From: an uncultured Cohaesibacter sp. | GTDB taxonomy: Bacteria; Pseudomonadota; Alphaproteobacteria; Rhizobiales; Cohaesibacteraceae | DNA length: 64,000 bases | Direction: 5' to 3' | Assembly (NCBI RefSeq): GCF_963666525.1 | Contig: NZ_OY762905.1 | Span: 2,028,001 to 2,092,000, forward strand | Shown: piece by piece, positions 1-64,000 of the stretch | Layout: every line of letters starts with the position of its first letter | Position numbering within the stretch: the first letter of the stretch is position 1 | The notes under the pieces: generated by a model | The model's input: only the letters and a program-made list of their open reading frames with translations | Told to the model about the DNA's origin: nothing | Database searches by the model: none | Program-made: the position numbers and the translations under genes

Positions 1-1
1 C

Positions 2-796
2 TCCGTTCAGATGCGAGAAGAGTATCACATACATCGATATTGCGGAAGAACTGACAACCTTTTAAATATTAATAAGCACTATTTTCCAATCTTCGATGTC
101 AGGAAGTTTCTAGCTCAAAATAAGAAAATTGCAACTTTTTTGCATTACCATCACTTATATCCAGGTACGCTTCCTACGAGTGGGATGATGGCTATTTTTA
201 CTGCCATCGGCATGGGTTTTGAGAATATTTACATTACGGGGATGGATTTTTATACAACTTCAAAAACCTACTCCCACCAGATCGGTGCCAATCACGCACA
301 CCTTGTTGGAATTGAGCCTGGTTCTCAAGGGTACTCTAACAGTTATCACACTTATGACGTCGATATGGCAGCTTTTATGCTTGCAAACAGTATCGATGGC
401 GTAACTATAAAGTCGCTAACTCCAGATTGTTACGTCAACAAACTCATAGAGCTTGCCCCGGTGGTATCTGAATCGAAAGAGCAAGAGGAAAAGCCATCGG
501 GCTACATTAAAGATTTTATTTACGTTCCGCAAGATTTTTCATCCGTAAAAAGCAACGACATTCCGTCAAAAAATGATATCGCGCCAAAAGATAAGATTAG
601 AGAAGTAATTTCTCTAAAAGAATACTCAAAGGCCATAGCTCTATGCGAAGCAGCTGTTAAACGATATCCAAATAGCCTTCAGTATAGAAGCCTTCTTAGA
701 AAATCATACTTAGGAAATAAAGAGTATTTTAAAGCCATCAATATATCCGTACAAATGGCACAAGAACATGCCCGGCGATTTTTTTCCAAAACTTAA
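2..796 (+). CDS. GT42-like sialyltransferase, 3' part (5' end outside window)
   Basis: Probable CMP-sialic acid-dependent glycosyltransferase that adds sialic acid to a surface glycan. The reading frame is open to the window edge (residues S-V-Q precede the first Met at 11), so the true start lies upstream. Resemblance to Campylobacter Cst-I/Cst-II (GT42) rests on three blocks: TSGMMA followed by IYITGMDFY, matching the family's TSG...IYLSGIDFY; a His in SYHTYDVD, with an Asp five residues later, aligning with the catalytic His block; and TPDCYVNKLIELAP, matching the CPNSLLANFIELAP block. After about residue 190 the protein continues into a short helical, TPR-like tail (YSKAIALCEAAVKRYPNS). 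Base composition is AT-rich compared with the core genes, as expected for a transferred glycan gene. Family assignment is by remembered motifs; acceptor and linkage are unknown. Confidence 0.72.
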   Translation, partial: SVQMREEYHIHRYCGRTDNLLNINKHYFPIFDVRKFLAQNKKIATFLHYHHLYPGTLPTSGMMAIFTAIGMGFENIYITGMDFYTTSKTYSHQIGANHAHLVGIEPGSQGYSNSYHTYDVDMAAFMLANSIDGVTIKSLTPDCYVNKLIELAPVVSESKEQEEKPSGYIKDFIYVPQDFSSVKSNDIPSKNDIAPKDKIREVISLKEYSKAIALCEAAVKRYPNSLQYRSLLRKSYLGNKEYFKAINISVQMAQEHARRFFSKT

Positions 797-814
797 AGAA
801 ATTCGTAATTCTTA

Positions 815-838
815 GAGCCCGATTCAAAAGTTTATTCA
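815..838. repeat. Isolated terminal end of the IS5-family element found at 8854
   Basis: These 24 bases match the left end of the element at 8854 except at one position (GAGCCCG here, GGGCCCG there) and have the same orientation. No transposase follows; a different (IS3) element starts a few bases later. The trinucleotide TTA lies just outside (812-814). It equals the TTA just outside the right end at 10633. This is the remnant of a second copy of that element. Confidence 0.7.
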
Positions 839-903
839 GAGCTGGTCCCGGAAATTCGGACCATGTGGTAAGGTGGATCGCCTGAACAGAAAGACGATCC
901 GCA

Positions 904-1212
904 ATGACGAAGAGAAAACGCTACTCTGCCGACTTCAAGGCCAAGGTTGCGCTTGAAGCAATCCGTGAAGAATTGACGCTTTCAGAGCTGTCGAAGAAGT
1001 ATGATATCCATCCCAACATGATCAGCGCCTGGAAGCGAGTAGCGATCGAGAATATGGCTTCAGGCTTTGCCAAGGGCAAGGAAAGCGAGCAAAAGAGCAA
1101 CGATGCCGAGATTGCGCGGCTGCATGCCAAGATCGGCCAGTTGGTCGTGGAACGCGATTTTTTATCGGAAGCCTCTGTTCTACTGGGCGTGAATGGAGGC
1201 AAAAAGCGGTGA
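904..1212 (+). CDS. IS3-family transposase OrfA
   Basis: 102 residues. The N-terminal helix-turn-helix begins KRKRYSADFKAKVALEAI, the usual start of Transposase_8/IS3 OrfA proteins, and recognises the element's ends. A C-terminal helical segment (AEIARLHAKIGQLVVERDFL) resembles the leucine-zipper part used for multimerisation. The start ATG follows AGACGATCCGCA, a weak Shine-Dalgarno region. Its stop overlaps the GTG of orfB (GTGA), the arrangement used for coupled or frameshifted expression of the OrfAB transposase. The gene is intact but its partner is broken. Confidence 0.85.
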   Translation: MTKRKRYSADFKAKVALEAIREELTLSELSKKYDIHPNMISAWKRVAIENMASGFAKGKESEQKSNDAEIARLHAKIGQLVVERDFLSEASVLLGVNGGKKR

Positions 1213-1635
1213 AGCGTGATCATCCCAAGCTCAGCATCCGTCGGCAGTGCAGACTTTTGTCTCTGACACGCTCAAGCCTTTACTACCATCCGGTCGGAGA
1301 AAGTGCCGAGAATCTGCGCTTCATGGAAATCATACACTGCCTGGCAGGCGATGCTTGCATCGCCGAGAAGGGACAAACAGTTTCTGGAAACGCCCTGGTA
1401 TGGCTCGCGACAGATGGCCCGTCATATGAAGCGTCATGGACACCCATGCGGACGACATCGGGTGCGTCGCCTGATGCGCTTGATGAGGCTGGTCCCAATC
1501 TATCAGGAGCCCAATACCAGCAAGAAGAACCCGGCGCACAAGATCTGGCCGTATCTGCTGAAGGATCTGTCGATTGAGCGGCCCAATCAGGTGTGGTGTG
1601 TCGATATCACCTACGTTCCGATGCAGCGCGGCTTC
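1209..1635 (+). pseudogene. IS3-family transposase OrfB, frameshifted and truncated
   Basis: Starts GTG at 1209 overlapping orfA. The OrfB N-terminus is readable (KLSIRRQCRLLSLTRSSLYY), then the frame breaks after FMEII. The normal sequence resumes in another frame at DKQFLETPWYGSRQMARHM (from 1372) and continues to the first catalytic block VWCVDITYVP. The break is explained by about 37 extra bases at 1335-1371. At 1636 the gene is cut by an IS66-type end, so the later DDE residues are missing. Confidence 0.85.
1335..1371. repeat. 37-base insertion containing an 18-base perfect palindrome
   Basis: Removing 1335-1371 restores the IS3 OrfB frame exactly (MEII joined to DKQFLE). The insert contains GGCGATGC-TT-GCATCGCC (1347-1364), a perfect 8-base stem with a 2-base loop. 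It may be a small palindromic mobile repeat or a template-switch scar; no other copy was noticed in the window. Confidence 0.55.
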
Positions 1636-1701
1636 GTAACCACCCGGTTGCTACCGCGGCTGCTTTGGCTTGACGCGAGCGATGATTTCGGGGTCAGCCA
1701 C
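1636..1701 (-). repeat. 66-base IS66 right-end fragment, inverted copy of 4969-5034
   Basis: The sequence is the exact reverse complement of 4969-5034, the last 66 bases of the complete IS66 element. It starts with the terminal repeat GTAACCACCCGG. It joins the truncated IS3 orfB on one side and the truncated IS110 gene on the other, so it is a relic of an earlier IS66 insertion followed by deletion. Confidence 0.9.
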
Positions 1702-2214
1702 CTGTAAAATGCTCCAAGCGCTGTATCGCTTCGGCCAACGGTCGTTGCAGCCAGTCTGAGCAATGCTGCGGCACGGCTGGACGATCGTCGTGTGCGCGAC
1801 GAGAGGAGCTTTCCGCCGGAGATTTTATTGCCAGGCGCAAGACACAACCAGGATGTAAAGTGTTTTGCGCTCTTCCATGCAGTCAAATCAGTGCCACACT
1901 CTGCGACAAGCTTCAGAGCCAAGGATGGACCAAGGCCATGGATTTGCGTCAAGTCAGTCCCTAACACACCATACAATGCGGCCCGAATATCGAATGCTGG
2001 TGCATTATGTTGCTTCACCCTGATCCGCGCCTTGGGAAGTGGTGCCAATTTGCCCGTTGGTTTGACCGTGAGTGCTGCGACAGCGGTTTCCAAACGTCGA
2101 TCACAGTCTTCGATCCTCGCCTTGTAAAAATCATAAAGCTCCAAAGATTGTGTCAGTGCAAAGATATGCTCTGCACGGTCATTGCCAACCAATGCCGACT
2201 TGATTGTATCTATC
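1702..2214 (-). pseudogene. IS110-family transposase, internal fragment
   Basis: Read on the minus strand, the frame encodes the C-terminal half of an IS110/IS116-type transposase. It has a helical region ending KARIRVKQ, then IHGLGPSLALKLVAECGTDL and FTSWLCLAPGNKISGGK, the Transposase_20 signature with its helix-hairpin-helix. The catalytic DEDD N-terminal domain is absent: the frame is cut by the IS66 end at 2215. The extreme C-terminus is cut at 1701 after GAFYRWL, where the frame runs on into IS66 sequence. Not functional. Confidence 0.85.
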
Positions 2215-2259
2215 GTAACCACCCGATTGAGACCGCCTTTTTGAGTTGGCCGCGATGGT

Positions 2260-2301
2260 TTAAGACACGTCATTAACGACGTCGTTTGCGACGTGTCTTA
2301 A
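2260..2301 (+). promoter_or_regulatory. 12-bp hairpin overlapping the start region of IS66 tnpA
   Basis: TTAAGACACGTC (2260-2271) and GACGTGTCTTAA (2290-2301) form a perfect 12-base inverted repeat. The 18-base loop contains a second palindrome, ACGACGTCGT. It ends at the first possible tnpA ATG (2301). Such a structure could block translation of tnpA from transcripts that enter the element from outside, or be an operator. Function is inferred. Confidence 0.5.
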
Positions 2302-2312
2302 TGGGGTGTTTG

Positions 2313-2690
2313 ATGCGCGGCGAGATTTTGGGTGCGGAACGGCGGCGGCGTTGGAGCACGGAAGAAAAGCTTTCGATTGTGACGTCAGTTGGTATTGATG
2401 GTGCCACGGTTACGCAGATTGCCCAGCGACATGATGTGACACGTCAGCAGATTTATGGATGGCGCCGCGAACTTAAGCAAAAGGGTTTGTTTGGCGTTTC
2501 AGAACAAACTTGTTTTGTTCCTGTTGAATTACCCGCTTTGCTGGCTGAAGGTCTTGATCGTGCCGACGAACGGACGCCGGAACAGGCTTCTGTCGAATTG
2601 GTCTTGCGCTGCGGACGCCGTCTACATTTTGATGGTCAGATAGATGGCCCACTTCTCACCCGTCTCATTCGGGCGGTGGAGGCAGCATGA
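2313..2690 (+). CDS. tnpA: IS66-family accessory protein TnpA
   Basis: About 125 residues from the ATG at 2313 (preceded by GGGG at a sensible distance; in-frame starts at 2286 and 2301 are possible). Begins MRGEILGAERRRRWSTEEKL and has a helix-turn-helix of the Transposase_8 type (VTQIAQRHDVTRQQIYGWRR), as in TnpA/OrfA of IS66 elements, where it is needed for efficient transposition. Its last codons overlap tnpB by ATGA at 2687-2690, so translation is coupled. Confidence 0.88.
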   Translation: MRGEILGAERRRRWSTEEKLSIVTSVGIDGATVTQIAQRHDVTRQQIYGWRRELKQKGLFGVSEQTCFVPVELPALLAEGLDRADERTPEQASVELVLRCGRRLHFDGQIDGPLLTRLIRAVEAA

Positions 2691-3034
2691 TTGGTCCGGG
2701 TACAGGTGTTCGTGTCTATCTTGCGGGTGGGGTTACGGATATGCGCAAAGGAATCTCGGGCTTGGCGGTTCTGGCGCAAGATGTTCTACGCCAGAACCCG
2801 ACGAGCGGCGCAGTGTTTGCCTTCCGAGGCCGCCGTGGAGATCGGCTGAAGATCCTGTTTTGGGATGGACAGGGATTTTGCCTTTACTACAAGGTTCTGG
2901 AACGAGGTCGTTTCCCCTGGCCGTCAGTCGGTGATGGGGTTGCCCGCTTGACGTCTGCGCAGCTTGCGATGCTGTGGGAAGGGATTGACTGGCGGCGTCC
3001 GAGTTGGGGCTCTCCTCCGGCTCGTGTTGGTTGA
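2687..3034 (+). CDS. tnpB: IS66-family accessory protein TnpB (IS66 Orf2)
   Basis: 115 residues, the usual size. Carries the family start (GTGVRVYLAGGVTDMRKGISGL) and the conserved core FRGRRGDRLKILFWDGQGFCLYYKVLERGRF, which identifies it as IS66 Orf2/TnpB. It overlaps tnpA by 4 bases and lies 63 bases before tnpC. Biochemical role is not well defined in the family, but it is required with TnpA and TnpC for transposition. Confidence 0.93.
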   Translation: MIGPGTGVRVYLAGGVTDMRKGISGLAVLAQDVLRQNPTSGAVFAFRGRRGDRLKILFWDGQGFCLYYKVLERGRFPWPSVGDGVARLTSAQLAMLWEGIDWRRPSWGSPPARVG

Positions 3035-3097
3035 ATTATCTTACTGAAATTGTTTGTTTTTATGGTGTTTTTCTCTGATTTATGCTAATCAGCATGC

Positions 3098-4720
3098 ATG
3101 AAAAACTCTGCCGAAACTCTTTCTGATGATCCCGCTATTTTGAAGGCGATGATTGCTGCTTTGCAGGCAGAGAATGCGCAATTGTCCGCGACATTGCGTG
3201 TGCATGACCAGTTGATCCAGGGATTGCGTCTTCGCATCGCCAAGCTGAAGAAGCAGGTCTTTGGCAAATCCTCGGAAAAGATCGAACGCGAGATTGAGCA
3301 GCTGGAATTGGCGCTGGAAGATCTTCTGATCGCAGCGGCTGAGACCACGTCGGCAGCAATCAATGAAGACGATGAGGACGTTCCCGATCCTGCTTCCAAT
3401 GATGAGCAGCAAAAACCTTGTCGTCGCCGTCCTCGCGTCTCAGACAATACCCCTCGCGAACGCCAAGAGCTTGATCCAGGAACGACCTGCCCCGAATGTG
3501 GTGGAGAGCTGCGGACAGTCGGCGAAGATGTCAGCGAGATGATTGATATGATCTTCGCTCAGTTAAAGGTCATCGAGATCGCTCGGCTCAAGAAATCTTG
3601 CCGATGCTGCGAGAAGATGGTGCAGGTGCCGGCACCCAGCCGTCCAATCCCGGGCAGCATGGCCGGTGCGGGCATGTTGGCCTATATCCTGGTCTCGAAG
3701 TTCGATGATCACTTACCGCTGTATCGCCTGAATGAAATCTTCGCTCGTATGGGGGCCTATATCCCCGACACCACGCTGGTGGACTGGTGTGGTCGCGCAA
3801 TGAAGGTGCTGAAGCCGTTGATTGAACGGATCGAGGTCGAGGTCATGGGAAGCGATCTGCTGCATGCCGATGATACTCCGATCCGAGTATTGGATCGTTC
3901 CTTGCGGAGCAAGGGGCTAGGCAAGGGAGTGAAGAAGGGTCGAATATGGACCTATGTTCGGGATCAACGGCCATGGGCGGGAACGGCACCACCCGGTGCA
4001 GTCTACTACTTCGCCCCTGACTGGAAAGCCGAACATGTTCAGCGCCATCTTGGGCAAACGAGCGGCATCCTGCAGGCTGATGCCTACAAGGGCTATGCCA
4101 AACTCTATGAACCAGGAGCGGATGGTATCCCGCGTTTCCAGGAGGCGGCGTGCTGGGCACACCTCAGGCGTGACTTCCACGACATCTGGACATCGACCAA
4201 ATCCGAAATCGCCAAGGAGGCGCTTGACCGGATTGGGGCACTTTATGACGTCGAACGAGATATTGCCGGCCAGTCCGCAGAAGTTCGCCTGGCAGCCCGT
4301 CAAAAACTCAGCAAACCAAAAGCTGAGGCCTTCTTTCTTTGGGCCGAGCAGCAAAGGGCTCGCATTCCGGGCAAAAGTGATTTGGCCAAAGCCTTCCGCT
4401 ATTGCCAGAGCAGGCAAGCCTCCTTCTGCCTGTTCCTTGATGACGGCCGCATTGCTATCGACAACAACGCTGCCGAGCGCGCGCTCAGACCAATTGGGAT
4501 TGGAAGAAAGAATTGGCTCTTCGCGGGAGCAGACACTGGCGCCGAGACCTTGGCTCGTGCCATGACCATCATCGAAACAGCCAAGATGAATGGCCTCGAT
4601 CCGCAAGCCTATTTGGCGGATATCCTTGATCGCATCAATGATCACAAGATCAACCGGCTGGATGAACTCCTGCCATGGAACTGGACGCCAATTGCGGCCA
4701 CCCAGTCGGATGTGGCCTGA
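3098..4720 (+). CDS. tnpC: IS66-family transposase TnpC
   Basis: 540 residues, full length. The order is an N-terminal coiled coil ([28 protein letters not shown], about 45-75), a zinc-binding segment ([10 protein letters not shown] with CRCCEKM, about 130-170), and the catalytic DDE domain. Visible acidic blocks are [21 protein letters not shown] and [22 protein letters not shown]. It catalyses strand transfer of the element. The stop overlaps the start of the next small gene (TGATG at 4718-4722). Nothing in it looks broken, so this copy may be active. Confidence 0.93.
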
Positions 4721-5019
4721 TGGCCCAGACGGGATATGTCCTGACACTCGAACGTATTGCCGAAATTCTGGATGAAGATCTCGAAATCATCGAGACGATC
4801 GTTGCCAATGACGACAATCTGTCCTTCGGCAGCATCGTTTATGTTGAGATGGCTGCAGGCAACGACAGCATCACAGCGCTGACCGCTGATGGTGTAGAGG
4901 AACTCGGGCTGATGCTTGCAGGTGCGCGATCATCACAGCAAGAGTGGAACCTCTTCCTTGCAGACCTTGTGGCTGACCCCGAAATCATCGCTCGCGTCAA
5001 GCCAAAGCAGCCGCGGTAG
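4720..5019 (+). CDS. Small fourth protein of the IS66 element, function unknown
   Basis: 99 residues from the ATG at 4720, which overlaps the tnpC stop (TGATG), so it is probably translated by coupling. Acidic, no membrane segment, no recognised domain; the text includes LTLERIAEILDEDLEIIETIVANDD and ends ADPEIIARVKPKQPR. Its final codons lie inside the right end of the element. Similar short frames after tnpC occur in some IS66 elements; the role is not known to me. Confidence 0.65.
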   Translation: MAQTGYVLTLERIAEILDEDLEIIETIVANDDNLSFGSIVYVEMAAGNDSITALTADGVEELGLMLAGARSSQQEWNLFLADLVADPEIIARVKPKQPR

Positions 5020-5034
5020 CAACCGGGTGGTTAC

Positions 5035-5247
5035 GACGCAACAGCACATGGACGCGACGATATCCATACCGCACGCGTGTCTCACAAATCTCCTTGATCC
5101 GCTTTTCAAGGGCGGCCTGACCGGTACGACGCGACTTGTAATGATAGCTTGAGGTATCGAACAGAAGAACACGACAGGCTCGCCTGATCGAAATCCCCCA
5201 ATCGACAAGGATCTCATCCACCAGCTTGCGCTTGCGGGCAGGCCTCA
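5035..5247 (-). pseudogene. IS3-family (IS407-type) OrfB, N-terminal fragment
   Basis: Minus-strand frame beginning about RPARKRKLVDEI and continuing GISIRRACRVLLFDTSSYHY and EICETRVRYGYRRVHVLLRR, the N-terminal part of OrfB in the IS407 group. It stops being OrfB at the boundary with the IS66 right end (5034), so the DDE catalytic domain is gone. It overlaps the end of orfA in the -1 frame, as expected for an OrfAB fusion made by frameshifting. Confidence 0.85.
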
Positions 5248-5511
5248 GAGCTTTCGGCGCACAACATCCTGGAGCATTTCCTTGTCCAGCGTCAGATCCG
5301 CAACAATCCTCTTCAGTCTGGCATTCTCGTCTTCAAGGGCTTTTAGACGGCGCATCTCATCAGGCAATAACCCACCATATTTCTTTTTCCAGTTGAAATA
5401 GGTCGCCTGGCTGATGCCTGCCTTCCTGCAAATCTCTGCAACGGGTACGCCATCATCACCCTGCTTCAAAATAAACGCCTTCTGTGCGTCCGAAAACTTC
5501 GAGGCTTTCAT
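5245..5511 (-). CDS. IS3-family (IS407-type) transposase OrfA
   Basis: 88 residues, the normal size for this group. Starts MKASKFSDAQKAFILKQGDDG and has a clear helix-turn-helix (VAEICRKAGISQATYFNWKKKYGG), then a heptad-like helix (EDENARLKRIVADLTLDKEML). Intact, but its OrfB partner is cut, so the element is dead unless complemented. Confidence 0.85.
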   Translation of the reverse strand: MKASKFSDAQKAFILKQGDDGVPVAEICRKAGISQATYFNWKKKYGGLLPDEMRRLKALEDENARLKRIVADLTLDKEMLQDVVRRKL

Positions 5512-5613
5512 CGCTTTCTCTCCTTCTCCCAGCCAGAAGAATAGCGCGGAAAACTCTAATTCAAAACGTTCCAGTTTTTAGGGCGCAGAGCAGGAAGCCT
5601 GAGCAGAGAAGGC

Positions 5614-5760
5614 ATGCTGCACATGACGTTCAAACTCGGGCAATGTGCCGAGAAAAACTGGAGGAAGCTCCGTGGCTTTACCTATCTCGCCGACGTCTTC
5701 GAGGGCGTCGACTTCATCAACGGCATCAAGCCGTCAAACCAACAAAAGGCCGCCGCTTGA
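5614..5760 (+). pseudogene. C-terminal fragment of an IS256-family transposase
   Basis: Plus-strand frame of about 48 residues: MLHMTFKLGQCAEKNWRKLR followed by GFTYLADVFEGVDFINGI and a TGA at 5758-5760. This resembles the C-terminal end of mutator-type (IS256) transposases. It is not the missing part of the IS256 element at 7251-8620, which has its own end in the opposite orientation. Relic only. Confidence 0.6.
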
Positions 5761-5819
5761 AAACCCTCAAACACCAGAATTGACATTAACTCTTAAATCA
5801 GAAGACCGAGTTCAGATAG

Positions 5820-5841
5820 GCGGTGCCAGCCGGGTGGTTAC
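5820..5841 (+). repeat. IS66-type terminal repeat remnant
   Basis: GGCGGTGCCAGCCGGGTGGTTAC (about 5819-5841) matches both ends of the complete IS66 element at the outer 11 bases (CGGGTGGTTAC) and, beyond a short divergent stretch, at GGCGGT. No IS66 genes are attached. It lies directly against the stop codon of the next minus-strand gene. Confidence 0.65.
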
Positions 5842-5843
5842 TA

Positions 5844-6890
5844 TTAAGTCGACATTATCATGGACTTTTTATTAAATAATTCTACTAGCTCTTCCACAAA
5901 ATCAACGGATCTGAAGTGATTCTGCAGCCACGAATTGTTTGGCTTTTTTGCTTCCAAACGGAGAATGCTTCCCAAGGGGGCAATAAGCCCACTACGATCA
6001 AATAGTTGCTGCATCGACTCTACCATACTGTCTTTATAGTTTTCCACGTAATCAAGATAGATCATAGTTGGCACTCCGGCGCAAATCGCATCCATTGCCG
6101 CAGTAGACGTGCAGGTAATCGCATAGGCCGCATCTGATAGTGCTGCCTCCATCGAACAGGCGGAAAATTCGAGATTTGCAGGAATGTCTTTTAAGTTTTC
6201 GCTAAGCTCGGTATAGCTAAATTCTTCTACATTTACGTGATGCTGATTTTCATCGGACAGATGCCGCAATTTTATCACCACTTTGCGCTCGGGATGCGCA
6301 ATGGCAATTGCTCGCATCGTTTCCAGAACATGTAAACGAGCATTATAAGAATTAGGACTTACCGACTGGGCGAAAAAATACACAGCTGCTTTCGAACTTG
6401 GATTGTAGGTGTCAGGAAGCATAAAAAATGGGTGCCCCCAGGAGAAATATTGTCCGGAACGCCTTTTTTTCTCGAATTGCTTGATCTGTTCTCGCGAGTT
6501 CATGTAGATCACATCAAATTCTTGTCGGTTCTTAAATCCTTTTTCAGGAGTAAATTCCAGACCGGGTTGAAAGGCAACAAAAAGAGGCCTGTCCTTGCTT
6601 TTCATATAGGCCTTGTTTTTTAGCAGTGGTTGGTATTCACGAGGCACCCGGCAGAAGAGAGCTGCCGAATAATCCGCATAGAACTTTGCTGAGATCTCCG
6701 TAGTTGCATCCAAGATATAGTCCGGGCCATCCGGTAGATAAATTTTCATCTGCCGGTCGGAAACACCTGAATGCCGACCGTTGACGACATAATGTGTAAT
6801 GCAGTGTGCTTCGGTGTCTTTTAGCAGAGCCTTCATTTTGGAGGCAAAAAAGAGGGTGGAATCGTCATAAAAGGGGATCGCAATTTTCAT
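5844..6890 (-). CDS. DUF6716-like putative glycosyltransferase (possibly C-terminally truncated)
   Basis: 348 residues, AT-rich. The fold looks like a GT-B glycosyltransferase or capsule-synthesis enzyme: an N-terminal part with MKIAIPFYDDSTLFFASKM, then YFFAQSVSPNSYNARLHVLE, KVVIKLRHL, and a C-terminal nucleotide-sugar-like block DAAYAITCTSTAAMDAICAG. The protein at 11028-12287 has the same blocks in the same order and runs about 65 residues further, so this copy may have lost its C-terminus. An IS66-type end lies 2 bases beyond the stop, which supports truncation. Its ATG overlaps the stop of the 67-residue gene upstream. DUF6716 naming is from memory; substrate unknown. Confidence 0.55.
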   Translation of the reverse strand: MKIAIPFYDDSTLFFASKMKALLKDTEAHCITHYVVNGRHSGVSDRQMKIYLPDGPDYILDATTEISAKFYADYSAALFCRVPREYQPLLKNKAYMKSKDRPLFVAFQPGLEFTPEKGFKNRQEFDVIYMNSREQIKQFEKKRRSGQYFSWGHPFFMLPDTYNPSSKAAVYFFAQSVSPNSYNARLHVLETMRAIAIAHPERKVVIKLRHLSDENQHHVNVEEFSYTELSENLKDIPANLEFSACSMEAALSDAAYAITCTSTAAMDAICAGVPTMIYLDYVENYKDSMVESMQQLFDRSGLIAPLGSILRLEAKKPNNSWLQNHFRSVDFVEELVELFNKKSMIMST

Positions 6891-7090
6891 TTATCATGTT
6901 CCCGCAAAAATGAATTAAGGAGTTCCTGTTGGCGCATGTCGTGAGCTCTACGAATGAGCCAGTTGGTTTCTACCGCAGCACGCTGAGTGCGTTTTGTTCT
7001 GTTGTCGAGTGTGGAAAGACGGCCACCGAATACAAAGTCGGTCATCGCCAGAGCTGCTTTTTCCAAAATATCGATAATCACAGAAAGCAT
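6887..7090 (-). CDS. Small protein of unknown function upstream of the DUF6716-like gene
   Basis: 67 residues. The start is well supported: AGGAG lies 9 bases before the ATG, and the stop overlaps the next gene by ATGA, so the two are translationally coupled. It has a hydrophobic-amphipathic N-terminus (MLSVIIDILEKAALAMTDFVFGG) and then a charged, helical remainder (NRTKRTQRAAVETNWLIRRAHD). No family recognised. It may be a peripheral membrane partner of the neighbouring putative glycosyltransferase or the remains of a longer gene. Confidence 0.5.
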   Translation of the reverse strand: MLSVIIDILEKAALAMTDFVFGGRLSTLDNRTKRTQRAAVETNWLIRRAHDMRQQELLNSFLREHDK

Positions 7091-7250
7091 AAAATGTAAC
7101 TCCTATTTTTCTTGTTATTGTGCCTCGGAGATGTCAAAGCACCTTTGTGAGACCCGATTTCTGACAACAATTGCATGCAGGAATAGGCAATTTGCCGCCC
7201 CCTGGTTTGGACCGCTGGAATTAGATTTTTCCACTTTCCATCAGATAGAC

Positions 7251-8620
7251 GGGAGTGTCACAAAGTCTGTGCATCTGGCCTAGCCATGCGGTTTCAGACT
7301 TGATCACGCATTGAAGCGCTGTTCAAACATGATAGCGAACTGGTTGCTTGCAGCAAACCATTCTCTTACATTTCTGCCACCTTTTTCAAAATTGCGAATG
7401 GCCAAGTAGATCAGCTTGGTTGCCGCCTCCTCGGTCGGGAATGAGCCTCGCGTTTTGATGGTCTTTCGGATCACCCGGTTCAGGCTTTCAATCATTGACC
7501 GGCAGGCGATTGCTTGCAATCGCTGAGAGGGGGCATTGGTCGTGTAGATGATCTTGCGAATAGCCGGATCGAAGGCAAAGAAGGGAATGACCTCCTGCCA
7601 TGCCCTGCGCCAAGCCGGGCAATCGAGGGATATTTATCCATCCATTTTTCTTCGAAGTGATCCAGTTCCTCAGCTGCCAGATCGGCCGTCGGAGCGCTGT
7701 AAATCAACCTCAGATCGGCCGCCACGCCTTTGCGATCCTTCCAGGAACAAAAATTCAGCGAATGACGGACCAGATGCACGATGCAGGTCTGCACCATAGT
7801 GTCCGGAAAGGCAGCCGTGATGGCCTGTGGGAAGCCCTTGAGACCGTCGACCACGGCGATGAGAATGTCCTCAACACCCCGGTTCTTCAGCTCATTCATC
7901 ACAGAGAGCCAGAATTTGGCACCCTCATTGTCGGCAATCCAGAGACCAAGAACCTCACGAACACCGTCTCGCGTGATGCCAAGAGCCACATAAACGGCCT
8001 TGTTCTTGACCATGCGACTGTCGCCATCCCGGATCTTGACCCGCAGCGCATCGAAAATCACGATCGGATAGAGACGCTCAAGTCCACGCCCCTGCCATTC
8101 CTTCACCTCATCCAGCGCAGCATTCGTCACCCGACTAATCAAGTCAGGGGAAACCTGAAGGCCATAAACATCCTCAAGATGGGAACGAATGTCACGAACC
8201 GAGAGGCCGGCAGCATAAGGGCCAATGATCTTGTCATCCATGCCATCAATCCGGGTCTGACCTTTCTTGACCAGTTCTGGCTCGAAACTGCCATCACGGT
8301 CGCGGGGAACCGAGATCGGCAATTCCCCATCCTGGCTCTTGAGCCGCTTCTTCGACGCGCCATTGCGACGATTGGGCTGATCGGCCGGTGCGTCTTTGCC
8401 CGCTTCATAGCCAAGATGGGTGCTCAGCTCGGCACCAAGCATCCGCTCCATCAACTTGATCTTGAGCTCCTTCATAAGACCGCTATCGCCAAGAAGATCT
8501 TCAGGCCGCTCGCAATCCTTCAGTAGTTCGTCCAGTAGTTCCTTTGATATCGTCATAATCCTTGCTCCTTATTTGAAGCATGGACCAAATCTCAAATACA
8601 CAAAAGACCTGACACTCTCC
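7251..8620 (-). mobile_element. IS256-family element with frameshifted transposase
   Basis: Imperfect ends GGGAGTGTCA (7251-7260) and TGACACTCTCC (8610-8620) face each other around a single minus-strand transposase gene. No matching 8-9 bp direct repeats were seen outside these ends (flanks TCAGATAGAC and ATTTTGTCTT), so the insertion is old or the ends have shifted. Confidence 0.75.
7304..8556 (-). pseudogene. IS256-family (mutator) transposase with one frameshift
   Basis: About 415 residues if the frame is repaired. The first frame (8556 to about 7610) has the mutator hallmarks: LGAELSTHLGYE, RNGASKKRLKS, the catalytic block PIVIFDALRVKIRD, VDGLKGFPQAI, and VQTCIVHLVRHSLNF. After KYPSIAR the frame is lost. 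The second frame then gives RAWQEVIPFFAFDPAIRKII, IYTTNA and MIESLNRVIRKTIKTRGSFP to the stop at 7304. A single missing G in the run at about 7612 (GCCCGGCTTGG) accounts for the shift. It could be a sequencing error; otherwise the copy is inactive. Confidence 0.88.
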
Positions 8621-8870
8621 ATTTTGTCTTTATCCTCGCCCAGCAGAATAGAAGCTGCGACTAACATCACTCTCCACCACCAACGGCAGATCTAGGCATG
8701 GAGCCTAGCAGACTCTTCATCATTGCTATTATACGCAGCTTCTTCCCTTTTGAAAAAGCCCGAAGCCATATTTTCGATCGCCGTCTAAGCGCTAATCACA
8801 TTGGCATGAACATCATACTTCCTAGACAGCCCTGAAAGATTCATTTCTTCTCAGGGCCCGATTCAAAAGT

Positions 8871-9718
8871 TTATTCAACAAACCAGTAGGTTGCCAGTCG
8901 TCTGGTCATCAACCTGATACTCGCAATGTTGACCCATGCGGTTGAACTGGCGATTGATTGTTCCCAATCTTTCGCCAATCTGCGGCATCTTCCAAACCAG
9001 CCGAAGGTGCGTTCAACGACCCACCGACGAGGCAATAATTCAAATCCCCTGGCAACATCTGACCTCTTGATGATCTCAATGGTCCATTTGCCTTGGCCTT
9101 TAAGTGCAGTTCGGAGTTTCTCACCGGCATAGGCACCATCGGCGAAGACATGGCGCAGCCAAGGGTATCGAAAGCGGACTGCTTTGAGCAGATCAGGAGC
9201 ACCATCCCGGTCCTGAATGTCGGCTGCATGGACAATGACAAACAACATCAATCCAAGCGTATCGGTGATGATGTGGCGTTTGCGCCCTTTATCTTCTTTC
9301 CTGCATCATACCCGCCAAAACTGCCGCTTTCCGTTGTTTTGACGCTCTGGCTGTCAATTACTCCGGCTGTCGGGTTGGCTTCCCGCCCTTCCAGTTCACG
9401 GCATCCCATGACCAGAAGATGGTTGATCCTCGTCCAAAAGCCAGGATTGCGCCAGGCATAGAAATATCCGCGTACCGTCGAAACCGGAGGAAAGTCCTTG
9501 GGCAACATCCGCCATTGGCAACCGCTACCTGAAAGATACAAAATCGCGTCCATCACATCGCGCATATTTGTTTTCCGTGGTCGGCCTCCCGGCTTGGCTG
9601 GTGGAAGAAGCGGCTCGATGAATTGCCATTACTCATCGGTTAAATCTGTTGGATCGCGCAGTCTATCTCGGTTATATTGAACTCGAGCGATATAATTCCA
9701 AGGCATTGGATCCTTCAT
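8871..9718 (-). pseudogene. IS5-family transposase, nonsense codon plus frameshift
   Basis: The frame starts at the ATG complement of 9716-9718 (MKDPMPWNYIARVQYNRDRL), then LRDPTDLTDE is followed by an in-frame TAA (9629-9631). The same frame resumes WQFIEPLLPPAKPGGRPRKT and GVIDSQSVKTTESGSFGGYD. Near 9287 one base is missing in KIKG(R)KRH, after which another frame gives IVHAADIQDRDGAPDLL, HVFADGAYAGEKL and VVERTFGWFGRCRRLAKDWE, the C-terminal E block. Two-frame expression is known in the IS427 group, but the stop codon makes this copy inactive. Confidence 0.88.
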
Positions 9719-9767
9719 CTCTTTAGCAAAGATGATTGAATCACATCCTCTTGATATCGCTCAACTA

Positions 9768-10615
9768 GGCCGTAAACTCATAAAATTTGTTTGATTTCAG
9801 CCGAGATTGTGATTCAAGGATTCCAGACTAAGGAGCCTTGCATGACACGCCGCCGTTATGAATTATCCGACTTTGAATGGTCCATTATCGAACCTTTGTT
9901 GCCGAACAAATCTCGGGGTGTTGCCCGTGTTGATGATCGTCGGGTGCTGAATGGTATCCTTTGGCGTTTTCGCACAGGTTCACCCTGGGCCGATATCCCC
10001 GAACGATATGGTCCCTATACGACCTGCTACAATCGGTTTGTCCGTTGGCGCAAAGCCTGTATCTGGGATCGACTTCTTCAAGCGGTTTCCGAGGCTTATG
10101 ACGGCGACATCATCATGATCGATAGTTCTTGTGTTCGGGTCCATCAACATGGTGCCACGGCAAAAAGGGGGATCCGGATGATGGTTGCATGGGACGCTCC
10201 AGGGGCGGTTTGACCACCAAGATCCACGCTTTGGTCGATGCAGAAGGCCGACCAATTGACCTGCGCCTGAGTGCCGGACAAGTCCATGACAGTCGCCCTG
10301 CTGATGATATGCTCGACATCATGAGAGCCGATACAATCATCCTTGCGGATAAGGCTTATGACAGTAACGCCATCCGGGAAAAAGCCAAAGAACGGGGCGC
10401 TTGGGCGAACATCCCGCCCAAACGAAATCGCAAGGCATCCGTGACCTTTTCAAAATGGGTCTATAAACAGCGCAATGCAGTGGAACGCTTCTTCAACAAA
10501 ATCAAGCAGTTCCGCGCCATCGCCACCAGATATGAGAAGAACCCGCTAAACTTTCTGGCTGCTATAAAACTCGTCGCAGCACTTGTCTGGATCAGAAGTT
10601 TATGAGTCTACGGCC
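9768..10615 (+). mobile_element. IS5-family (IS427-like) element, inner, inserted at TA
   Basis: The ends GGCCGTAAACTCATAAA (9768) and TTTATGAGTCTACGGCC (to 10615) are inverted repeats with one mismatch. TA lies on both sides (9766-9767 and 10616-10617) as the target duplication. It sits in the promoter-side region of the outer IS5-family element and in the opposite orientation. It looks recent and is possibly functional. Confidence 0.85.
9842..10605 (+). CDS. IS5-family transposase in two frames, probable -1 frameshift
   Basis: The first frame (9842-10213) gives MTRRRYELSDFEWSIIEPLL, RVLNGILWRFRTGSPWADIP and the first catalytic block IIMIDSSCVRVHQHGA. The second frame (joined near 10165, to 10605) gives GRSRGGLTTKIHALVD, DTIILADKAYDS and KQRNAVERFFNKIKQFR, with the later D and E. 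The switch is -1 at the run AAAAAGGGGG (10162-10171), a site suited to slippage. This is the organisation of IS427-type elements, which make the full transposase by frameshifting, so the gene may be intact rather than mutated. About 255 residues as a fusion. Confidence 0.8.
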
Positions 10616-10633
10616 TACTTTTAAATCCGGCTC

Positions 10634-10999
10634 TTAGAAGACTCGACCAAAATCATCTTCTATTCTGACGATGTCATTTTCATCCAGCGTCTCGCCCAAC
10701 TGGGTTTCCAGAATGAGCATCGGCTGATCACCGGTGCACACCATGCGATGATGAGCCGTCTTTGGAATGAATACAGTAACACCTGGACTCAGAACAACTT
10801 CCTGCTCATTAATGACGGCAATGCCATTCCCTGCCACACAAGTCCACACTTCTTCACGATGGTGATGATATTGCAAAGAAAGACGTGCTCCAGGAATAAC
10901 GGTAATCCGCTTTACAACGTGGAAAGACCCGGCATCAATCACTTGCCAATGCCCCCAAGGGCGCGTGTCTTCTTCGCCAACGTTATAAAAAGTAGCCAT
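10634..10999 (-). CDS. Cupin protein, mannose-6-phosphate isomerase type II-like
   Basis: 121 residues from the ATG at 10999, which has GAGGA about 9 bases upstream; a longer frame from 11074 would overlap the preceding gene. Single cupin fold with RPWGHWQVI, GARLSLQYHHHREEVWTC (metal-ligand His/Glu set), PKTAHHRMV and LGETLDENDIVRIEDDFGR. The last block is typical of the C-terminal cupin of ManC-type bifunctional mannose enzymes. A stand-alone copy in a glycan locus suggests a sugar isomerase role in making a nucleotide sugar. The stop lies exactly at the end of the IS5-family element, but the C-terminus looks complete. Confidence 0.75.
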   Translation of the reverse strand: MATFYNVGEEDTRPWGHWQVIDAGSFHVVKRITVIPGARLSLQYHHHREEVWTCVAGNGIAVINEQEVVLSPGVTVFIPKTAHHRMVCTGDQPMLILETQLGETLDENDIVRIEDDFGRVF

Positions 11000-11027
11000 T
11001 ATGATATCCTCAATAAGATCTGTTGCG

Positions 11028-12287
11028 TCAGCCCAGAAGTTGAGTTTTGAGTCTGAAAAACTGTTGTTTCGCAACGAGAAACAAATTCACAATTATCCGC
11101 GCAGCTTTGTTACGACTTAGTTCATAAGCTCTATAACCAATAGAATCAATAGTGTGATACCTCCTCAGCCAGTTGAAACGCGCTTGCGAAGAAACAAGAG
11201 GAAACAACTGTTTTCTATCTTCAATTTCGGCTTTTCGCGCTTCAGCCGCCCGAAACACTTCAGCGGCATGATCATCAAGCAACTTTCTGGGATCGGTTGC
11301 CACGTGCAACAGCCACTCCACGTTCACGTCCGGCACATCATCCGGATCAATGTCCGAGAAGGTGCGGATGATGTCCGAGCCAAAAAAAAATGGCAAGCCA
11401 CTGTCATCATGCGAACCAAAATCGCCAACGATTACCGTTGGGATACCCATGTATAGCGCTTCAATTGCAACAGTGGAACTGATAGTCAGACACACTGCGC
11501 ACTCTGACAAGAGCTTCTTCGGGCCTTCGTACGTCACCTTTAAATTCCCAGGAAGGACGTATCCTTGCTTCTGTCTTTCCTTGAGCAAGGCCTCAAAGTG
11601 AGCGCGAGTGCGATGCAACGTGAAGTCTTCCGGCTTGGTCCGGGGCTTGAGCAACAACTCATGGTCGGGGTACTTCTCAGCCAGAGCGATCAGCTGCTCA
11701 ATAAGATATCGCCTGTCTTCGAGGGATCTGGGAATAACGGCCTGCTCAAAGAACACCATGGCCTTTTGCCTAGGCGCTCTAGGATCTTCCACATATGGGG
11801 CTTGCAAAAGGGGAACCAGACCGAAATCGCGTGCATTCTGGCCATCAACACCAAACGAGGAGCACATAGACTGATAGGCAATCAGATCCTTTTTGGAATT
11901 GAGCCAGAGTAGATCGGCAGCCGCCCTGCTGGAAAGTCCATCGAAGGCATAGCGTAGAACAAGCCCTGGATATACCGCAACGATGAGAGGACGAGCCCCT
12001 TTGCCGTCCTGCAGACGATAGAAAAAGCGACGAAAGGAGGCTCCATCCAGCGACATCACAAAGACATCATAGGCGCCCAGTACCTCCTGTCTGCAAAGGC
12101 TGTCCATCGTGTGCTGAACAATTCGGAAGGGCGTATCAATCGCCTCGATCTGCCGGTCACTGATCTGCTTTGTCCGAACATTCAGAACACATAATTCCAC
12201 ATCTGCGCCTTTGTCTGCAAAGGCATCGCCGATCGTCTGAACGGTCCGAATAAAGGAATCGTAGCTACCAACTGCGAGAATTCTCAT
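11028..12287 (-). CDS. DUF6716-like putative glycosyltransferase
   Basis: 419 residues. It has a Rossmann-like start (MRILAVGSYDSFIRTVQTIG), VYPGLVLRYAFDGLSSR, MVFFEQAVIP, HELLLKPRTKPED, then ECAVCLTISSTVAIEALYMG-IPTVIVGDFG, a GT-B-like nucleotide-sugar site. The C-terminal ~40 residues are basic and hydrophobic (ARIIVNLFLVAKQQFFRLKT), suggesting membrane association. It is a paralogue-like match to 5844-6890 in block order but longer. It lies 28 bases before the cupin and 161 bases after cysQ on the same strand, so it may be in one transcript with them. Donor and acceptor unknown. Confidence 0.6.
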   Translation of the reverse strand: MRILAVGSYDSFIRTVQTIGDAFADKGADVELCVLNVRTKQISDRQIEAIDTPFRIVQHTMDSLCRQEVLGAYDVFVMSLDGASFRRFFYRLQDGKGARPLIVAVYPGLVLRYAFDGLSSRAAADLLWLNSKKDLIAYQSMCSSFGVDGQNARDFGLVPLLQAPYVEDPRAPRQKAMVFFEQAVIPRSLEDRRYLIEQLIALAEKYPDHELLLKPRTKPEDFTLHRTRAHFEALLKERQKQGYVLPGNLKVTYEGPKKLLSECAVCLTISSTVAIEALYMGIPTVIVGDFGSHDDSGLPFFFGSDIIRTFSDIDPDDVPDVNVEWLLHVATDPRKLLDDHAAEVFRAAEARKAEIEDRKQLFPLVSSQARFNWLRRYHTIDSIGYRAYELSRNKAARIIVNLFLVAKQQFFRLKTQLLG

Positions 12288-12448
12288 ATTCTAAAAATCT
12301 TTTATAGCAAGGCAACTCGGCCAAACGAACCGGCTCAAAACCGACACAACTTAAAACACACCAAGTTGAAATACTTGAAACTCGCCAATTGAACAAGTGT
12401 TATGTGTTCGACCAAAGATCAGGATACAGCCGCTGCGACAAAAACCAG

Positions 12449-13237
12449 CTAGACTCTCGCAATAAAATAGGGATTGGCAAAAGGCGCGTCGTCCTGAACG
12501 ACCTTGCCATATTGCAAGCGTTTGCCATCCGTGGTTTCAACCGTTCCACCCGCAGCGGACAAAATGGCATCACCTGCAGCCGTGTCCCATTCCATCGTCC
12601 GACTAAAACGGGGATAGATATCGGCCTCGCCAGCAGCCAATAGGCAGAATTTGAGCGACGAGCCGATCGACTTGTGATCCCCTACCGAGAAGGCCTTCAG
12701 ATAGTCTTCTGCTTCAGGCGTATGGTGTGATCGGGATCCGACAACATCGACAGCCCCGCCGGCAGGTTTGCGCACCGCAATCGCACGCCAGTTGGCAATC
12801 TCGTGGCTGATCCGGGGATCAGCAACAACACCTTGCCAGCAGCCAGCATCCACGTCACCAGCAAATAGCCAGCCCTTGGCCGGCGTATAGATCACGCCAA
12901 CAGCAGGCACATTGTTGCGCACGAGGGCAATATTGACCGTGAACTCTCCATTCTTCTTGATGAATTCCTTGGTTCCATCGAGCGGATCGACAAGAAAGAA
13001 GTCGCCATCCACGTCAGGAATATTGCCTTCAGCGGCAGCTTCTTCAGCAACGACAGGAACATCCGGCGCGATCTGCGCCAGATGTTTGAGAATCACAGCT
13101 TCAGCATCCTTGTCCGCTTGCGTAACAGGGGACGCATCACCCTTGATCTCGACATCGAAGTCGGTCTCATAGATATCGAGAATGGTCTCGGCCGCGCTGA
13201 GCGCAGCCTCGATCATGCCTTTCAGAAGATCCGTCAC
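12449..13237 (-). CDS. cysQ: 3'(2'),5'-bisphosphate nucleotidase CysQ
   Basis: 262 residues. It removes the 3' phosphate from PAP (and PAPS), the by-product of sulfotransfer and PAPS reduction. Family motifs are clear: VVAEEAAAEG, the metal site FLVDPLDGTKEFIKKNGEFT, and MEWDTAAGDAILSAAGG. It begins 3 bases after the stop of cysNC, so it is in the same operon. Cytoplasmic, Mg-dependent. In this setting it would clear the PAP left when PAPS is used. Confidence 0.93.
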   Translation of the reverse strand: MTDLLKGMIEAALSAAETILDIYETDFDVEIKGDASPVTQADKDAEAVILKHLAQIAPDVPVVAEEAAAEGNIPDVDGDFFLVDPLDGTKEFIKKNGEFTVNIALVRNNVPAVGVIYTPAKGWLFAGDVDAGCWQGVVADPRISHEIANWRAIAVRKPAGGAVDVVGSRSHHTPEAEDYLKAFSVGDHKSIGSSLKFCLLAAGEADIYPRFSRTMEWDTAAGDAILSAAGGTVETTDGKRLQYGKVVQDDAPFANPYFIARV

Positions 13238-13240
13238 GCT

Positions 13241-15136
13241 CTATTCCTTCTCAAGGGCCGCGATGATCAGATCTGCGGCCTCTTCTGCGGACATTTCCGC
13301 AGTGTTGACGTAGATCTCGGGCTGAACAGGCGCTTCATATGGCGAGTCGATGCCAGTGAAGTTCTTGATCTTGCCTTCGCGTGCCTTGGCATAGAGCCCC
13401 TTGACGTCGCGGGCTTCGCAGACTTCCAGTGGCGTATCCACATAGACCTCGAAGAACTCGCCGTCCTCCAGCATCTCGCGCACCATCCGGCGTTCCGCGA
13501 CATACGGAGAGATGAAGGCGGTCAACACGATGAGGCCCGCATCCACCATCAGCTTGGCAACCTCGCCGACACGGCGAATATTCTCGACGCGGTCGACATC
13601 GGTGAAGCCGAGATCCCGGTTGAGGCCGTGGCGGACGTTGTCGCCATCAAGCAGGTAGGTGTGATGGCCCTCGCCATGCAGTTTCTTCTCGACAAGATTG
13701 GCAATGGTTGACTTGCCGGAGCCGGAGAGACCCGTGAACCACAGCACTTTAGGCGTCTGGGCCTTCTGCTCCGCCCGCGCCTTCTTGTTGATGTCCACGG
13801 CCTGCCAATGAATATTCTCGGCACGACGCAAGCCAAACCGAACGAGCCCTGCGGCAATGGTCTGGTTAGAGAAACGGTCGATCAGGATGAAGGAGCCGGT
13901 CTTGCGGTTCTCTTCATAGGTATCCATCGCCAATGGCTGGGCAAAGGAAAGGTTGCAGAAGCCGATCTCGTTTAGTTCCAGCGTCTTGCCCGCGTCCTTG
14001 TGCGTAGCGTCGTTGACGTCGATTTTATGCTTGAGCTCAGTAACCGTAACTTGGGACTGCTGGGTGCCCATCTTGATGATATAAGGACGCCCCGCCATCA
14101 TGCGACTGTTGTCCATCCAGATGATGTGAGCCGAAATCTGGTCGGTCACCTGAGGACGGTGCTGGGTCAATGCCAGCAGATCACCACGGGAGATATCGAT
14201 TTCATCCTCGAGCGTGATCGTAACCGCTTCGCCAGCTTCGGCTTCCAGCAGATCCCCATCCATCGTGACGATGGACTTGATGCGCGAGGTCTTGCCGGAC
14301 TTGGCCACGACGACTTCATCACCGACATGGGCGATGCCGGATGCCACTGTACCTGAGAAACCGCGGAAATTGAGGTTTGGACGGTTCACCCACTGAACAG
14401 GAAAACGGAACGGCAGCGAGCGGTCGGCGCTCTCCACGTCGATGTCTTCCAGATAGGACAACAAGCTCGGCCCGTCATACCACGGCGTCTTGTCGCTCTT
14501 GACCACCACGTTGTCGCCATAGCGGGCAGACAGCGGCACGGCCATGATGGTTTCAAACTCGAAGCCCTGCGCAAACGCCTGGTAGTCATCAACGATCTTG
14601 TCAAAGACCTCCTGCGAGAAATCCATCAGGTCCATCTTGTTAACCGCCAGCACCACATGGCGCACGCCGATCAGCGAGTTGATGAAGCTGTGGCGACGGG
14701 TCTGGGTAAGCACGCCCTTGCGCGCATCGATCAGAATAACCGCAAGATCGCAGTTGGAGGCACCGGTTGCCATATTGCGGGTATACTGCTCGTGGCCCGG
14801 AGTATCAGCAACGACGAACTTGCGCTTGTCGGACGCAAAGAAGCGATAGGCCACGTCGATGGTTATCCCCTGCTCCTGCTCGGCCTGCAGACCGTCGAGC
14901 AGCAAGGCCAGATCGATATCGTCGCCCGTGGTGCCGTGCTTCTTGCTAACGGCTTCCAGCGACCGCATCTGGTCTTCGAAAATCGTCTTGCTGTCATAGA
15001 GCAGGCGACCGATCAGGGTCGACTTGCCATCATCCACGCTGCCGCAGGTCAGGAAACGCAGGATATCGCGGCTTTCCTGACGGGCGAATTTGCCTCCGTC
15101 CAAAGCCCCGCTTGATGTCATCATCTGTTTGCTCAT
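13241..15136 (-). CDS. cysNC: Bifunctional sulfate adenylyltransferase subunit 1 / APS kinase CysNC
   Basis: 631 residues. The N-terminal GTPase half (residues about 1-440) has [39 protein letters not shown] and NKMDLMDF, as in CysN. It couples GTP hydrolysis to APS formation with CysD. The C-terminal half (from about 455) is APS kinase CysC, with P-loop [35 protein letters not shown] and a complete lid region, and makes PAPS. Fused CysNC is common in rhizobia-like bacteria (NodQ type). The start overlaps the cysD stop by one base (TGATG). Confidence 0.95.
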
Positions 15137-16050
15137 CAGAAATAGCCCTCCCGCTTCTTCTTCTCCATCGAGGCCGTGTCGTCATGATCGATCATGCGTC
15201 CTTCGCGCTCGGAGGTTCGGGCGATCAGCATTTCTTCGAAAATCTCTTCCAGGGTCGATGCACTGCTCTCGACCGCGCCGGTCAGAGGATAGCAACCGAG
15301 GGTACGGAAGCGCACCATCTTCATCTCCGGCACCTCGCCCTCATTGAGCGGCAACCGGTCGTCATCAACCATGATCCAGGTCCCGTCCCGCTTCACCACC
15401 GGGCGTTCCTTGGCGAAATACAGCGGCACGATGGGAATGTTCTCCAGCATGATATATTGCCAGATATCCTGTTCGGTCCAGTTGCTGAGCGGGAAGACAC
15501 GAATGCTCTCGCCGGGCTTGATGCGCGTGTTGAAGATATTCCACAGTTCCGGACGCTGGTTCTTCGGGTCCCAGCTATGATTCTCCGACCGGAAGGAGAA
15601 GATGCGTTCCTTGGCGCGGGATTTTTCCTCGTCGCGCCGGGCACCACCGAAGGCAGCATCAAACTTGTGTTCCGTCAGCGCCTGTTTCAGCGCATCGGTC
15701 TTCATGATCTGGGTATAGAGCGACGAGCCATGGGTAAACGGGTTCACATTGTTGGCCCGCCCCTCTTCGTTGGTGTGCACGATGAGATCCAAATCATAGT
15801 CCTTGGCCATGCTATCACGAAAGGTGATCATCTCGCGGAATTTCCACGTCGTGTCGACATGCATCAGCGGGAACGGCAAACGGGATGGATAAAAGGCCTT
15901 TCGGGCCAGATGCAGCATCACTGCGCTATCCTTGCCGATGGAATAGAGCATGACCGGATTTTTAAACTCCGAGGCAACTTCTCGAATGATATGGATGCTC
16001 TCATGCTCGAGTGATTTAAGGTGTGTTCTGAGCGATTTTTCTTTTATCAT
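15136..16050 (-). CDS. cysD: Sulfate adenylyltransferase subunit 2 CysD
   Basis: 304 residues from the ATG at 16050 ([20 protein letters not shown]), which matches the family N-terminus; a start at 16152 would add 34 unlike residues. ATP-pyrophosphatase type enzyme that adenylates sulfate to APS with CysN. The PP-loop is visible as [20 protein letters not shown], with [31 protein letters not shown] and [10 protein letters not shown]. First gene of cysD-cysNC-cysQ. The arrangement resembles NodPQ, where APS/PAPS feeds glycan sulfation, but assimilatory use is equally possible. Confidence 0.95.
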
Positions 16051-16597
16051 TAACCTCAGCCTGTTGTTACCAAAATCCGCGGGATCAGAAGTACTCTTTT
16101 CGTAAAGAGTGGGAATGCAAGAAGCAACTCCATTTTGAGAAGCATCGGCCACTTGGCGTTTGACCCGAAAAAGCGACGAAAAGAGGCATTTTGAGATTAA
16201 GGCAACCTAAAAGCCCGGAGACCCCGATCAAGGGCAGCATTCCAAAGCCGAAACAAATCGCCAGCCACACCAACGCAACACTTCAAGGCTCGGATACACA
16301 GCTCTCAACAACCCCAAAATTGCAGCACGACGAACCACAATCGATTGCCCTGCCAAAATGCTCAAAATTCAACCGCATGCCCATATATTACGCAATCTCT
16401 GTCGCAAGATAAACAAATTTTTAGGTATTTATACGAAACATCCAAACCACCGCATCGGTTGCATAACCATAAATTTCCCTTTTGGTCATAACAATCAGTA
16501 TCTTCCCAAGAGCCTCCAACAAAATTAATCTCTCTGAACATTTTGGCATAGCCATTGCAAATTCACCTCCATCACCACCAGATGGAGTTATAAAAAA
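16051..16597. other. AT-rich divergent intergenic region between cysD and urtA
   Basis: About 550 bases without a convincing gene. Both neighbouring genes point away from it, so it must hold both promoters. The only specific element recognised is the sigma54-type site at 16544-16559. Short open frames inside it have no family resemblance and no good ribosome binding sites. Confidence 0.6.
16544..16559 (+). promoter_or_regulatory. Sigma54 (-24/-12) promoter of urtA
   Basis: TGGCATAGCCATTGCA has the invariant GG and GC exactly 10 bases apart and matches TGGCAnnnnnnTTGCA. The start of transcription would lie near 16571, about 27 bases before the urtA GTG. This fits control by RpoN with NtrC under nitrogen limitation, which is usual for urea uptake. 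No NtrC site was identified with confidence. Confidence 0.75.
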
Positions 16598-17887
16598 GTG
16601 TCTTCCAAAATTACAAAAATTGCTGCTGCCCTTGCTCTGACCACCTCACTGATCTCTGCTTCCGCGGCCTTCGCGGAAGATACGATCAAGGTTGGCATTC
16701 TTCATTCCCTCTCCGGCACCATGGCCATTTCCGAAACCACCCTCAAGGACGCCATGCTGATGCTCATCGATGAGCAGAACAAGAAGGGCGGCCTTCTGGG
16801 CAAGAAGCTCGAAGCGGTCGTTGTCGACCCGGCGTCCGACTGGCCGCTGTTCGCCGAAAAGGCTCGCGAGCTGATTGACGTCAACAAGGTTTCCGCCGTA
16901 TTCGGCTGCTGGACCTCGGTTTCGCGCAAGTCCGTTCTGCCGGTGTTCGAGGAACTCGACTCGATCCTGTTCTACCCAGTCCAGTATGAGGGCGAGGAAT
17001 CCCAGCGCAACGTCTTCTATACCGGCGCAGCTCCGAACCAGCAGGCCATTCCCGCCGTCGACTACCTGATGGCAGAGGAAGGCGTGGAACGCTGGGTTCT
17101 GGCTGGCACCGACTATGTCTACCCGCGCACCACCAACAAGATTCTGGAAGCCTATCTGAAGGCCAAGGGTGTGGCCGAAGAAGACATCATGATCAACTAC
17201 ACCCCATTTGGTCATTCCGATTGGCAGACCATCGTTTCCGACATCAAGGCGTTTGGTGAAGCGGGCAAGAAGACCGCCGTGGTCTCCACCATCAACGGTG
17301 ACGCCAACGTGCCTTTCTACAAGGAACTGGCCAACCAGGGCATCAAGGCAGAAGACATTCCGGTCGTTGCCTTCTCTGTGGGAGAAGAGGAACTGGCCGG
17401 TCTCGACACTGGTCCGCTCGTAGGCCATCTAGCCGCCTGGAACTACTTCCAGTCTGTTGAATCCGACGCCAATGCCGAGTTCATCGACGCATGGCACGCC
17501 TTCACCAAAGACGACAAGCGCGTCACCAACGACCCGATGGAAGCCCATTACATCGGCTTCAACATGTGGGTGAAAGCGGTTGAGGCTGCCGGCACCACCG
17601 ACTCCGATGCTGTCATTGACGCCCTGCCGGGCATCTCGGTTCCGAACCTGACCGGCGGCTACTCCGCCATGATGCCAAACCATCACATCACCAAGCCGGT
17701 TCTGATCGGCGAGATTCAGGACAATGGCCAGTTTGACGTGGTTTACGAAACCGCCGGCCTCGTTCCGGGTGACGCATGGTCCGACTATCTGCCGGATTCC
17801 GCCAAGCTGATCTCCGATTGGCGCGCGCCGCTCTCCTGCGGCAACTTCAACACCGAAACCAAGGAATGCGGCGGCAAGGGCAACTGA
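16598..17887 (+). CDS. urtA: Urea ABC transporter substrate-binding protein UrtA
   Basis: 429 residues with a GTG start; GGAG lies about 11 bases upstream. A Sec signal peptide ends near SASAAFA-ED. The mature protein begins TIKVGILHSLSGTMAISETT, the typical opening of the amide/urea branch of the branched-chain amino acid binding family. It contains FGCWTSVSRKSVLPVFEELD and YPVQYEGEESQRNVFYTGAAPNQQ, which are strongly conserved in UrtA/FmdD. It binds urea in the periplasm and passes it to UrtBC. First gene of the operon, and separated from urtB by a perfect hairpin. Confidence 0.95.
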   Translation: MSSKITKIAAALALTTSLISASAAFAEDTIKVGILHSLSGTMAISETTLKDAMLMLIDEQNKKGGLLGKKLEAVVVDPASDWPLFAEKARELIDVNKVSAVFGCWTSVSRKSVLPVFEELDSILFYPVQYEGEESQRNVFYTGAAPNQQAIPAVDYLMAEEGVERWVLAGTDYVYPRTTNKILEAYLKAKGVAEEDIMINYTPFGHSDWQTIVSDIKAFGEAGKKTAVVSTINGDANVPFYKELANQGIKAEDIPVVAFSVGEEELAGLDTGPLVGHLAAWNYFQSVESDANAEFIDAWHAFTKDDKRVTNDPMEAHYIGFNMWVKAVEAAGTTDSDAVIDALPGISVPNLTGGYSAMMPNHHITKPVLIGEIQDNGQFDVVYETAGLVPGDAWSDYLPDSAKLISDWRAPLSCGNFNTETKECGGKGN

Positions 17888-17919
17888 TCCAGCCTAACGC
17901 ACGTCATCCTTCTTCCGGT

Positions 17920-17948
17920 CCCCGGTGACAGGCTTCCTGTCACCGGGG
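17920..17948 (+). terminator. 13-bp perfect hairpin between urtA and urtB, no U-tract
   Basis: CCCCGGTGACAGG-CTT-CCTGTCACCGGGG is a fully paired 13-base stem with a 3-base loop. No T-run follows, so it is less likely to be a full terminator and more likely to shield the urtA message from 3' decay or to attenuate, giving more binding protein than permease. Function inferred from position. Confidence 0.65.
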
Positions 17949-17975
17949 CAGACATGTCTAGCAAGAGAGAAATTC

Positions 17976-19592
17976 ATGACATTGCTGCGCGCACTGCTTG
18001 TTTGTCTTGTCACGCTTGTCCTTTCCTCAGCTGCTGCCCCCCCCTCCATGGCCGATGATCTGCAGGATACGATCAACGCTCTGGCCGATGGCAGCCTGAA
18101 AGACAGGGCAGAAAAGGTGGATGCCCTTCTGGCAACCGGAGACCCGAAGGTGGTTCCTGTCCTCAGCCAGTTGGCCGACGGAAACCTCTATGTCCGCAAG
18201 GCGGACAATCGCGTCTTCCTGACCGAAAGTGCGGGCAAAAACTTCACCTTGACAGATCCAGTGAGCGGCGAAGTCATTCCCGACATCAACAAGAGAACCC
18301 TCGACAAGATCAAGGCCAACAACAGCCTGCGCCGCCAGATCCGTGATGGCCTGAGCCTGTTCGCCCTCAACAGTCCCGACCCGGCCAAGCGTATGGAAGC
18401 GGCAGAAACCATCTTCAAGGCTCAGGACGCAAGCGCCCTGCCCGCCATCAAGGCCCGGCTTGCAAAAGAGCAGGACCCGGAAGTTTCCGCCTTTCTTGAA
18501 GAAGCCCGCGCCGGACTTGTCCTGAGCTCCGACACGTCCGAAAGCGACAAGCTGGCCGCCATCGAAGTGCTGCGCGAAAAGGGCGGCCGTCAGGCGCTCT
18601 CCATGCTCACTGCCGCCGCAGAACAGAACGAAGGCGCCGTCAAGAACGCCGCCGAGCGCGCCGTCGTCGCCATCGAGCGCGTGCTCGCCATCTGGGAAGG
18701 TGTCCAGAATATCTGGTACGGCCTGTCCCTTGGCTCGGTGTTGCTGCTGGCCTCCATCGGCCTTGCCATCACCTTCGGCGTGATGGGCGTCATCAACATG
18801 GCCCATGGCGAAATGGTGATGATCGGTGCCTACACCACCTTCACCGTACAGCAGGTCATCCAGTCCACTGCGCCGGGCCTGTTCGACTATTCCCTGCTTT
18901 TTGCCATTCCCATTGCCTTCCTTGTTGCCGGTGCGGTGGGCTTTGTGCTCGAGCGTGGCATCATCCGGTTTCTCTATGGCAGACCGCTGGAAACGCTGCT
19001 TGCCACCTGGGGTGTCTCGTTGATGCTGCAGCAGGCAGTCCGCACCATTTTCGGCCCCACCAACAAGGAAGTCAGCAACCCGTCCTGGATGTCTGGCGCC
19101 CTTGATCTGGCAGGCCTGTCGCTGACCTGGAACCGCATCTGGATCTTCTTCTTTGCCCTTGCCGTCTTCGGCCTGCTGTTCCTGCTGCTCAAGCGCACGC
19201 CGATGGGCCTGCAGATGCGTGCCGTGACACAGAACCGCAACATGGCCTCTTCGCTCGGGGTCCGCACTCCGTGGGTCGATGCCTTCACCTTTGCCCTCGG
19301 CTCCGGCATTGCGGGGATCGCCGGTGTGGCCCTCAGCCAGATCGGCAACGTCTCGCCCAACCTCGGCCAGAGCTACATCATCGACAGCTTCATGGTCGTG
19401 GTCTTCGGCGGGGTGGGCAACCTTTGGGGCACGCTCATCGGGGCCTTGACCCTCGGCGTCGCCAACAAGTTCCTTGAACCCTTCGCCGGCGCCGTGCTTG
19501 GCAAGATCCTCGTGCTGGTCTTCATCATCCTGTTCATTCAAAAACGGCCACGCGGTCTGTTCGCTCTCAAGGGAAGGGCCGTGGAACAATGA
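17976..19592 (+). CDS. urtB: Urea ABC transporter permease UrtB
   Basis: About 538 residues from the ATG at 17976, which puts a signal peptide at the N-terminus (TLLRALLVCLVTLVLSS); a start at 17925 would lie inside the hairpin. The first ~230 residues form a soluble extracytoplasmic, HEAT-like extension (DGSLKDRAEKVDALLATGDP), usual for UrtB. The rest is a LivH-type permease beginning VQNIWYGLSLGSVLLLASIG, with VMGVINMAHGEMVMIGAYTT and the cytoplasmic loop MRAVTQNRNMASSLGVRT. Its stop region overlaps the urtC start by 4 bases. Confidence 0.93.
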   Translation: MTLLRALLVCLVTLVLSSAAAPPSMADDLQDTINALADGSLKDRAEKVDALLATGDPKVVPVLSQLADGNLYVRKADNRVFLTESAGKNFTLTDPVSGEVIPDINKRTLDKIKANNSLRRQIRDGLSLFALNSPDPAKRMEAAETIFKAQDASALPAIKARLAKEQDPEVSAFLEEARAGLVLSSDTSESDKLAAIEVLREKGGRQALSMLTAAAEQNEGAVKNAAERAVVAIERVLAIWEGVQNIWYGLSLGSVLLLASIGLAITFGVMGVINMAHGEMVMIGAYTTFTVQQVIQSTAPGLFDYSLLFAIPIAFLVAGAVGFVLERGIIRFLYGRPLETLLATWGVSLMLQQAVRTIFGPTNKEVSNPSWMSGALDLAGLSLTWNRIWIFFFALAVFGLLFLLLKRTPMGLQMRAVTQNRNMASSLGVRTPWVDAFTFALGSGIAGIAGVALSQIGNVSPNLGQSYIIDSFMVVVFGGVGNLWGTLIGALTLGVANKFLEPFAGAVLGKILVLVFIILFIQKRPRGLFALKGRAVEQ

Positions 19593-20764
19593 TCTCCGCT
19601 TTTCTGTTTCGCGGCCTCGCCGGGCGCATCGCCTGGGTTGCGGTCGCCATCGCCCTGATCGGCATTCTCGTGCCCCTCAGCAACCTGTTTCTGACGCCCG
19701 ACCACGCCCTTTACGTGCCCGATTACATCGTCTCGCTGTTCGGCAAATATCTCACCTATGCCCTGCTGGCGCTGGCGCTTGATCTGGTCTGGGGCTATTG
19801 CGGCATTCTTTCGCTTGGTCATGGCGCCTTCTTTGCGCTTGGCGGCTACGCCATCGGCATGTATCTGATGCGCCAGATCGGCTCACGTGGTGTCTATGGC
19901 GACCCGATCCTGCCGGACTTCATGGTGTTCCTGAACTGGAAGGAGCTGCCATGGTACTGGTATGGCTTCGATCAGTTCTGGTTCGCCGCTCTCATGGTGC
20001 TCGCCGTGCCGGGGCTACTGGCCTTCGTGTTCGGCTGGTTTGCCTTCCGCTCCCGCGTCACCGGGGTCTATCTGTCGATCATCACCCAGGCCATGACCTA
20101 TGCGCTGCTGCTCGCCTTCTTCCGCAATGACATGGGCTTTGGCGGCAACAACGGCCTCACCGACTTCAAGGACATCCTCGGCTACACCCTGCAGGAGCCA
20201 TCCACCCGCGCCGGTCTGTTTGCCGCCGCCGCCTTTGCCCTCTGTCTGGCGCTCATCATCAGCTCGGCCATCGTCCGCTCCAAGTTCGGCAAGGTACTGC
20301 TGGCCACACGAGATGCAGAAAGCCGCGCCCGCTTCCTTGGCTATCGCGTCGAGCATGTGAAGCTTTTCGTATTCACCCTGTCGGCGATGATGGCCGGCAT
20401 CGCAGGCGCCCTTTATGTGCCGCTGGTCGGCATCATCAACCCGGGGGAATTTGCCCCGGCCAACTCGATCGAAGTGGTCATCTGGACCGCGGTTGGCGGG
20501 CGCGGCACCCTGATCGGCCCGATTGTCGGCGCCATCACGGTCAACCTCGGCAAAAGCTGGTTCACGGCCCAGTTCCCCGAATACTGGCTGTTCGTTCTGG
20601 GTGGCCTGTTCGTGGCAGTGACCCTGTTCATGCCACGCGGCATTCTTGGCACCCTGTCCGATGCCATAGGCAAGCTGAAGGACCTCGGATCGGGCAAGAC
20701 CACCGCTCTGGCACAGAATCCGGCAGATACTGGCGAATTGCGCAAGGAGGGTGAAGCGTCATGA
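19589..20764 (+). CDS. urtC: Urea ABC transporter permease UrtC
   Basis: 391 residues with about ten membrane segments; LivM family. Diagnostic blocks include LDLVWGYCGILSLGHGAFFA-LGGY, FRNDMGFGGNNGLTDFKDIL and SRARFLGYRVEHVKLFVFTL (EAA-like loop contacting the ATPases), and EVVIWTAVGGRGTLIGPIVG. With UrtB it forms the urea channel. It overlaps urtB (ATGA) and urtD (ATGA), so the permease and ATPase genes are translationally coupled. Confidence 0.94.
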   Translation: MISAFLFRGLAGRIAWVAVAIALIGILVPLSNLFLTPDHALYVPDYIVSLFGKYLTYALLALALDLVWGYCGILSLGHGAFFALGGYAIGMYLMRQIGSRGVYGDPILPDFMVFLNWKELPWYWYGFDQFWFAALMVLAVPGLLAFVFGWFAFRSRVTGVYLSIITQAMTYALLLAFFRNDMGFGGNNGLTDFKDILGYTLQEPSTRAGLFAAAAFALCLALIISSAIVRSKFGKVLLATRDAESRARFLGYRVEHVKLFVFTLSAMMAGIAGALYVPLVGIINPGEFAPANSIEVVIWTAVGGRGTLIGPIVGAITVNLGKSWFTAQFPEYWLFVLGGLFVAVTLFMPRGILGTLSDAIGKLKDLGSGKTTALAQNPADTGELRKEGEAS

Positions 20765-21522
20765 CCGAAGAAACCAACCAGATGACCTCGGCGCTGCTCT
20801 ATCTCGATGACGTCTCGGTTTCCTTTGACGGCTTCAAGGCCATTAACGGGCTGTCCCTGACCATCGAGAAGGGCGAGATGCGCGCCATCATCGGCCCCAA
20901 CGGCGCTGGCAAGACGACGATGATGGACATCATCACAGGCAAGACCCGCCCGGACACCGGCGACGTGCTGTTTGAAGGCAAGATGGACCTCACCCAGCAT
21001 GACGAGACCGAAATCGCCCAGGCTGGGATCGGGCGCAAGTTCCAGAAACCAACCGTGTTCGAAAGCCAGACCGTGCGCGAGAATCTCGAGCTGGCCCTGG
21101 CGGGCAATCGTGGCGTCTGGGCTTCGCTGTTCTATCGCGAAAGCGAAGAGGAGGCAGCCAAAATCGCCAGCATCCTTGAAACAGTCCGCCTTACCCATCG
21201 CGCCAACGAGCTGGCCTCGGACCTGTCCCATGGCCAGAAACAGTGGCTCGAAATCGGCATGCTGCTGGCGCAGGACCCCAAGCTCCTGCTCGTTGACGAA
21301 CCCGTCGCGGGCATGACCGATGCCGAAACGGTGGAAACCGCCAAGTTGCTGTGCGAGATTTCCAAGACCCATTCGGTCATCGTCGTCGAGCATGACATGG
21401 GCTTCATTCGCGATCTTGGTGTCAAGGTCACGGTGCTGGCCGAAGGCGCCGTTCTGGCCGAAGGCTCGATCGACCACGTCAGCGCCCATCCGGACGTCAT
21501 TGAAAGCTATCTCGGGAGATGA
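20761..21522 (+). CDS. urtD: Urea ABC transporter ATPase UrtD
   Basis: 253 residues, LivG-type. Walker A IIGPNGAGKTTMMDIITGK, signature LSHGQKQWLEIGMLL and Walker B KLLLVDEPVAGMTDAE are intact, with the family-specific IGRKFQKPTVFESQTVRENL. A possible later start, M-T-S at residue 9, exists, but the ATG overlapping urtC is preferred. Energises urea uptake with UrtE. Confidence 0.94.
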   Translation: MTEETNQMTSALLYLDDVSVSFDGFKAINGLSLTIEKGEMRAIIGPNGAGKTTMMDIITGKTRPDTGDVLFEGKMDLTQHDETEIAQAGIGRKFQKPTVFESQTVRENLELALAGNRGVWASLFYRESEEEAAKIASILETVRLTHRANELASDLSHGQKQWLEIGMLLAQDPKLLLVDEPVAGMTDAETVETAKLLCEISKTHSVIVVEHDMGFIRDLGVKVTVLAEGAVLAEGSIDHVSAHPDVIESYLGR

Positions 21523-22268
21523 TCATGAGTGAAGCAGTGAATTCGTCATCCCGGCAGGAAAGCAAACCCCTCGCCCTCTCCGTCGAGGGGATCGACCTGC
21601 ATTACGGTGCAGCGCAAGCGCTGCGCAACATCTCTCTGGATGTGGAAAGCGCCCGGATCACCTGCGTTCTGGGACGCAACGGCGTCGGCAAGACCTCGAT
21701 GCTGCGCGCCATTGTCGGCCAGCACCCGGTGAGCAAGGGCAGGATCATTCTCGGCGGCGCAGATGTCACCAAGGCCCCGCCCTATGCCCGCGCAGGACGG
21801 GGCATCGCCTATGTGCCGCAGGGCCGCGAAATCTTCCCGCAGCTGACAGTCAGGGAAAATCTCGAGGTCGGCTTTGCCCGCCTGCCCCGCAAGCAGCGGT
21901 TTGTCGAGGAAGAGATTTTCGAGCTGTTCCCGATTCTCAAGGACATGCTCTCGCGTCGCGGCGGTGACCTCTCCGGCGGCCAGCAGCAACAGCTGGCCAT
22001 CGGCAGGGCGCTGGTCACCCGCCCGGACATTCTGGTGCTGGACGAACCGACCGAAGGCATCCAGCCCTCGATCATCAAAGATATCGGCCGCGCCATCACC
22101 TACCTCAAGGAGGAAAAGGGAATGGCGATTCTATTGGTCGAACAATATCTTGATTTCTGCCGTGAGCTGGCGGATGTTGTCCATATCATGGACCGTGGCG
22201 AGATCGTGCATTCTGGTCCTGCTGAAGACCTGGACAAGGAACATGTACGTAACCATCTCACCGTCTGA
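21519..22268 (+). CDS. urtE: Urea ABC transporter ATPase UrtE
   Basis: 249 residues, LivF-type. Walker A VLGRNGVGKTSMLRAIVGQ, signature LSGGQQQQLAIGRAL, and Walker B ILVLDEPTEGIQPSIIKDIG, the urea-branch form. The N-terminus carries about 20 extra polar residues; a start at 21525 is also possible. The last 26 bases overlap the start of ureD, which ties urea import to urease expression. Confidence 0.94.
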   Translation: MIMSEAVNSSSRQESKPLALSVEGIDLHYGAAQALRNISLDVESARITCVLGRNGVGKTSMLRAIVGQHPVSKGRIILGGADVTKAPPYARAGRGIAYVPQGREIFPQLTVRENLEVGFARLPRKQRFVEEEIFELFPILKDMLSRRGGDLSGGQQQQLAIGRALVTRPDILVLDEPTEGIQPSIIKDIGRAITYLKEEKGMAILLVEQYLDFCRELADVVHIMDRGEIVHSGPAEDLDKEHVRNHLTV

Positions 22269-23148
22269 CGCCTCTTCCGGCGCACTTCCCGACGCCTCTT
22301 CCGATGGCGCAGCGGGCAGGGCTCCGGCGCAGAGAACCACGGGCGCCGGACGGGTCAGTTTCAAGGCGGATGGAGCGGGTAATACCCGCCTCGATCGCCT
22401 TTATCAGCAGGGGTGCGCCAAGATCCGTCTGCCAAGGGTCTATGGCGGCAGCGCTGCTGAAGCCGTTCTGATCAACAGCTCGGGGGGGCTCACCGGCGGC
22501 GATATCGTCAGTTGGCAGGCCGATGCGGCAACCGACACCTACGCGGTGATCACCACCCAGGCCTGCGAGAAGATCTACAAGGCGGACAGCGGGGTTGCCC
22601 GCGTCAGCAATCATGTCACCGTGGCAGACGGCGCGCGCCTTGACTGGCTGCCGCAGGAAACAATCCTTTATGACCGCGCCGGGCTCCACCGCTCTCTTGA
22701 TGTGCATCTTGCGGGCAACGCCCGCTTCATGACGGTCGAGAGCCTGCTGCTCGGTCGCCTTGCCATGGGCGAAGCACTCAGGAGCCTTGCCTTCCGCGAC
22801 AGCTGGCGCATCCACCGGGATGGCCGCCTGATCCACGCCGAGGCACAGCGCCTTGAGGGCGACGTGGCACGGATCGGCCTGGCGGACGCTGTGCTGTCCG
22901 GCCATCTGGCGCTTGCCACACTCTGCTACACCGGCCCTGAAGACAGCGACGCGATGGACGCGCTGGTCGACAGTGGCCGAGCCCTCATGCAACCATTTGC
23001 CGACTGCACGGTGGGGCTTTCCAGCTTCAACGGCAAGATCCTTGCCCGCCTCACGGCGACAAACGGCATGGCGCTGCGCGCAGCGCTCATTCCATTGATT
23101 TCACATTTTCGGACCGGGGAGCCTCTCCCGCGTGTCTGGACGACCTGA
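22243..23148 (+). CDS. ureD: Urease accessory protein UreD
   Basis: 301 residues from the ATG at 22243 (AAGGA 4 bases before it), which lies inside the end of urtE. UreD binds apo-urease and with UreF and UreG channels nickel to the active site. The first ~35 residues are a low-complexity Ala/Ser/Asp stretch, then the family core: [62 protein letters not shown]. Length and core are normal; the N-terminal extension is unusual and a later start cannot be excluded. Confidence 0.92.
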
Positions 23149-23165
23149 ACCAGAGAGGAAGCGTC

Positions 23166-23468
23166 ATGAATTTGACACCGAGAGAGAAGGACAAACTTCT
23201 CATCGCCATGGCAGCCATGGTGGCACGCCGCCGCCTTGAAAGGGGCGTCAAGCTCAATCATCCCGAGGCAGTGGCACTGATCACCGACTTCATCGTCGAA
23301 GGCGCGCGCGATGGTCGTACCGTTGCCGACCTGATGGAAGCCGGGGCCCATATCATCAGCCGCGCTCAGGTGATGGAAGGCATCCCCGAGATGATCCATG
23401 ACATTCAGGTGGAAGCCACCTTCCCCGACGGGGTGAAGCTGGTCACCGTCCACGAACCGATCCGCTGA
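23166..23468 (+). CDS. ureA: Urease gamma subunit UreA
   Basis: 100 residues, standard length. Begins [20 protein letters not shown] and contains [20 protein letters not shown] and [13 protein letters not shown], all typical of the gamma chain. A good ribosome site (AGAGGAAG) precedes the ATG. It is structural and packs with UreB and UreC in the (abc)3 trimer. Confidence 0.97.
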
Positions 23469-23478
23469 GGAGGGCATC

Positions 23479-23783
23479 ATGATTCCTGGTGAAATCATCA
23501 CCGCCGCTGGCGACATCGAACTGAACGCCGGACTGGAGGTCACCGAACTGGAAGTCTCCAATACCGGCGACCGGCCGGTGCAGGTCGGCTCCCACTATCA
23601 TTTTTTTGAAACCAACCCGGCCCTGTCCTTCGACCGCGCTGCCGCCCGCGGCAAGCGCCTTGACATCGCCTCGGGCACGGCCGTCCGCTTCGAACCCGGC
23701 CAGACCCGCAAGGTCAGGTTGATCCCGCTGGAAGGCAACCGCGAAGTCCATGGCTTCCGTGCAGAAATCAAAGGGGCTCTCTG

Positions 23784-23784
<1 letters not shown>
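23479..23784 (+). CDS. ureB: Urease beta subunit UreB
   Basis: 101 residues, standard length. Begins [20 protein letters not shown] and contains [19 protein letters not shown] and [20 protein letters not shown]. The ribosome site GAGGAGGG lies just upstream, 10 bases after ureA. Its stop overlaps the ureC ATG (TGATG). Structural subunit of urease. Confidence 0.97.
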
Positions 23785-25496
<1,712 letters not shown>

Positions 25497-25525
25497 TCCG
25501 GCCAGCCGGACCGAACAGCCCCCTT

Positions 25526-25560
25526 CATATCCCTGCAGGCATCGTCTCTGCAGGGATATG
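25526..25560 (+). terminator. 13-bp perfect hairpin between ureC and ureE, no U-tract
   Basis: CATATCCCTGCAG (25526-25538) pairs exactly with CTGCAGGGATATG (25548-25560) around a 9-base loop. No T-run follows. It probably protects or attenuates the structural-subunit message relative to the accessory genes. It is the second such structure in the urt-ure cluster. Confidence 0.6.
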
Positions 25561-25579
25561 TCTCATGAGGAAGAAAAAC

Positions 25580-26188
25580 ATGCCGATTGCAAAAGCCTCC
25601 AGCATCCTGCCGAAGGGAAGCTGGTCCGAGCCGCCGTTTGACACCATCACCCTTGATGAGGAAGACCGCTATCGCCGCAGGATCCAGTTGACCAGCGACA
25701 GGGGCTTCGACTTCATACTGGTTCTTGCCAAGGCCATGCGCATGGATCATGGCGACGGCCTGCAGCTGGAGGACGGACGCATCATCGAAGTGCTGGCCCG
25801 CCCTGAAGACCTGCTGGAGGTCCGGGCGACAACGCCGCTGGCTCTGCTGCAGCTGGCCTGGCATCTGGGCAACCGCCATCAGCCGGTCGAGATCTATGAA
25901 GACCACCTGCGCATCCGCAAGGATGCGGTGATTGCCGACATGCTGGAAGGTCTGGGTGGCACGCTTTCCGCCGTCACCGCTCCCTTCTCGCCCATGAGCG
26001 GTGCCTATGTGAGCAAATCGGCCAGCGGCCACGCCCATGATCATAACCACGATCACAGCCACAACCATGACCACGGGCATGATCACCACCATGACCATGA
26101 GCATCATCATGACCATGACCATTCCCATCATCACGACCACGATCACAGCCATGATCACAGCAATGATCACGGGCCGCATGACCACTGA
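25580..26188 (+). CDS. ureE: Urease accessory protein UreE with long histidine-rich tail
   Basis: 202 residues from the ATG at 25580, which has AGGAAG 6 bases upstream; an ATG at 25565 is possible. Nickel metallochaperone that delivers nickel to the UreDFG complex. The core has DTITLDEEDRYRRRIQLTSD, AKAMRMDHGDGLQLEDGR and the conserved metal-binding region LAWHLGNRHQPVEIYEDHLR. The last 52 residues contain about 28 His interspersed with Asp, Asn, Ser and Glu, far longer than the tail of many UreE proteins and suited to nickel storage. Overlaps ureF by 11 bases. Confidence 0.95.
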   Translation: MPIAKASSILPKGSWSEPPFDTITLDEEDRYRRRIQLTSDRGFDFILVLAKAMRMDHGDGLQLEDGRIIEVLARPEDLLEVRATTPLALLQLAWHLGNRHQPVEIYEDHLRIRKDAVIADMLEGLGGTLSAVTAPFSPMSGAYVSKSASGHAHDHNHDHSHNHDHGHDHHHDHEHHHDHDHSHHHDHDHSHDHSNDHGPHDH

Positions 26189-26909
26189 TCCCGCGCTCCT
26201 GCCAGATGGAACCGTAGAGCCCTCGTCAGCGGCCCTTCAGGGAGCGGCTCTGGTGCGTCTGTTGACATGGCTATCTCCGGCCTTCCCCCTTGGCACCTTC
26301 AGCTACAGCCATGGCCTTGAAACCGCCATCAGCGACGGCACCTGCCATGACCGGGACAGCGTCGGCGACTGGATCGAACTGCTTCTGATCATGGGCAGCG
26401 CACGCAGCGACGCCATTCTGCTCGCCCATGCCTGGCGGATTGGCGCAGGCGACATGGCCGCCCTGATCGCCCTCAACGATCTCGCGCTCGCCCTCTCTGC
26501 CAGCCGCGAACGCCACATGGAAACCACCCAGCAGGGCATGGCCTTCCTGAAGGCCAGCGCCGCCTGGCCGACAAGGCTGCTCGAGTTGATCGGAGAAAGG
26601 AAACCGGAGTCCATCGCCCTGCCGGTCATCATGGGCGCAACCGCCCGCGCGCACGGCATTGGCCTTACGGCGATCCTGACCGCCAGCCTGCACGCCTTTG
26701 CCTCAAACCTCATTTCCGTCGCCATGCGCCTTGTGCCGCTCGGCCAGTCCGATGGCCTCAGGCTCCAGGCACGCCTTGAAGCGACGCTCCTTGCCACGAC
26801 AGACCACGCAGAAACGGCAAGCCTTGAGGCGCTGGGCACCAGCTGCTTCCATTCCGATATCGCCGCCATGCGGCACGAGACCCTTCACACGAGGATTTTC
26901 CGTTCATGA
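26178..26909 (+). CDS. ureF: Urease accessory protein UreF
   Basis: 243 residues from the ATG at 26178; the frame is open further upstream only because it runs through the His-codon repeat of ureE. Contains the family block [21 protein letters not shown], then [31 protein letters not shown] and [17 protein letters not shown]. Acts in the UreD-UreF-UreG GTP-dependent nickel insertion complex. Overlaps ureG by ATGA. Confidence 0.94.
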
Positions 26910-27538
26910 CTTCACCAAGCACGCAAGAAAGCTACGCCGGACCAATGCGCATCGGCATCGGCGGCCCGGTCGGTTCGGGCAAGACGACCCTGACGGAGAA
27001 GCTCTGCCTTGCCATGCGCGACCGCTTCTCCATCGGTGTCATCACCAATGACATCTACACCAAGGAAGACGCCGAGGCGCTGGTGCGCAAACAGGCCTTG
27101 CAGGAAGATCGCATCATCGGAGTCGAGACCGGCGGTTGCCCGCATACGGCGATCCGCGAGGATGCCTCGATCAACCTTGCGGCTGTGGACGAGCTCTGCG
27201 CCCGCCACAAGGATCTCGATTTCATCTTCATCGAATCCGGCGGCGACAATCTGGCGGCCACCTTCTCGCCAGACCTTGCAGACCTGACGATCTACATCAT
27301 CTCCGTCGCACAAGGCGACGACATCCCGCGCAAGGGCGGCCCGGCCATTTCGCGATCCGATCTTCTGCTGATCAACAAGACCGATCTGGCCCCTTATGTC
27401 GGGGCGGATCTGGAGCGGATGAAAACCGATGCTGCAAAGGTCCGCGGCGACAAGGCCCATCTCTTTACCGATCTGTCCCGCAACGTCGGCGTTGACGAGA
27501 TCGTTAGCTTCCTTTGCAGGAAATCCGGCTTCGAATGA
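26906..27538 (+). CDS. ureG: Urease accessory GTPase UreG
   Basis: 210 residues, standard length. SIMIBI-class GTPase: P-loop [31 protein letters not shown], the metal-binding [16 protein letters not shown] (Cys-Pro-His), [20 protein letters not shown] and the guanine site [14 protein letters not shown]. Hydrolyses GTP to drive nickel transfer into urease. Last gene of the urea cluster and followed by a terminator. Confidence 0.97.
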
Positions 27539-27580
27539 CATGACCGGCAGCCCCGCCGTGCACGCACAATCAGAAACACA

Positions 27581-27614
27581 AAAGGCCCGCACAGCATGCG
27601 GGCCTTCTGTTTGA
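27581..27614. terminator. Bidirectional rho-independent terminator between ureG and puuD
   Basis: AAGGCCCGC-ACAGCAT-GCGGGCCTT (about 27583-27607) forms a 9-base GC-rich stem, followed by CTGTTT on the plus strand and preceded by A-rich sequence (T-rich on the minus strand). It lies between convergent genes and can serve both. Confidence 0.8.
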
Positions 27615-27637
27615 AACAGAACCTGAAAGTCAGGCAA

Positions 27638-28885
27638 TCATCCCTGCTGCGTAGCCTTGTACCAGTTGACAATGGCCCGCCGCTCTTCAGGCTCCATAAA
27701 AGTCACGTTGGCCGGCGGCATGGCGTTGGTCGCGCCGGCATTGAGGAAGATTTCCCGTGCGGCCCGGATGATCCGCGCCTCATTGTCAAGATGGATGCCG
27801 CGCGGCGCGGTGCCGATCCCGTCCCATGCCACTTCATCCGCATGGCACATGGAACAGCGGCTGATGACGATGTCCGTCACCTCTTCAAAGCCTGCCGCAT
27901 TGGCATATTTCATCTCATATTCGGTGAGCGGGCGGCTCGCCGCGTCGCTTTCCTCCAGATAGTCGCCAGGAATGAGCGAAATCCAGACAATTGCAAGGAA
28001 CAGCAGGATCGTTGTCGGAATGGTCCAATAGGGGTTGCCTTTGCGAGCGTGGCGACTGTTGAACCAGTGCCGGATCGTTACTCCCATCAGGAACACCAGC
28101 GCCGCAATCACCCAGTTATAGGGCGAGGCAAAGGCCAGCGGATAGTGGTTGGACAACATCAGGAAGATCACCGGCAGGGTGAGATAGTTGTTGTGGGTCG
28201 AGCGCAGCTTGGCGATCTTGCCGTATTTCGGATCTGGCGTGCGCCCGGCCTTGAGGTCCGATACCACGATTTTCTGGTTCGGAATGATGATGAAGAATAC
28301 ATTCGCCGTCATGATGGTTGCGGTAAAGGCCCCCAGATGCAGCAACACGGCGCGACCGGTGAAGACATGGTTGTAGCCCCAACCCATCGCCACCAGCAGC
28401 ACGAACAACAGCACCATCAGCAGCGTCGGCTTTTCATCAAGGCTCGACTTGCAGAGGAAATCATAGACCAGCCAGCCGATGGTCAGCGAACCGGCGGACA
28501 CAAGGATCGCCTGCCAGACCTCCAGCTCCATCTTGGCCGGATCGATGAGAAACAGATTGGCACCGGCCCAATAGGTGACCATCAGAAGCGCCGCACCGGA
28601 CAGCCAGGTCGAATAGCTCTCCCACTTGAACCATGTCAGATGCTCGGGCATGTGCTCGGGCGCCACGAGGAACTTGCGGATATGATAGAAACCGCCACCA
28701 TGCACCTGCCATTCTTCACCATGGGCACCGACCGGCAGGTTGGGGGCCTTCCTGAGCCCCAGATCTAGCGCAATGAAATAGAAGCTCGATCCAATCCAGG
28801 CGATCGCCGTGATCACATGGGTCCAGCGCACGGCAAATTCCAGCCAGGACCAGATGAGCGGTTGCAACAAGTCAAAATCAAGCAT
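27638..28885 (-). CDS. puuD: Membrane urate oxidase PuuD (cytochrome c-fused)
   Basis: 415 residues. Oxidises urate to 5-hydroxyisourate and probably passes electrons to the respiratory chain through its haem domain. The N-terminal ~310 residues hold about eight membrane helices, with RWTHVITAIAWIGSSFYFIA, HLTWFKWESYSTWLSGAALL and NHYPLAFASPYNWVIAALVF, the urate oxidase N-terminal domain. The C-terminal cytochrome c domain has the haem motif CSMCH, with a distal Met probably in NAMPPANVTFMEP. It stands next to uraH and puuE-uraD, which use its product, and is divergent from a LysR gene. Confidence 0.93.
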   Translation of the reverse strand: MLDFDLLQPLIWSWLEFAVRWTHVITAIAWIGSSFYFIALDLGLRKAPNLPVGAHGEEWQVHGGGFYHIRKFLVAPEHMPEHLTWFKWESYSTWLSGAALLMVTYWAGANLFLIDPAKMELEVWQAILVSAGSLTIGWLVYDFLCKSSLDEKPTLLMVLLFVLLVAMGWGYNHVFTGRAVLLHLGAFTATIMTANVFFIIIPNQKIVVSDLKAGRTPDPKYGKIAKLRSTHNNYLTLPVIFLMLSNHYPLAFASPYNWVIAALVFLMGVTIRHWFNSRHARKGNPYWTIPTTILLFLAIVWISLIPGDYLEESDAASRPLTEYEMKYANAAGFEEVTDIVISRCSMCHADEVAWDGIGTAPRGIHLDNEARIIRAAREIFLNAGATNAMPPANVTFMEPEERRAIVNWYKATQQG

Positions 28886-29107
28886 CCCGAAACTCCAAGT
28901 TCAAACTCTTGCTCCCCCTCAGATGACCCCTTTTGACTGTTTCCGGATGGAATGACCGGAACGCACCGGTACATGCTTTCTGTGCATGCTTGCCGCAATC
29001 GCTTCCCGGGGCCTTTTGTTCACTCTATTGCAGAGAGTGATTTTCTGGTATGAAGAAAAAGACAGATCAGATTCAAAAAAAACAAGAAAAAGCGACGGAC
29101 AAATACC

Positions 29108-30049
29108 ATGTCCTATTTTGATAATATCAAAACCTTCGTCCGTGTCTTCGAATTGGGTTCCATGTCGGCCGCCGCCCGCGATCAGCGCATTTCCCCGGCC
29201 GTGGCTTCGGCCCGCATCTCGCAACTGGAAGATCACCTCAACGTCCGCCTGTTCCAGCGCACCACACGCATGCTGACACCGACCGAACAGGGCAAACTGT
29301 TCTACCCCGGCGCCTGCCGTGTTCTGGAAACCATCGAAGAGGCCGAGGCGCTTGTCTCCAGCGTCACGCTGAAACCGCGCGGCTCCATCCATGTGGCCGC
29401 GCCTCTCGGCATCGGACGACGGCTGGTCGCCCCTGCCGTGCCGGACTTCAAGAAGGAATTCCCGCTGATCGACGTGCGCATGCGCCTGTCGGATCGCAAG
29501 ATCGATGTCGCCGCCGAAGGGCTTGATGTCGCCTTCTTCCTCGGCGTGCCGGAGGATTCCAACCTGCGTATCCGCAAGATCGCCGACTGCCGCCGAGTGC
29601 TCTGCGCCGCTCCATCCTACATCGAGACCCACGGCGAGCCGGAAAGCGGCGAGGACCTGTCCGGCCCCAACCACGCCTGCCTCAACCTGCGTTATCCCGG
29701 CGCACCGGAGTTCCAGTGGCCGCTACAGACGGCCGATGGCGTCAAGCGGTTTGCCGTTTCCGGCCCGTTTGAATCGGACGATGGCGACGTCCTCACCGAT
29801 TGGGCGCTACATGGCCACGGCATCATTCTGAAGCCTGAGTTCGAGGTTTTGCACTATCTGCGGACGGGACAACTGGTGCCGATTCTCACTGACACCCCAC
29901 CGATTCCCATCCAGATGGCCTGTCTTTATTCACATCGTCGGCGGCAGGATCCCAAGATCCGCCTGTTCATCGACTTCATATCCGGCCACATCCGCACAGT
30001 TCTTTCCGATCAGGCCAAAGAGTTGCGAGGCGAATTGAGGGGCGAATAG
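29108..30049 (+). CDS. LysR-family transcriptional regulator
   Basis: 313 residues. The N-terminal winged helix has SMSAAARDQRISPAVASARI-SQLEDHLNVRLFQRTTR, followed by a linker helix and a periplasmic-binding-like effector domain from about residue 90 (GSIHVAAPLGIGRRLVAPAV). It belongs to the CrgA-like branch by overall look. Divergent from puuD across 222 bases, and flanked by urate and allantoin genes, so it probably senses a purine intermediate and controls puuD. That role is inferred from position. Confidence 0.88.
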   Translation: MSYFDNIKTFVRVFELGSMSAAARDQRISPAVASARISQLEDHLNVRLFQRTTRMLTPTEQGKLFYPGACRVLETIEEAEALVSSVTLKPRGSIHVAAPLGIGRRLVAPAVPDFKKEFPLIDVRMRLSDRKIDVAAEGLDVAFFLGVPEDSNLRIRKIADCRRVLCAAPSYIETHGEPESGEDLSGPNHACLNLRYPGAPEFQWPLQTADGVKRFAVSGPFESDDGDVLTDWALHGHGIILKPEFEVLHYLRTGQLVPILTDTPPIPIQMACLYSHRRRQDPKIRLFIDFISGHIRTVLSDQAKELRGELRGE

Positions 30050-30078
30050 CCGCTCTGAAGAGGCCCAAGGAAGCCCGG

Positions 30079-30441
30079 TCAGCTGCCCCGATAGGTCGAA
30101 TAGCCATAGGGCGACAGCAGCAGCGGCACATGATAATGCACGGCCTCATTCATGCCGAAGCGGATCGGAATGATGTCGAGAAACCGCGGTTCCTTGTGCA
30201 GTGCCTCAACCTCGTCGAGATAGGCACCGGCATAAAACGCCAGCTCGTAAGTCCCTGTTGCAAAGTCTTCTTCGGGCAGGATGGGACCATCGGTCCGGCC
30301 ATCCTCATTCGTCATGCGGGTCGCCAGCAGGGTCCGCGTTTCTCCATCCAGACGATAGAGCTCAATAGCCATACCCGCCGCCGGGCACCCCCGTGCAGTG
30401 TCCAATACGTGGGTTGTCAGATATCCGCTCATGAAATTCAC
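30079..30441 (-). CDS. uraH: 5-hydroxyisourate hydrolase UraH
   Basis: 120 residues; transthyretin-like protein. Hydrolyses 5-hydroxyisourate to OHCU. Both family end motifs are present: N-terminal [19 protein letters not shown] (with the catalytic His) and C-terminal [18 protein letters not shown] ending in YRGS. The internal Arg is in [13 protein letters not shown]. No signal peptide, so cytoplasmic. Divergent from the puuE-uraD fusion across 174 bases. Confidence 0.97.
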
Positions 30442-30615
30442 CGTCGTTTAAGTTGTATCCGCGTTGCGCTGCAGCGCTCGGAGTCGCATCATAGTAGCAT
30501 CCGCTTTCAAGACATTCCTTTATTATGCATAAATAGCTATCGGAATTTCAAGAAAATGTGATCATATTTTAATGGTATAGAAGGAAATGAGAATAGGGAG
30601 CCGCAAGGAACCAGG

Positions 30616-32052
30616 ATGAATACGGAAAATACGCGATATTTGCGAAACATGTCCGGTTACGGACCGACCCCGCCAAAGGCCGAATGGCCAGGCGGAGCCA
30701 AGATCGCTGTGCAGTTTGTGATCAATTATGAAGAGGGCGGCGAGAACTGCATCCTGCACGGGGATGCCGCATCGGAAGCCTTCCTGTCAGAGATCGTCGG
30801 CGCTGCTCCCTGGCCCGGTCAACGCCACTGGAACATGGAATCCATCTATGAATATGGCGCCCGAGCCGGTTTCTGGCGTCTCCATCGCCTGTTCACCTCC
30901 ATGGGTATCCCGGCCACCGTCTATGGCGTTGCCAGCGCCCTTGCCCGCAGCCCCGAACAGGTGGCCGCGATGCAGGAAGCAGACTGGGAAATCGCCAGCC
31001 ACGGCCTCAAGTGGATCGAATACAAGGACGCCACCGCTGAAAGCGAAAAGGCCGACATGCTCGAGGCCATTCGCCTGCATGAAGAGGTTACCGGAGCCAA
31101 GCCGAAGGGCTGGTACACAGGCCGCTGCTCGGCCAACACCGTGGCACTGGCCGCAGAGCTCGGGATCTTTGACTATATTTCCGATATCTATGACGATGAC
31201 CTGCCCTACTGGATCGAGGCTGGTGAGCGCGATCAGTTGCTGATCCCCTACACGCTGGACTGCAACGACATGCGCTTTGCCACCGCACAGGGCTTCAACT
31301 CCGGCGACCAGTATTTCGCCTATCTCAAGGATACCTTCGACTGCCTTTATGAAGAAGGCGCAACAGGCACGGCCAAGATGATGAACATCGGCCTGCACTG
31401 CCGCCTTGTTGGCCGTCCGGGGCGCGTCATGGCGCTCAAGCGCTTCATGGATTATGCCCAGTCCAAGGGAGACGTCTGGTTCGCCCGCCGCATCGACATT
31501 GCCCGCCATTGGCAGGCGGTCCATCCTGCGGTCCGTTTCGAGCGCCCCAGCCGGATGGACGCCGAGCGCTTCGTTGCGCTCTATGGCGGCGTCTTCGAAC
31601 ACAGCCCGTGGATTGCGGAACGTGCCCACGCGCTGGAGCTGGGCGCAGCCCATGACACGGTGATCGGTCTGCATAACGCCCTCTGTCGTGCCTTCCGGTC
31701 CGCCACGAAAGACGAGAAACTCGCTGTCCTCAAGGCCCATCCGGATCTCGCAGGCAAGCTGGCTGCTGCCAAGGCGCTGACCGCAGACTCCACCGCCGAG
31801 CAGGCAAGCGCCGGTCTTGACATCCTGAGCGAGGAAGAACGCACCCAGTTCACTGCGCTCAACACCGCCTACATGGACAAGCACGGCTTTCCGTTCATCA
31901 TCGCCGTGCGCGATCATGACAAGGCAGGCATCCTTGCTGCCTTCAGGCAACGCATAGACAACGACAGCGAGACCGAATTTGCCACCGCTTGCGGCCAGGT
32001 TGAACGCATTGCCTTCCATCGTGTCGGCGCGCTTCTGGGTGGAGACGCTTGA
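30616..32052 (+). CDS. puuE: Allantoinase PuuE fused to OHCU decarboxylase UraD
   Basis: 478 residues with two enzymes. Residues about 1-310 form a polysaccharide deacetylase-like (NodB) domain of the PuuE type: FVINYEEGGENCILHGD, EYGARAGFWRLHRLF, EIASHGLKWIEYKD, GWYTGRCSANTVALAAELG and MNIGLHCRLVGRPGRVMALK. It opens allantoin to allantoate. Residues about 315-475 are OHCU decarboxylase: LYGGVFEHSPWIAERA, LKAHPDLAGKLAAAKALT and AYMDKHGFPFIIAVRDHD. That domain makes S-allantoin, so the fusion carries two consecutive steps. It overlaps allA by a few bases. Confidence 0.94.
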   Translation: MNTENTRYLRNMSGYGPTPPKAEWPGGAKIAVQFVINYEEGGENCILHGDAASEAFLSEIVGAAPWPGQRHWNMESIYEYGARAGFWRLHRLFTSMGIPATVYGVASALARSPEQVAAMQEADWEIASHGLKWIEYKDATAESEKADMLEAIRLHEEVTGAKPKGWYTGRCSANTVALAAELGIFDYISDIYDDDLPYWIEAGERDQLLIPYTLDCNDMRFATAQGFNSGDQYFAYLKDTFDCLYEEGATGTAKMMNIGLHCRLVGRPGRVMALKRFMDYAQSKGDVWFARRIDIARHWQAVHPAVRFERPSRMDAERFVALYGGVFEHSPWIAERAHALELGAAHDTVIGLHNALCRAFRSATKDEKLAVLKAHPDLAGKLAAAKALTADSTAEQASAGLDILSEEERTQFTALNTAYMDKHGFPFIIAVRDHDKAGILAAFRQRIDNDSETEFATACGQVERIAFHRVGALLGGDA

Positions 32053-32588
32053 TGAGTGACGAACAGATCATGATCGCCCCCCTGACGGCTGAGGCCTTCG
32101 CCCCTTTCGGCGACATCCTCGAAGCAAACGGGTCGCCCACGAAGATGATCAACCAGGGCTTCTGTGGTCGCTATCATGATCTGGCAGGTCTCGATTTCCT
32201 CGCAGCTGATGGCGACCCGGGACGGGCTGGCATCTCGATCTTTGATTCCGAGCCGCGCACCCTGCCCTACTGCCTCGACATGGTTGAACGGCATCCGCTC
32301 GGCTCGCAGGCCTTCCTGCCCATGAGCAGGCATGCCTTTCTGGTCATCGTCGCTCCGGACGAAGACGGCAGACCGGGCAGGCCACTGGCCTTCGAGACAA
32401 GACCGGGTCAGGGCATCAATTTTCACCGCAATGTATGGCACGGCGTCCTGACGCCACTCCGCGCACCAGGCCTGTTTGCCGTCGTCGACCGGATCGGCGA
32501 GGCGAACAATCTTGAAGAATACTGGTTCGAAGAACCCTACTGGGTTGTTGCCAACCCCAAGAGCAAAAGCTCACGCAAGACAAAATAA
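32052..32588 (+). CDS. allA: Ureidoglycolate lyase AllA
   Basis: About 178 residues; an ATG at 32049 is also in frame (ATGATGAG). Splits ureidoglycolate into glyoxylate and urea. Family blocks: IAPLTAEAFAPFGDILEANG, DMVERHPLGSQAFLPMSRHA, FLVIVAPDEDGRPG, GQGINFHRNVWHGVLTPL and FAVVDRIGEANNLEEYWFEE. Cupin-like, cytoplasmic. Starts at the end of the puuE-uraD fusion. Its urea can feed the nearby urease and its glyoxylate can feed malate synthase G. Confidence 0.94.
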   Translation: MSDEQIMIAPLTAEAFAPFGDILEANGSPTKMINQGFCGRYHDLAGLDFLAADGDPGRAGISIFDSEPRTLPYCLDMVERHPLGSQAFLPMSRHAFLVIVAPDEDGRPGRPLAFETRPGQGINFHRNVWHGVLTPLRAPGLFAVVDRIGEANNLEEYWFEEPYWVVANPKSKSSRKTK

Positions 32589-32635
32589 AAGACAAAAAGT
32601 CACCGGAGGAAAGACAATAACCGTTGAGGGGTAAC

Positions 32636-34066
32636 ATGATGAAGAACAATTCTATCGGCACTCCGGAGCAGCTCCGGGATCCAAACTACACGCCACCAAT
32701 ACTCAAGGCCATTCCACTGGGCATCCAGCATGTGCTGGCCATGTTCATCGCCAACGTGACACCTGCCATCATCGTTGCAGGTGCTGCAGGATTCGGTTTC
32801 GGCTCCAACAGCCCGGATTTCCCCGAGCTGCTCTACATGATCCAGATGGCCATGCTGATTGCCGGCGTGGCAACCCTGCTCCAGACCATCACGCTTGGCC
32901 CCGTTGGTGCCGCATTGCCTGTGGTTCAGGGCACCAGCTTCGCCTTCCTGCCTGTCATGATCCCGCTGGTTGCCGGCAAGGGTGTCGACGGCATGGCCGC
33001 TCTCTACACCGGGATTTTCATCGGTGGTCTGTTCCACGCCTTCCTTGGCCTGTTCATCGGCAAGATCCGCTTTGCCCTGCCGCCGCTCGTCACCGGCCTT
33101 GTGGTGATGATGATCGGTCTGGCGCTGATCAAGGTCGGCATCCAGTATTCGGCAGGCGGTGCTCACATGGTCGGCAAGCCCGAATTCGGCACGCTCACCA
33201 GTTGGGCCTGTGCAGCCGTGGTGATCCTCGTCACCCTCGGCCTCAAATTCTATGCCCGCGGCATGTGGGCCATTTCCGCCGTGCTGCTTGGCCTCATAGC
33301 CGGCTACATCTTCGCCATTTTCATCGGCAAGCTGCCGGTTGCCTCCATCACCGGTTCATGGAACAACGCTGCGGCCTTTGCCCTGCCAATGCCATTCAAA
33401 TTCGGCTTTGAAATGTCCTTTGCCGCGATCATCGGTTTCTGCCTGATGGCCGTCGTCTCCGCCATTGAAACCGTCGGCGACGTTTCCGGCATCACCAAGG
33501 GCGGTGCTGGCCGCGAGGCAACCGACAAGGAAATCGCAGGCGCCACCTATGCAGACGGACTGGGCACGGCCATTGCCGGTGTCTTCGGTGCCTTGCCAAA
33601 CACCTCCTTCTCCCAGAACGTGGGTCTGGTTGCCATCACCGGCGTCATGAGCCGCCATGTGGTCACCTTTGGTGCCATCTTCCTGATCATCTGTGGCCTC
33701 GTCCCGAAAGTGGGCAGCCTCATCCGCACCATCCCGATCGAAGTACTTGGTGGTGGCGTGGTGGTCATGTTCGGTATGGTCGTTGCGTCTGGCATCTCCA
33801 TGCTGTCCGACGTCAACTGGAACCGTCGCAACATGGTGATCTTCGCCATCTCCCTGTCGGTCGGTCTGGGCCTGCAGCTGGAGCCAAGCGCCCTGCAGTA
33901 TGTTCCCGGCACGCTCAAGGTTCTTCTGACCTCCGGCCTGTTGCCTTCGGCCCTGATCGCCGTGGTTCTCAACCTGATCTTGCCCCATGAGCTGGCAGCA
34001 GAAGCCACCGAGGAAGTGTCCGGCGGCATGGCCGGTCACAACCCGGAAGTCCAGCCCGGCGAATAG
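32636..34066 (+). CDS. NCS2-family purine (uric acid/xanthine) permease
   Basis: About 476 residues from the ATG at 32636 (GAGGGG 5 bases upstream). About 12-14 membrane segments. NCS2/NAT hallmarks are AIPLGIQHVLAMFIANVTPA, PVVQGTSFAFLPVMI, AVVSAIETVGDVSGITKG (the substrate-site Glu) and PNTSFSQNVGLVAITGVMSR (the NAT signature). Proton- or sodium-driven uptake of urate or xanthine is expected from the family and its place beside allA and xdh. The exact substrate cannot be told apart by eye. Confidence 0.92.
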   Translation: MMKNNSIGTPEQLRDPNYTPPILKAIPLGIQHVLAMFIANVTPAIIVAGAAGFGFGSNSPDFPELLYMIQMAMLIAGVATLLQTITLGPVGAALPVVQGTSFAFLPVMIPLVAGKGVDGMAALYTGIFIGGLFHAFLGLFIGKIRFALPPLVTGLVVMMIGLALIKVGIQYSAGGAHMVGKPEFGTLTSWACAAVVILVTLGLKFYARGMWAISAVLLGLIAGYIFAIFIGKLPVASITGSWNNAAAFALPMPFKFGFEMSFAAIIGFCLMAVVSAIETVGDVSGITKGGAGREATDKEIAGATYADGLGTAIAGVFGALPNTSFSQNVGLVAITGVMSRHVVTFGAIFLIICGLVPKVGSLIRTIPIEVLGGGVVVMFGMVVASGISMLSDVNWNRRNMVIFAISLSVGLGLQLEPSALQYVPGTLKVLLTSGLLPSALIAVVLNLILPHELAAEATEEVSGGMAGHNPEVQPGE

Positions 34067-34087
34067 CCCTAAGCCTTCCCACTGAAA

Positions 34088-34127
34088 ACGAAAGCCCGCC
34101 GAACAACGCTCGGCGGGCTTTTTCTTT
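34088..34127. terminator. Rho-independent terminator between permease and xdhC
   Basis: AAAGCCCGCCGA-ACAACG-CTCGGCGGGCTTTTTCTTT: a strong 9-10 base GC stem followed by a T-run on the plus strand, and A-rich on the other side. It lies between convergent genes and can act in both directions. Confidence 0.88.
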
Positions 34128-34164
34128 GCCCCAGGTCCGGGGAAAGGAAGAGAGGAGAGCCGCT

Positions 34165-35028
34165 TCAGGACATCCGGTCGACCTGTGCGGCAGGCGCATC
34201 GGGGCCAGACTGCCCAGATGGCAGATCCCGCAACAGAACACCCAGCAGCTCGGCTGCCACCATAGCCGCAATCACTTCGGGCCGCTTGTCGCGCACATGG
34301 TCGTGCCGACCGATTGGGCAGACCAGCGAAGGCAGAAGCGCCTCAGCCTGATCCGGTGCCTCGCGCTTCAGCCAATGGCTGAAGGTGGCCCGCTTGCTCT
34401 TCGAACCGATCATGCCGACATAGGCCGCATCAGCTCGCGCCAGTGCTTCCCGCGCCAGCAGAAAATCAAGGGCATGATCATGGGTCAGGATAAGAAACAC
34501 GCTTGCAGGCGGCGCAGCGCGGATCTCCGCTTCCGGCAGGGCCGACAGACGCTGCTCCACCGGCACATCGACCAGCGCCAGCTCTTCGGCTCGACTGTCG
34601 ACAAGGACCGGTCGGACGGGCAGCAGGTGCAGCGTGCGGGCGAGCGCCCGCCCCACATGCCCGGCCCCGAAAACATAGACACGGGACAAGGTGTCCAGTG
34701 CATTTCGTTCGGCCGCGATTTCTGCGTCCTTCCGTGCAGCATCCATCAATGCAAACGACAGAGTCACGGCCCCGCCACAGCACTGGCCGATCTCAGGCCC
34801 CAGTGGCACAGCCAAACGCTTTTCCGCCTCGCCACGCCCGATCATCCGCCGGGCCTCGTCGATGGCGATATATTCCAGTTGCCCGCCGCCAATGGTGCCA
34901 TGCATCCGCTTTTCGGCCACATAGAGCGAGGCTCCGGCCTCACGGGGAGAGGAGCCCCGGACCTCACTGAGGCAGACCTTGATGACGGCCCCGGCCTCTT
35001 GCAGGAACAGCGCCAGCTCCTCAGCCAT
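34165..35028 (-). CDS. xdhC: Xanthine dehydrogenase accessory protein XdhC
   Basis: 287 residues from the ATG at 35028; the frame is open further upstream only as a shadow of xdhB. XdhC binds molybdenum cofactor, helps its sulfuration and inserts it into XdhB. Family blocks: EVRGSSPREAGASLYV near the start, TIGGGQLEYIAIDEA, LGPEIGQCCGGAVTLSF, VYVFGAGHVGRALARTL (Rossmann glycine motif) and YVGMIGSKSKRATF. Start codon overlaps the end of xdhB. Confidence 0.94.
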   Translation of the reverse strand: MAEELALFLQEAGAVIKVCLSEVRGSSPREAGASLYVAEKRMHGTIGGGQLEYIAIDEARRMIGRGEAEKRLAVPLGPEIGQCCGGAVTLSFALMDAARKDAEIAAERNALDTLSRVYVFGAGHVGRALARTLHLLPVRPVLVDSRAEELALVDVPVEQRLSALPEAEIRAAPPASVFLILTHDHALDFLLAREALARADAAYVGMIGSKSKRATFSHWLKREAPDQAEALLPSLVCPIGRHDHVRDKRPEVIAAMVAAELLGVLLRDLPSGQSGPDAPAAQVDRMS

Positions 35029-37393
35029 CAGAGCGACCTTTCGCCTGCAAAGCCTCGATTGCCATAAGCACCCGCTCGGGTGTTGCCGGGGTGTCCAGCC
35101 TTGGACAAACCGTGTAGTCCGCCACGCTGGCCACCGCCATGGAGAGCGCCTCCAGCACCGAGATTGCCAGCATGAAGGGCGGCTCGCCGACAGCCTTGGA
35201 GCGCTTGATCGTGCGCTCGGCATTCTCGGACCACTCGGCCAGCTCGACGTTGAAGATACGCGGAATATCGCTGGCAAGCGGAATCTTGTAGGTCGATGGA
35301 GCATGCGTCCGCAGTCGGCCATCGCCGTCCCACCACAGCTCCTCGGTGGTCAGCCAGCCCATGCCCTGCACAAAGGCGCCTTCCACCTGCCCCCGGTCGA
35401 GCACCGGATTGAGCGACTTGCCAACGTCGTGCAGGATGTCGGTCCGATCGATGACATAATCCCCGGTCAGCCGGTTGACCGTGACTTCCGACACCGCCGC
35501 GCCATAGGCATAGTAGAAAAACGGCCGTCCCTCCCCCTTGTCCCGATCCCAATGGATCTTCGGCGTCTTGTAGAAACCCGCCGCCGACAGATGCACCCGC
35601 GCGAGGTAAGCCTGTTTGATCAGGTCGTCAAAGGACAACGCCTCGTCGCCAATTGCCACCTGGTTGGGCAGGAAGGTGATGGCCTCTTCGGCCACGCCCC
35701 ATTTCTCGCACATGAAGGCGACAAGCCGCCCCTTGAGCTGGTTGGCAGCATCAAGCGCCGCCATGCCATTGAGGTCCGAGCCGGAAGACGCCGCCGTTGC
35801 CGAGGTGTTGGGCACCTTGTCCGTCGCCGTGCGCGTGATCTTGATCCGCTCGATATCCACCTGAAAGGCGTCGGCCACCACCTGCGCCACCTTGGTGTAG
35901 AGCCCCTGCCCCATCTCGGTGCCGCCATGGTTGAGCTGGATCGAGCCGTCGGAATAGATGTGAATGAGGCTGCCAGCCTGATTGAAATGGGTGGCCGTGA
36001 AGGAAATCCCGAACTTGACCGGCGTCAGCGCCAGCCCCTTGCGATGGATTCCACCGGTGCGGTTGGCCTCCTCGTTGAACGCCAGAATGGCGACACGGCG
36101 TGCCTGATAGTCGGCCCTTGCCTCCATTTCACCGATGAGGCGTGGCAGGATATTGTCCTCGACCTGCTGGTGATAGGGCGTTACGTCCCGCCCCGCACCA
36201 CCATAGAAATTGGCCTTGCGCACCGCAAGCGGATCCTTGCCAAGGGCAAAGGCGATCTCCTCGATGATCCGCTCGGCAACCACCACTCCCTGCGGCCCGC
36301 CAAAGCCACGAAAAGCGGTATTGGAAACCGTGTTGGTCTTCAGCGGATGCGAACGCAACAGCACATGGGGGTAGAAATAGGCGTTGTCCGCATGAAACAG
36401 CGCCCGGTCCGTCACCGGACCGGACAGATCGGCAGCAAAGCCGCATCGGGCCATGAAGTCGCCTTCGACGGCAACAATCACCCCATCCTCATCAAAGCCC
36501 ACCTCATAGTCGACCACAAAGTCATGTCGCTTGCCGGTAGCCGTCATGTCGTCATCCCGATCAGGCCGGATCTTGACCGGACGGCCAAACTTGCGCGCGC
36601 CCAGCGCCGCAACGGCGCAGAAGATGCTCATCTGCGATTCCTTGCCACCGAACCCGCCGCCGAGCCGCCGCACTTCCACGGTTACCGAGTGAGAGGGGAT
36701 GCCGAGCACCTGGGCAACCATATGCTGGGCTTCGCTGGGGTGCTGGGTCGAAGTGCGGATCAGCATGTCCTCATCCTCGCCGGGAATGGCAAAGGCGATC
36801 TGGCCTTCCAGATACATGTGATCCTGTCCACCGATCCGGATTTGCCCCTTGATCCGGTGGGCCGCGCTGGCAAAACCCGCCTTCACATCGCCGCGCTCCA
36901 GCTTCAGCGGTTTGGCAACATTGGGATAGCCTGCCTCTTTCGCCGCAAGCACATCAATCTTGGCTGGCAAGGTTTCATAGGTGATCCTGGCGGCAGCTGC
37001 TGCCTTGCGCGCCTCGGCCCGTGTCCGGGCGACCACGGCAAACAATGGCTGCCCCAGAAACTGCACCTTGCCGGTCGGGAAAACCGGCTCGTCATTGAGG
37101 TGATTGGCGCTCACGTCATTATGACCCGGCGCGACGATATCCTCGGCGGTGAGCACCCCCACCACACCATCCATGGCAAGGCAGGGAGAAAGATCCAGGG
37201 CGACAATCCTGGCATGAGCCTTGTCGCTGAGACCGAGATAGGCGTGCAGCGTGCCGACCGGTTCCAGCGTGTCATCGGTATAGTCGGCGGCCCCCGTCAC
37301 ATGCTTGTGGGCGGAGTCATGCTTGTGATCCTGATGCACGGCCCCACGGATGTCCTGGGCGACCGTCTTTGCGCTTTCCACATCCTGCTTCAT
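35021..37393 (-). CDS. xdhB: Xanthine dehydrogenase molybdopterin subunit XdhB
   Basis: 790 residues, full length. Oxidises hypoxanthine and xanthine to urate at a molybdenum centre. Blocks seen: KHVTGAADYTDDTLEPVGTL near the start, GGGFGGKESQMS (about 250), FRGFGGPQGVVVAERIIEEI, GGTEMGQGLYTKVAQVVADA, the TSATAASSGSDLNG segment, and SKAVGEPPFMLAISVLEAL near the C-terminus, which carries the catalytic Glu. Overlaps xdhA by ATGA. Cytoplasmic; partner of XdhA. Confidence 0.96.
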   Translation of the reverse strand: MKQDVESAKTVAQDIRGAVHQDHKHDSAHKHVTGAADYTDDTLEPVGTLHAYLGLSDKAHARIVALDLSPCLAMDGVVGVLTAEDIVAPGHNDVSANHLNDEPVFPTGKVQFLGQPLFAVVARTRAEARKAAAAARITYETLPAKIDVLAAKEAGYPNVAKPLKLERGDVKAGFASAAHRIKGQIRIGGQDHMYLEGQIAFAIPGEDEDMLIRTSTQHPSEAQHMVAQVLGIPSHSVTVEVRRLGGGFGGKESQMSIFCAVAALGARKFGRPVKIRPDRDDDMTATGKRHDFVVDYEVGFDEDGVIVAVEGDFMARCGFAADLSGPVTDRALFHADNAYFYPHVLLRSHPLKTNTVSNTAFRGFGGPQGVVVAERIIEEIAFALGKDPLAVRKANFYGGAGRDVTPYHQQVEDNILPRLIGEMEARADYQARRVAILAFNEEANRTGGIHRKGLALTPVKFGISFTATHFNQAGSLIHIYSDGSIQLNHGGTEMGQGLYTKVAQVVADAFQVDIERIKITRTATDKVPNTSATAASSGSDLNGMAALDAANQLKGRLVAFMCEKWGVAEEAITFLPNQVAIGDEALSFDDLIKQAYLARVHLSAAGFYKTPKIHWDRDKGEGRPFFYYAYGAAVSEVTVNRLTGDYVIDRTDILHDVGKSLNPVLDRGQVEGAFVQGMGWLTTEELWWDGDGRLRTHAPSTYKIPLASDIPRIFNVELAEWSENAERTIKRSKAVGEPPFMLAISVLEALSMAVASVADYTVCPRLDTPATPERVLMAIEALQAKGRSDG

Positions 37394-38847
37394 TCAGCCG
37401 CCTCCAGAGATAGCACGCCCCGCTTGTCATGCCAGAACTGTTCAAAGAGATTTTTGGCCACCCGCATGCGATAGTCGGCACTGGCCCTCGTGTCGCTGAT
37501 CGGCTGGAAATCCAGTGGCAGAAGGTCGGCAGCGGCCTGCATGGCAGCAAGCGAGAAGGCCTGCCCCTTGAGGGCTGCTTCCGCCTCCGATGCCCGCTTG
37601 GGCGTTGCGGCCATGCCGCCGAAGGCGATCCGCGCCTTGGCGATCTTGCCGCCACTCACAACGAGGTGAAACGCCACGCAGACCGACGAAATATCCTCGT
37701 CCCGACGCTTGGAAATCTTGTAGACCCCGTGCAGGCTGCCCGGTCCCGGAATGGGTATGCGGATCGCTTCGACGAAGTCCCCCTCCCAACGGTCCTGCTT
37801 GCCATAGTCAAGGAAGAAATCCTCGAGCCGGATGGTGCGCTGTTCCCAGCTCTTGCGCAGCACAAGATCGGCCCCCAGAGCGATCAGCACCGGCGGCATG
37901 TCGCCGATGGGCGACCCGTTGGCGATGTTTCCGCCGATGGTGCCCATGTTGCGGATCTGCTGGCCAGCGATACGCCGCCAGAAGGCATCGAGATGGGGGA
38001 AATAACCACTGATCGCCTGCTGCGCCTCGCTATAGGTCACACCGGCGCCGATGGTGATGTGGGTCTGGGAGCAGATGACGGTCTTCATGTCCTCCAGATG
38101 GCCGATGAAGATCAGCGTCTGAAGGTCGCGCATCTGCTTGGTGACCCACAGCCCGACATCCGTTGCCCCCGCCACGATGATGGCATCGGGTTCGTCAAGG
38201 CGCACATGGGAAAAATCATCGAGATTGGCAGGCAGTATCGCCCGTCTTCCGTCGCCCTCCAGCACAACACGCGCCCCGTCCTTAAGATCGATCAGGCGCT
38301 TGAAATTGCGTTTTCTCTCCTGCTCCAGCCAATCAGAAGCCGGAGACCCATAGTCGCTGATGGCGACAGCGGCGCGGATGATCGGTGCATAGCCGGTACA
38401 GCGACAGAGATTGCCCTGCAAGACCTCTTCAATCCTGTCACGGGTCGGTTCGGGATCGGTCATCCAGAGCCCATAGAGCGACATCACGATGCCAGGCGTA
38501 CAGAAGCCGCATTGGCTGCCATGGTGATCCACCATTGCCTGCTGTACCGGATGCAGACCCCCGTCCGTCCCCCTGAGCCCTTCGATGGTCACCACATGGC
38601 AACCGTCAAGGCTGGGCAGAAAGCGAATGCAGGCATTGACGGACTCATAGATCAGAGTGCCTTGAAAGAGCCGCCCCACAAGCGTGGTGCATGCACCGCA
38701 ATCGCCTTCTGCACAACCTTCCTTGGTGCCGGTCAGGCGCCTTTCAAGACGCAGATAGTCGAGCAGTGTCTCCGTCGGCGAACAGTGATCGAGGATGATC
38801 AGTTCGTCATTGAGCCAGAAACGAATATCCTTGCGGATTGATGGCAT
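37390..38847 (-). CDS. xdhA: Xanthine dehydrogenase FeS/FAD subunit XdhA
   Basis: 485 residues from the ATG at 38847, which has GGAGGG 9 bases upstream; an upstream ATG at 38892 lacks this. Carries electrons from the molybdenum centre to NAD. The N-terminal [2Fe-2S] domain has EGCAEGDCGACTTLV, and the second cluster domain has SQCGFCTPGIVMSLYG and LQGNLCRCTGYAPIIRA. The FAD domain follows from about residue 190 (IIVAGATDVGLWVTKQMRD, GGNIANGSPIGDMPPVLIAL). First gene of xdhA-xdhB-xdhC. Confidence 0.96.
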   Translation of the reverse strand: MPSIRKDIRFWLNDELIILDHCSPTETLLDYLRLERRLTGTKEGCAEGDCGACTTLVGRLFQGTLIYESVNACIRFLPSLDGCHVVTIEGLRGTDGGLHPVQQAMVDHHGSQCGFCTPGIVMSLYGLWMTDPEPTRDRIEEVLQGNLCRCTGYAPIIRAAVAISDYGSPASDWLEQERKRNFKRLIDLKDGARVVLEGDGRRAILPANLDDFSHVRLDEPDAIIVAGATDVGLWVTKQMRDLQTLIFIGHLEDMKTVICSQTHITIGAGVTYSEAQQAISGYFPHLDAFWRRIAGQQIRNMGTIGGNIANGSPIGDMPPVLIALGADLVLRKSWEQRTIRLEDFFLDYGKQDRWEGDFVEAIRIPIPGPGSLHGVYKISKRRDEDISSVCVAFHLVVSGGKIAKARIAFGGMAATPKRASEAEAALKGQAFSLAAMQAAADLLPLDFQPISDTRASADYRMRVAKNLFEQFWHDKRGVLSLEAAE

Positions 38848-39032
38848 GGCCTGAACCCTCCAAAAGAGTTGGATTGCCCAGATAATACGCAAAACATTCT
38901 AGTGATCAGCAATTGGGCAATAACAACTCTAGTCCAACGACATTCTTTCGAGAATGCCGAAAAAACTACGACAGTTTCAGGATATTACAAAAGATAATCA
39001 ACAAACACCATGCAACTGATGCCGTATTGGCA

Positions 39033-39860
39033 TCACAGAAACGCCATGTGCCGATTGACATCCTTGTAGAGGAGATAGCGGAACTTGCCCGGGCCACCGG
39101 CATAGCAGGCCTGTGGGCAGAAGGCTCTCAGCCACATGAAGTCACCGGCTTCGACCTCATACCAGTCCTCATTGAGCTTGTAGACCGCCTTGCCCTCAAG
39201 CACGTAGAGCCCATGCTCCATGACATGGGTTTCCATGAAGGGAATGACTGCGCCCGGCTCGAAAGTCACCACGGTGATATGCATGTCATGGCGCATGTCG
39301 TCCGGATCCATGAAGCGGGTCGTCGCCCACTTGCCATCGGTCTCAGGCATCGGGATCGGCGCAATTGTCTGTTCATTGACGAATATGGGGTCCGGCGCAC
39401 CAAGCCCTTCGACGGCGACATAGGCCTTGCGGAACCAGTGGAAGACCGCAGGATCCTTGCCACTCGCCCGGATTGTCCAGGCCATGCCGGCAGGAACGAA
39501 ACCAAACCCGCCTGCCGAGAGGGAATGTGTCTCGCCGATGCCGGCGACCGACACCTCGATTTCACCGCTGACCACAAACAGGGCAGCTTCGGCCCGCTCG
39601 TCGGACTCGGGCCGGTCAGACCCGCCGCCGGACTGCAACTCGACGATATACTGGGAGAAGGTTTCGGCAAAACCGCTCATCGGCCGGGCCAGGACCCACA
39701 TCCGCATGCCGTTCCAGAAGGGCAGCTGGCTGCAGACGATATCCCGCATGGTTCCCCTCGGAATCACCGCATAACTTGGCGTGAAGACAGCCTTGTCCGT
39801 CAAAAGCTGTGACTGAGGCGGCAAACCACCCTTTGGAATGTGGTATTTCTGCAAGGACAT
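39033..39860 (-). CDS. allE: (S)-ureidoglycine aminohydrolase AllE
   Basis: 275 residues, two cupin halves. Releases ammonia from S-ureidoglycine to give S-ureidoglycolate. Blocks: YAVIPRGTMRDIVCSQLPFW, ARPMSGFAETFSQYIVEL, FVPAGMAWTIRASG, then the metal-site cupin IPFMETHVMEHGLYVLEGKA and DFMWLRAFCPQACYAGG. No signal peptide was seen. Its presence implies that allantoate is opened by an amidohydrolase (AllC type) rather than allantoicase, but that gene is not in the window. Its product is the substrate of AllA. Confidence 0.93.
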   Translation of the reverse strand: MSLQKYHIPKGGLPPQSQLLTDKAVFTPSYAVIPRGTMRDIVCSQLPFWNGMRMWVLARPMSGFAETFSQYIVELQSGGGSDRPESDERAEAALFVVSGEIEVSVAGIGETHSLSAGGFGFVPAGMAWTIRASGKDPAVFHWFRKAYVAVEGLGAPDPIFVNEQTIAPIPMPETDGKWATTRFMDPDDMRHDMHITVVTFEPGAVIPFMETHVMEHGLYVLEGKAVYKLNEDWYEVEAGDFMWLRAFCPQACYAGGPGKFRYLLYKDVNRHMAFL

Positions 39861-40137
39861 GGGGTCCCTTCCTTCACATCTCGGCCCATTTGGGCCATCA
39901 TGGCGCTGGTTTCAAAGCTGCCCTCATCAAACAGTCTCAGCCCTCTTTTGCCAACCTTGATGATCGCTGCTTTGAAAAGAAGCATCTTCTTGAAATTTTA
40001 GAAAATAAATGAAATTTTCGTCTTTCCAGAAGAGAGAGGTTGCGTCCATAATCGCGCGCATCTTGAAAGAGAGCCCCTCGCCGCTGACAAGCGAACCAGA
40101 AAGCACTCAAGATCAATAACAGCAGGACCAAGGAAAC

Positions 40138-42297
40138 ATGACCAGTCGATTGGAAAAATTTGGATTACGGGTAGACCCACAACTGTGCGCTCTGGTCGAG
40201 GAAGAGATCTTGCCGGGCACGGACGTTGACGCCGATATCTTCTGGCAGGGTCTCGCCAACACGGTGCGCCTGCTGACCCCGAGAAACATCGAGCTGCTGG
40301 CCAAACGCGACAGCCTGCAGAGCCAGATCGACACCTGGTGCAAGGCAAACAACGGCAACGCCTTCAAGCCGATCTACTATCGTGCCTTTCTGGAAGACAT
40401 CGGCTACCTGCTGCCGGAGGGCGGGGACTTCGAGGTCTCGACCGCCAATGTCGATGAGGAGATCGCCACTCTGGCCGGTCCACAGCTTGTCGTGCCGGTG
40501 ATGAACGCCCGCTTTGCCCTCAACGCCGCCAATGCCCGCTGGGGCAGCCTTTATGACGCGCTCTACGGCACCAATGCCGTCAGCCGCGAAGGTGATCTGG
40601 CACCATCGAGGAAATTCAACAAGGCCCGCGGCAAGGAAGTCATCGCCCGGAGCTGCCAGTTCCTTGACGAGGCCGTTCCGCTTCAGGATGCCAAACATGC
40701 CGATGTGACCAAATATGTTCTGTGCGACAACGGTGCAACCCTGATCGCCGAGCTCTACAACGGCGCCGACGCCATGCTGAAGAATCCGGCACAGTATGCT
40801 GGCCATCGCGGTGATGATGTCATCCTGTTCGTCAACAACGGCCTGCATATCGAGTTGCAGATCGACCCGCATGATCCGGTCGGCCAGCTCTCTTCAGCCG
40901 GCGTCAAGGACGTCGTGCTCGAGTCGGCCATCAGCACCATTCAGGACTGCGAGGATTCCGTGGCCGCGGTTGACGCGGAAGACAAGTGTCTTGCCTATCG
41001 CAACTGGCTTGGCCTGATGAAGGGCGATCTTGCCGACAGCTTCGAGAAGAACGGCGCAATGATGACCCGTGCTCTCAACCCGGACCGTGACTATATCACG
41101 CCAGATGGCGACCCGCTGACCCTGCACGGTCGCAGCCTTCTGCTGGTGCGCAACGTTGGCCATCTGATGACCAATGACGCCATTCTCGACTGCGAGGGCA
41201 AGGCGATTTTCGAGGGGATCATGGATGCCTTCATGACCACCGCCTGCGCCCTGCACGACCTCAAGCGCAAGGGCAACAGCCGCACCGGCAGCATCTATAT
41301 CGTCAAGCCGAAGATGCACGGCCCGGAAGAAGTCTCCTTTGCCGAGGACCTGTTCTGCGAGGTCGAGGACGCCTTCTCTCTGCCACGCAGCACCATCAAG
41401 ATCGGTGTCATGGACGAAGAGCGCCGCACCACGATCAACCTCAAGGAATGCATCCGCGCGGTAAAGGACCGCATCGTCTTCATCAACACCGGCTTCCTCG
41501 ATCGCACTGGCGACGAGATCCATACCTCGATGGAGCTCGGACCGTTCCTGCCGAAAGACGAGATCAAGACGCAGCCGTGGATTGCTGCCTATGAGGACTG
41601 GAACGTCGACATCGGCCTTGAAACCGGCCTCAAGGGCAAGGCCCAGATCGGCAAGGGCATGTGGGCCAAGCCGGACGAAATGGCTGACATGATGCAGAGC
41701 AAGATAGGCCATCCGAAGGCTGGCGCAAGCTGTGCCTGGGTGCCGTCGCCAACCGCGGCCACCCTGCACGCAACCCACTATCATCAGATCAGCGTCGCTG
41801 CGGTTCAGGAATCCCTCAGCGCCCGCCCGCGGGCGGATCTGGGCAAGATCCTCACCATCCCGCTGCTCGGCGATCGCGAACTCGACGCCGAGACCATCCA
41901 GAAGGAGCTGGACAACAACCTGCAGGGCATTCTGGGCTATGTGGTACGCTGGATCGATCAGGGCATCGGCTGCTCGAAAGTGCCAGACATCCACAACGTC
42001 GGCCTGATGGAAGACCGCGCCACCCTGCGCATTTCCAGCCAGCATGTCGCCAACTGGCTGCATCACAAGATCGTCGACGCCGATCAGGTGATGGACACGA
42101 TGCAGCGCATGGCCGCCATCGTCGACGAGCAGAATGCGGATGATCCCCTCTACAAGCCGATGGCTGGCCATTTCGACGAATCCGTTGCCTTTGCCGCCGC
42201 CTGCGATCTGGTCTTCAAGGGAAGGGAACAGCCCAACGGCTACACAGAACCGCTGCTCCATTCCCGCCGCCGTCAGGCCAAGCAGGGAGCCCTCTGA
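40138..42297 (+). CDS. glcB: Malate synthase G
   Basis: 719 residues, the size of isoform G. Condenses glyoxylate with acetyl-CoA to malate. Blocks: [97 protein letters not shown], and [20 protein letters not shown] near the active-site region. It starts 40 bases after an AT-rich stretch, with AAGGAAAC before the ATG. In this setting it consumes the glyoxylate made by AllA. Confidence 0.96.
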
Positions 42298-42679
42298 GCG
42301 GTCCAACCGCCACGGCCTGAAACAAAGAACAAAGAAGGAAAGCCCTGCCTTGCGCGGGGCTTTTTGCATCCCCTGGCAGCGATCCAGAAGCAGCTTTTCA
42401 GCATCGGCCAAAACAACAAATTCGCCAACAGCAAGCAACACGGCTGAATTGTGGCGAAACCGGCGATGACAAAAGCAGAAAACAAGCGCAGTTTCCTGTG
42501 ACATCCACCGCCCCAACATCGGCTTCACGCCAGCAAAAGCGCCGGATATTTCGAGAAATTTCAGATAGTTACAAGAAAAATGTCAACGGATACACTCAGT
42601 TACAATTATAGGAGAAATGTTACTTGAAACGGTCGCGAACCAATAAGATAAAAGTATAATTCTGCATTCATGTGCCCTA
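42298..42679. other. Intergenic region after glcB: terminator, then AT-rich promoter region
   Basis: About 380 bases with no convincing gene. It contains the glcB terminator (42340-42365). The last 130 bases are AT-rich and must hold the promoter of the RND pump genes; no defined operator was recognised. Confidence 0.6.
42338..42366 (+). terminator. Rho-independent terminator of glcB
   Basis: AAAGCCCTGC-CTT-GCGCGGGGCTTTTT: a GC stem with a minor mismatch, followed by five T residues, 40 bases after the glcB stop. Confidence 0.75.
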
Positions 42680-43864
42680 ATGGACAATAAAATGAAACAC
42701 ATAATGAGCCTACTCATCGCGGCTATATTGATTGTTGCTGCATATTTTTATCAATTTGGCCTGCCCGCTGGCCTTGCATCATTGTTCGCCGATCAGTCTG
42801 GCCAGCCGACCGCATCGAGAAGCCCATCTTCTGGCCAGCCCCAGGGGGCACGACCTGGTGGCAGGAACGCCGGAGCGACCTATGTCACGCTCGCCGATGT
42901 CACCTACAAGCCCTATGAGGACACCTTCAGTTCCATCGGCACGGGTGTGGCCAAACAGAGTGTTTCCCTCGTCTCCGAAGTCTCGGGCCAGATCAAGGAC
43001 GTCATGTTCGAAGGCACCCCGCACGTCTCGAAGGGCGACGTCCTGCTGCAACTGGAAGACACCAGCGAGCGCATCAATGTGGAAATCGCCGAAGCCAATC
43101 TGTCCAAGGCCGAAGACACGCTTGAACGCTACAGCACGCTGCAGTCTCGCAATTCAGGCATCGTGACCGCCACCAGCATGAAAGAAGCAGAATCGGCCGC
43201 CGCCGTTGCCCGTGGCAATCTGGCATTGGCTGAAAAGGAACTGGCGGATCGCACCATCAAGAGCCCCATCGACGGACGGTTGGGCCTAGCCGAATGGGAA
43301 GTGGGCGATTTTCTTTCGAACGGCGCCAAGATCGTCGACATCAACAACACCGAAACCATCCTCGTGACCTTCGAGCTGCCGGAACGGGCAATGAATCTGC
43401 TTGAGCTTGGCAAGGAGGTCTATGTCACCACCCCGGCCATCAACGGCAAGGTCTTCGAAGGCAAGATCATCGCTTTTGACAGCACCATCGACGAGACCAC
43501 CCGCACCATCACAGTGAAGGCTGAAATCGAGAACGGCGATGGACGTCTCTGGCCGGGCATGACCTTCGAGGTCATGTTGCGCCAGAAAACCGAACCTCTG
43601 GCTGCCCTGCCGGCGATGGCCCTCACCTGGACCCGCGACGGCACTCAGGTCTGGCTCGCTGAAGATGGCAAGGTCCGGGCGGTGCCCGTCATCTTCCGCT
43701 ATCGACAGGATGACACCATCTGGATCGAGGGCGACCTCAAGGAAGGCACCAAGGTTGTCGTGGAAGGCGTCCAGAAACTGCGCCCAGGAGCCTCGATCGT
43801 GGCCGAGCAGGGTGAAAGCAGCGACAGGAAGCCGACCACCACCGCATCCACCCGCACGGAGTAG
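42680..43864 (+). CDS. RND efflux periplasmic adaptor (membrane fusion protein)
   Basis: 394 residues; an ATG four codons later (42692) is a possible start. One N-terminal membrane anchor (HIMSLLIAAILIVAAYFYQF), then a Ser/Gln/Gly-rich linker. The adaptor fold follows: a lipoyl half with VSGQIKDVMFEGTPHVSKGD, a helical hairpin, the second lipoyl half DRTIKSPIDGRLGLAEWEVG, and a beta-barrel with EARTRTITVKAEIENGDG-like text. It joins an RND permease to an outer-membrane channel. It is 5 bases from the permease gene. Substrate unknown; no TolC-type gene is adjacent. Confidence 0.92.
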   Translation: MDNKMKHIMSLLIAAILIVAAYFYQFGLPAGLASLFADQSGQPTASRSPSSGQPQGARPGGRNAGATYVTLADVTYKPYEDTFSSIGTGVAKQSVSLVSEVSGQIKDVMFEGTPHVSKGDVLLQLEDTSERINVEIAEANLSKAEDTLERYSTLQSRNSGIVTATSMKEAESAAAVARGNLALAEKELADRTIKSPIDGRLGLAEWEVGDFLSNGAKIVDINNTETILVTFELPERAMNLLELGKEVYVTTPAINGKVFEGKIIAFDSTIDETTRTITVKAEIENGDGRLWPGMTFEVMLRQKTEPLAALPAMALTWTRDGTQVWLAEDGKVRAVPVIFRYRQDDTIWIEGDLKEGTKVVVEGVQKLRPGASIVAEQGESSDRKPTTTASTRTE

Positions 43865-43869
43865 CCGCA

Positions 43870-46800
43870 ATGTCGAACAAACATGTTGAAGGCATGACGC
43901 GGCTCTTTGTGGCCCGCCCCATTCTGGCCTTCGTGATCAACCTCCTGATCATCATCGCAGGCATCGCCGCCCTGGCCGGGGTTGAAGTGCGCGAAATGCC
44001 GGACGTTGACCAGCCCTCCCTGTCCGTCCGCACCACCTATGAGGGCGCATCGGCCGAGGTGGTCGACCGCGAAATCACCTCGGTGCTCGAAGACGCCTTC
44101 GGTGCGCTTGATGGCGTCAAGGATATTTCCTCCACTTCGAGCTATGGCAGCAGCCGCATCACGCTTGACCTCAATAGCGACGTGGATGTCGACATCGCCG
44201 CCAACGAGGCGCGCGAGATTGTATCCCAGACCATGCGCCAGCTGCCCGACGACGTCGAAGACCCGACTGTGCGCAAGAGCAACGCCGATGCAGACCCGAT
44301 CATCCGCCTCGCCCTTTCGGGCAACAAGAGCCTTGCCGAACTGACCACCCTCGCCGAGGGACCAATCACGGACCGGCTCAATCTGGTCGAGGGCATCGCG
44401 GAAATCACCGTCACGGGCGCCAAGGCCAACGAGTTCCGGATCAACGTCTCCATGCCGGCTCTGCTGGCGCGTGGCCTGACGCTCAGCGATATCAGCACCG
44501 CGTTGAAAACCCTGCGCAATGACTATTCCCTCGGCTCGGTCGACAGCAATCTCAGCACGACGACCCTGCGCTCCGTCAACCCGCTGGTCACAACCGAAAT
44601 GATCGGCAAGCTGCGCATCAACGCAACCACTTATATCTCGGACGTTGCCAACGTGCAGCTGACCGGCGAAGACACCACCCAGTCGGCCCGCGTAAACGGT
44701 CGCCCCTCAATCGGCCTCGATATCGTCCGCCAGTCTGTTGGCAACACCCTGACCATCTCGCAGGACGTCCGCAAGGCTGTTGCAGAGCTTCAGACCCAGC
44801 TCCCCGACGATGTCTCGCTGATCATCACCACCGATGATGGCATCTTCATTGAAGGCTCCATCACCGAGGTGACCAAATCCATCCTTCTGGCCGTGGTCAT
44901 CGTGATTGTCGTCATCTTCCTGTTCCTCAGGTCATGGCGCGCCACCATCATCCCCGCCATTGCCATACCCGTGGCCCTGATCGGTACGCTCGCCGCCATC
45001 TGGATTGTCGGATTTTCGGTCAACACCATCAGTCTGCTGGCCCTTGTGCTGGCAACCGGCATGGTCGTGGATGACGCCATTGTCGTGGTCGAGAACATTG
45101 TCCGTCGTCGCCATGATGGCGAGGGCGCACGCTTTGCAGCGGTTGCCGGCACCAACGAGGTGTTCTTTGCAGTAATTTCCACCACGGCGACACTGGCTGC
45201 CGTGTTCATCCCTATTTCCTTCCTGCCCGGTCAGGCCGGTGGCGTGTTCTCGGAATTCGGCTTTGTGCTGGCCTTTTGCGTCACCCTGTCCTCTGTGGTG
45301 GCACTGACCATGGCGCCGATGCTGGCCTCGATCCTCGACCCGGGAAAGCCCTCCAGAAAGATGCAGGAAGCTGCGGCACGCGATGAGGAAAGGCCGGACG
45401 GCCTGATCAAGCGTCTCTTTCTTGATGTCGTCGACAAGGCCATCCGCATGCCGCTGCTCACCATCGGCATCGCCATCGCCTTTGCGGTCTTTGCAATCGG
45501 TGCGGCCCAGAACCTGACCAGCACCCTTACGCCCCCAGAAGACCGTGGCATGTTCTTCATGATCGCCACAGGCCCGGTTGGCGGCTCGAACGACTATATG
45601 AGCGACGAGATCGGACAGGTCGAGAAGATCCTTGAGCCCTATCGCGAAAGCGGCGAAGTCAAGTCCGTTCTCAGCCTTATCGGTCGTGGCGGCGGCACCC
45701 GTGCCTTCGTCATCGTCCGCCTTGCCAACTGGGAAGACCGGGAGCGCGACCAGCAGACAATCCTGACCGAGCTTAACAGGAAGCTTGCCCACATCGCCAG
45801 CATCCGGGTCATGGCCCGCTCGGGCAACTCCCTTGGCATCCGTGGCGGTGGTTCGGGCCTCAGCTTTGCGGTCACTGGCAACGACTATCCCAAGTTGGTC
45901 GACGGAGCCGACAAGATGATCGCGGCCATGGAGCAGGATCCCACCTTCACCAATCCGCAGCTCAGCTCCAACGACACCTCGCTTCAGATCAGCGTCGATA
46001 TCGACCGGGACAGGGCGCTTGAACTGGGCATTACACCGGATACCATCGCCGACAGCATTTCCGCCGTCACGCAAGGGCTCACGCCGACCTCCGTCTTTAT
46101 TGACGGCGAAGAGGTGGACCTGACCATCAACCCTGATGGCGGCTGGCCGGTCAATGACGCCAGTGATCTGGAACGCATGTTCGCCCGCACCAGCAGTGGC
46201 AACATCATCCCGCTGTCTTCCGTCGCCAGTTTCACCCAAGTGCTCAGTCAGGCGTCCTATGCCCGCGAGAGTGGATCGCTGGCCATCTCCATCAACGCCA
46301 ACCTGCCGCGCGGCGTCGATCTGGGGCAGGCGGTCGAGCGCATGCGGGCAATCGCCCATGATGTCCTGCCACAGGGCACCAGTGTCACGCTGCTTGGCGA
46401 AGCCGGTGAGCTTGACAGCGGCCGGGCTGGCACATTGCTGATCTTCGGTGTCGCCGGGATCATCGTCTTCCTCGTGCTGGCGGCCCAGTTCGAGAGTTTC
46501 GTTTCCGCAACCATCATCATGATCACGGTCCCCTTCGGGCTGGCGGCGGCCATGCTGGCAATCATGATCACCGGCGGCACGCTGAATTACTACAGTCAGA
46601 TTGGTCTTGTGATGCTGATCGGCGTGATGGCCAAGAACGGCATCCTGATCGTCGAATTCGCCAACCAGCTACGCGAACGTGGACAGGATATCGACAGCGC
46701 CATCCGAGATGCGGTGAGCCTGCGCATCCGTCCGGTGATGATGACCATGGTATCCACCGTCTTCGGCGGCCTGCCACTGATCATCACGTCAGGCGCCGGA

Positions 46801-46974
46801 GCCGAGGCCCGCATCGCAGTTGGTTGGGTCGTGGTCGGCGGGTTGGGCTTTGCCACCCTGTTCACGCTGTTCCTCATTCCCGTGTTCTATCGCTGGCTGG
46901 CGCCGCTCGGCGGCGAACCGGGAGCAGCAAGCCATCGGCTCGATCAGGAGATTAGCCAGCAACAGTCGGTATAG
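43870..46974 (+). CDS. RND-family efflux permease
   Basis: 1034 residues, HAE-1/MexK-like inner-membrane pump with 12 membrane segments and two large periplasmic loops. Blocks: MTRLFVARPILAFVINLLII, FSVNTISLLALVLATGMVVD-DAIVVVENIVRR (TM4 with the proton-relay Asp pair), STTATLAAVFIPISFLPGQA, YYSQIGLVMLIGVMAKNGIL and EFANQLRERGQD. Proton-driven export of a drug-like or toxic compound is the family role. Forms a pair with the upstream adaptor and ends at a terminator. Confidence 0.94.
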   Translation: MSNKHVEGMTRLFVARPILAFVINLLIIIAGIAALAGVEVREMPDVDQPSLSVRTTYEGASAEVVDREITSVLEDAFGALDGVKDISSTSSYGSSRITLDLNSDVDVDIAANEAREIVSQTMRQLPDDVEDPTVRKSNADADPIIRLALSGNKSLAELTTLAEGPITDRLNLVEGIAEITVTGAKANEFRINVSMPALLARGLTLSDISTALKTLRNDYSLGSVDSNLSTTTLRSVNPLVTTEMIGKLRINATTYISDVANVQLTGEDTTQSARVNGRPSIGLDIVRQSVGNTLTISQDVRKAVAELQTQLPDDVSLIITTDDGIFIEGSITEVTKSILLAVVIVIVVIFLFLRSWRATIIPAIAIPVALIGTLAAIWIVGFSVNTISLLALVLATGMVVDDAIVVVENIVRRRHDGEGARFAAVAGTNEVFFAVISTTATLAAVFIPISFLPGQAGGVFSEFGFVLAFCVTLSSVVALTMAPMLASILDPGKPSRKMQEAAARDEERPDGLIKRLFLDVVDKAIRMPLLTIGIAIAFAVFAIGAAQNLTSTLTPPEDRGMFFMIATGPVGGSNDYMSDEIGQVEKILEPYRESGEVKSVLSLIGRGGGTRAFVIVRLANWEDRERDQQTILTELNRKLAHIASIRVMARSGNSLGIRGGGSGLSFAVTGNDYPKLVDGADKMIAAMEQDPTFTNPQLSSNDTSLQISVDIDRDRALELGITPDTIADSISAVTQGLTPTSVFIDGEEVDLTINPDGGWPVNDASDLERMFARTSSGNIIPLSSVASFTQVLSQASYARESGSLAISINANLPRGVDLGQAVERMRAIAHDVLPQGTSVTLLGEAGELDSGRAGTLLIFGVAGIIVFLVLAAQFESFVSATIIMITVPFGLAAAMLAIMITGGTLNYYSQIGLVMLIGVMAKNGILIVEFANQLRERGQDIDSAIRDAVSLRIRPVMMTMVSTVFGGLPLIITSGAGAEARIAVGWVVVGGLGFATLFTLFLIPVFYRWLAPLGGEPGAASHRLDQEISQQQSV

Positions 46975-46987
46975 GGAAAAACCAGAC

Positions 46988-47024
46988 GAAAAGGGGCGAG
47001 ATGGCAACCATCTCGCCCTTTTGT
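46988..47024 (+). terminator. Rho-independent terminator after the RND permease
   Basis: AAAAGGGGCGAGATGG-CAA-CCATCTCGCCCTTTTGTT: a long near-perfect stem with T-rich tail. The A-run on the other side means it can also end the minus-strand GGDEF/EAL transcript arriving at 47048. Confidence 0.85.
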
Positions 47025-47047
47025 TATCTGCTGTATCCTTTGCGTAA

Positions 47048-50000
47048 TCAGGCAGTCTGACGAAAGGCCTCGGGGTTTCGCAAGTCAGCGATGAGGTCCT
47101 CATCGCGATGGCGGATCAACCAGCTTTCCGCCAGTGCCGGATCCATCGGACGCGAGAAATAGAAGCCCTGAATGGCATCGCAACCAATCTCGGTCACCTT
47201 CCGCACCTGCTTCTCGGTTTCCACCCCTTCCGCAACGACCATGATTTGCAGCCGTTGCGCCATCGAAACGATCGCAGAAACGAGCGTCTCGTCAGCATGG
47301 CTGGTGGTGATCTCGCCGATAAAGCAGCGATCAATCTTCAGGATGTCTGGCTGGAAGCGCCGCAGATAGCCGAGTGAAGACTGCCCCGTTCCAAAATCGT
47401 CAAGAGCGATCGAAACGCCAAGCTGGCGGATATCGGCAAGCGAAGACGCCGCAGCGTCGCTATCCCTGAGAATGGCTGTTTCCGTCACCTCGAACTGCAA
47501 CTTCGATGGCGGAATTGCCATGCGCCGCAGAATGGCCAGCAATCGCTCCATGGCCGCCCTGTTGTTCAACTGCACAGCCGACAGATTGATCGAAAGCAGT
47601 GGCACGTCTATGCCCTTCGCCAGCCAGCTCTGGGCCTGATGAATGGCGCTGCGCAGCACCCATTCACCGATTTCGATGATCAATCCGCGCTGCTCTGCCA
47701 CCGAGATCAGCGACCCGATGGGAACACCGCCGAAATTGGGATGCCTGCTGCGCAGCAGGCACTCCATGGCCTCCACCCGACCACTGTCGATATCAACGAT
47801 CGGCTGATAGTGCAGCAGGAACAGATCCTCATCCAGAGCCTGCCGGATGCTGGCTTCAAGCCCTATCTGCTGCCGCGAATTGCGGTTCATTTCCTCGGAG
47901 AAGAAGCGATAGTTGTCCTTGCCTTCCTGCTTCTGGGCATACTGCCGGGCCATCGAGGCGTTGCGGATCAGAGTCTCCGCATCATGCCCGTCACCAGGGA
48001 ACAGGCTGATGCCGATGTTGGACGAGGCATACAGCACTTCATTCTTGACGGTGATCGGCGTGGCGAGGCTTTCGAACAGTCGCTTCATGATCCAGACGAT
48101 GGTGCTGGTTTCCTCCAGATCGGACAGTTCCACCAGGAAGTTGCCATTGGCAAGATGGCAGACACTGGGAATGCGCTTGGTACCATCAAGAGTGGCGATG
48201 GTGTCGCTGCGTTTGAGAGAGGACTTGAAGCGCGACGCGATGATGGCCACGAAGTCGGTCGCCACCGCCTCGCCATAGGCGGACGCGATTTCCTCTACCG
48301 TATCGATTGAGACATTGAGCAGCGCCACGGTCTTGTCGCTCCACTCGGCCCGGGTGATGGATTGCGTCAGGCGATCCATGAAAATGACATCGGAGGGTAG
48401 CCCCGTCAGCGGATCCGTGGCGAGCAGACGCTGGGTGTGACTATCCGCACGGGCCAGTTCTGGCCGGGCAGCAGAAGGAGCCTCACCCGCAGCGGGCAAA
48501 GGCGCCCGGTCGGATTGAGCCGGTTCGCTCTTCGCCTTTGCCACATTGACCGCCACGGTATCAAGATCCTCCCAGAAAACGACACGGTTTCTCCCGCTCT
48601 CCTTGGCCTCATAAAGGGCCTGGTCGGCACGATCGACAATATCGGCAGCCGAGCAATGCTGTCCGGACAGGATGGCCAGCCCGATGGACGCTGTCACCGA
48701 TCGATCAGGGTGACCCAGCCAGGTGGAGGAATGCTGCAGAACCGCGTTCCGAATGGCTTCGGCGACAGCATGACCTGTTTCTGCATCGGCATTGGGCAGG
48801 ACGACGCAGAACTCCTCCCCCCCATAGCGGCCAACAAGGCCCGCGATGCCACTGGCATCGTGCAACACTTCGGCAATCCCCGCAATCACCCGGTCACCTA
48901 CCGCATGCCCATAGGTGTCGTTGACGGATTTGAAATGATCAAGGTCGACCATCATGCAGATGAGCATGGAATGGTTTCTTTCCACCTCGGCCAGCACCAC
49001 CGAGAACTGTTCGAAGAAGGCCCGGCGATTGAGGCAACCGGTCAGCGGATCATGGCTGGCCAGATACTGCAATTCGCGGTTCTGCTTGCTTATCTCCTCC
49101 TCACTCACCTGCAATTTCTGAACGGCAGCCTCCAGATCGATATTCTTGCGCTCGATCTCGGTGACATCATCAAACGTCACGATCACCCCGGAAATCCGGT
49201 TTTCGCCGCCATGAATGCAGGTCGCATTGACAATGAAGTTATGCGGACTGCCCGTTTGATCACGAAAGCTGATCCTCGCACCGGTCACATCTTCCCGGCT
49301 CTGGATAGCCAATTGCCAGGGATGCTCGGTCAAACGTCCACCGTTGTTCCATTGGCGCCAGTTGAGTTTGGAGACATTGGTCCCGAAAAGAGCCTGGGAA
49401 GGAATGGCAAGAGCGCTCGACAAAGCCTCGTTGGCGAGCAGGATTATCCCGCGATCATCCAGAATGAGGACGCCTTCGGCCAGACTGTTGAAGGCAGACT
49501 GCACCCTGTCCGGAATGACATTGCCCGGATCAAGCTCTCGCAAAGCGCGCCGCAAGACGAAATAGTAGCCAGCAAACCCGAGACAGCAGACAAACAGCAG
49601 GAACCGGCCCACCGAGACCGGAATGCCCAGAAACTGTTTGGACGAGGCGAGCGGCGCAAAGGACATCTCGATCCGACCCCACACCCTGTTCTGATCGGAA
49701 AGGGATACCTGAATGTGCCGGGCGTTCGACTTGCCGCCCTCAGGGGCCTGCCAGTTGGCATCATGATCGCCCGACGACAGCAACAGCGTGCCGTCATTGC
49801 GGCGAATGCCGACAGACAGCAGCTCCTTGTTGCGCCCGACGACCATATCGATGGTCTGGCGCATCACCTTGACATCATACTGGGACGCCGCCGCGCTCAA
49901 TTGCAGCGCCAGCGCTTCGGCAAAATCGGCACGGGCATTCAGTTCCTGCCGCTCCTGGTTGGGGAACAGGCCAACCAGAAAAGCCGTCATGAACAGCGTC

Positions 50001-50062
50001 AGCGTAATGCCGACAAGACCGAAACTGATCCGGAAAGTGGGTGAGATCAGGCGTGATATCAT
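47048..50062 (-). CDS. Membrane-bound c-di-GMP protein: sensor-PAS-GGDEF-GGDEF-like-EAL
   Basis: 1004 residues. Membrane helix about 10-32, periplasmic sensor about 33-160, second helix about 160-180, PAS about 190-310. The first GGDEF domain (about 335-500) has the active motif GRYGGEEFCVVLPNAD (near 412) and MVDLDHFKSVNDTYGH. A second GGDEF-like domain (about 550-720) lacks the signature. The EAL domain (about 735-990) has EAMECLLRSRHPNFGG (ECL in place of EAL, with the Glu kept), ALDDFGTGQSSLGYL and VVAEGVETEKQ. It can probably degrade c-di-GMP and perhaps make it. The ATG overlaps the end of the giant surface-protein gene, so it is likely in one operon with it. Confidence 0.93.
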   Translation of the reverse strand: MISRLISPTFRISFGLVGITLTLFMTAFLVGLFPNQERQELNARADFAEALALQLSAAASQYDVKVMRQTIDMVVGRNKELLSVGIRRNDGTLLLSSGDHDANWQAPEGGKSNARHIQVSLSDQNRVWGRIEMSFAPLASSKQFLGIPVSVGRFLLFVCCLGFAGYYFVLRRALRELDPGNVIPDRVQSAFNSLAEGVLILDDRGIILLANEALSSALAIPSQALFGTNVSKLNWRQWNNGGRLTEHPWQLAIQSREDVTGARISFRDQTGSPHNFIVNATCIHGGENRISGVIVTFDDVTEIERKNIDLEAAVQKLQVSEEEISKQNRELQYLASHDPLTGCLNRRAFFEQFSVVLAEVERNHSMLICMMVDLDHFKSVNDTYGHAVGDRVIAGIAEVLHDASGIAGLVGRYGGEEFCVVLPNADAETGHAVAEAIRNAVLQHSSTWLGHPDRSVTASIGLAILSGQHCSAADIVDRADQALYEAKESGRNRVVFWEDLDTVAVNVAKAKSEPAQSDRAPLPAAGEAPSAARPELARADSHTQRLLATDPLTGLPSDVIFMDRLTQSITRAEWSDKTVALLNVSIDTVEEIASAYGEAVATDFVAIIASRFKSSLKRSDTIATLDGTKRIPSVCHLANGNFLVELSDLEETSTIVWIMKRLFESLATPITVKNEVLYASSNIGISLFPGDGHDAETLIRNASMARQYAQKQEGKDNYRFFSEEMNRNSRQQIGLEASIRQALDEDLFLLHYQPIVDIDSGRVEAMECLLRSRHPNFGGVPIGSLISVAEQRGLIIEIGEWVLRSAIHQAQSWLAKGIDVPLLSINLSAVQLNNRAAMERLLAILRRMAIPPSKLQFEVTETAILRDSDAAASSLADIRQLGVSIALDDFGTGQSSLGYLRRFQPDILKIDRCFIGEITTSHADETLVSAIVSMAQRLQIMVVAEGVETEKQVRKVTEIGCDAIQGFYFSRPMDPALAESWLIRHRDEDLIADLRNPEAFRQTA

Positions 50063-53000
50063 CGGATCATCCGCTCGCTTTTCTTATCGGGAGAACGTTC
50101 GAACACCCGCTCCGCACTGGTCAATTCGCCATCATCCTCTTTGGCTCCCCTGGCCCGGGCCACGGCAATCGGACTGGTCGACCCAAGGATCACCATCGGA
50201 TCGAATCCCTTCCAGACGGGCATGGTCGACATGAAGGCGCTCATCAAGGCTCCACTGCGAATGACCCATGTCACGAAGCCTGCAGACAAGGCAGTACCGA
50301 TGGACAGGGACAGCTCGACAGGTGACGCCCCGATGATACGATCCTGCTGCTTAAGATCGCGTAACGACTGATCAACCGCCTCATAGACCAGATTGGTTTC
50401 GACATGACCAAAACCGATCCGTTCATAGTGAACCCTCGATTGCAGGGCCCTCTTGAACTCCTTGAAAACCGGCAACGCTGTCCGGTCAAGAGCCGCATCA
50501 AGCAGATCGCCATCCGGCGCCAGCCATTCCCGATCCGCACGCTGGGACTCTGCGGAGACCTGAACGATATCCGCGGCCACCTCGGCATCTGCCACCTGAA
50601 TGGTGCCATGTCCTTCACCGGAGAGAGGCTGCACCACAGTGTCAGTCGCCGTGCTCGCGATCGACGCGCTGGCGGTTGTAGCATCGAGAGCCTCATTGAC
50701 GACGGTGAAGCTAACAACGCTCGTCTCACGGGCAAACAAGGCAACGTCCAGACCCGCAGAGGCGAGACTTTCCCGAGTGCCATGACCATCAACATAGGAC
50801 ACGACAACCGAAAGGGTTCCACCTGAATCGCCATAGCTTAACTGATATTGTGCACCCGTCGCGCCACTGATCGCCACGCCGTCTCTGAGCCACTGGTAGG
50901 AGAAGGTACCAAGGCCGTCCGCATCGCCAATACCGGAGACATCCGCCGTCAGCGTCTGCCCTTCCGTCGCGGTGCCCGCGATCAGCGGCAAGCCGGTCGG
51001 TGCGTCGTTGACATTGGCAACCGCTGTCGTTGCTGCGGACGCAAGGCTTTCAGTCGTGCCATTGCCATCGACATAGGAAACCCGGACGCTGATCGCGGCA
51101 TCAACGTCGCCATCCCCGAGCACGTAGGTCGAGCCCGTTGCGCCACTGATCGCCACGCCATCGCGCAGCCACTGGTAAGAGAAGGTGCCAAGGCCGTCCA
51201 CATCGCCAATACCGGAGACATCCGCCGTCAGCGTCTGCCCTTCCGTTGCGGTGCCTGCGATCAGCGGCAAGCCGGTCGGTGCGTCGTTGACATTGGCAAC
51301 CGCTGTCGTTGCTGCGGACGCAAGGCTTTCAGTCGTGCCATTGCCATCGACATAGGAAACCCGGACGCTGATCGCGGCATCAACGTCGCCATCCCCGAGC
51401 ACGTAGGTCGAGCCCGTTGCGCCACTGATCGCCACGCCATCGCGTAGCCACTGGTAAGAGAAGGTGCCAAGGCCGTCCACATCGCCAATACCGGAGACAT
51501 CCGCCGTCAGCGTCTGCCCTTCCGTTGCGGTGCCCGCGATCAGCGGCAAGCCGGTCGGTGCGTCGTTGACATTGGCAACCGCTGTCGTTGCTGCGGACGC
51601 AAGGCTTTCAGTCGTGCCATTGCCATCGACATAGGAAACCCGGACGCTGATCGCGGCATCAACGTCGCCATCCCCGAGCACGTAGGTCGAGCCCGTTGCG
51701 CCACTGATCGCCACGCCATCGCGCAGCCACTGGTAGGCGAAGGTGCCAAGGCCGTCCGCATCGCCAATACCGGAGACATCCGCCGTCAGCGTCTGCCCTT
51801 CCGTCGCGGTGCCCGTGATCAGCGGCAAGCCGGTCGGTGCGTCGTTGAGATCGTTGACCGTAAGCGTCAGAAACTCGACGTAGCTGCCTCCGGCGCTATC
51901 GGCTACCTGAACCTGCACCGTATAGCTCGACCGGGTCTCGAAATCGAGAATACCATCATCGAAGATCAGGCTATCGCCATTGAGGCCGCCAAGCGAGAAA
52001 CAGCCAACATCGGCACCCCCGATCAACGCAAAGGTGAAGCTGTCGCCAGCATCATTGTCTACAGCTGACAACGTTCCGAGCTGAATGCCCCCTGTTGTAT
52101 CGATACCCTCATCCAGCGAAAAGCCATTGGGCGCGATGTCGGTTGGCGCCTGATTCTGATCGACCACCGAGATGGTGAGGCTCTCCTCGATCCAGCTGCC
52201 GGAAGCATCGGTTGACCGCAGGATCACCTGATAGCTGGACTGGGCGTCAAAATCGAGCACCCCGTCATCAAGCAGCAATTCGTCAAGGCCCACCCCGCCG
52301 ATGGAAAACAGCGCAGCATCTGCACCACCGACAATCGTGTAGCTGAAGCTGTCACCGCTGTCCGGGTCGGAAGTGGTCAGCGTTCCAAGGGAGTATCCGC
52401 CCGCGGTATCGGTGTAGTCGTTGATCGAAAAGCCGTTGGGGGCAATATCCACCGGCGTGTCATTGATGGCTGTGATGTCGACATTGACCATACCGAGCAG
52501 AGCCGAAGTGCTGCCCGAGCCGGTATTGCCATTGTCATCAACACTGATCGTCAAACCATCAGCATTGTTGCCATTGATATGCTGGGTCGCATGGAGATAA
52601 CTGATGTTGCTGGCAACATCCAGATAGCTGTTGAGGTCAACGATGGTGCCGGACACGGTGACGGAACCACTGCCATTGCCGCCAATGGTAATGCCGCTCG
52701 CCGCAGCAAGGGTCAGTTGCCCTCCGGTGCTTGTGGCCAGCGAAAGCGTTACAATCCCGCCCCGGTCATCGAGATCAGCCAGATCCAGCGACGACAGATC
52801 AAGACTGCTCGAAACGTCCTCGATGACGCTCAGATCACTTGGCAGGCTTCCCCCGTTGTAGGCAATGTCGTTGACCGCTGCGATATCGACCGTAAGTGTG
52901 GTGGCTCCCGAGATGGCATAGAGATCGGACACGATCACGTCGATGGACCGCGTGGTCACGTCCGGATCCTCGGCACTGTTCGAATAGGTTATGGACCGCA

Positions 53001-56000
53001 GCGCCGTCTGGTATGTGGCAAGGTTGGCCGTGCCGGACAGGGTCAGCGTTCCGGTACCACTGTCCCAACTGCCTGTGATCCCGCCCTGATCGATAAAGGA
53101 CAGCACATCCTGACCGCTCACATAATTGCTGATCTGCAAGGAGACGCCGGTTACATCCGAGTTTTCGGCATCGGTCAGTGTCAACAGAGCATCAAGCGTG
53201 ACCGCGCTGCCCCCTTCGGTAAAGGTCGGTACGGATCCCGATGGCGTCAGCACCGGAGCCACCGGCACATCATAGTCGATGGCAATATAGGGACGCAGGG
53301 CGATCGTGCCATATTCGGAGGAGGCAAAGGACCAGCCGTCTGCATTCGCGGAAACAAACGCCAGACCGTAATTCGAATTGCCATAGGCCCAGCTCTGGAT
53401 GAGAGTTTCCAGGCCGGAAATCTGCACCCAACCGCTTTCTCCCGCGTCGATGGTGGCAAGTGCCGTCGCACTGGCCTCAACGTCATCCGTCGAGACACCG
53501 TTGGTCAGGGAATCATGGGTGGAGGTCTCATCCCAACTGACCAGCATTTCGTGCACGGTCACCTGATCAAGCGGATCGGTGCTCAGCACATAGATCCAGA
53601 GACTGGCCTCGTTGATGGTCGACCCCAGCGGCACCTGCCCGGCGCCACTGCCGAACATATCCTCAAAGCGGATCAAGCCGGATTCCAGAGGCGCGTCGTC
53701 ATCCACTCCGATGTAATGCAGAACACCTTGCTGCGTCGAGGGCTGGATGCTGTCGGTAAAGGTGTCAAGCGTGCCCGCGTAGGAAGCAATTCCCTGCTGG
53801 AAGTGGGCAACCGAAACATCAATCTCGATCAGATCACTGTCGACCTGTGCCCCGCCAGAGCCACTGTTGCCAAGGTCATCAGTCAAGATGGCTATCGAGG
53901 CAATGCCCGAATAGTTGGCTGTGGGCGTGAAGGTAAGGCCATCGAGGGCCGTATTGATGGCGGCGGTCGTTCCCTGAAAGATCATGGATGCATCCGCAAC
54001 CCCGTCACCCAGGCTGAAACTCAGCCCGGCAGTACCCGACAGGCTGATGGAGCCATCGGTTGCCGAGAGGGTCACCTCCACAACGCTGCCGCCCGCGTCA
54101 GGATCGGATATGGAAATGGCATTGCCCGACAGTGAGGAGAAGGTCAGAATTTCATCGACGCTGATAGCCTGCGGACCGGGCGTATTGTTGACAGGCGCGG
54201 AGTTGACCGCAGTTATGGCCACGACTGTGCTGCCCGAGGCGGTCTTGTTGCCGCCAGACCCCTGCGCGCCAATGTTACCATCAGCGAAGGTCCAGTTGAG
54301 CGTGACGCTAGCCGGTGGCGCCGAAGAACTGTTGGAATAGGCGATCTGCTGCATCGCATGATTGACCAGCGCATTGGTGGCATTGGCGTTGAAGGTCAGC
54401 AGCAACAGGCCCGCCGAATTCGTCGTCACCGTCCCGATGGATATCGCATCAACGGTGAGACTGCCCCCCTCTGTCAAGCCGCCGAGCGTACCGCTCTCGA
54501 CAAAGATGTCTTCGCTGTTCGAGCCACCATTGCGCACGATCTCAAGCGTCGCGCCGTCAAAACTGTCTGCACCCGACAGCTCCACATCATAGACCGCGAC
54601 ATCGACATCAAGCACCACGGCCGAGCCGCCCTCGACATAGGTGGGTGTCCCGTCCAGCTGGGACGTGACATGAAAATCGAGATCGAAAAACCCGGTGCTT
54701 TCAAAGCGAGCCAGGAACCCGTCGTCACCGGAGCGACCGCCGGCGACAATGCTGCCGGTGTCGGAAATGGCCAGCGCATTGATCTGGTCATCGCCACCAC
54801 TGAGGTCTTCGATCACATATCCGGCGCTGCCGAAGCTGGTATCAACCGCCCCGTCCGCATTGAGCCGCACCACCAGAAGGTCGTAGTCCGTACCGTTGTA
54901 GGCTGAGCCGGCAATGAGGATCCGGCCATCGGACTGGACAGATATCCCGGATATGGTCTCGGCCTGCGATCCGACAGCCAGCGTCACGCTGCCATTGGTC
55001 CCGAAGGTGGTATCAAGCGAGCCATCGGTCCGCACCCGCATGACAAAGCTGTCCGTATTGCCCGCCGCATTCGTTGTTCCGGCAATGAGAATCCGCCCCT
55101 CGCCATCCAGGGCAATCTGGTAGCTGAGCTGATCCGAGGCCCCGTTCAGGTTTGTCCAGATGCCATCCCCGTCGAAGCTGGTGTCATAGGACCCGTCTGA
55201 ATTCAGCCGGATCAGGGCGAAATCCATCGACACACCAGTGTCATTGTAGCCGCCAATGATGATCTTGCCATCTGGCTGCAGCACCATTGACGTGACGAAT
55301 TCGTCATAGGCATCGATGTTGAGCGCCACCAGCCCATCCGTATCGAAGCTGCTGTCGAGAGATCCGTCCGTATTGTGCCGGGTAACATAGATGGCGCTCA
55401 AACCGCCCGAATAGACATTGCCGGTGACCACGATCTTGCCGTCAGGCTGAACCAGAATACTGCGGCCATAGTCATTGTCGCCAAGCGCAGCGCCAACGCC
55501 CAGAACACCACCCGAGCCGAAACTGCCATCCAGACTGCCATCGGCATTGTAGCGCACGATCAGGCCATGATCCGAAGAGCCGTTGTTGTAGGCTCCGACC
55601 ACGAGGATTCGGCCATCTGCCTGCAAGGTCATGCTGACAGGTGTTTCATCATAGCTGTTGATGGCCGTGATGACCGTGCCGTTGGTGCCCCATGCAGTGT
55701 CGATCGTGCCGTCGGAGAGATATTTCGTCAGACCGATATCGATGTCCTGACCGGAGCTGGCGGTGTTGACCGCGCTCAACGTGATGTAGCTGCCGTCATC
55801 GAGAATGACCAGATCGACGATTTCATCGGCCTGATCGGCCAGCGAAACAATGGCATATCCATCGCCGGGTCCGAATATCGGGGCGTTGTCGACTGCATTC
55901 ACCGTGATCGAAATGGCATCGGAAACAGCATCCTTGCTCGATGCCAGTGTCGCAATCTCGTCGACAGAAAGAACCCGGCTGTAGACACGGGCATCATCGA

Positions 56001-58683
56001 TCATGCCGTTGAACTCGTAATCGGTTGCCCCGTTGCCATGGGTGCCGATGTAACTGTCCGCCCCCAACGTGTAACTTATACTGTCCGTCGTCGTCGCACT
56101 GGCGACCGCAACCCCGTCGATATAGAGCGTGTGGGTGTCGTTGGCGTCATCGAAACTGTAGGCGATATGATGCCAGCCGGTACCCTCGATATACTGGCCC
56201 GACCCCAGAATATTCCAGCCGGAACCGTTATAAATGAGACCGCTGACACCAAAGCCAAAGCCCACCGTATCAACGGACAGAGCCAGACTGTCGCCGAGGC
56301 TAATGACCTGCGCTCCGCCGGTGTCGACGGCCGCAAGGTTGACCCAGGCAGACAGCGTTGCACTGGCGGGCTGATCGAACAGGCCGTCAATGAGCACATG
56401 GTCACCGACGCCGTCCAGACTGAGCACAGTGCCATGATCGGCATCAACCGTTGTTGTGGCATCGCCGACAAAAGTGCCATCCCAGCCAGTCGTGGCGCTG
56501 CCGTTGGCCGCATTGCCCGCATCAAAGGTGTAATCGGCAACAAGATCGGCATGCAGAGCAGTCGTCACGGTGATGTCTGTCACCCCGTTGAAAGTCTCGT
56601 CCGGCGTAAACACCAGTCCATCGAGCGCCGCGTTGATATCGCTTTCCAGCCCCTCCAGAACCATGTGGGCGCTGCTGTCCGTCCCCTCGACAAGAGTGAT
56701 GCCAGTCAATTGCGCCAGCGTCATCTGACCGTCGGCGGCATCAAGGGTCACCCGGATCGCGGCATCGGCCGGACTGTCATCACTGACCGTAATGGCATTG
56801 CCCGTAGCGGTGCTGAAAACCAGCGTGCTCCCCTCATCCACCGACTGCGCGGCGGGCACGGTCTGCAAGGGTTCGCTCTGCCGATCGGTCAGATTGACTG
56901 TGAAGATCTCGTCGTAGCTGTTCGCCGATCCGTCGGTTACCCGAATGGTCACGCTATGGGAAGTGGAGGTCTCATAATCCAACAGCGCGGTATCGGCGAC
57001 CGTTATCTCACCGGTGGCACCATCGATGGCAAAGCGACCTTCCGCATCATCGACAAGGCTGTAGGTGAGGCTGTCTCCGAGGTCGGAATCCACCCCGAAC
57101 ACCGTGCCGACAACACTGCCATTTGCGCTGTTCTCATCGATGCTGAAACTGCCCTGACTGTAGAGGGCGGCAGCCTGTTCGGCCGAGACCGTCTCATTCA
57201 AGACAACGAAATTGTCGATCGCCCCGTCAAAGGCAGCATCCCCCGCAAAGGCGGACTTGCCGATATAGTAATTGTCGCGCGTTCCCGACGTCAGTGCCGT
57301 ACCGGCAAAGGTCGCCGCCTCGACCCCGTTGACATAGAGCGTCATGGCACCCGCATCATCGACGGTTGCCACGAAATGCAGCCACTGGCCATCAGTGATC
57401 GCCCCGACCGCCGTTGCCCGGTTGGTGTAGCTGCCATCCACCTCCATTGTGAAGGTAAGATCGCTGCTCGTCTCGAACCGTCCGACATAGATGTTGCCGA
57501 TGCCGGTGCTGTTAGCCTGACCAAAATCGAAGACACGCTGAAAATAGCCGGTCGAATCGAACCGAACCCAGGCAGAGACAGTCATGGCACCACCGGATTC
57601 ATAGGCTGGCACTTCGGCATAGTCACCACCGGTTAACGCCAAGGCTCCCGAACCATCGGTGCTGACAGTCTGGCCGGGAGAATTGTAGAGGGTCAGATCA
57701 GACCCATGGCCGCTGTCATCCTGCCCCAGATCGCTGCCGACTTCGAAGCCATAGGCACCCTGAACGCTGGCATCGGCTACCCCGGGCAGCGATATCAGAT
57801 CGGAGGGAGTAGCCAGAACGTCGACCCATTGCGATTGCGCCTCGGCAGCGATGGCCACATGGCTTTCAATGGTTCCGGTTGCCACCTCCAGCTCCCAGTC
57901 CCCCCCCAGACTGTCGTGCCCTGTCAGGTCATCAGAGGCGGCGACGTCGGCGCCCGTCAGCATGGACAGTTGCAAGGCGGCCTGCGCACCGACAGCCCCG
58001 GCTCCGAAGTCGCAGCCATAGACAAGAATGTCGGCATCGACGCTGAGGGCTGAGCCAATCGCCTGGAGCGTATCGGCATAGACCCCTTGCATGCTTTCAA
58101 GGGTCAAGGAAGAAGCGCCAAGAGACAGTCGCCCTTCGTCACCGTGGCCAATGAAGTGCAACGCGGATATCCCGCTGCGCCCCGCCAGATAACCGGAGAT
58201 CTGGGCAAGACCATCCTCATGGGCATCAAGCAGCACAACTTCATAGGAAGGATCAAGGTCTGCCAGCAGGGTGGCAGCATCAACGACGGTAGCATCAACG
58301 AAAACAACTTCCTCTCCGGATGCCGAAGAGACATCAATACCCGTAGCCTGCAGACCGCCCACAGCAAGCCCGTCATCAACACCTGTGTCATGGTCAATCA
58401 AGTTAACAGGCTCAACACCATGGGATGCGGCATTGCTAGCGACCGGTGCCACGGCAGACGCCGACCGCGCAAGACTGTCGCTCACAGACAGATGATCGCT
58501 CGTGAGCAGATCGCCATCCGACAAGCCGTCAAAAGCCGTTGCCAGCAACGCGCCATCAAAGGCGATACGCGGCTCCAATTCCCGAAAGGCAAACACCGGT
58601 CCGGACTTTCGTTCGGATCCGTGATGATCCCCCTTTTTCAAACTGGCCTTACTCAAACCCGATCTTTCAACAGTGCTTTTCAT
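50059..58683 (-). CDS. Giant mosaic surface protein: LEPR-XLL-like start, DUF4347, LamG, cadherin-like, beta-propeller, tandem Ig-like repeats
   Basis: About 2,874 residues from the ATG at 58683 (MKSTVERSGLSKAS); an ATG at 58719 is possible. Using numbering from 58719, the order is: ELEPRIAFDGALLA near 45-58 (LEPR-XLL-type motif); DUF4347-like domain about 130-305 (YEVVLLDAHEDG, LHFIGHGDEGRLSLG, ADILVYGCDFGAGAVG); LamG-like about 355-515; cadherin-like about 520-615; second LamG-like about 725-920; six delta-60/propeller repeats about 945-1335 (DGSLDGSFGSGG); DNRLRE-like about 1630-1815; further cadherin-like domains; and four near-identical 93-residue repeats about 2290-2640. Near 2800-2845 a hydrophobic stretch (LSIGTALSAGFVTWVIRSGA) precedes a charged tail. 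No RTX repeats were seen. Likely a very large cell-surface or secreted adhesin. Confidence 0.88.
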   Translation of the reverse strand: MKSTVERSGLSKASLKKGDHHGSERKSGPVFAFRELEPRIAFDGALLATAFDGLSDGDLLTSDHLSVSDSLARSASAVAPVASNAASHGVEPVNLIDHDTGVDDGLAVGGLQATGIDVSSASGEEVVFVDATVVDAATLLADLDPSYEVVLLDAHEDGLAQISGYLAGRSGISALHFIGHGDEGRLSLGASSLTLESMQGVYADTLQAIGSALSVDADILVYGCDFGAGAVGAQAALQLSMLTGADVAASDDLTGHDSLGGDWELEVATGTIESHVAIAAEAQSQWVDVLATPSDLISLPGVADASVQGAYGFEVGSDLGQDDSGHGSDLTLYNSPGQTVSTDGSGALALTGGDYAEVPAYESGGAMTVSAWVRFDSTGYFQRVFDFGQANSTGIGNIYVGRFETSSDLTFTMEVDGSYTNRATAVGAITDGQWLHFVATVDDAGAMTLYVNGVEAATFAGTALTSGTRDNYYIGKSAFAGDAAFDGAIDNFVVLNETVSAEQAAALYSQGSFSIDENSANGSVVGTVFGVDSDLGDSLTYSLVDDAEGRFAIDGATGEITVADTALLDYETSTSHSVTIRVTDGSANSYDEIFTVNLTDRQSEPLQTVPAAQSVDEGSTLVFSTATGNAITVSDDSPADAAIRVTLDAADGQMTLAQLTGITLVEGTDSSAHMVLEGLESDINAALDGLVFTPDETFNGVTDITVTTALHADLVADYTFDAGNAANGSATTGWDGTFVGDATTTVDADHGTVLSLDGVGDHVLIDGLFDQPASATLSAWVNLAAVDTGGAQVISLGDSLALSVDTVGFGFGVSGLIYNGSGWNILGSGQYIEGTGWHHIAYSFDDANDTHTLYIDGVAVASATTTDSISYTLGADSYIGTHGNGATDYEFNGMIDDARVYSRVLSVDEIATLASSKDAVSDAISITVNAVDNAPIFGPGDGYAIVSLADQADEIVDLVILDDGSYITLSAVNTASSGQDIDIGLTKYLSDGTIDTAWGTNGTVITAINSYDETPVSMTLQADGRILVVGAYNNGSSDHGLIVRYNADGSLDGSFGSGGVLGVGAALGDNDYGRSILVQPDGKIVVTGNVYSGGLSAIYVTRHNTDGSLDSSFDTDGLVALNIDAYDEFVTSMVLQPDGKIIIGGYNDTGVSMDFALIRLNSDGSYDTSFDGDGIWTNLNGASDQLSYQIALDGEGRILIAGTTNAAGNTDSFVMRVRTDGSLDTTFGTNGSVTLAVGSQAETISGISVQSDGRILIAGSAYNGTDYDLLVVRLNADGAVDTSFGSAGYVIEDLSGGDDQINALAISDTGSIVAGGRSGDDGFLARFESTGFFDLDFHVTSQLDGTPTYVEGGSAVVLDVDVAVYDVELSGADSFDGATLEIVRNGGSNSEDIFVESGTLGGLTEGGSLTVDAISIGTVTTNSAGLLLLTFNANATNALVNHAMQQIAYSNSSSAPPASVTLNWTFADGNIGAQGSGGNKTASGSTVVAITAVNSAPVNNTPGPQAISVDEILTFSSLSGNAISISDPDAGGSVVEVTLSATDGSISLSGTAGLSFSLGDGVADASMIFQGTTAAINTALDGLTFTPTANYSGIASIAILTDDLGNSGSGGAQVDSDLIEIDVSVAHFQQGIASYAGTLDTFTDSIQPSTQQGVLHYIGVDDDAPLESGLIRFEDMFGSGAGQVPLGSTINEASLWIYVLSTDPLDQVTVHEMLVSWDETSTHDSLTNGVSTDDVEASATALATIDAGESGWVQISGLETLIQSWAYGNSNYGLAFVSANADGWSFASSEYGTIALRPYIAIDYDVPVAPVLTPSGSVPTFTEGGSAVTLDALLTLTDAENSDVTGVSLQISNYVSGQDVLSFIDQGGITGSWDSGTGTLTLSGTANLATYQTALRSITYSNSAEDPDVTTRSIDVIVSDLYAISGATTLTVDIAAVNDIAYNGGSLPSDLSVIEDVSSSLDLSSLDLADLDDRGGIVTLSLATSTGGQLTLAAASGITIGGNGSGSVTVSGTIVDLNSYLDVASNISYLHATQHINGNNADGLTISVDDNGNTGSGSTSALLGMVNVDITAINDTPVDIAPNGFSINDYTDTAGGYSLGTLTTSDPDSGDSFSYTIVGGADAALFSIGGVGLDELLLDDGVLDFDAQSSYQVILRSTDASGSWIEESLTISVVDQNQAPTDIAPNGFSLDEGIDTTGGIQLGTLSAVDNDAGDSFTFALIGGADVGCFSLGGLNGDSLIFDDGILDFETRSSYTVQVQVADSAGGSYVEFLTLTVNDLNDAPTGLPLITGTATEGQTLTADVSGIGDADGLGTFAYQWLRDGVAISGATGSTYVLGDGDVDAAISVRVSYVDGNGTTESLASAATTAVANVNDAPTGLPLIAGTATEGQTLTADVSGIGDVDGLGTFSYQWLRDGVAISGATGSTYVLGDGDVDAAISVRVSYVDGNGTTESLASAATTAVANVNDAPTGLPLIAGTATEGQTLTADVSGIGDVDGLGTFSYQWLRDGVAISGATGSTYVLGDGDVDAAISVRVSYVDGNGTTESLASAATTAVANVNDAPTGLPLIAGTATEGQTLTADVSGIGDADGLGTFSYQWLRDGVAISGATGAQYQLSYGDSGGTLSVVVSYVDGHGTRESLASAGLDVALFARETSVVSFTVVNEALDATTASASIASTATDTVVQPLSGEGHGTIQVADAEVAADIVQVSAESQRADREWLAPDGDLLDAALDRTALPVFKEFKRALQSRVHYERIGFGHVETNLVYEAVDQSLRDLKQQDRIIGASPVELSLSIGTALSAGFVTWVIRSGALMSAFMSTMPVWKGFDPMVILGSTSPIAVARARGAKEDDGELTSAERVFERSPDKKSERMIR
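50795..51850 (-). repeat. Tandem 279-bp repeats within the giant surface-protein gene
   Basis: The coding unit APTGLPLIAGTATEGQ... through ATTAVANVND recurs with a period of exactly 279 bases (93 residues); boundary sequence GCGTCGTTGACATTGG recurs near 51000, 51279 and 51558, with a variant near 51838. The middle copies differ at only a few bases, so they were recently duplicated or homogenised. The copy nearest the C-terminus diverges after GATGAQYQL. Copy number could vary between strains or be misassembled. Confidence 0.92.
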
Positions 58684-58783
58684 CGATCCTTGCCACGTAA
58701 CAGCAATACTCTGCCACATCGGGAAATATTTTAGGTCCAGTTGATTAAGATTTACATATCAGGATGACCGAATATGACGTTGT

Positions 58784-60922
58784 CTAAAAACCACTCTCAC
58801 GGTTGAAGACCCTGAAAAACCTATCTAAAAGCGATATAAGGCTGCTGCGGGGACGCGTCGGCAGATGGACGACCCCGCGCACCACCTGGCGGGGCTGGAA
58901 CGGCAGGTCGGACACATTGAAATCGGCGCGATACTGCGCGACCTGTGGCATCAGGCCGCTACCCTCGCGTTTGCTAACGGCAATCGCTCCGCCATAGACG
59001 GATGCCAGTTCCGCAAGGTCGATAACCTCGCTGTTGACCGCGGCTACCCGCTCCAATTTGACAGGGAAGCTCGCAAGCTGCAGATCATCGGGTACGAAAC
59101 GACCGGAGGCGTCATCATCGAGCCGCACCCGCTCCGCCTCGGCCAGATAGCCCTGCACCACATGTCCCGCGCCCTCGGAGACAATCGCAAGCAGCGCTCC
59201 CTTTTGAACCCAGCGACCGGGATGAAGATCCGGGGCCAGTTGAACTACCGTGCCCGCCGTCCGGGCCCTCAGTGTCATGGTCTGCCTGAGGTTGGAAAGC
59301 CCATCATATTCGGTTTGCAACGAGGCATATTGCTGTTTCAGCACCATTGCCTCATCGAGCCCCCCAGCTCCCGCCCCTGCCCTCAGCAACCGCGTTCGCA
59401 TCGACGCAAGCCGGATGCGGGAATCCTCAATATCGCTCTCGAGCTTGGGCACGTCCAGAGCGATCAGCACATCGCCTTCGACCAGCGCCCCGAACCGCTG
59501 GACGGGAACTGCGGCGATGCGCCCCGCCCGCTCCGCATACACACGGGTAAGATCTGAGCCGACCAGCACAGCAGGCACCGACACCCGCCCCGGCAAAGGC
59601 ACAACAAACAGCATGACAAGCAGGGCAAGAGCCCCGATTGACCATTTGAGCCGCCGCGGCAGTCCGCCAAGACGGATGATGCTTCGCCACTGGCCAAGCT
59701 CACGCGCCACGGGCAAGAGGATCAGAAGGCCGATCTCGACACAGAAAAGCGCGATCCCCAGCAGCTTGAAAGCAAAATGATACACCGCCAGTGCGATTGT
59801 CGTGAACAGCACGAGCCGGTAGACCCAGATGCTGAATGCATAGACGACAAGCCCTGCCCCGAGACGCTGCGGCACGGTTTCCGGCGCGGCCAGATCTGGC
59901 TTGAGCAGCCACTGTCGCACCTTCCATTTGCCAAACGTGAAGGCCCGCGGCTGCAGATTGTCCATCCCCAGCCAGTCCGCCAACAGATAATAGCCATCAA
60001 ATCGCATGAGCGGATTGAGGTTGATGGCAAGACTTGAAACCCATGCAGTCCCTGCCACCATGAACAGGATGGAACGCAGGGCTCCCTCTCCGGCCATCGA
60101 CCACAGGCAGGTTGCCAGCGCCGCAAGCGCCGTTTCCACCACGATGCCGGCTCCGCTGATTGCCATCCGCTGGCGTCGCTGCGCCAGCTTCCAACCGTCG
60201 GACACATCGGTGTACAGCAGTGGCGTCAGCAGCATGAAGGCCACCCCCATCACCGGCACGCGCACCCCGAAGGACACCGCCACAAAGGCGTGCCCCAATT
60301 CGTGCAGGACCTTGAGCAGGACGAGAACCAACAGAAACCCGAACGCCCCTTGCGGTGAAAGAAACACGTTGACCGATGCCGTGAAGGCGTCCCACTGGCG
60401 CAAGATGACATACAGCGCGTAAAGCACCAGGACACCGATGACAGCCAGCATGCTCCGACTCATCAACGGGCGAACGTAGGGCAAGGCGCGTTCCAGCACT
60501 GGCTGAGGGTGAAACAGTGGCACCTTGAAAAACAGATACTGCGACAACAATCGCTTCATCCGGGCCATTGAGGTACGGTCTGCCTCACCGGACAATTGAC
60601 GCCAGACATCCCGTCTGTCGTCATCAAGCAGGTTGCCCTTGCGGACGAAATCCAGCAGCCTGGCGACTTCCGCGTCGTCAATGGTCTCTCCGGTTGCCGC
60701 ACGATAGGCAACGAGGGCATCGCCAAATCCACCGATTTCCAGCCATGTCAACAGAATGCGGTAAGTTGCCTCGTTAATGCGGAAATACCTGTGCTGGACC
60801 GGATCCGAAAGGATCCAGCCAGCAGACCCGTCGACGTCTGACATCGCCGGATGCAACACCAGATCCTGACGCAGCCTTAGACGCATCGTCCGGTCATCGG
60901 GTCTGTTCGCCTCGTCACTCAT
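58784..60922 (-). CDS. M50 metalloprotease-like membrane protein fused to HlyD-like adaptor half
   Basis: About 712 residues from the ATG at 60922, which overlaps the upstream stop as ATGA; an ATG at 60934 also fits. The N-terminal ~120 residues are soluble and PqqD-like (ILSDPVQHRYFRINEATYRI). The membrane part carries the zinc motif LKVLHELGHAFVAVSFGVRV (HELGH near residue 209) and the third-ligand region INLNPLMRFDGYYLLADWLG (near 310), as in site-2-protease/M50 enzymes. After the last membrane helix come lipoyl-like halves (VYAERAGRIAAVPVQRFGAL; RARTAGTVVQLAPDLHPGRW). It probably forms the inner-membrane part of an export or anchoring device for the giant protein encoded next. Catalytic residues appear intact. 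Confidence 0.85.
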   Translation of the reverse strand: MSDEANRPDDRTMRLRLRQDLVLHPAMSDVDGSAGWILSDPVQHRYFRINEATYRILLTWLEIGGFGDALVAYRAATGETIDDAEVARLLDFVRKGNLLDDDRRDVWRQLSGEADRTSMARMKRLLSQYLFFKVPLFHPQPVLERALPYVRPLMSRSMLAVIGVLVLYALYVILRQWDAFTASVNVFLSPQGAFGFLLVLVLLKVLHELGHAFVAVSFGVRVPVMGVAFMLLTPLLYTDVSDGWKLAQRRQRMAISGAGIVVETALAALATCLWSMAGEGALRSILFMVAGTAWVSSLAINLNPLMRFDGYYLLADWLGMDNLQPRAFTFGKWKVRQWLLKPDLAAPETVPQRLGAGLVVYAFSIWVYRLVLFTTIALAVYHFAFKLLGIALFCVEIGLLILLPVARELGQWRSIIRLGGLPRRLKWSIGALALLVMLFVVPLPGRVSVPAVLVGSDLTRVYAERAGRIAAVPVQRFGALVEGDVLIALDVPKLESDIEDSRIRLASMRTRLLRAGAGAGGLDEAMVLKQQYASLQTEYDGLSNLRQTMTLRARTAGTVVQLAPDLHPGRWVQKGALLAIVSEGAGHVVQGYLAEAERVRLDDDASGRFVPDDLQLASFPVKLERVAAVNSEVIDLAELASVYGGAIAVSKREGSGLMPQVAQYRADFNVSDLPFQPRQVVRGVVHLPTRPRSSLISLLDRFFRVFNRESGF

Positions 60923-62334
60923 AGACCGATCCATTGCCTGAGCGCCGTCAGCGGGCGCCGGAACAGATACATGCCGAGCACAGTGCGCGCCCCATAGATC
61001 TGAGCGGTGCCGCGCACGCCGAGCCGCGGCGTGGGCGCAGTCGGATCAGCGAAGGCAGCGACGACCCGGAAGGACAGCTGACTGGCGCTGTCCGGTAAGG
61101 CCTGATAGTCGGCAAACAGGATTTTCGCCTCGCGGCTGGCAAGCGGGTCACTGTCGAGAAAGGCCTTCACCCGCGCCCCCGGCTTCAGCACCAGCGCATC
61201 CCGGACCGGGACCCGTACCACGAGCTCGGTCTCGCCCGGGTCGGCGATCTGCATGATCCGCTCACCCGTCACCACCGGCTTTCCGATGAGCGCCTGCTTG
61301 TCGGAAAGCACGACAACGCCGTCACGCTCGGCCCGAACGGATGAGCGCTCAAACAGATCTTCGGCATAGCGCAACTCGGCCCGCTTGAGGTCGAGATTGG
61401 CCATCGCGGTGCTCAATTCCTTGCGTCCCTCGTCATCGGAAAAGGCCAACTGGTTGGATTTCTTCAACCGGGCTTCAGCCACCTGCACTTCTTGCCGCGC
61501 CAGTTGCACCCGATTTTGCAGCTCAACGCCGCCCATCCTCACCAGCGGGGTGCCCTCTGTCACCTTGTCACCAGGATTGACCAGCACGTCCTCAATGACG
61601 CCATCGATCGGCGCCGCAACGACAAACGGTTTGTGGGCACTGATCTCCATGGGCGCCAGAACGCTCATGCGCACAGGGATCGCCAGGATCAGCAGGGCCG
61701 CCCCGATCCCCAGCGCGGCCAGTCGGCTGCGTTTGCCCGCAAGCCAGCCAAGCCGCAGCGATACTCCAGCCTTCAGCAGCAGGGCGTCCATCGCATGGGC
61801 ATAGCAATCGCCGAGGCGCCTGGCCAATGTCACCTGTGCCTCGTCCCACGCATGCTCCCCGGCCAGTAGGAAGCCACCGAGAAGGCGCCCTTCCAACGTC
61901 ACAAGAGGCTGCCACAACAGCTGCGGGAACGGATGCCCCGCCAGTTCGTGCACCGAGGTTTCTTCTAGCTGGTCGGGGGCCAGAGCGCCGACCAGCCGTT
62001 CCAGCTGCTGAATGAGCGCGGCATTCCGATCAAGTCTGGGCAATCCCGAGATCGCCGACATCCGCATGCTGCCCCGTTTGCGGAAGACAAAGATCTGTCG
62101 CGCACCGGTGAGCCTGCGCGTTTCATTGGCAATTAGAAAGGAAAGATCCTGCAGGCGAGAGACCCGGCGCGCTTCGGCCTCTAGGCCCAGCAATGCCTCC
62201 AGAAAGGCCGCATGCTCATCCATGACGAGGGCCGCAGCCGTATTTTGGGCATCGGCATCCGGCCTGACGCTTGTCTCCGGCCGGTGCAACCGATCCGTAG
62301 ATCTTCTGGACGAAAGAGGGCGCATCGACATCAT
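60919..62334 (-). CDS. GAF-like domain fused to HlyD-family adaptor
   Basis: About 471 residues from the ATG at 62334, just after the upstream stop; longer forms are possible. Residues about 40-195 look like a cytoplasmic GAF domain (LSFLIANETRRLTGARQIFV, LLGGFLLAGEHAWDEAQVTL). One membrane helix follows (LAALGIGAALLILAIPVRMS, about 210-230). Then comes a periplasmic HlyD-like adaptor with VVAAPIDGVIEDVLVNPGDK, a coiled coil (RQEVQVAEARLKKSNQLAFS) and VRAERDGVVVLSDKQALIGK. A cytoplasmic sensor joined to an export adaptor is unusual. It is coupled to the M50 gene by ATGA. Confidence 0.82.
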   Translation of the reverse strand: MMSMRPLSSRRSTDRLHRPETSVRPDADAQNTAAALVMDEHAAFLEALLGLEAEARRVSRLQDLSFLIANETRRLTGARQIFVFRKRGSMRMSAISGLPRLDRNAALIQQLERLVGALAPDQLEETSVHELAGHPFPQLLWQPLVTLEGRLLGGFLLAGEHAWDEAQVTLARRLGDCYAHAMDALLLKAGVSLRLGWLAGKRSRLAALGIGAALLILAIPVRMSVLAPMEISAHKPFVVAAPIDGVIEDVLVNPGDKVTEGTPLVRMGGVELQNRVQLARQEVQVAEARLKKSNQLAFSDDEGRKELSTAMANLDLKRAELRYAEDLFERSSVRAERDGVVVLSDKQALIGKPVVTGERIMQIADPGETELVVRVPVRDALVLKPGARVKAFLDSDPLASREAKILFADYQALPDSASQLSFRVVAAFADPTAPTPRLGVRGTAQIYGARTVLGMYLFRRPLTALRQWIGL

Positions 62335-62338
62335 CCCC

Positions 62339-63130
62339 CTACTCGAAACTGGCCGTCCCACTCATGCCCGGCAGGACATCGGATGGTTCGGCGGCAAAGG
62401 CGGCGTAGAGCTTGACCGTCTGGGAAACGGAATCGACCGTTGCCCCGATCTGCGTGACACGCGCCGGATAGTGCTTCTGCGTTTCGTCGACGAAAAAGTC
62501 GAACCCGACCCCTGCCTTCACCCATGTCAGCCACATCGAAGGGACGATCAGCTCCAGACTCGGAGCCTCTCTGGAGACGATCGAGATCAAGGGCTTGCCG
62601 GGATTGGCGATTTCGTGTTCCTGCACAGAAAGCTGGGAAACCACCCCATCATAAGGGGCATGGATTTCACAGAAGCGGAGACGCGCAACAGCCGATTTGC
62701 GATCAGCGCCAGCCCGGTCCGCTCGGGCCTGGGCGATATCGACCTTGTATTGGCTACCCGCATCCTGTCGGTAGAGATAGGTCGCACTCTTGAGAGCCAG
62801 TTCCATTTCCCGCATGTAGGCTTCAGCCGCTTCGACTTCTGCAATCTGACGGCGGCAATCCAGACGGATCAACACGTCGCCCTTCGAAAAACGGTCGCCC
62901 TCGATGCGGGGGGTTTCAATGACCCGGGCCATCATTTCCGACGATATGGCAGCATGATTGGCCGCCCGAATAACGCCACGAACCGGCAACTGGCGATCTG
63001 TCTGGCTTCCTTCAGATGCCAGCGGCGCCTGGGCGAGTGCCGCAGAAAGGCACAACACCAGCATGGTCAGAAAACCGGTCAGCCTGACCGAAAGTTTGCC
63101 AAGGCATGCTCTCATTTGCAGAAACGCCAC
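62339..63130 (-). CDS. Periplasmic HlyD/RND-type adaptor protein
   Basis: 263 residues with an N-terminal signal sequence or anchor (LTGFLTMLVLCLSAALAQAP). The short adaptor fold contains a lipoyl half VIETPRIEGDRFSKGDVLIR-LDCRRQ, a helical hairpin with ADRAGADRKSAVARLRFCEI, the second half HAPYDGVVSQLSVQEHEIAN, and a beta-barrel. First gene of the five-gene minus-strand cluster; it ends 5 bases before the next start. With the next two genes it would give three adaptor-like proteins in a row but no ATPase and no outer-membrane channel. Confidence 0.88.
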   Translation of the reverse strand: MAFLQMRACLGKLSVRLTGFLTMLVLCLSAALAQAPLASEGSQTDRQLPVRGVIRAANHAAISSEMMARVIETPRIEGDRFSKGDVLIRLDCRRQIAEVEAAEAYMREMELALKSATYLYRQDAGSQYKVDIAQARADRAGADRKSAVARLRFCEIHAPYDGVVSQLSVQEHEIANPGKPLISIVSREAPSLELIVPSMWLTWVKAGVGFDFFVDETQKHYPARVTQIGATVDSVSQTVKLYAAFAAEPSDVLPGMSGTASFE

Positions 63131-63183
63131 CGTCTTTACTCACTTCATCAACTTGAAACCTGTCAAGTGTGAAAGGCCAAACA

Positions 63184-63212
63184 CCCGCCTAGGCGGGATG
63201 CGGCTATAGCCG
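63184..63212. promoter_or_regulatory. Two adjacent perfect palindromes upstream of the export operon
   Basis: CCCGCCTAGGCGGG (63184-63197) and CGGCTATAGCCG (63201-63212) are perfect palindromes 3 bases apart, 54 bases upstream of the first start codon (63130). A TTGACA-like hexamer on the minus strand lies between them and the gene (near 63160). They could be operator sites or RNA hairpins in the leader. Function unknown. Confidence 0.45.
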
Positions 63213-63323
63213 GGTTCTCACTTGATTAACCATATTCATATATCTGAAACAAACTTTAAAAATTGGATAAACGAAGCAGTAAATTCGCCCTTCTGCGACG
63301 AAAAGATCTCAAGATTTTCCCCA

Positions 63324-63362
63324 AAACAAAAGCCCCCTTGCGAACACAAGGGGGCTTTCCAG
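63324..63362 (-). terminator. Rho-independent terminator of pta
   Basis: AAAGCCCCCTTG-CGAACA-CAAGGGGGCTTT (63329-63358) is a perfect 12-base stem. On the minus strand it is followed by a T-rich tail (TTGTTTT), so it ends the pta transcript 65-70 bases after its stop and separates it from the export operon. Confidence 0.9.
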
Positions 63363-63426
63363 ATTGGTCAGACTGCAACTGCAACGACAGCTTGCAACAA
63401 CAGCCAAAGCGTTATGCCTTGAGGCA

Positions 63427-64000
63427 TCAGGCCTTTTCGGCACCGGCCTGAATGGCGGTCAGGGCGATGGTGTAGACGATATCATCCACCAGAGCACCAC
63501 GCGACAGGTCGTTGACCGGCTTGCGCAGGCCCTGAAGCATCGGCCCAACGGACACAACGTCAGCAGACCGCTGCACAGCCTTGTAGGTGGTGTTGCCGGT
63601 GTTCAGATCCGGGAAGATGAACACGTTGGCATGACCATCGAGCGGGCTGCCCGGAGCCTTCTGGCGATTGACGCTTTCCACCGAGGCGGCGTCATACTGG
63701 ATCGGACCGTCGATGATGATGTCGGGACGCTTTTCCTTGACGATGGCAGTCGCTTCACGAACCTTGTCCACGTCGGCGCCAACACCGGAGGTACCGGTGG
63801 AGTAGGAGATCATGGCAACCTTCGGAATGATGCCGAATGCCTTGGCGGAATCGGCAGACTGCATGGCAACCTCGGCCAGCTGGGCTGCATCCGGATCCGG
63901 GTTGATGGCGCAGTCGCCATAAACCAGAACCTGATCCGGCATCAGCATGAAGAAGACCGACGACACAATGGAGTTGCCCGGAGCGGTCTTGATCAGCTGC
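63427..64000 (-). CDS. pta: Phosphate acetyltransferase, C-terminal part (5' end outside window)
   Basis: 191 residues of the C-terminal catalytic domain are visible; the frame is open to the window edge ([18 protein letters not shown]), so the gene continues beyond 64000. Interconverts acetyl-CoA and acetyl phosphate. Blocks: [80 protein letters not shown] and [20 protein letters not shown]. All are typical of Pta. Unrelated to the neighbouring operon, from which it is separated by a terminator. Confidence 0.95.

What the first reader, a model, noticed from the sequence alone, without database searches (positions are those of the whole stretch)
47048..63130. Five-gene operon: three adaptor-like proteins, an M50 protease fusion, a giant surface protein and a c-di-GMP protein, without an ABC ATPase
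The five genes are on one strand; four of the five junctions are 4-base overlaps or gaps under 10 bases, and the fifth is about 100 bases. Type I secretion needs an ABC transporter, an adaptor and TolC. Here only adaptor-like parts exist, one of them joined to an intact HELGH membrane protease. An export or anchoring device built around an M50 protein, with its giant substrate and a c-di-GMP switch in the same transcript, would differ from the LapA/LapD/LapG scheme. A comparable M50-HlyD-giant protein association may exist in other proteobacteria, but I do not know a characterised example.
Basis: partly seen in the sequence, partly recalled or inferred. Interest (0 to 1): 0.85.

Follow-up and report, generated by a model that had tools for sequence, protein, structure and literature searches.

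The report
ABC-free exporter for giant surface proteins
A widespread gene cassette looks like a secretion machine that moves giant surface proteins out of the cell without the usual ABC motor, and in this bacterium the giant's tail is paired with a membrane sensor that could report on what the surface protein meets.

Summary
The five-gene operon is real: HlyD1, GAF-like-HlyD, PqqD-like-M50-HlyD, a 2886-aa DUF4347 giant and a GGDEF-EAL sensor. Relatives show two modules.

Export module: among 88 loci of this M50-HlyD clade, the same-strand run holds GAF-HlyD in 83, HlyD1 in 71, TolC in 47 and an ABC ATPase in 1, an importer. Of 77 genomes with strong M50-HlyD, 71 have DUF4347, against 24 of 321 others. 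Nine of the 77 lack type I HlyD. The LEPR-like leader is in 42 of 42 aligned giants. A sister clade has a SecA-like ATPase in 15 of 20 cassettes.

Signalling module: this giant ends in a predicted transmembrane tail. Of 21 such tails, 16 adjoin a sensor with one shared membrane module and swapped outputs: GGDEF-EAL, GGDEF or histidine kinase. In 398 genomes tail and sensor occur strongly in the same four, always adjacent.

Best reading: an ABC-independent exporter of LEPR-type giants plus a trans-envelope sensor. Transport and signalling are inferred; no experiment was possible.

The parts
62339..63130 (-). HlyD1: small periplasmic adaptor with signal-peptide-like N-terminus (263 aa)
   Evidence: RND_mfp 103.1 bits over the 94.9 cut-off, HlyD_3 E 4.7e-18; in the run of 71 of 88 relatives; the signal peptide is judged by hydrophobicity only
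60919..62361 (-). GAF-like-TM-HlyD adaptor (480 aa)
   Evidence: HlyD_3 E 1.1e-12; the N-terminal GAF is inferred: PF01590 in 4 of 19 relatives at E<=1 (best 0.01) and GAF_2 in 1 (9.4e-5), and in two sister-clade proteins, not in this protein; in the run of 83 of 88 relatives
58784..60934 (-). PqqD-like - M50 - HlyD fusion (716 aa), proposed inner-membrane core
   Evidence: Peptidase_M50 E 4.6e-7; NF041824 daptide intramembrane metalloprotease E 6e-49, 167 bits, below its 300-bit cut-off; model pLDDT 87.7
60620..60877 (-). PqqD/RRE-like N-terminal domain (aa 20-105)
   Evidence: three strands then three helices in the model; PF05402 in 3 of 56 relatives, best E 0.0082; E 1.1e-4, just under cut-off, in a sister protein; no PqqD match among solved structures by sequence
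60290..60304 (-). HELGH zinc motif (H211, E212, H215)
   Evidence: H211, E212 and H215 invariant in 56 of 56
59987..60001 (-). FDGYY motif with third ligand candidate D313
   Evidence: F312, D313, G314, Y315 invariant in 56 of 56
58787..59602 (-). HlyD/MacA-type adaptor half (about aa 445-716)
   Evidence: Foldseek of the whole model: MacA 3fpp E 6.6e-13, then AcrA and MexA
50059..58719 (-). Giant repeat protein (2886 aa), proposed cargo
   Evidence: DUF4347, Laminin_G_3, Cadherin, DUF5122 repeats; the only DUF4347 match in this genome
58549..58578 (-). Leader motif LEPRIAFDGA (aa 48-57)
   Evidence: LExRxxxDx[AS] in 42 of 42 aligned giants; NCBIfam LEPR-XLL model matches 22 of 42 at E<=10 but not this member
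57814..58308 (-). DUF4347, caspase/legumain-like domain (aa 138-302) with H192/C236
   Evidence: PF14252 E 2.4e-50; H and C in at least 90% of 42 rows; model and Foldseek hits to Tce1 1.5e-4, legumain 5.1e-4, caspase-3 1.0e-3
50194..50319 (-). C-terminal hydrophobic tail with LSAGFVxW motif, read as transmembrane
   Evidence: A4/A5 alignments; profile found in 4 of 398 genomes; membrane insertion is judged from sequence, best 19-residue hydrophobicity 1.38
47048..50062 (-). Sensor: TM-periplasmic-TM-PAS-GGDEF-GGDEF-EAL (1004 aa)
   Evidence: Pfam; 4-base overlap with the giant
49523..50062 (-). Conserved N-terminal sensor module (aa 1-180), partner of the tail
   Evidence: A7 alignment; strong hits in 4 of 398 genomes, each next to a tail; a profile without those four genomes still finds this one at E 7.6e-52; no Pfam family in this member
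63323..63357 (-). Terminator-like hairpin between the upstream gene and the operon
   Evidence: sequence read directly; not scored

Best explanation
The first four genes encode an ABC-independent envelope-spanning exporter and its cargo; the fifth encodes a sensor for that cargo. Proposed steps: (1) The giant is made without a classical signal peptide; its N-terminal LExR leader is bound by the PqqD/RRE-like domain of M50-HlyD. (2) The intramembrane M50 site cuts and/or threads the leader. (3) HlyD1, GAF-HlyD and the HlyD half of M50-HlyD form the periplasmic collar to a TolC; the cassette's own TolC is missing here, so an unlinked one is assumed. (4) The motor is a SecA-type ATPase, dedicated in the sister clade and presumably housekeeping SecA here. 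(5) Export is N-terminus first; the caspase-fold DUF4347 domain may then trim the leader. (6) In this subtype the C-terminal tail stays in the inner membrane, so the giant spans the envelope, and the tail talks to the co-encoded TM sensor, which sets c-di-GMP. Shown by sequence: conserved gene set, leader, catalytic residues, lack of a linked ABC gene, tail-sensor pairing, and SecA linkage in the sister clade. Inferred: every transport, cleavage and signalling step.
For: Cassette in 88 loci: GAF-HlyD 83, HlyD1 71, TolC 47, ABC 1; all four of TolC, HlyD1, GAF-HlyD and M50-HlyD in 45, a giant in the run in 38, an opposite-strand DUF4347 neighbour in 9 more. Co-occurrence: 71 of 77 genomes with strong M50-HlyD have DUF4347 against 24 of 321 others; with all 90 M50 matches it is 75 of 90 against 20 of 308. 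Nine of 77 (6 of 58 at high quality) have no type I HlyD at E<=1e-30; seven of the nine have a DUF4347 match, and one of them, G170, has a complete HlyD1/GAF-HlyD/M50-HlyD/giant/TolC cassette. Leader motif 42 of 42; M50 residues 56 of 56. The M50 part resembles RiPP leader proteases; passages read: MpaP removes a leader RRE-dependently (PMC10036551) and EpeP is thought to cleave and export (PMC10885120). SecA-like ATPase in the sister cassette in 15 of 20 loci, 14 of 16 SecA-like ORFs with GEGK[ST]; the sister proteins form a separate clade in a tree (11 against 56, support 1.0). LEPR-XLL over the cut-off in 4 of 5 sister giants tested. Tail and sensor: 16 of 21; same 4 of 398 genomes.
Against: No transport, cleavage or localisation data. 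The window's clade has no SecA-like ORF in the fetched loci, so its motor is a guess; a SecA paralogue elsewhere in this genome was not looked for. This genome has three type I HlyD genes over the cut-off. Its 15 OEP matches include none of the cassette TolC type (best 10 bits). Fifteen of 88 runs have neither TolC nor HlyD1; 11 of these reach a locus end, 4 do not. In some Pseudomonas loci an MFS pump, an adaptor and an OEP (all three confirmed by Pfam in L111) precede HlyD1 on the same strand, the OEP cluster in 9 of 88 loci, so a pump can sit next to the cassette. Six of 77 strong M50-HlyD genomes lack DUF4347 and 24 of 321 others have it. PqqD-like domain: weak by sequence. Two of the 15 SecA-like ORFs are weak and lack the GEGK motif. 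Five of 21 tails have no sensor module next to them. The sensor profile was built from sequences that include those four genomes, so only the lack of strong hits in the other 394 is new there; the leave-out profile covers this only for fetched ORFs. The sampled genomes are related, so p-values overstate independence.
Confidence: 0.6

Rival explanations
1. The giant is exported by an ordinary type I system encoded elsewhere; the cassette only processes or anchors it.
For: Three type I HlyD genes over the cut-off in this genome; no TolC among the ORFs next to this operon.
Against: Nine of 77 M50-HlyD genomes lack type I HlyD at E<=1e-30, seven of them with a DUF4347 match; 47 of 88 cassettes have their own TolC.
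Confidence: 0.15
2. The giant crosses the inner membrane through SecYEG by an unusual signal; M50-HlyD acts as a signal peptidase and hand-over adaptor to TolC.
For: SecA-like ATPase in the sister cassette in 15 of 20 loci; basic N-terminus before the motif; the tail also occurs on a two-partner-secretion protein, a Sec-dependent class by established knowledge.
Against: Leader hydrophobicity is low: median best 12-residue Kyte-Doolittle mean 1.47 over 44 giants, against 2.48 for HlyD1's own N-terminus; the charged LExR core is unlike a Sec h-region.
Confidence: 0.2
3. The M50 protease's main task is to cut the giant's C-terminal membrane tail and release the protein, with the GGDEF-EAL protein as the switch (a LapG/LapD analogue).
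For: M50 proteases cut membrane helices (established knowledge); giant, sensor and M50 share one operon.
Against: In 42 giant C-termini from relatives my patterns gave 4 membrane, 25 soluble QL-type and 13 unclassified, while the M50 residues stay invariant. The tail-sensor pair also occurs on a two-partner-secretion protein about 0.56 Mb from the M50 gene (G419).
Confidence: 0.12
4. The cassette is an efflux or peptide-maturation system and its link to giants is incidental.
For: The best named relatives of the M50 part are RiPP proteases; HlyD1 scores as an RND adaptor; in some Pseudomonas loci an MFS-adaptor-OEP set precedes HlyD1.
Against: Those sets are confined to few loci (recurring neighbour clusters of 9, 5 and 4 of 88), while giants recur. 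RiPP precursors were not searched for.
Confidence: 0.05

Closest known systems
Type I secretion system (HlyB-HlyD-TolC; LapEBC)
   Same: HlyD-type adaptors, TolC in many relatives, giant repeat cargo
   Different: No linked ABC ATPase; three adaptors, one fused to an M50 protease; conserved N-terminal LExR leader
Tripartite efflux pumps (MacAB, AcrAB, EmrAB with TolC)
   Same: Adaptor fold (MacA/MexA/AcrA hits) and TolC
   Different: No ABC, RND or MFS pump in the core gene set, though an MFS set lies beside it in some Pseudomonas loci
RiPP leader proteases MpaP (daptides) and EpeP/YydH (epipeptides)
   Same: M50 domain; leader handling (PMC10036551 and PMC10885120, passages)
   Different: Fused to HlyD, with adaptors and TolC; cargo is thousands of residues long
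LapA/LapD/LapG and CdrA
   Same: Giant surface protein tied to a c-di-GMP membrane protein (recalled)
   Different: C-terminal membrane tail instead of an N-terminal plug or cysteine hook (recalled); the sensor module shows no LapD domain in Pfam and can carry a histidine kinase
NCBIfam NF012209 LEPR-XLL domain proteins
   Same: N-terminal LEPR-type motif of very long proteins
   Different: I know of no exporter for this motif; the window form LEPRIAFDGA does not match the model
SecA2 accessory Sec systems
   Same: Sister cassettes carry a short SecA paralogue among the export genes
   Different: Coupled to M50-HlyD and adaptors

Membership tests
Type I secretion system | ABC exporter linked to the cassette | tested here: not met
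   ABC by motif in 1 of 88 same-strand runs, an importer; none of the five window proteins matches
Type I secretion system | HlyD-type adaptor over the TIGR01843 cut-off | tested here: not met
   The two stand-alone adaptors score about 30 bits against 208.65; M50-HlyD is not listed for this model
Type I secretion system | TolC outer-membrane channel | tested here: inconclusive
   In 47 of 88 relatives; not in this locus; 15 OEP matches elsewhere in the genome
Lap system | LapD-type periplasmic domain and LapG protease | tested here: inconclusive
   No LapD N-terminal domain in the sensor module by Pfam; LapG was not searched for
M50/site-2 protease | HExxH plus a third Asp ligand in membrane helices | tested here: met
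   H211, E212, H215, D313 invariant in 56 of 56; helical model; activity not tested
LEPR-XLL proteins | NF012209 over its cut-off | tested here: inconclusive
   22 of 42 clade members match at E<=10, the window does not; 4 of 5 sister giants tested pass, the fifth has 15.9 against 17 bits
Clan CD cysteine proteases (DUF4347) | Caspase-like fold with His/Cys dyad | tested here: met
   H192/C236 in at least 90% of 42 rows; Foldseek Tce1, legumain, caspase-3 at E 1.5e-4 to 1e-3; activity not tested
RRE-dependent leader protease | PqqD-like RRE domain that binds the leader | tested here: inconclusive
   Order of strands and helices fits; weak PF05402 hits; binding not testable

The most novel reading that the evidence does not exclude
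A new class of secretion system: a SecA-type ATPase drives LEPR-type giant proteins, N-terminus first, through an M50-adaptor core and TolC. On top of it sits a portable trans-envelope receptor, in which the giant's membrane tail signals to a dedicated sensor with interchangeable c-di-GMP or kinase outputs.
Probability: 0.4. Interest if true: 0.95.

Novelty: categorically new. Interest (0 to 1): 0.85.

Why it matters
LEPR-XLL giant proteins have no exporter that I know of, and a review of tripartite exporters (PMC8277102, abstract start) names ABC, RND and MFS as the energised inner-membrane families. A widespread exporter outside those three, with a candidate SecA motor, would add a secretion class. 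The tail-sensor pair would be a direct way for a bacterium to feel through a surface fibre: the same tail goes with GGDEF-EAL, GGDEF or histidine kinase outputs, which makes surface sensing testable by removing tail or sensor and by exchanging modules in a laboratory strain.

Tried and rejected
Rejected: that the association is local to this genome (searches show otherwise). Rejected as the general role: M50 as a tail-cleaving enzyme. Rejected: that the c-di-GMP gene is part of the exporter; GGDEF/EAL is in 2 of 88 runs and follows the tail instead.

Led nowhere: viral contigs (no relative); PDB match of the PqqD-like domain by sequence; cognate TolC in this genome. Literature: LEPR-XLL 2 papers and DUF4347 4 papers, of which I read the single passage in each: a giant Vibrio protein, a transcript, a proteome table entry, a type VI effector candidate, and two list entries, none about export by this cassette. 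Peptidase M50 with HlyD 0 papers; with adhesin 0; site-2 protease with HlyD, secretion and TolC 0; SecA with HlyD and M50 3, seen as listing only apart from PMC8277102. The library lacks most subscription papers, so absence there is not proof.

Rows dropped: one search left L114, L045 and L031 out of A2 (42 rows with the window; one search found 45 DUF4347 ORFs, 44 with the motif). The 77 strong M50-HlyD genomes are the 90 less 13 weaker ones that I set aside; counts with all 90 are given. One search covered the genomes of 50 of the 80 loci. Of its 18 tail matches 15 were followed, L195 and L193 only by the profile scan, and L181 lies at a contig end where the next gene is not seen. A3 holds 56 of the M50-HlyD proteins at hand. 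In one search, L219 and L233 had no M50 gene in the chosen ORF set and are outside the 20; L219 does hold a SecA-like ORF and an M50 ORF. Of the sister proteins 11 passed the length and HE[LF]GH filter for the tree. Neighbour labels come from my own profiles and motif patterns, partly seeded from these loci.


Full report
What is in the window. One search lists the five ORFs on the minus strand: HlyD1 62339-63130, GAF-like-HlyD 60919-62361, M50-HlyD 58784-60934, giant 50059-58719 and GGDEF-EAL 47048-50062. Junctions are a 23-base overlap, a 16-base overlap, a 64-base gap and a 4-base overlap. Pfam and NCBIfam confirm adaptor domains in three proteins, Peptidase_M50 in one, DUF4347 plus repeats in the giant, and PAS, two GGDEF and EAL in the last.

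The export cassette is conserved. A search of 150 genomes of the same order found matches to M50-HlyD in 19 at E <= 0.001, but in none of the three other same-genus genomes listed. A recount gave TolC, HlyD1, GAF-HlyD and M50-HlyD together in 45, a giant in the run in 38, an opposite-strand DUF4347 neighbour in 9, neither TolC nor HlyD1 in 15, and 60 runs reaching a locus end. The one ABC gene is beside a BPD_transp_1 permease. TolC was identified as PF02321 in the four examples scanned. In 398 genomes of the phylum-level draw, 77 have a strong M50-HlyD match and 71 of these have DUF4347, against 24 of the other 321 (Fisher p 5e-50); with all 90 M50 matches it is 75 of 90 against 20 of 308, p 1.3e-46. 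Relatedness inflates both.

A complication. In several Pseudomonas loci the run begins with other genes. In L111 these are LysR, MFS, HlyD and OEP genes upstream of HlyD1; similar-sized genes stand there in L113 and L118, and the OEP cluster is in 9 of 88 loci. So a pump can adjoin the cassette, though it is not part of the shared set.

An unlinked type I system is not required everywhere. Nine of the 77 genomes have no type I HlyD at E <= 1e-30, including 6 of 58 of high quality; seven of the nine have a DUF4347 match. One of them, G170, carries HlyD1, GAF-HlyD, M50-HlyD, a 2016-aa LEPRMMFDGA giant and TolC in order. The window's own genome does have three type I HlyD genes over the cut-off, so for this strain the point is not settled. 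Its 15 OEP matches include none of the cassette TolC type.

The leader. Of 45 DUF4347 ORFs, 44 show LExR in front of DUF4347; the other lacks its N-terminus. In the 42-row alignment L, E, R and D are invariant, and LExRxxxDx[AS] is found in 42 of 42. The NCBIfam LEPR-XLL model matches 22 of 42 at E <= 10, best 1.1e-4, not the window. The leader is not signal-peptide-like: median best 12-residue hydrophobicity over 44 is 1.47, against 2.48 for HlyD1's N-terminus.

The M50-HlyD protein. H211, E212, H215 and D313 are invariant in 56 of 56. The model (pLDDT 87.7) has a three-strand, three-helix N-terminal domain, a helical membrane part and an adaptor half; the best Foldseek hits are MacA, AcrA and MexA. 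PqqD assignment is weak by sequence: 3 of 56 members, best E 0.0082, and E 1.1e-4 in a sister protein. The M50 part matches NF041824, the daptide leader protease, at E 6e-49 but below its cut-off. [quoted passage not shown]

DUF4347. The model of the region (mean pLDDT 74, above 90 in most blocks of the domain) matches Tce1 (9qpe, E 1.5e-4), legumain (5.1e-4) and caspase-3 (1.0e-3). The equivalents of H192 and C236 are present in at least 90% of 42 rows. A self-processing role is inference.

A sister clade has a SecA-like ATPase. M50-HlyD proteins scoring about 240-305 bits in my profile have GAF-HlyD and, where seen, repeat giants; in 15 of 20 loci a SecA-like ORF sits in the cassette, in 14 directly next to M50-HlyD and in L038 one gene away. 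Two of the 15 (L222, L229) score low and lack GEGK; 14 of 16 SecA-like ORFs keep GEGK[ST]. One has SecA_DEAD, SecA_PP_bind and P-loop_SecA domains and matches solved SecA at E 5e-125. In a tree the 11 sister proteins that passed my filter split cleanly from the 56 of the window's clade (support 1.0); 10 of the 11 come from loci with SecA. One search scanned the loci held at that time, the 88 included, and found SecA-like ORFs only in three sister loci. Of five sister giants tested, four pass the LEPR-XLL cut-off and one (G320, no SecA seen) is just under, 15.9 against 17. So the LEPR leader goes with both clades, and one clade brings a motor.

The membrane tail and its sensor. The window giant ends with LSAGFVTW and a charged tail. 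Most other giants whose ends I saw lack it: by my patterns 25 soluble QL-type, 13 unclassified and 4 membrane of 42 (the window is not among the 42). The tail profile, built from five sequences with the window's, hits 4 of 398 genomes. In all four the next gene is a GGDEF or GGDEF-EAL protein in overlap or contact. A wider search of 50 loci's genomes gave 12 with tails, most from contigs titled Nitrospira or relatives. Among 19 distinct tails followed, 15 adjoin a protein whose first 180 residues align with the window's, while the outputs differ: GGDEF-EAL, GGDEF only, histidine kinase, hybrid kinase. One search adds one tail with the sensor (L195) and one without it in the fetched flank (L193), so 16 of 21. 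The search with the sensor module over the same 398 genomes gave strong hits (E < 1e-60) only in the same four genomes, plus two marginal ones at about 4e-4; since sequences from those four genomes were in that profile, the new information is the lack of strong hits in the other 394. A profile without them still finds the four at E 1e-41 to 2e-56 and, among 3973 ORFs of the fetched loci, no ORF that is not next to a tail except the two marginal ones. In G419 the tail sits on a two-partner-secretion protein beside ShlB, not on a LEPR giant. The pair is therefore portable between export routes, which argues that the tail stays in the inner membrane while the N-terminus leaves.

Novelty. Ten full-text searches (one search was about daptides) listed no paper that by title, abstract start or the passages I opened describes this cassette or the tail-sensor pair. 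PMC8277102 (abstract start, passages) names ABC, RND and MFS as the energised inner-membrane parts. PMC12153261 (passages) describes a giant adhesin with an ABC-containing set. Subscription papers are mostly missing from the library.

What is shown and what is not. Shown: gene content, conservation, co-occurrence, motifs, folds by prediction, tail-sensor pairing, SecA linkage in the sister clade. Inferred: transport, direction, leader recognition, cleavage, motor, signalling.

Noticed in passing
window 42680-46974 (+): An RND efflux operon (adaptor 42680-43864; ACR_tran permease 43870-46974) ends 73 bases from the sensor gene's end, convergent with it.
   Followed up: partly
window 63427-63999 (-): A PTA_PTB phosphate acetyltransferase-type gene running off the window end lies upstream of HlyD1 on the same strand, with a terminator-like hairpin in between.
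   Followed up: partly
L111:12094-12591, L111:13094-13681 and similar Pseudomonas loci: A GNAT acetyltransferase and a phage-tail-collar protein (Pfam) lie after M50-HlyD; their clusters recur in 12 and 8 of 88 loci.
   Followed up: partly
C-termini of giants in many loci: Soluble-tail giants often share a QL-type C-terminal motif of unknown role, a possible second sorting or retention signal.
   Followed up: partly
L174:7971-13007: A two-partner-secretion exoprotein beside ShlB carries the same membrane tail and sensor gene as the window giant.
   Followed up: yes
L069:13358-20524: Two DUF4347 giants in tandem after one cassette.
   Followed up: no
L222 and L229: SecA-like ORFs with low scores and no recognisable GEGK motif, possibly degenerate motors.
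   Followed up: no
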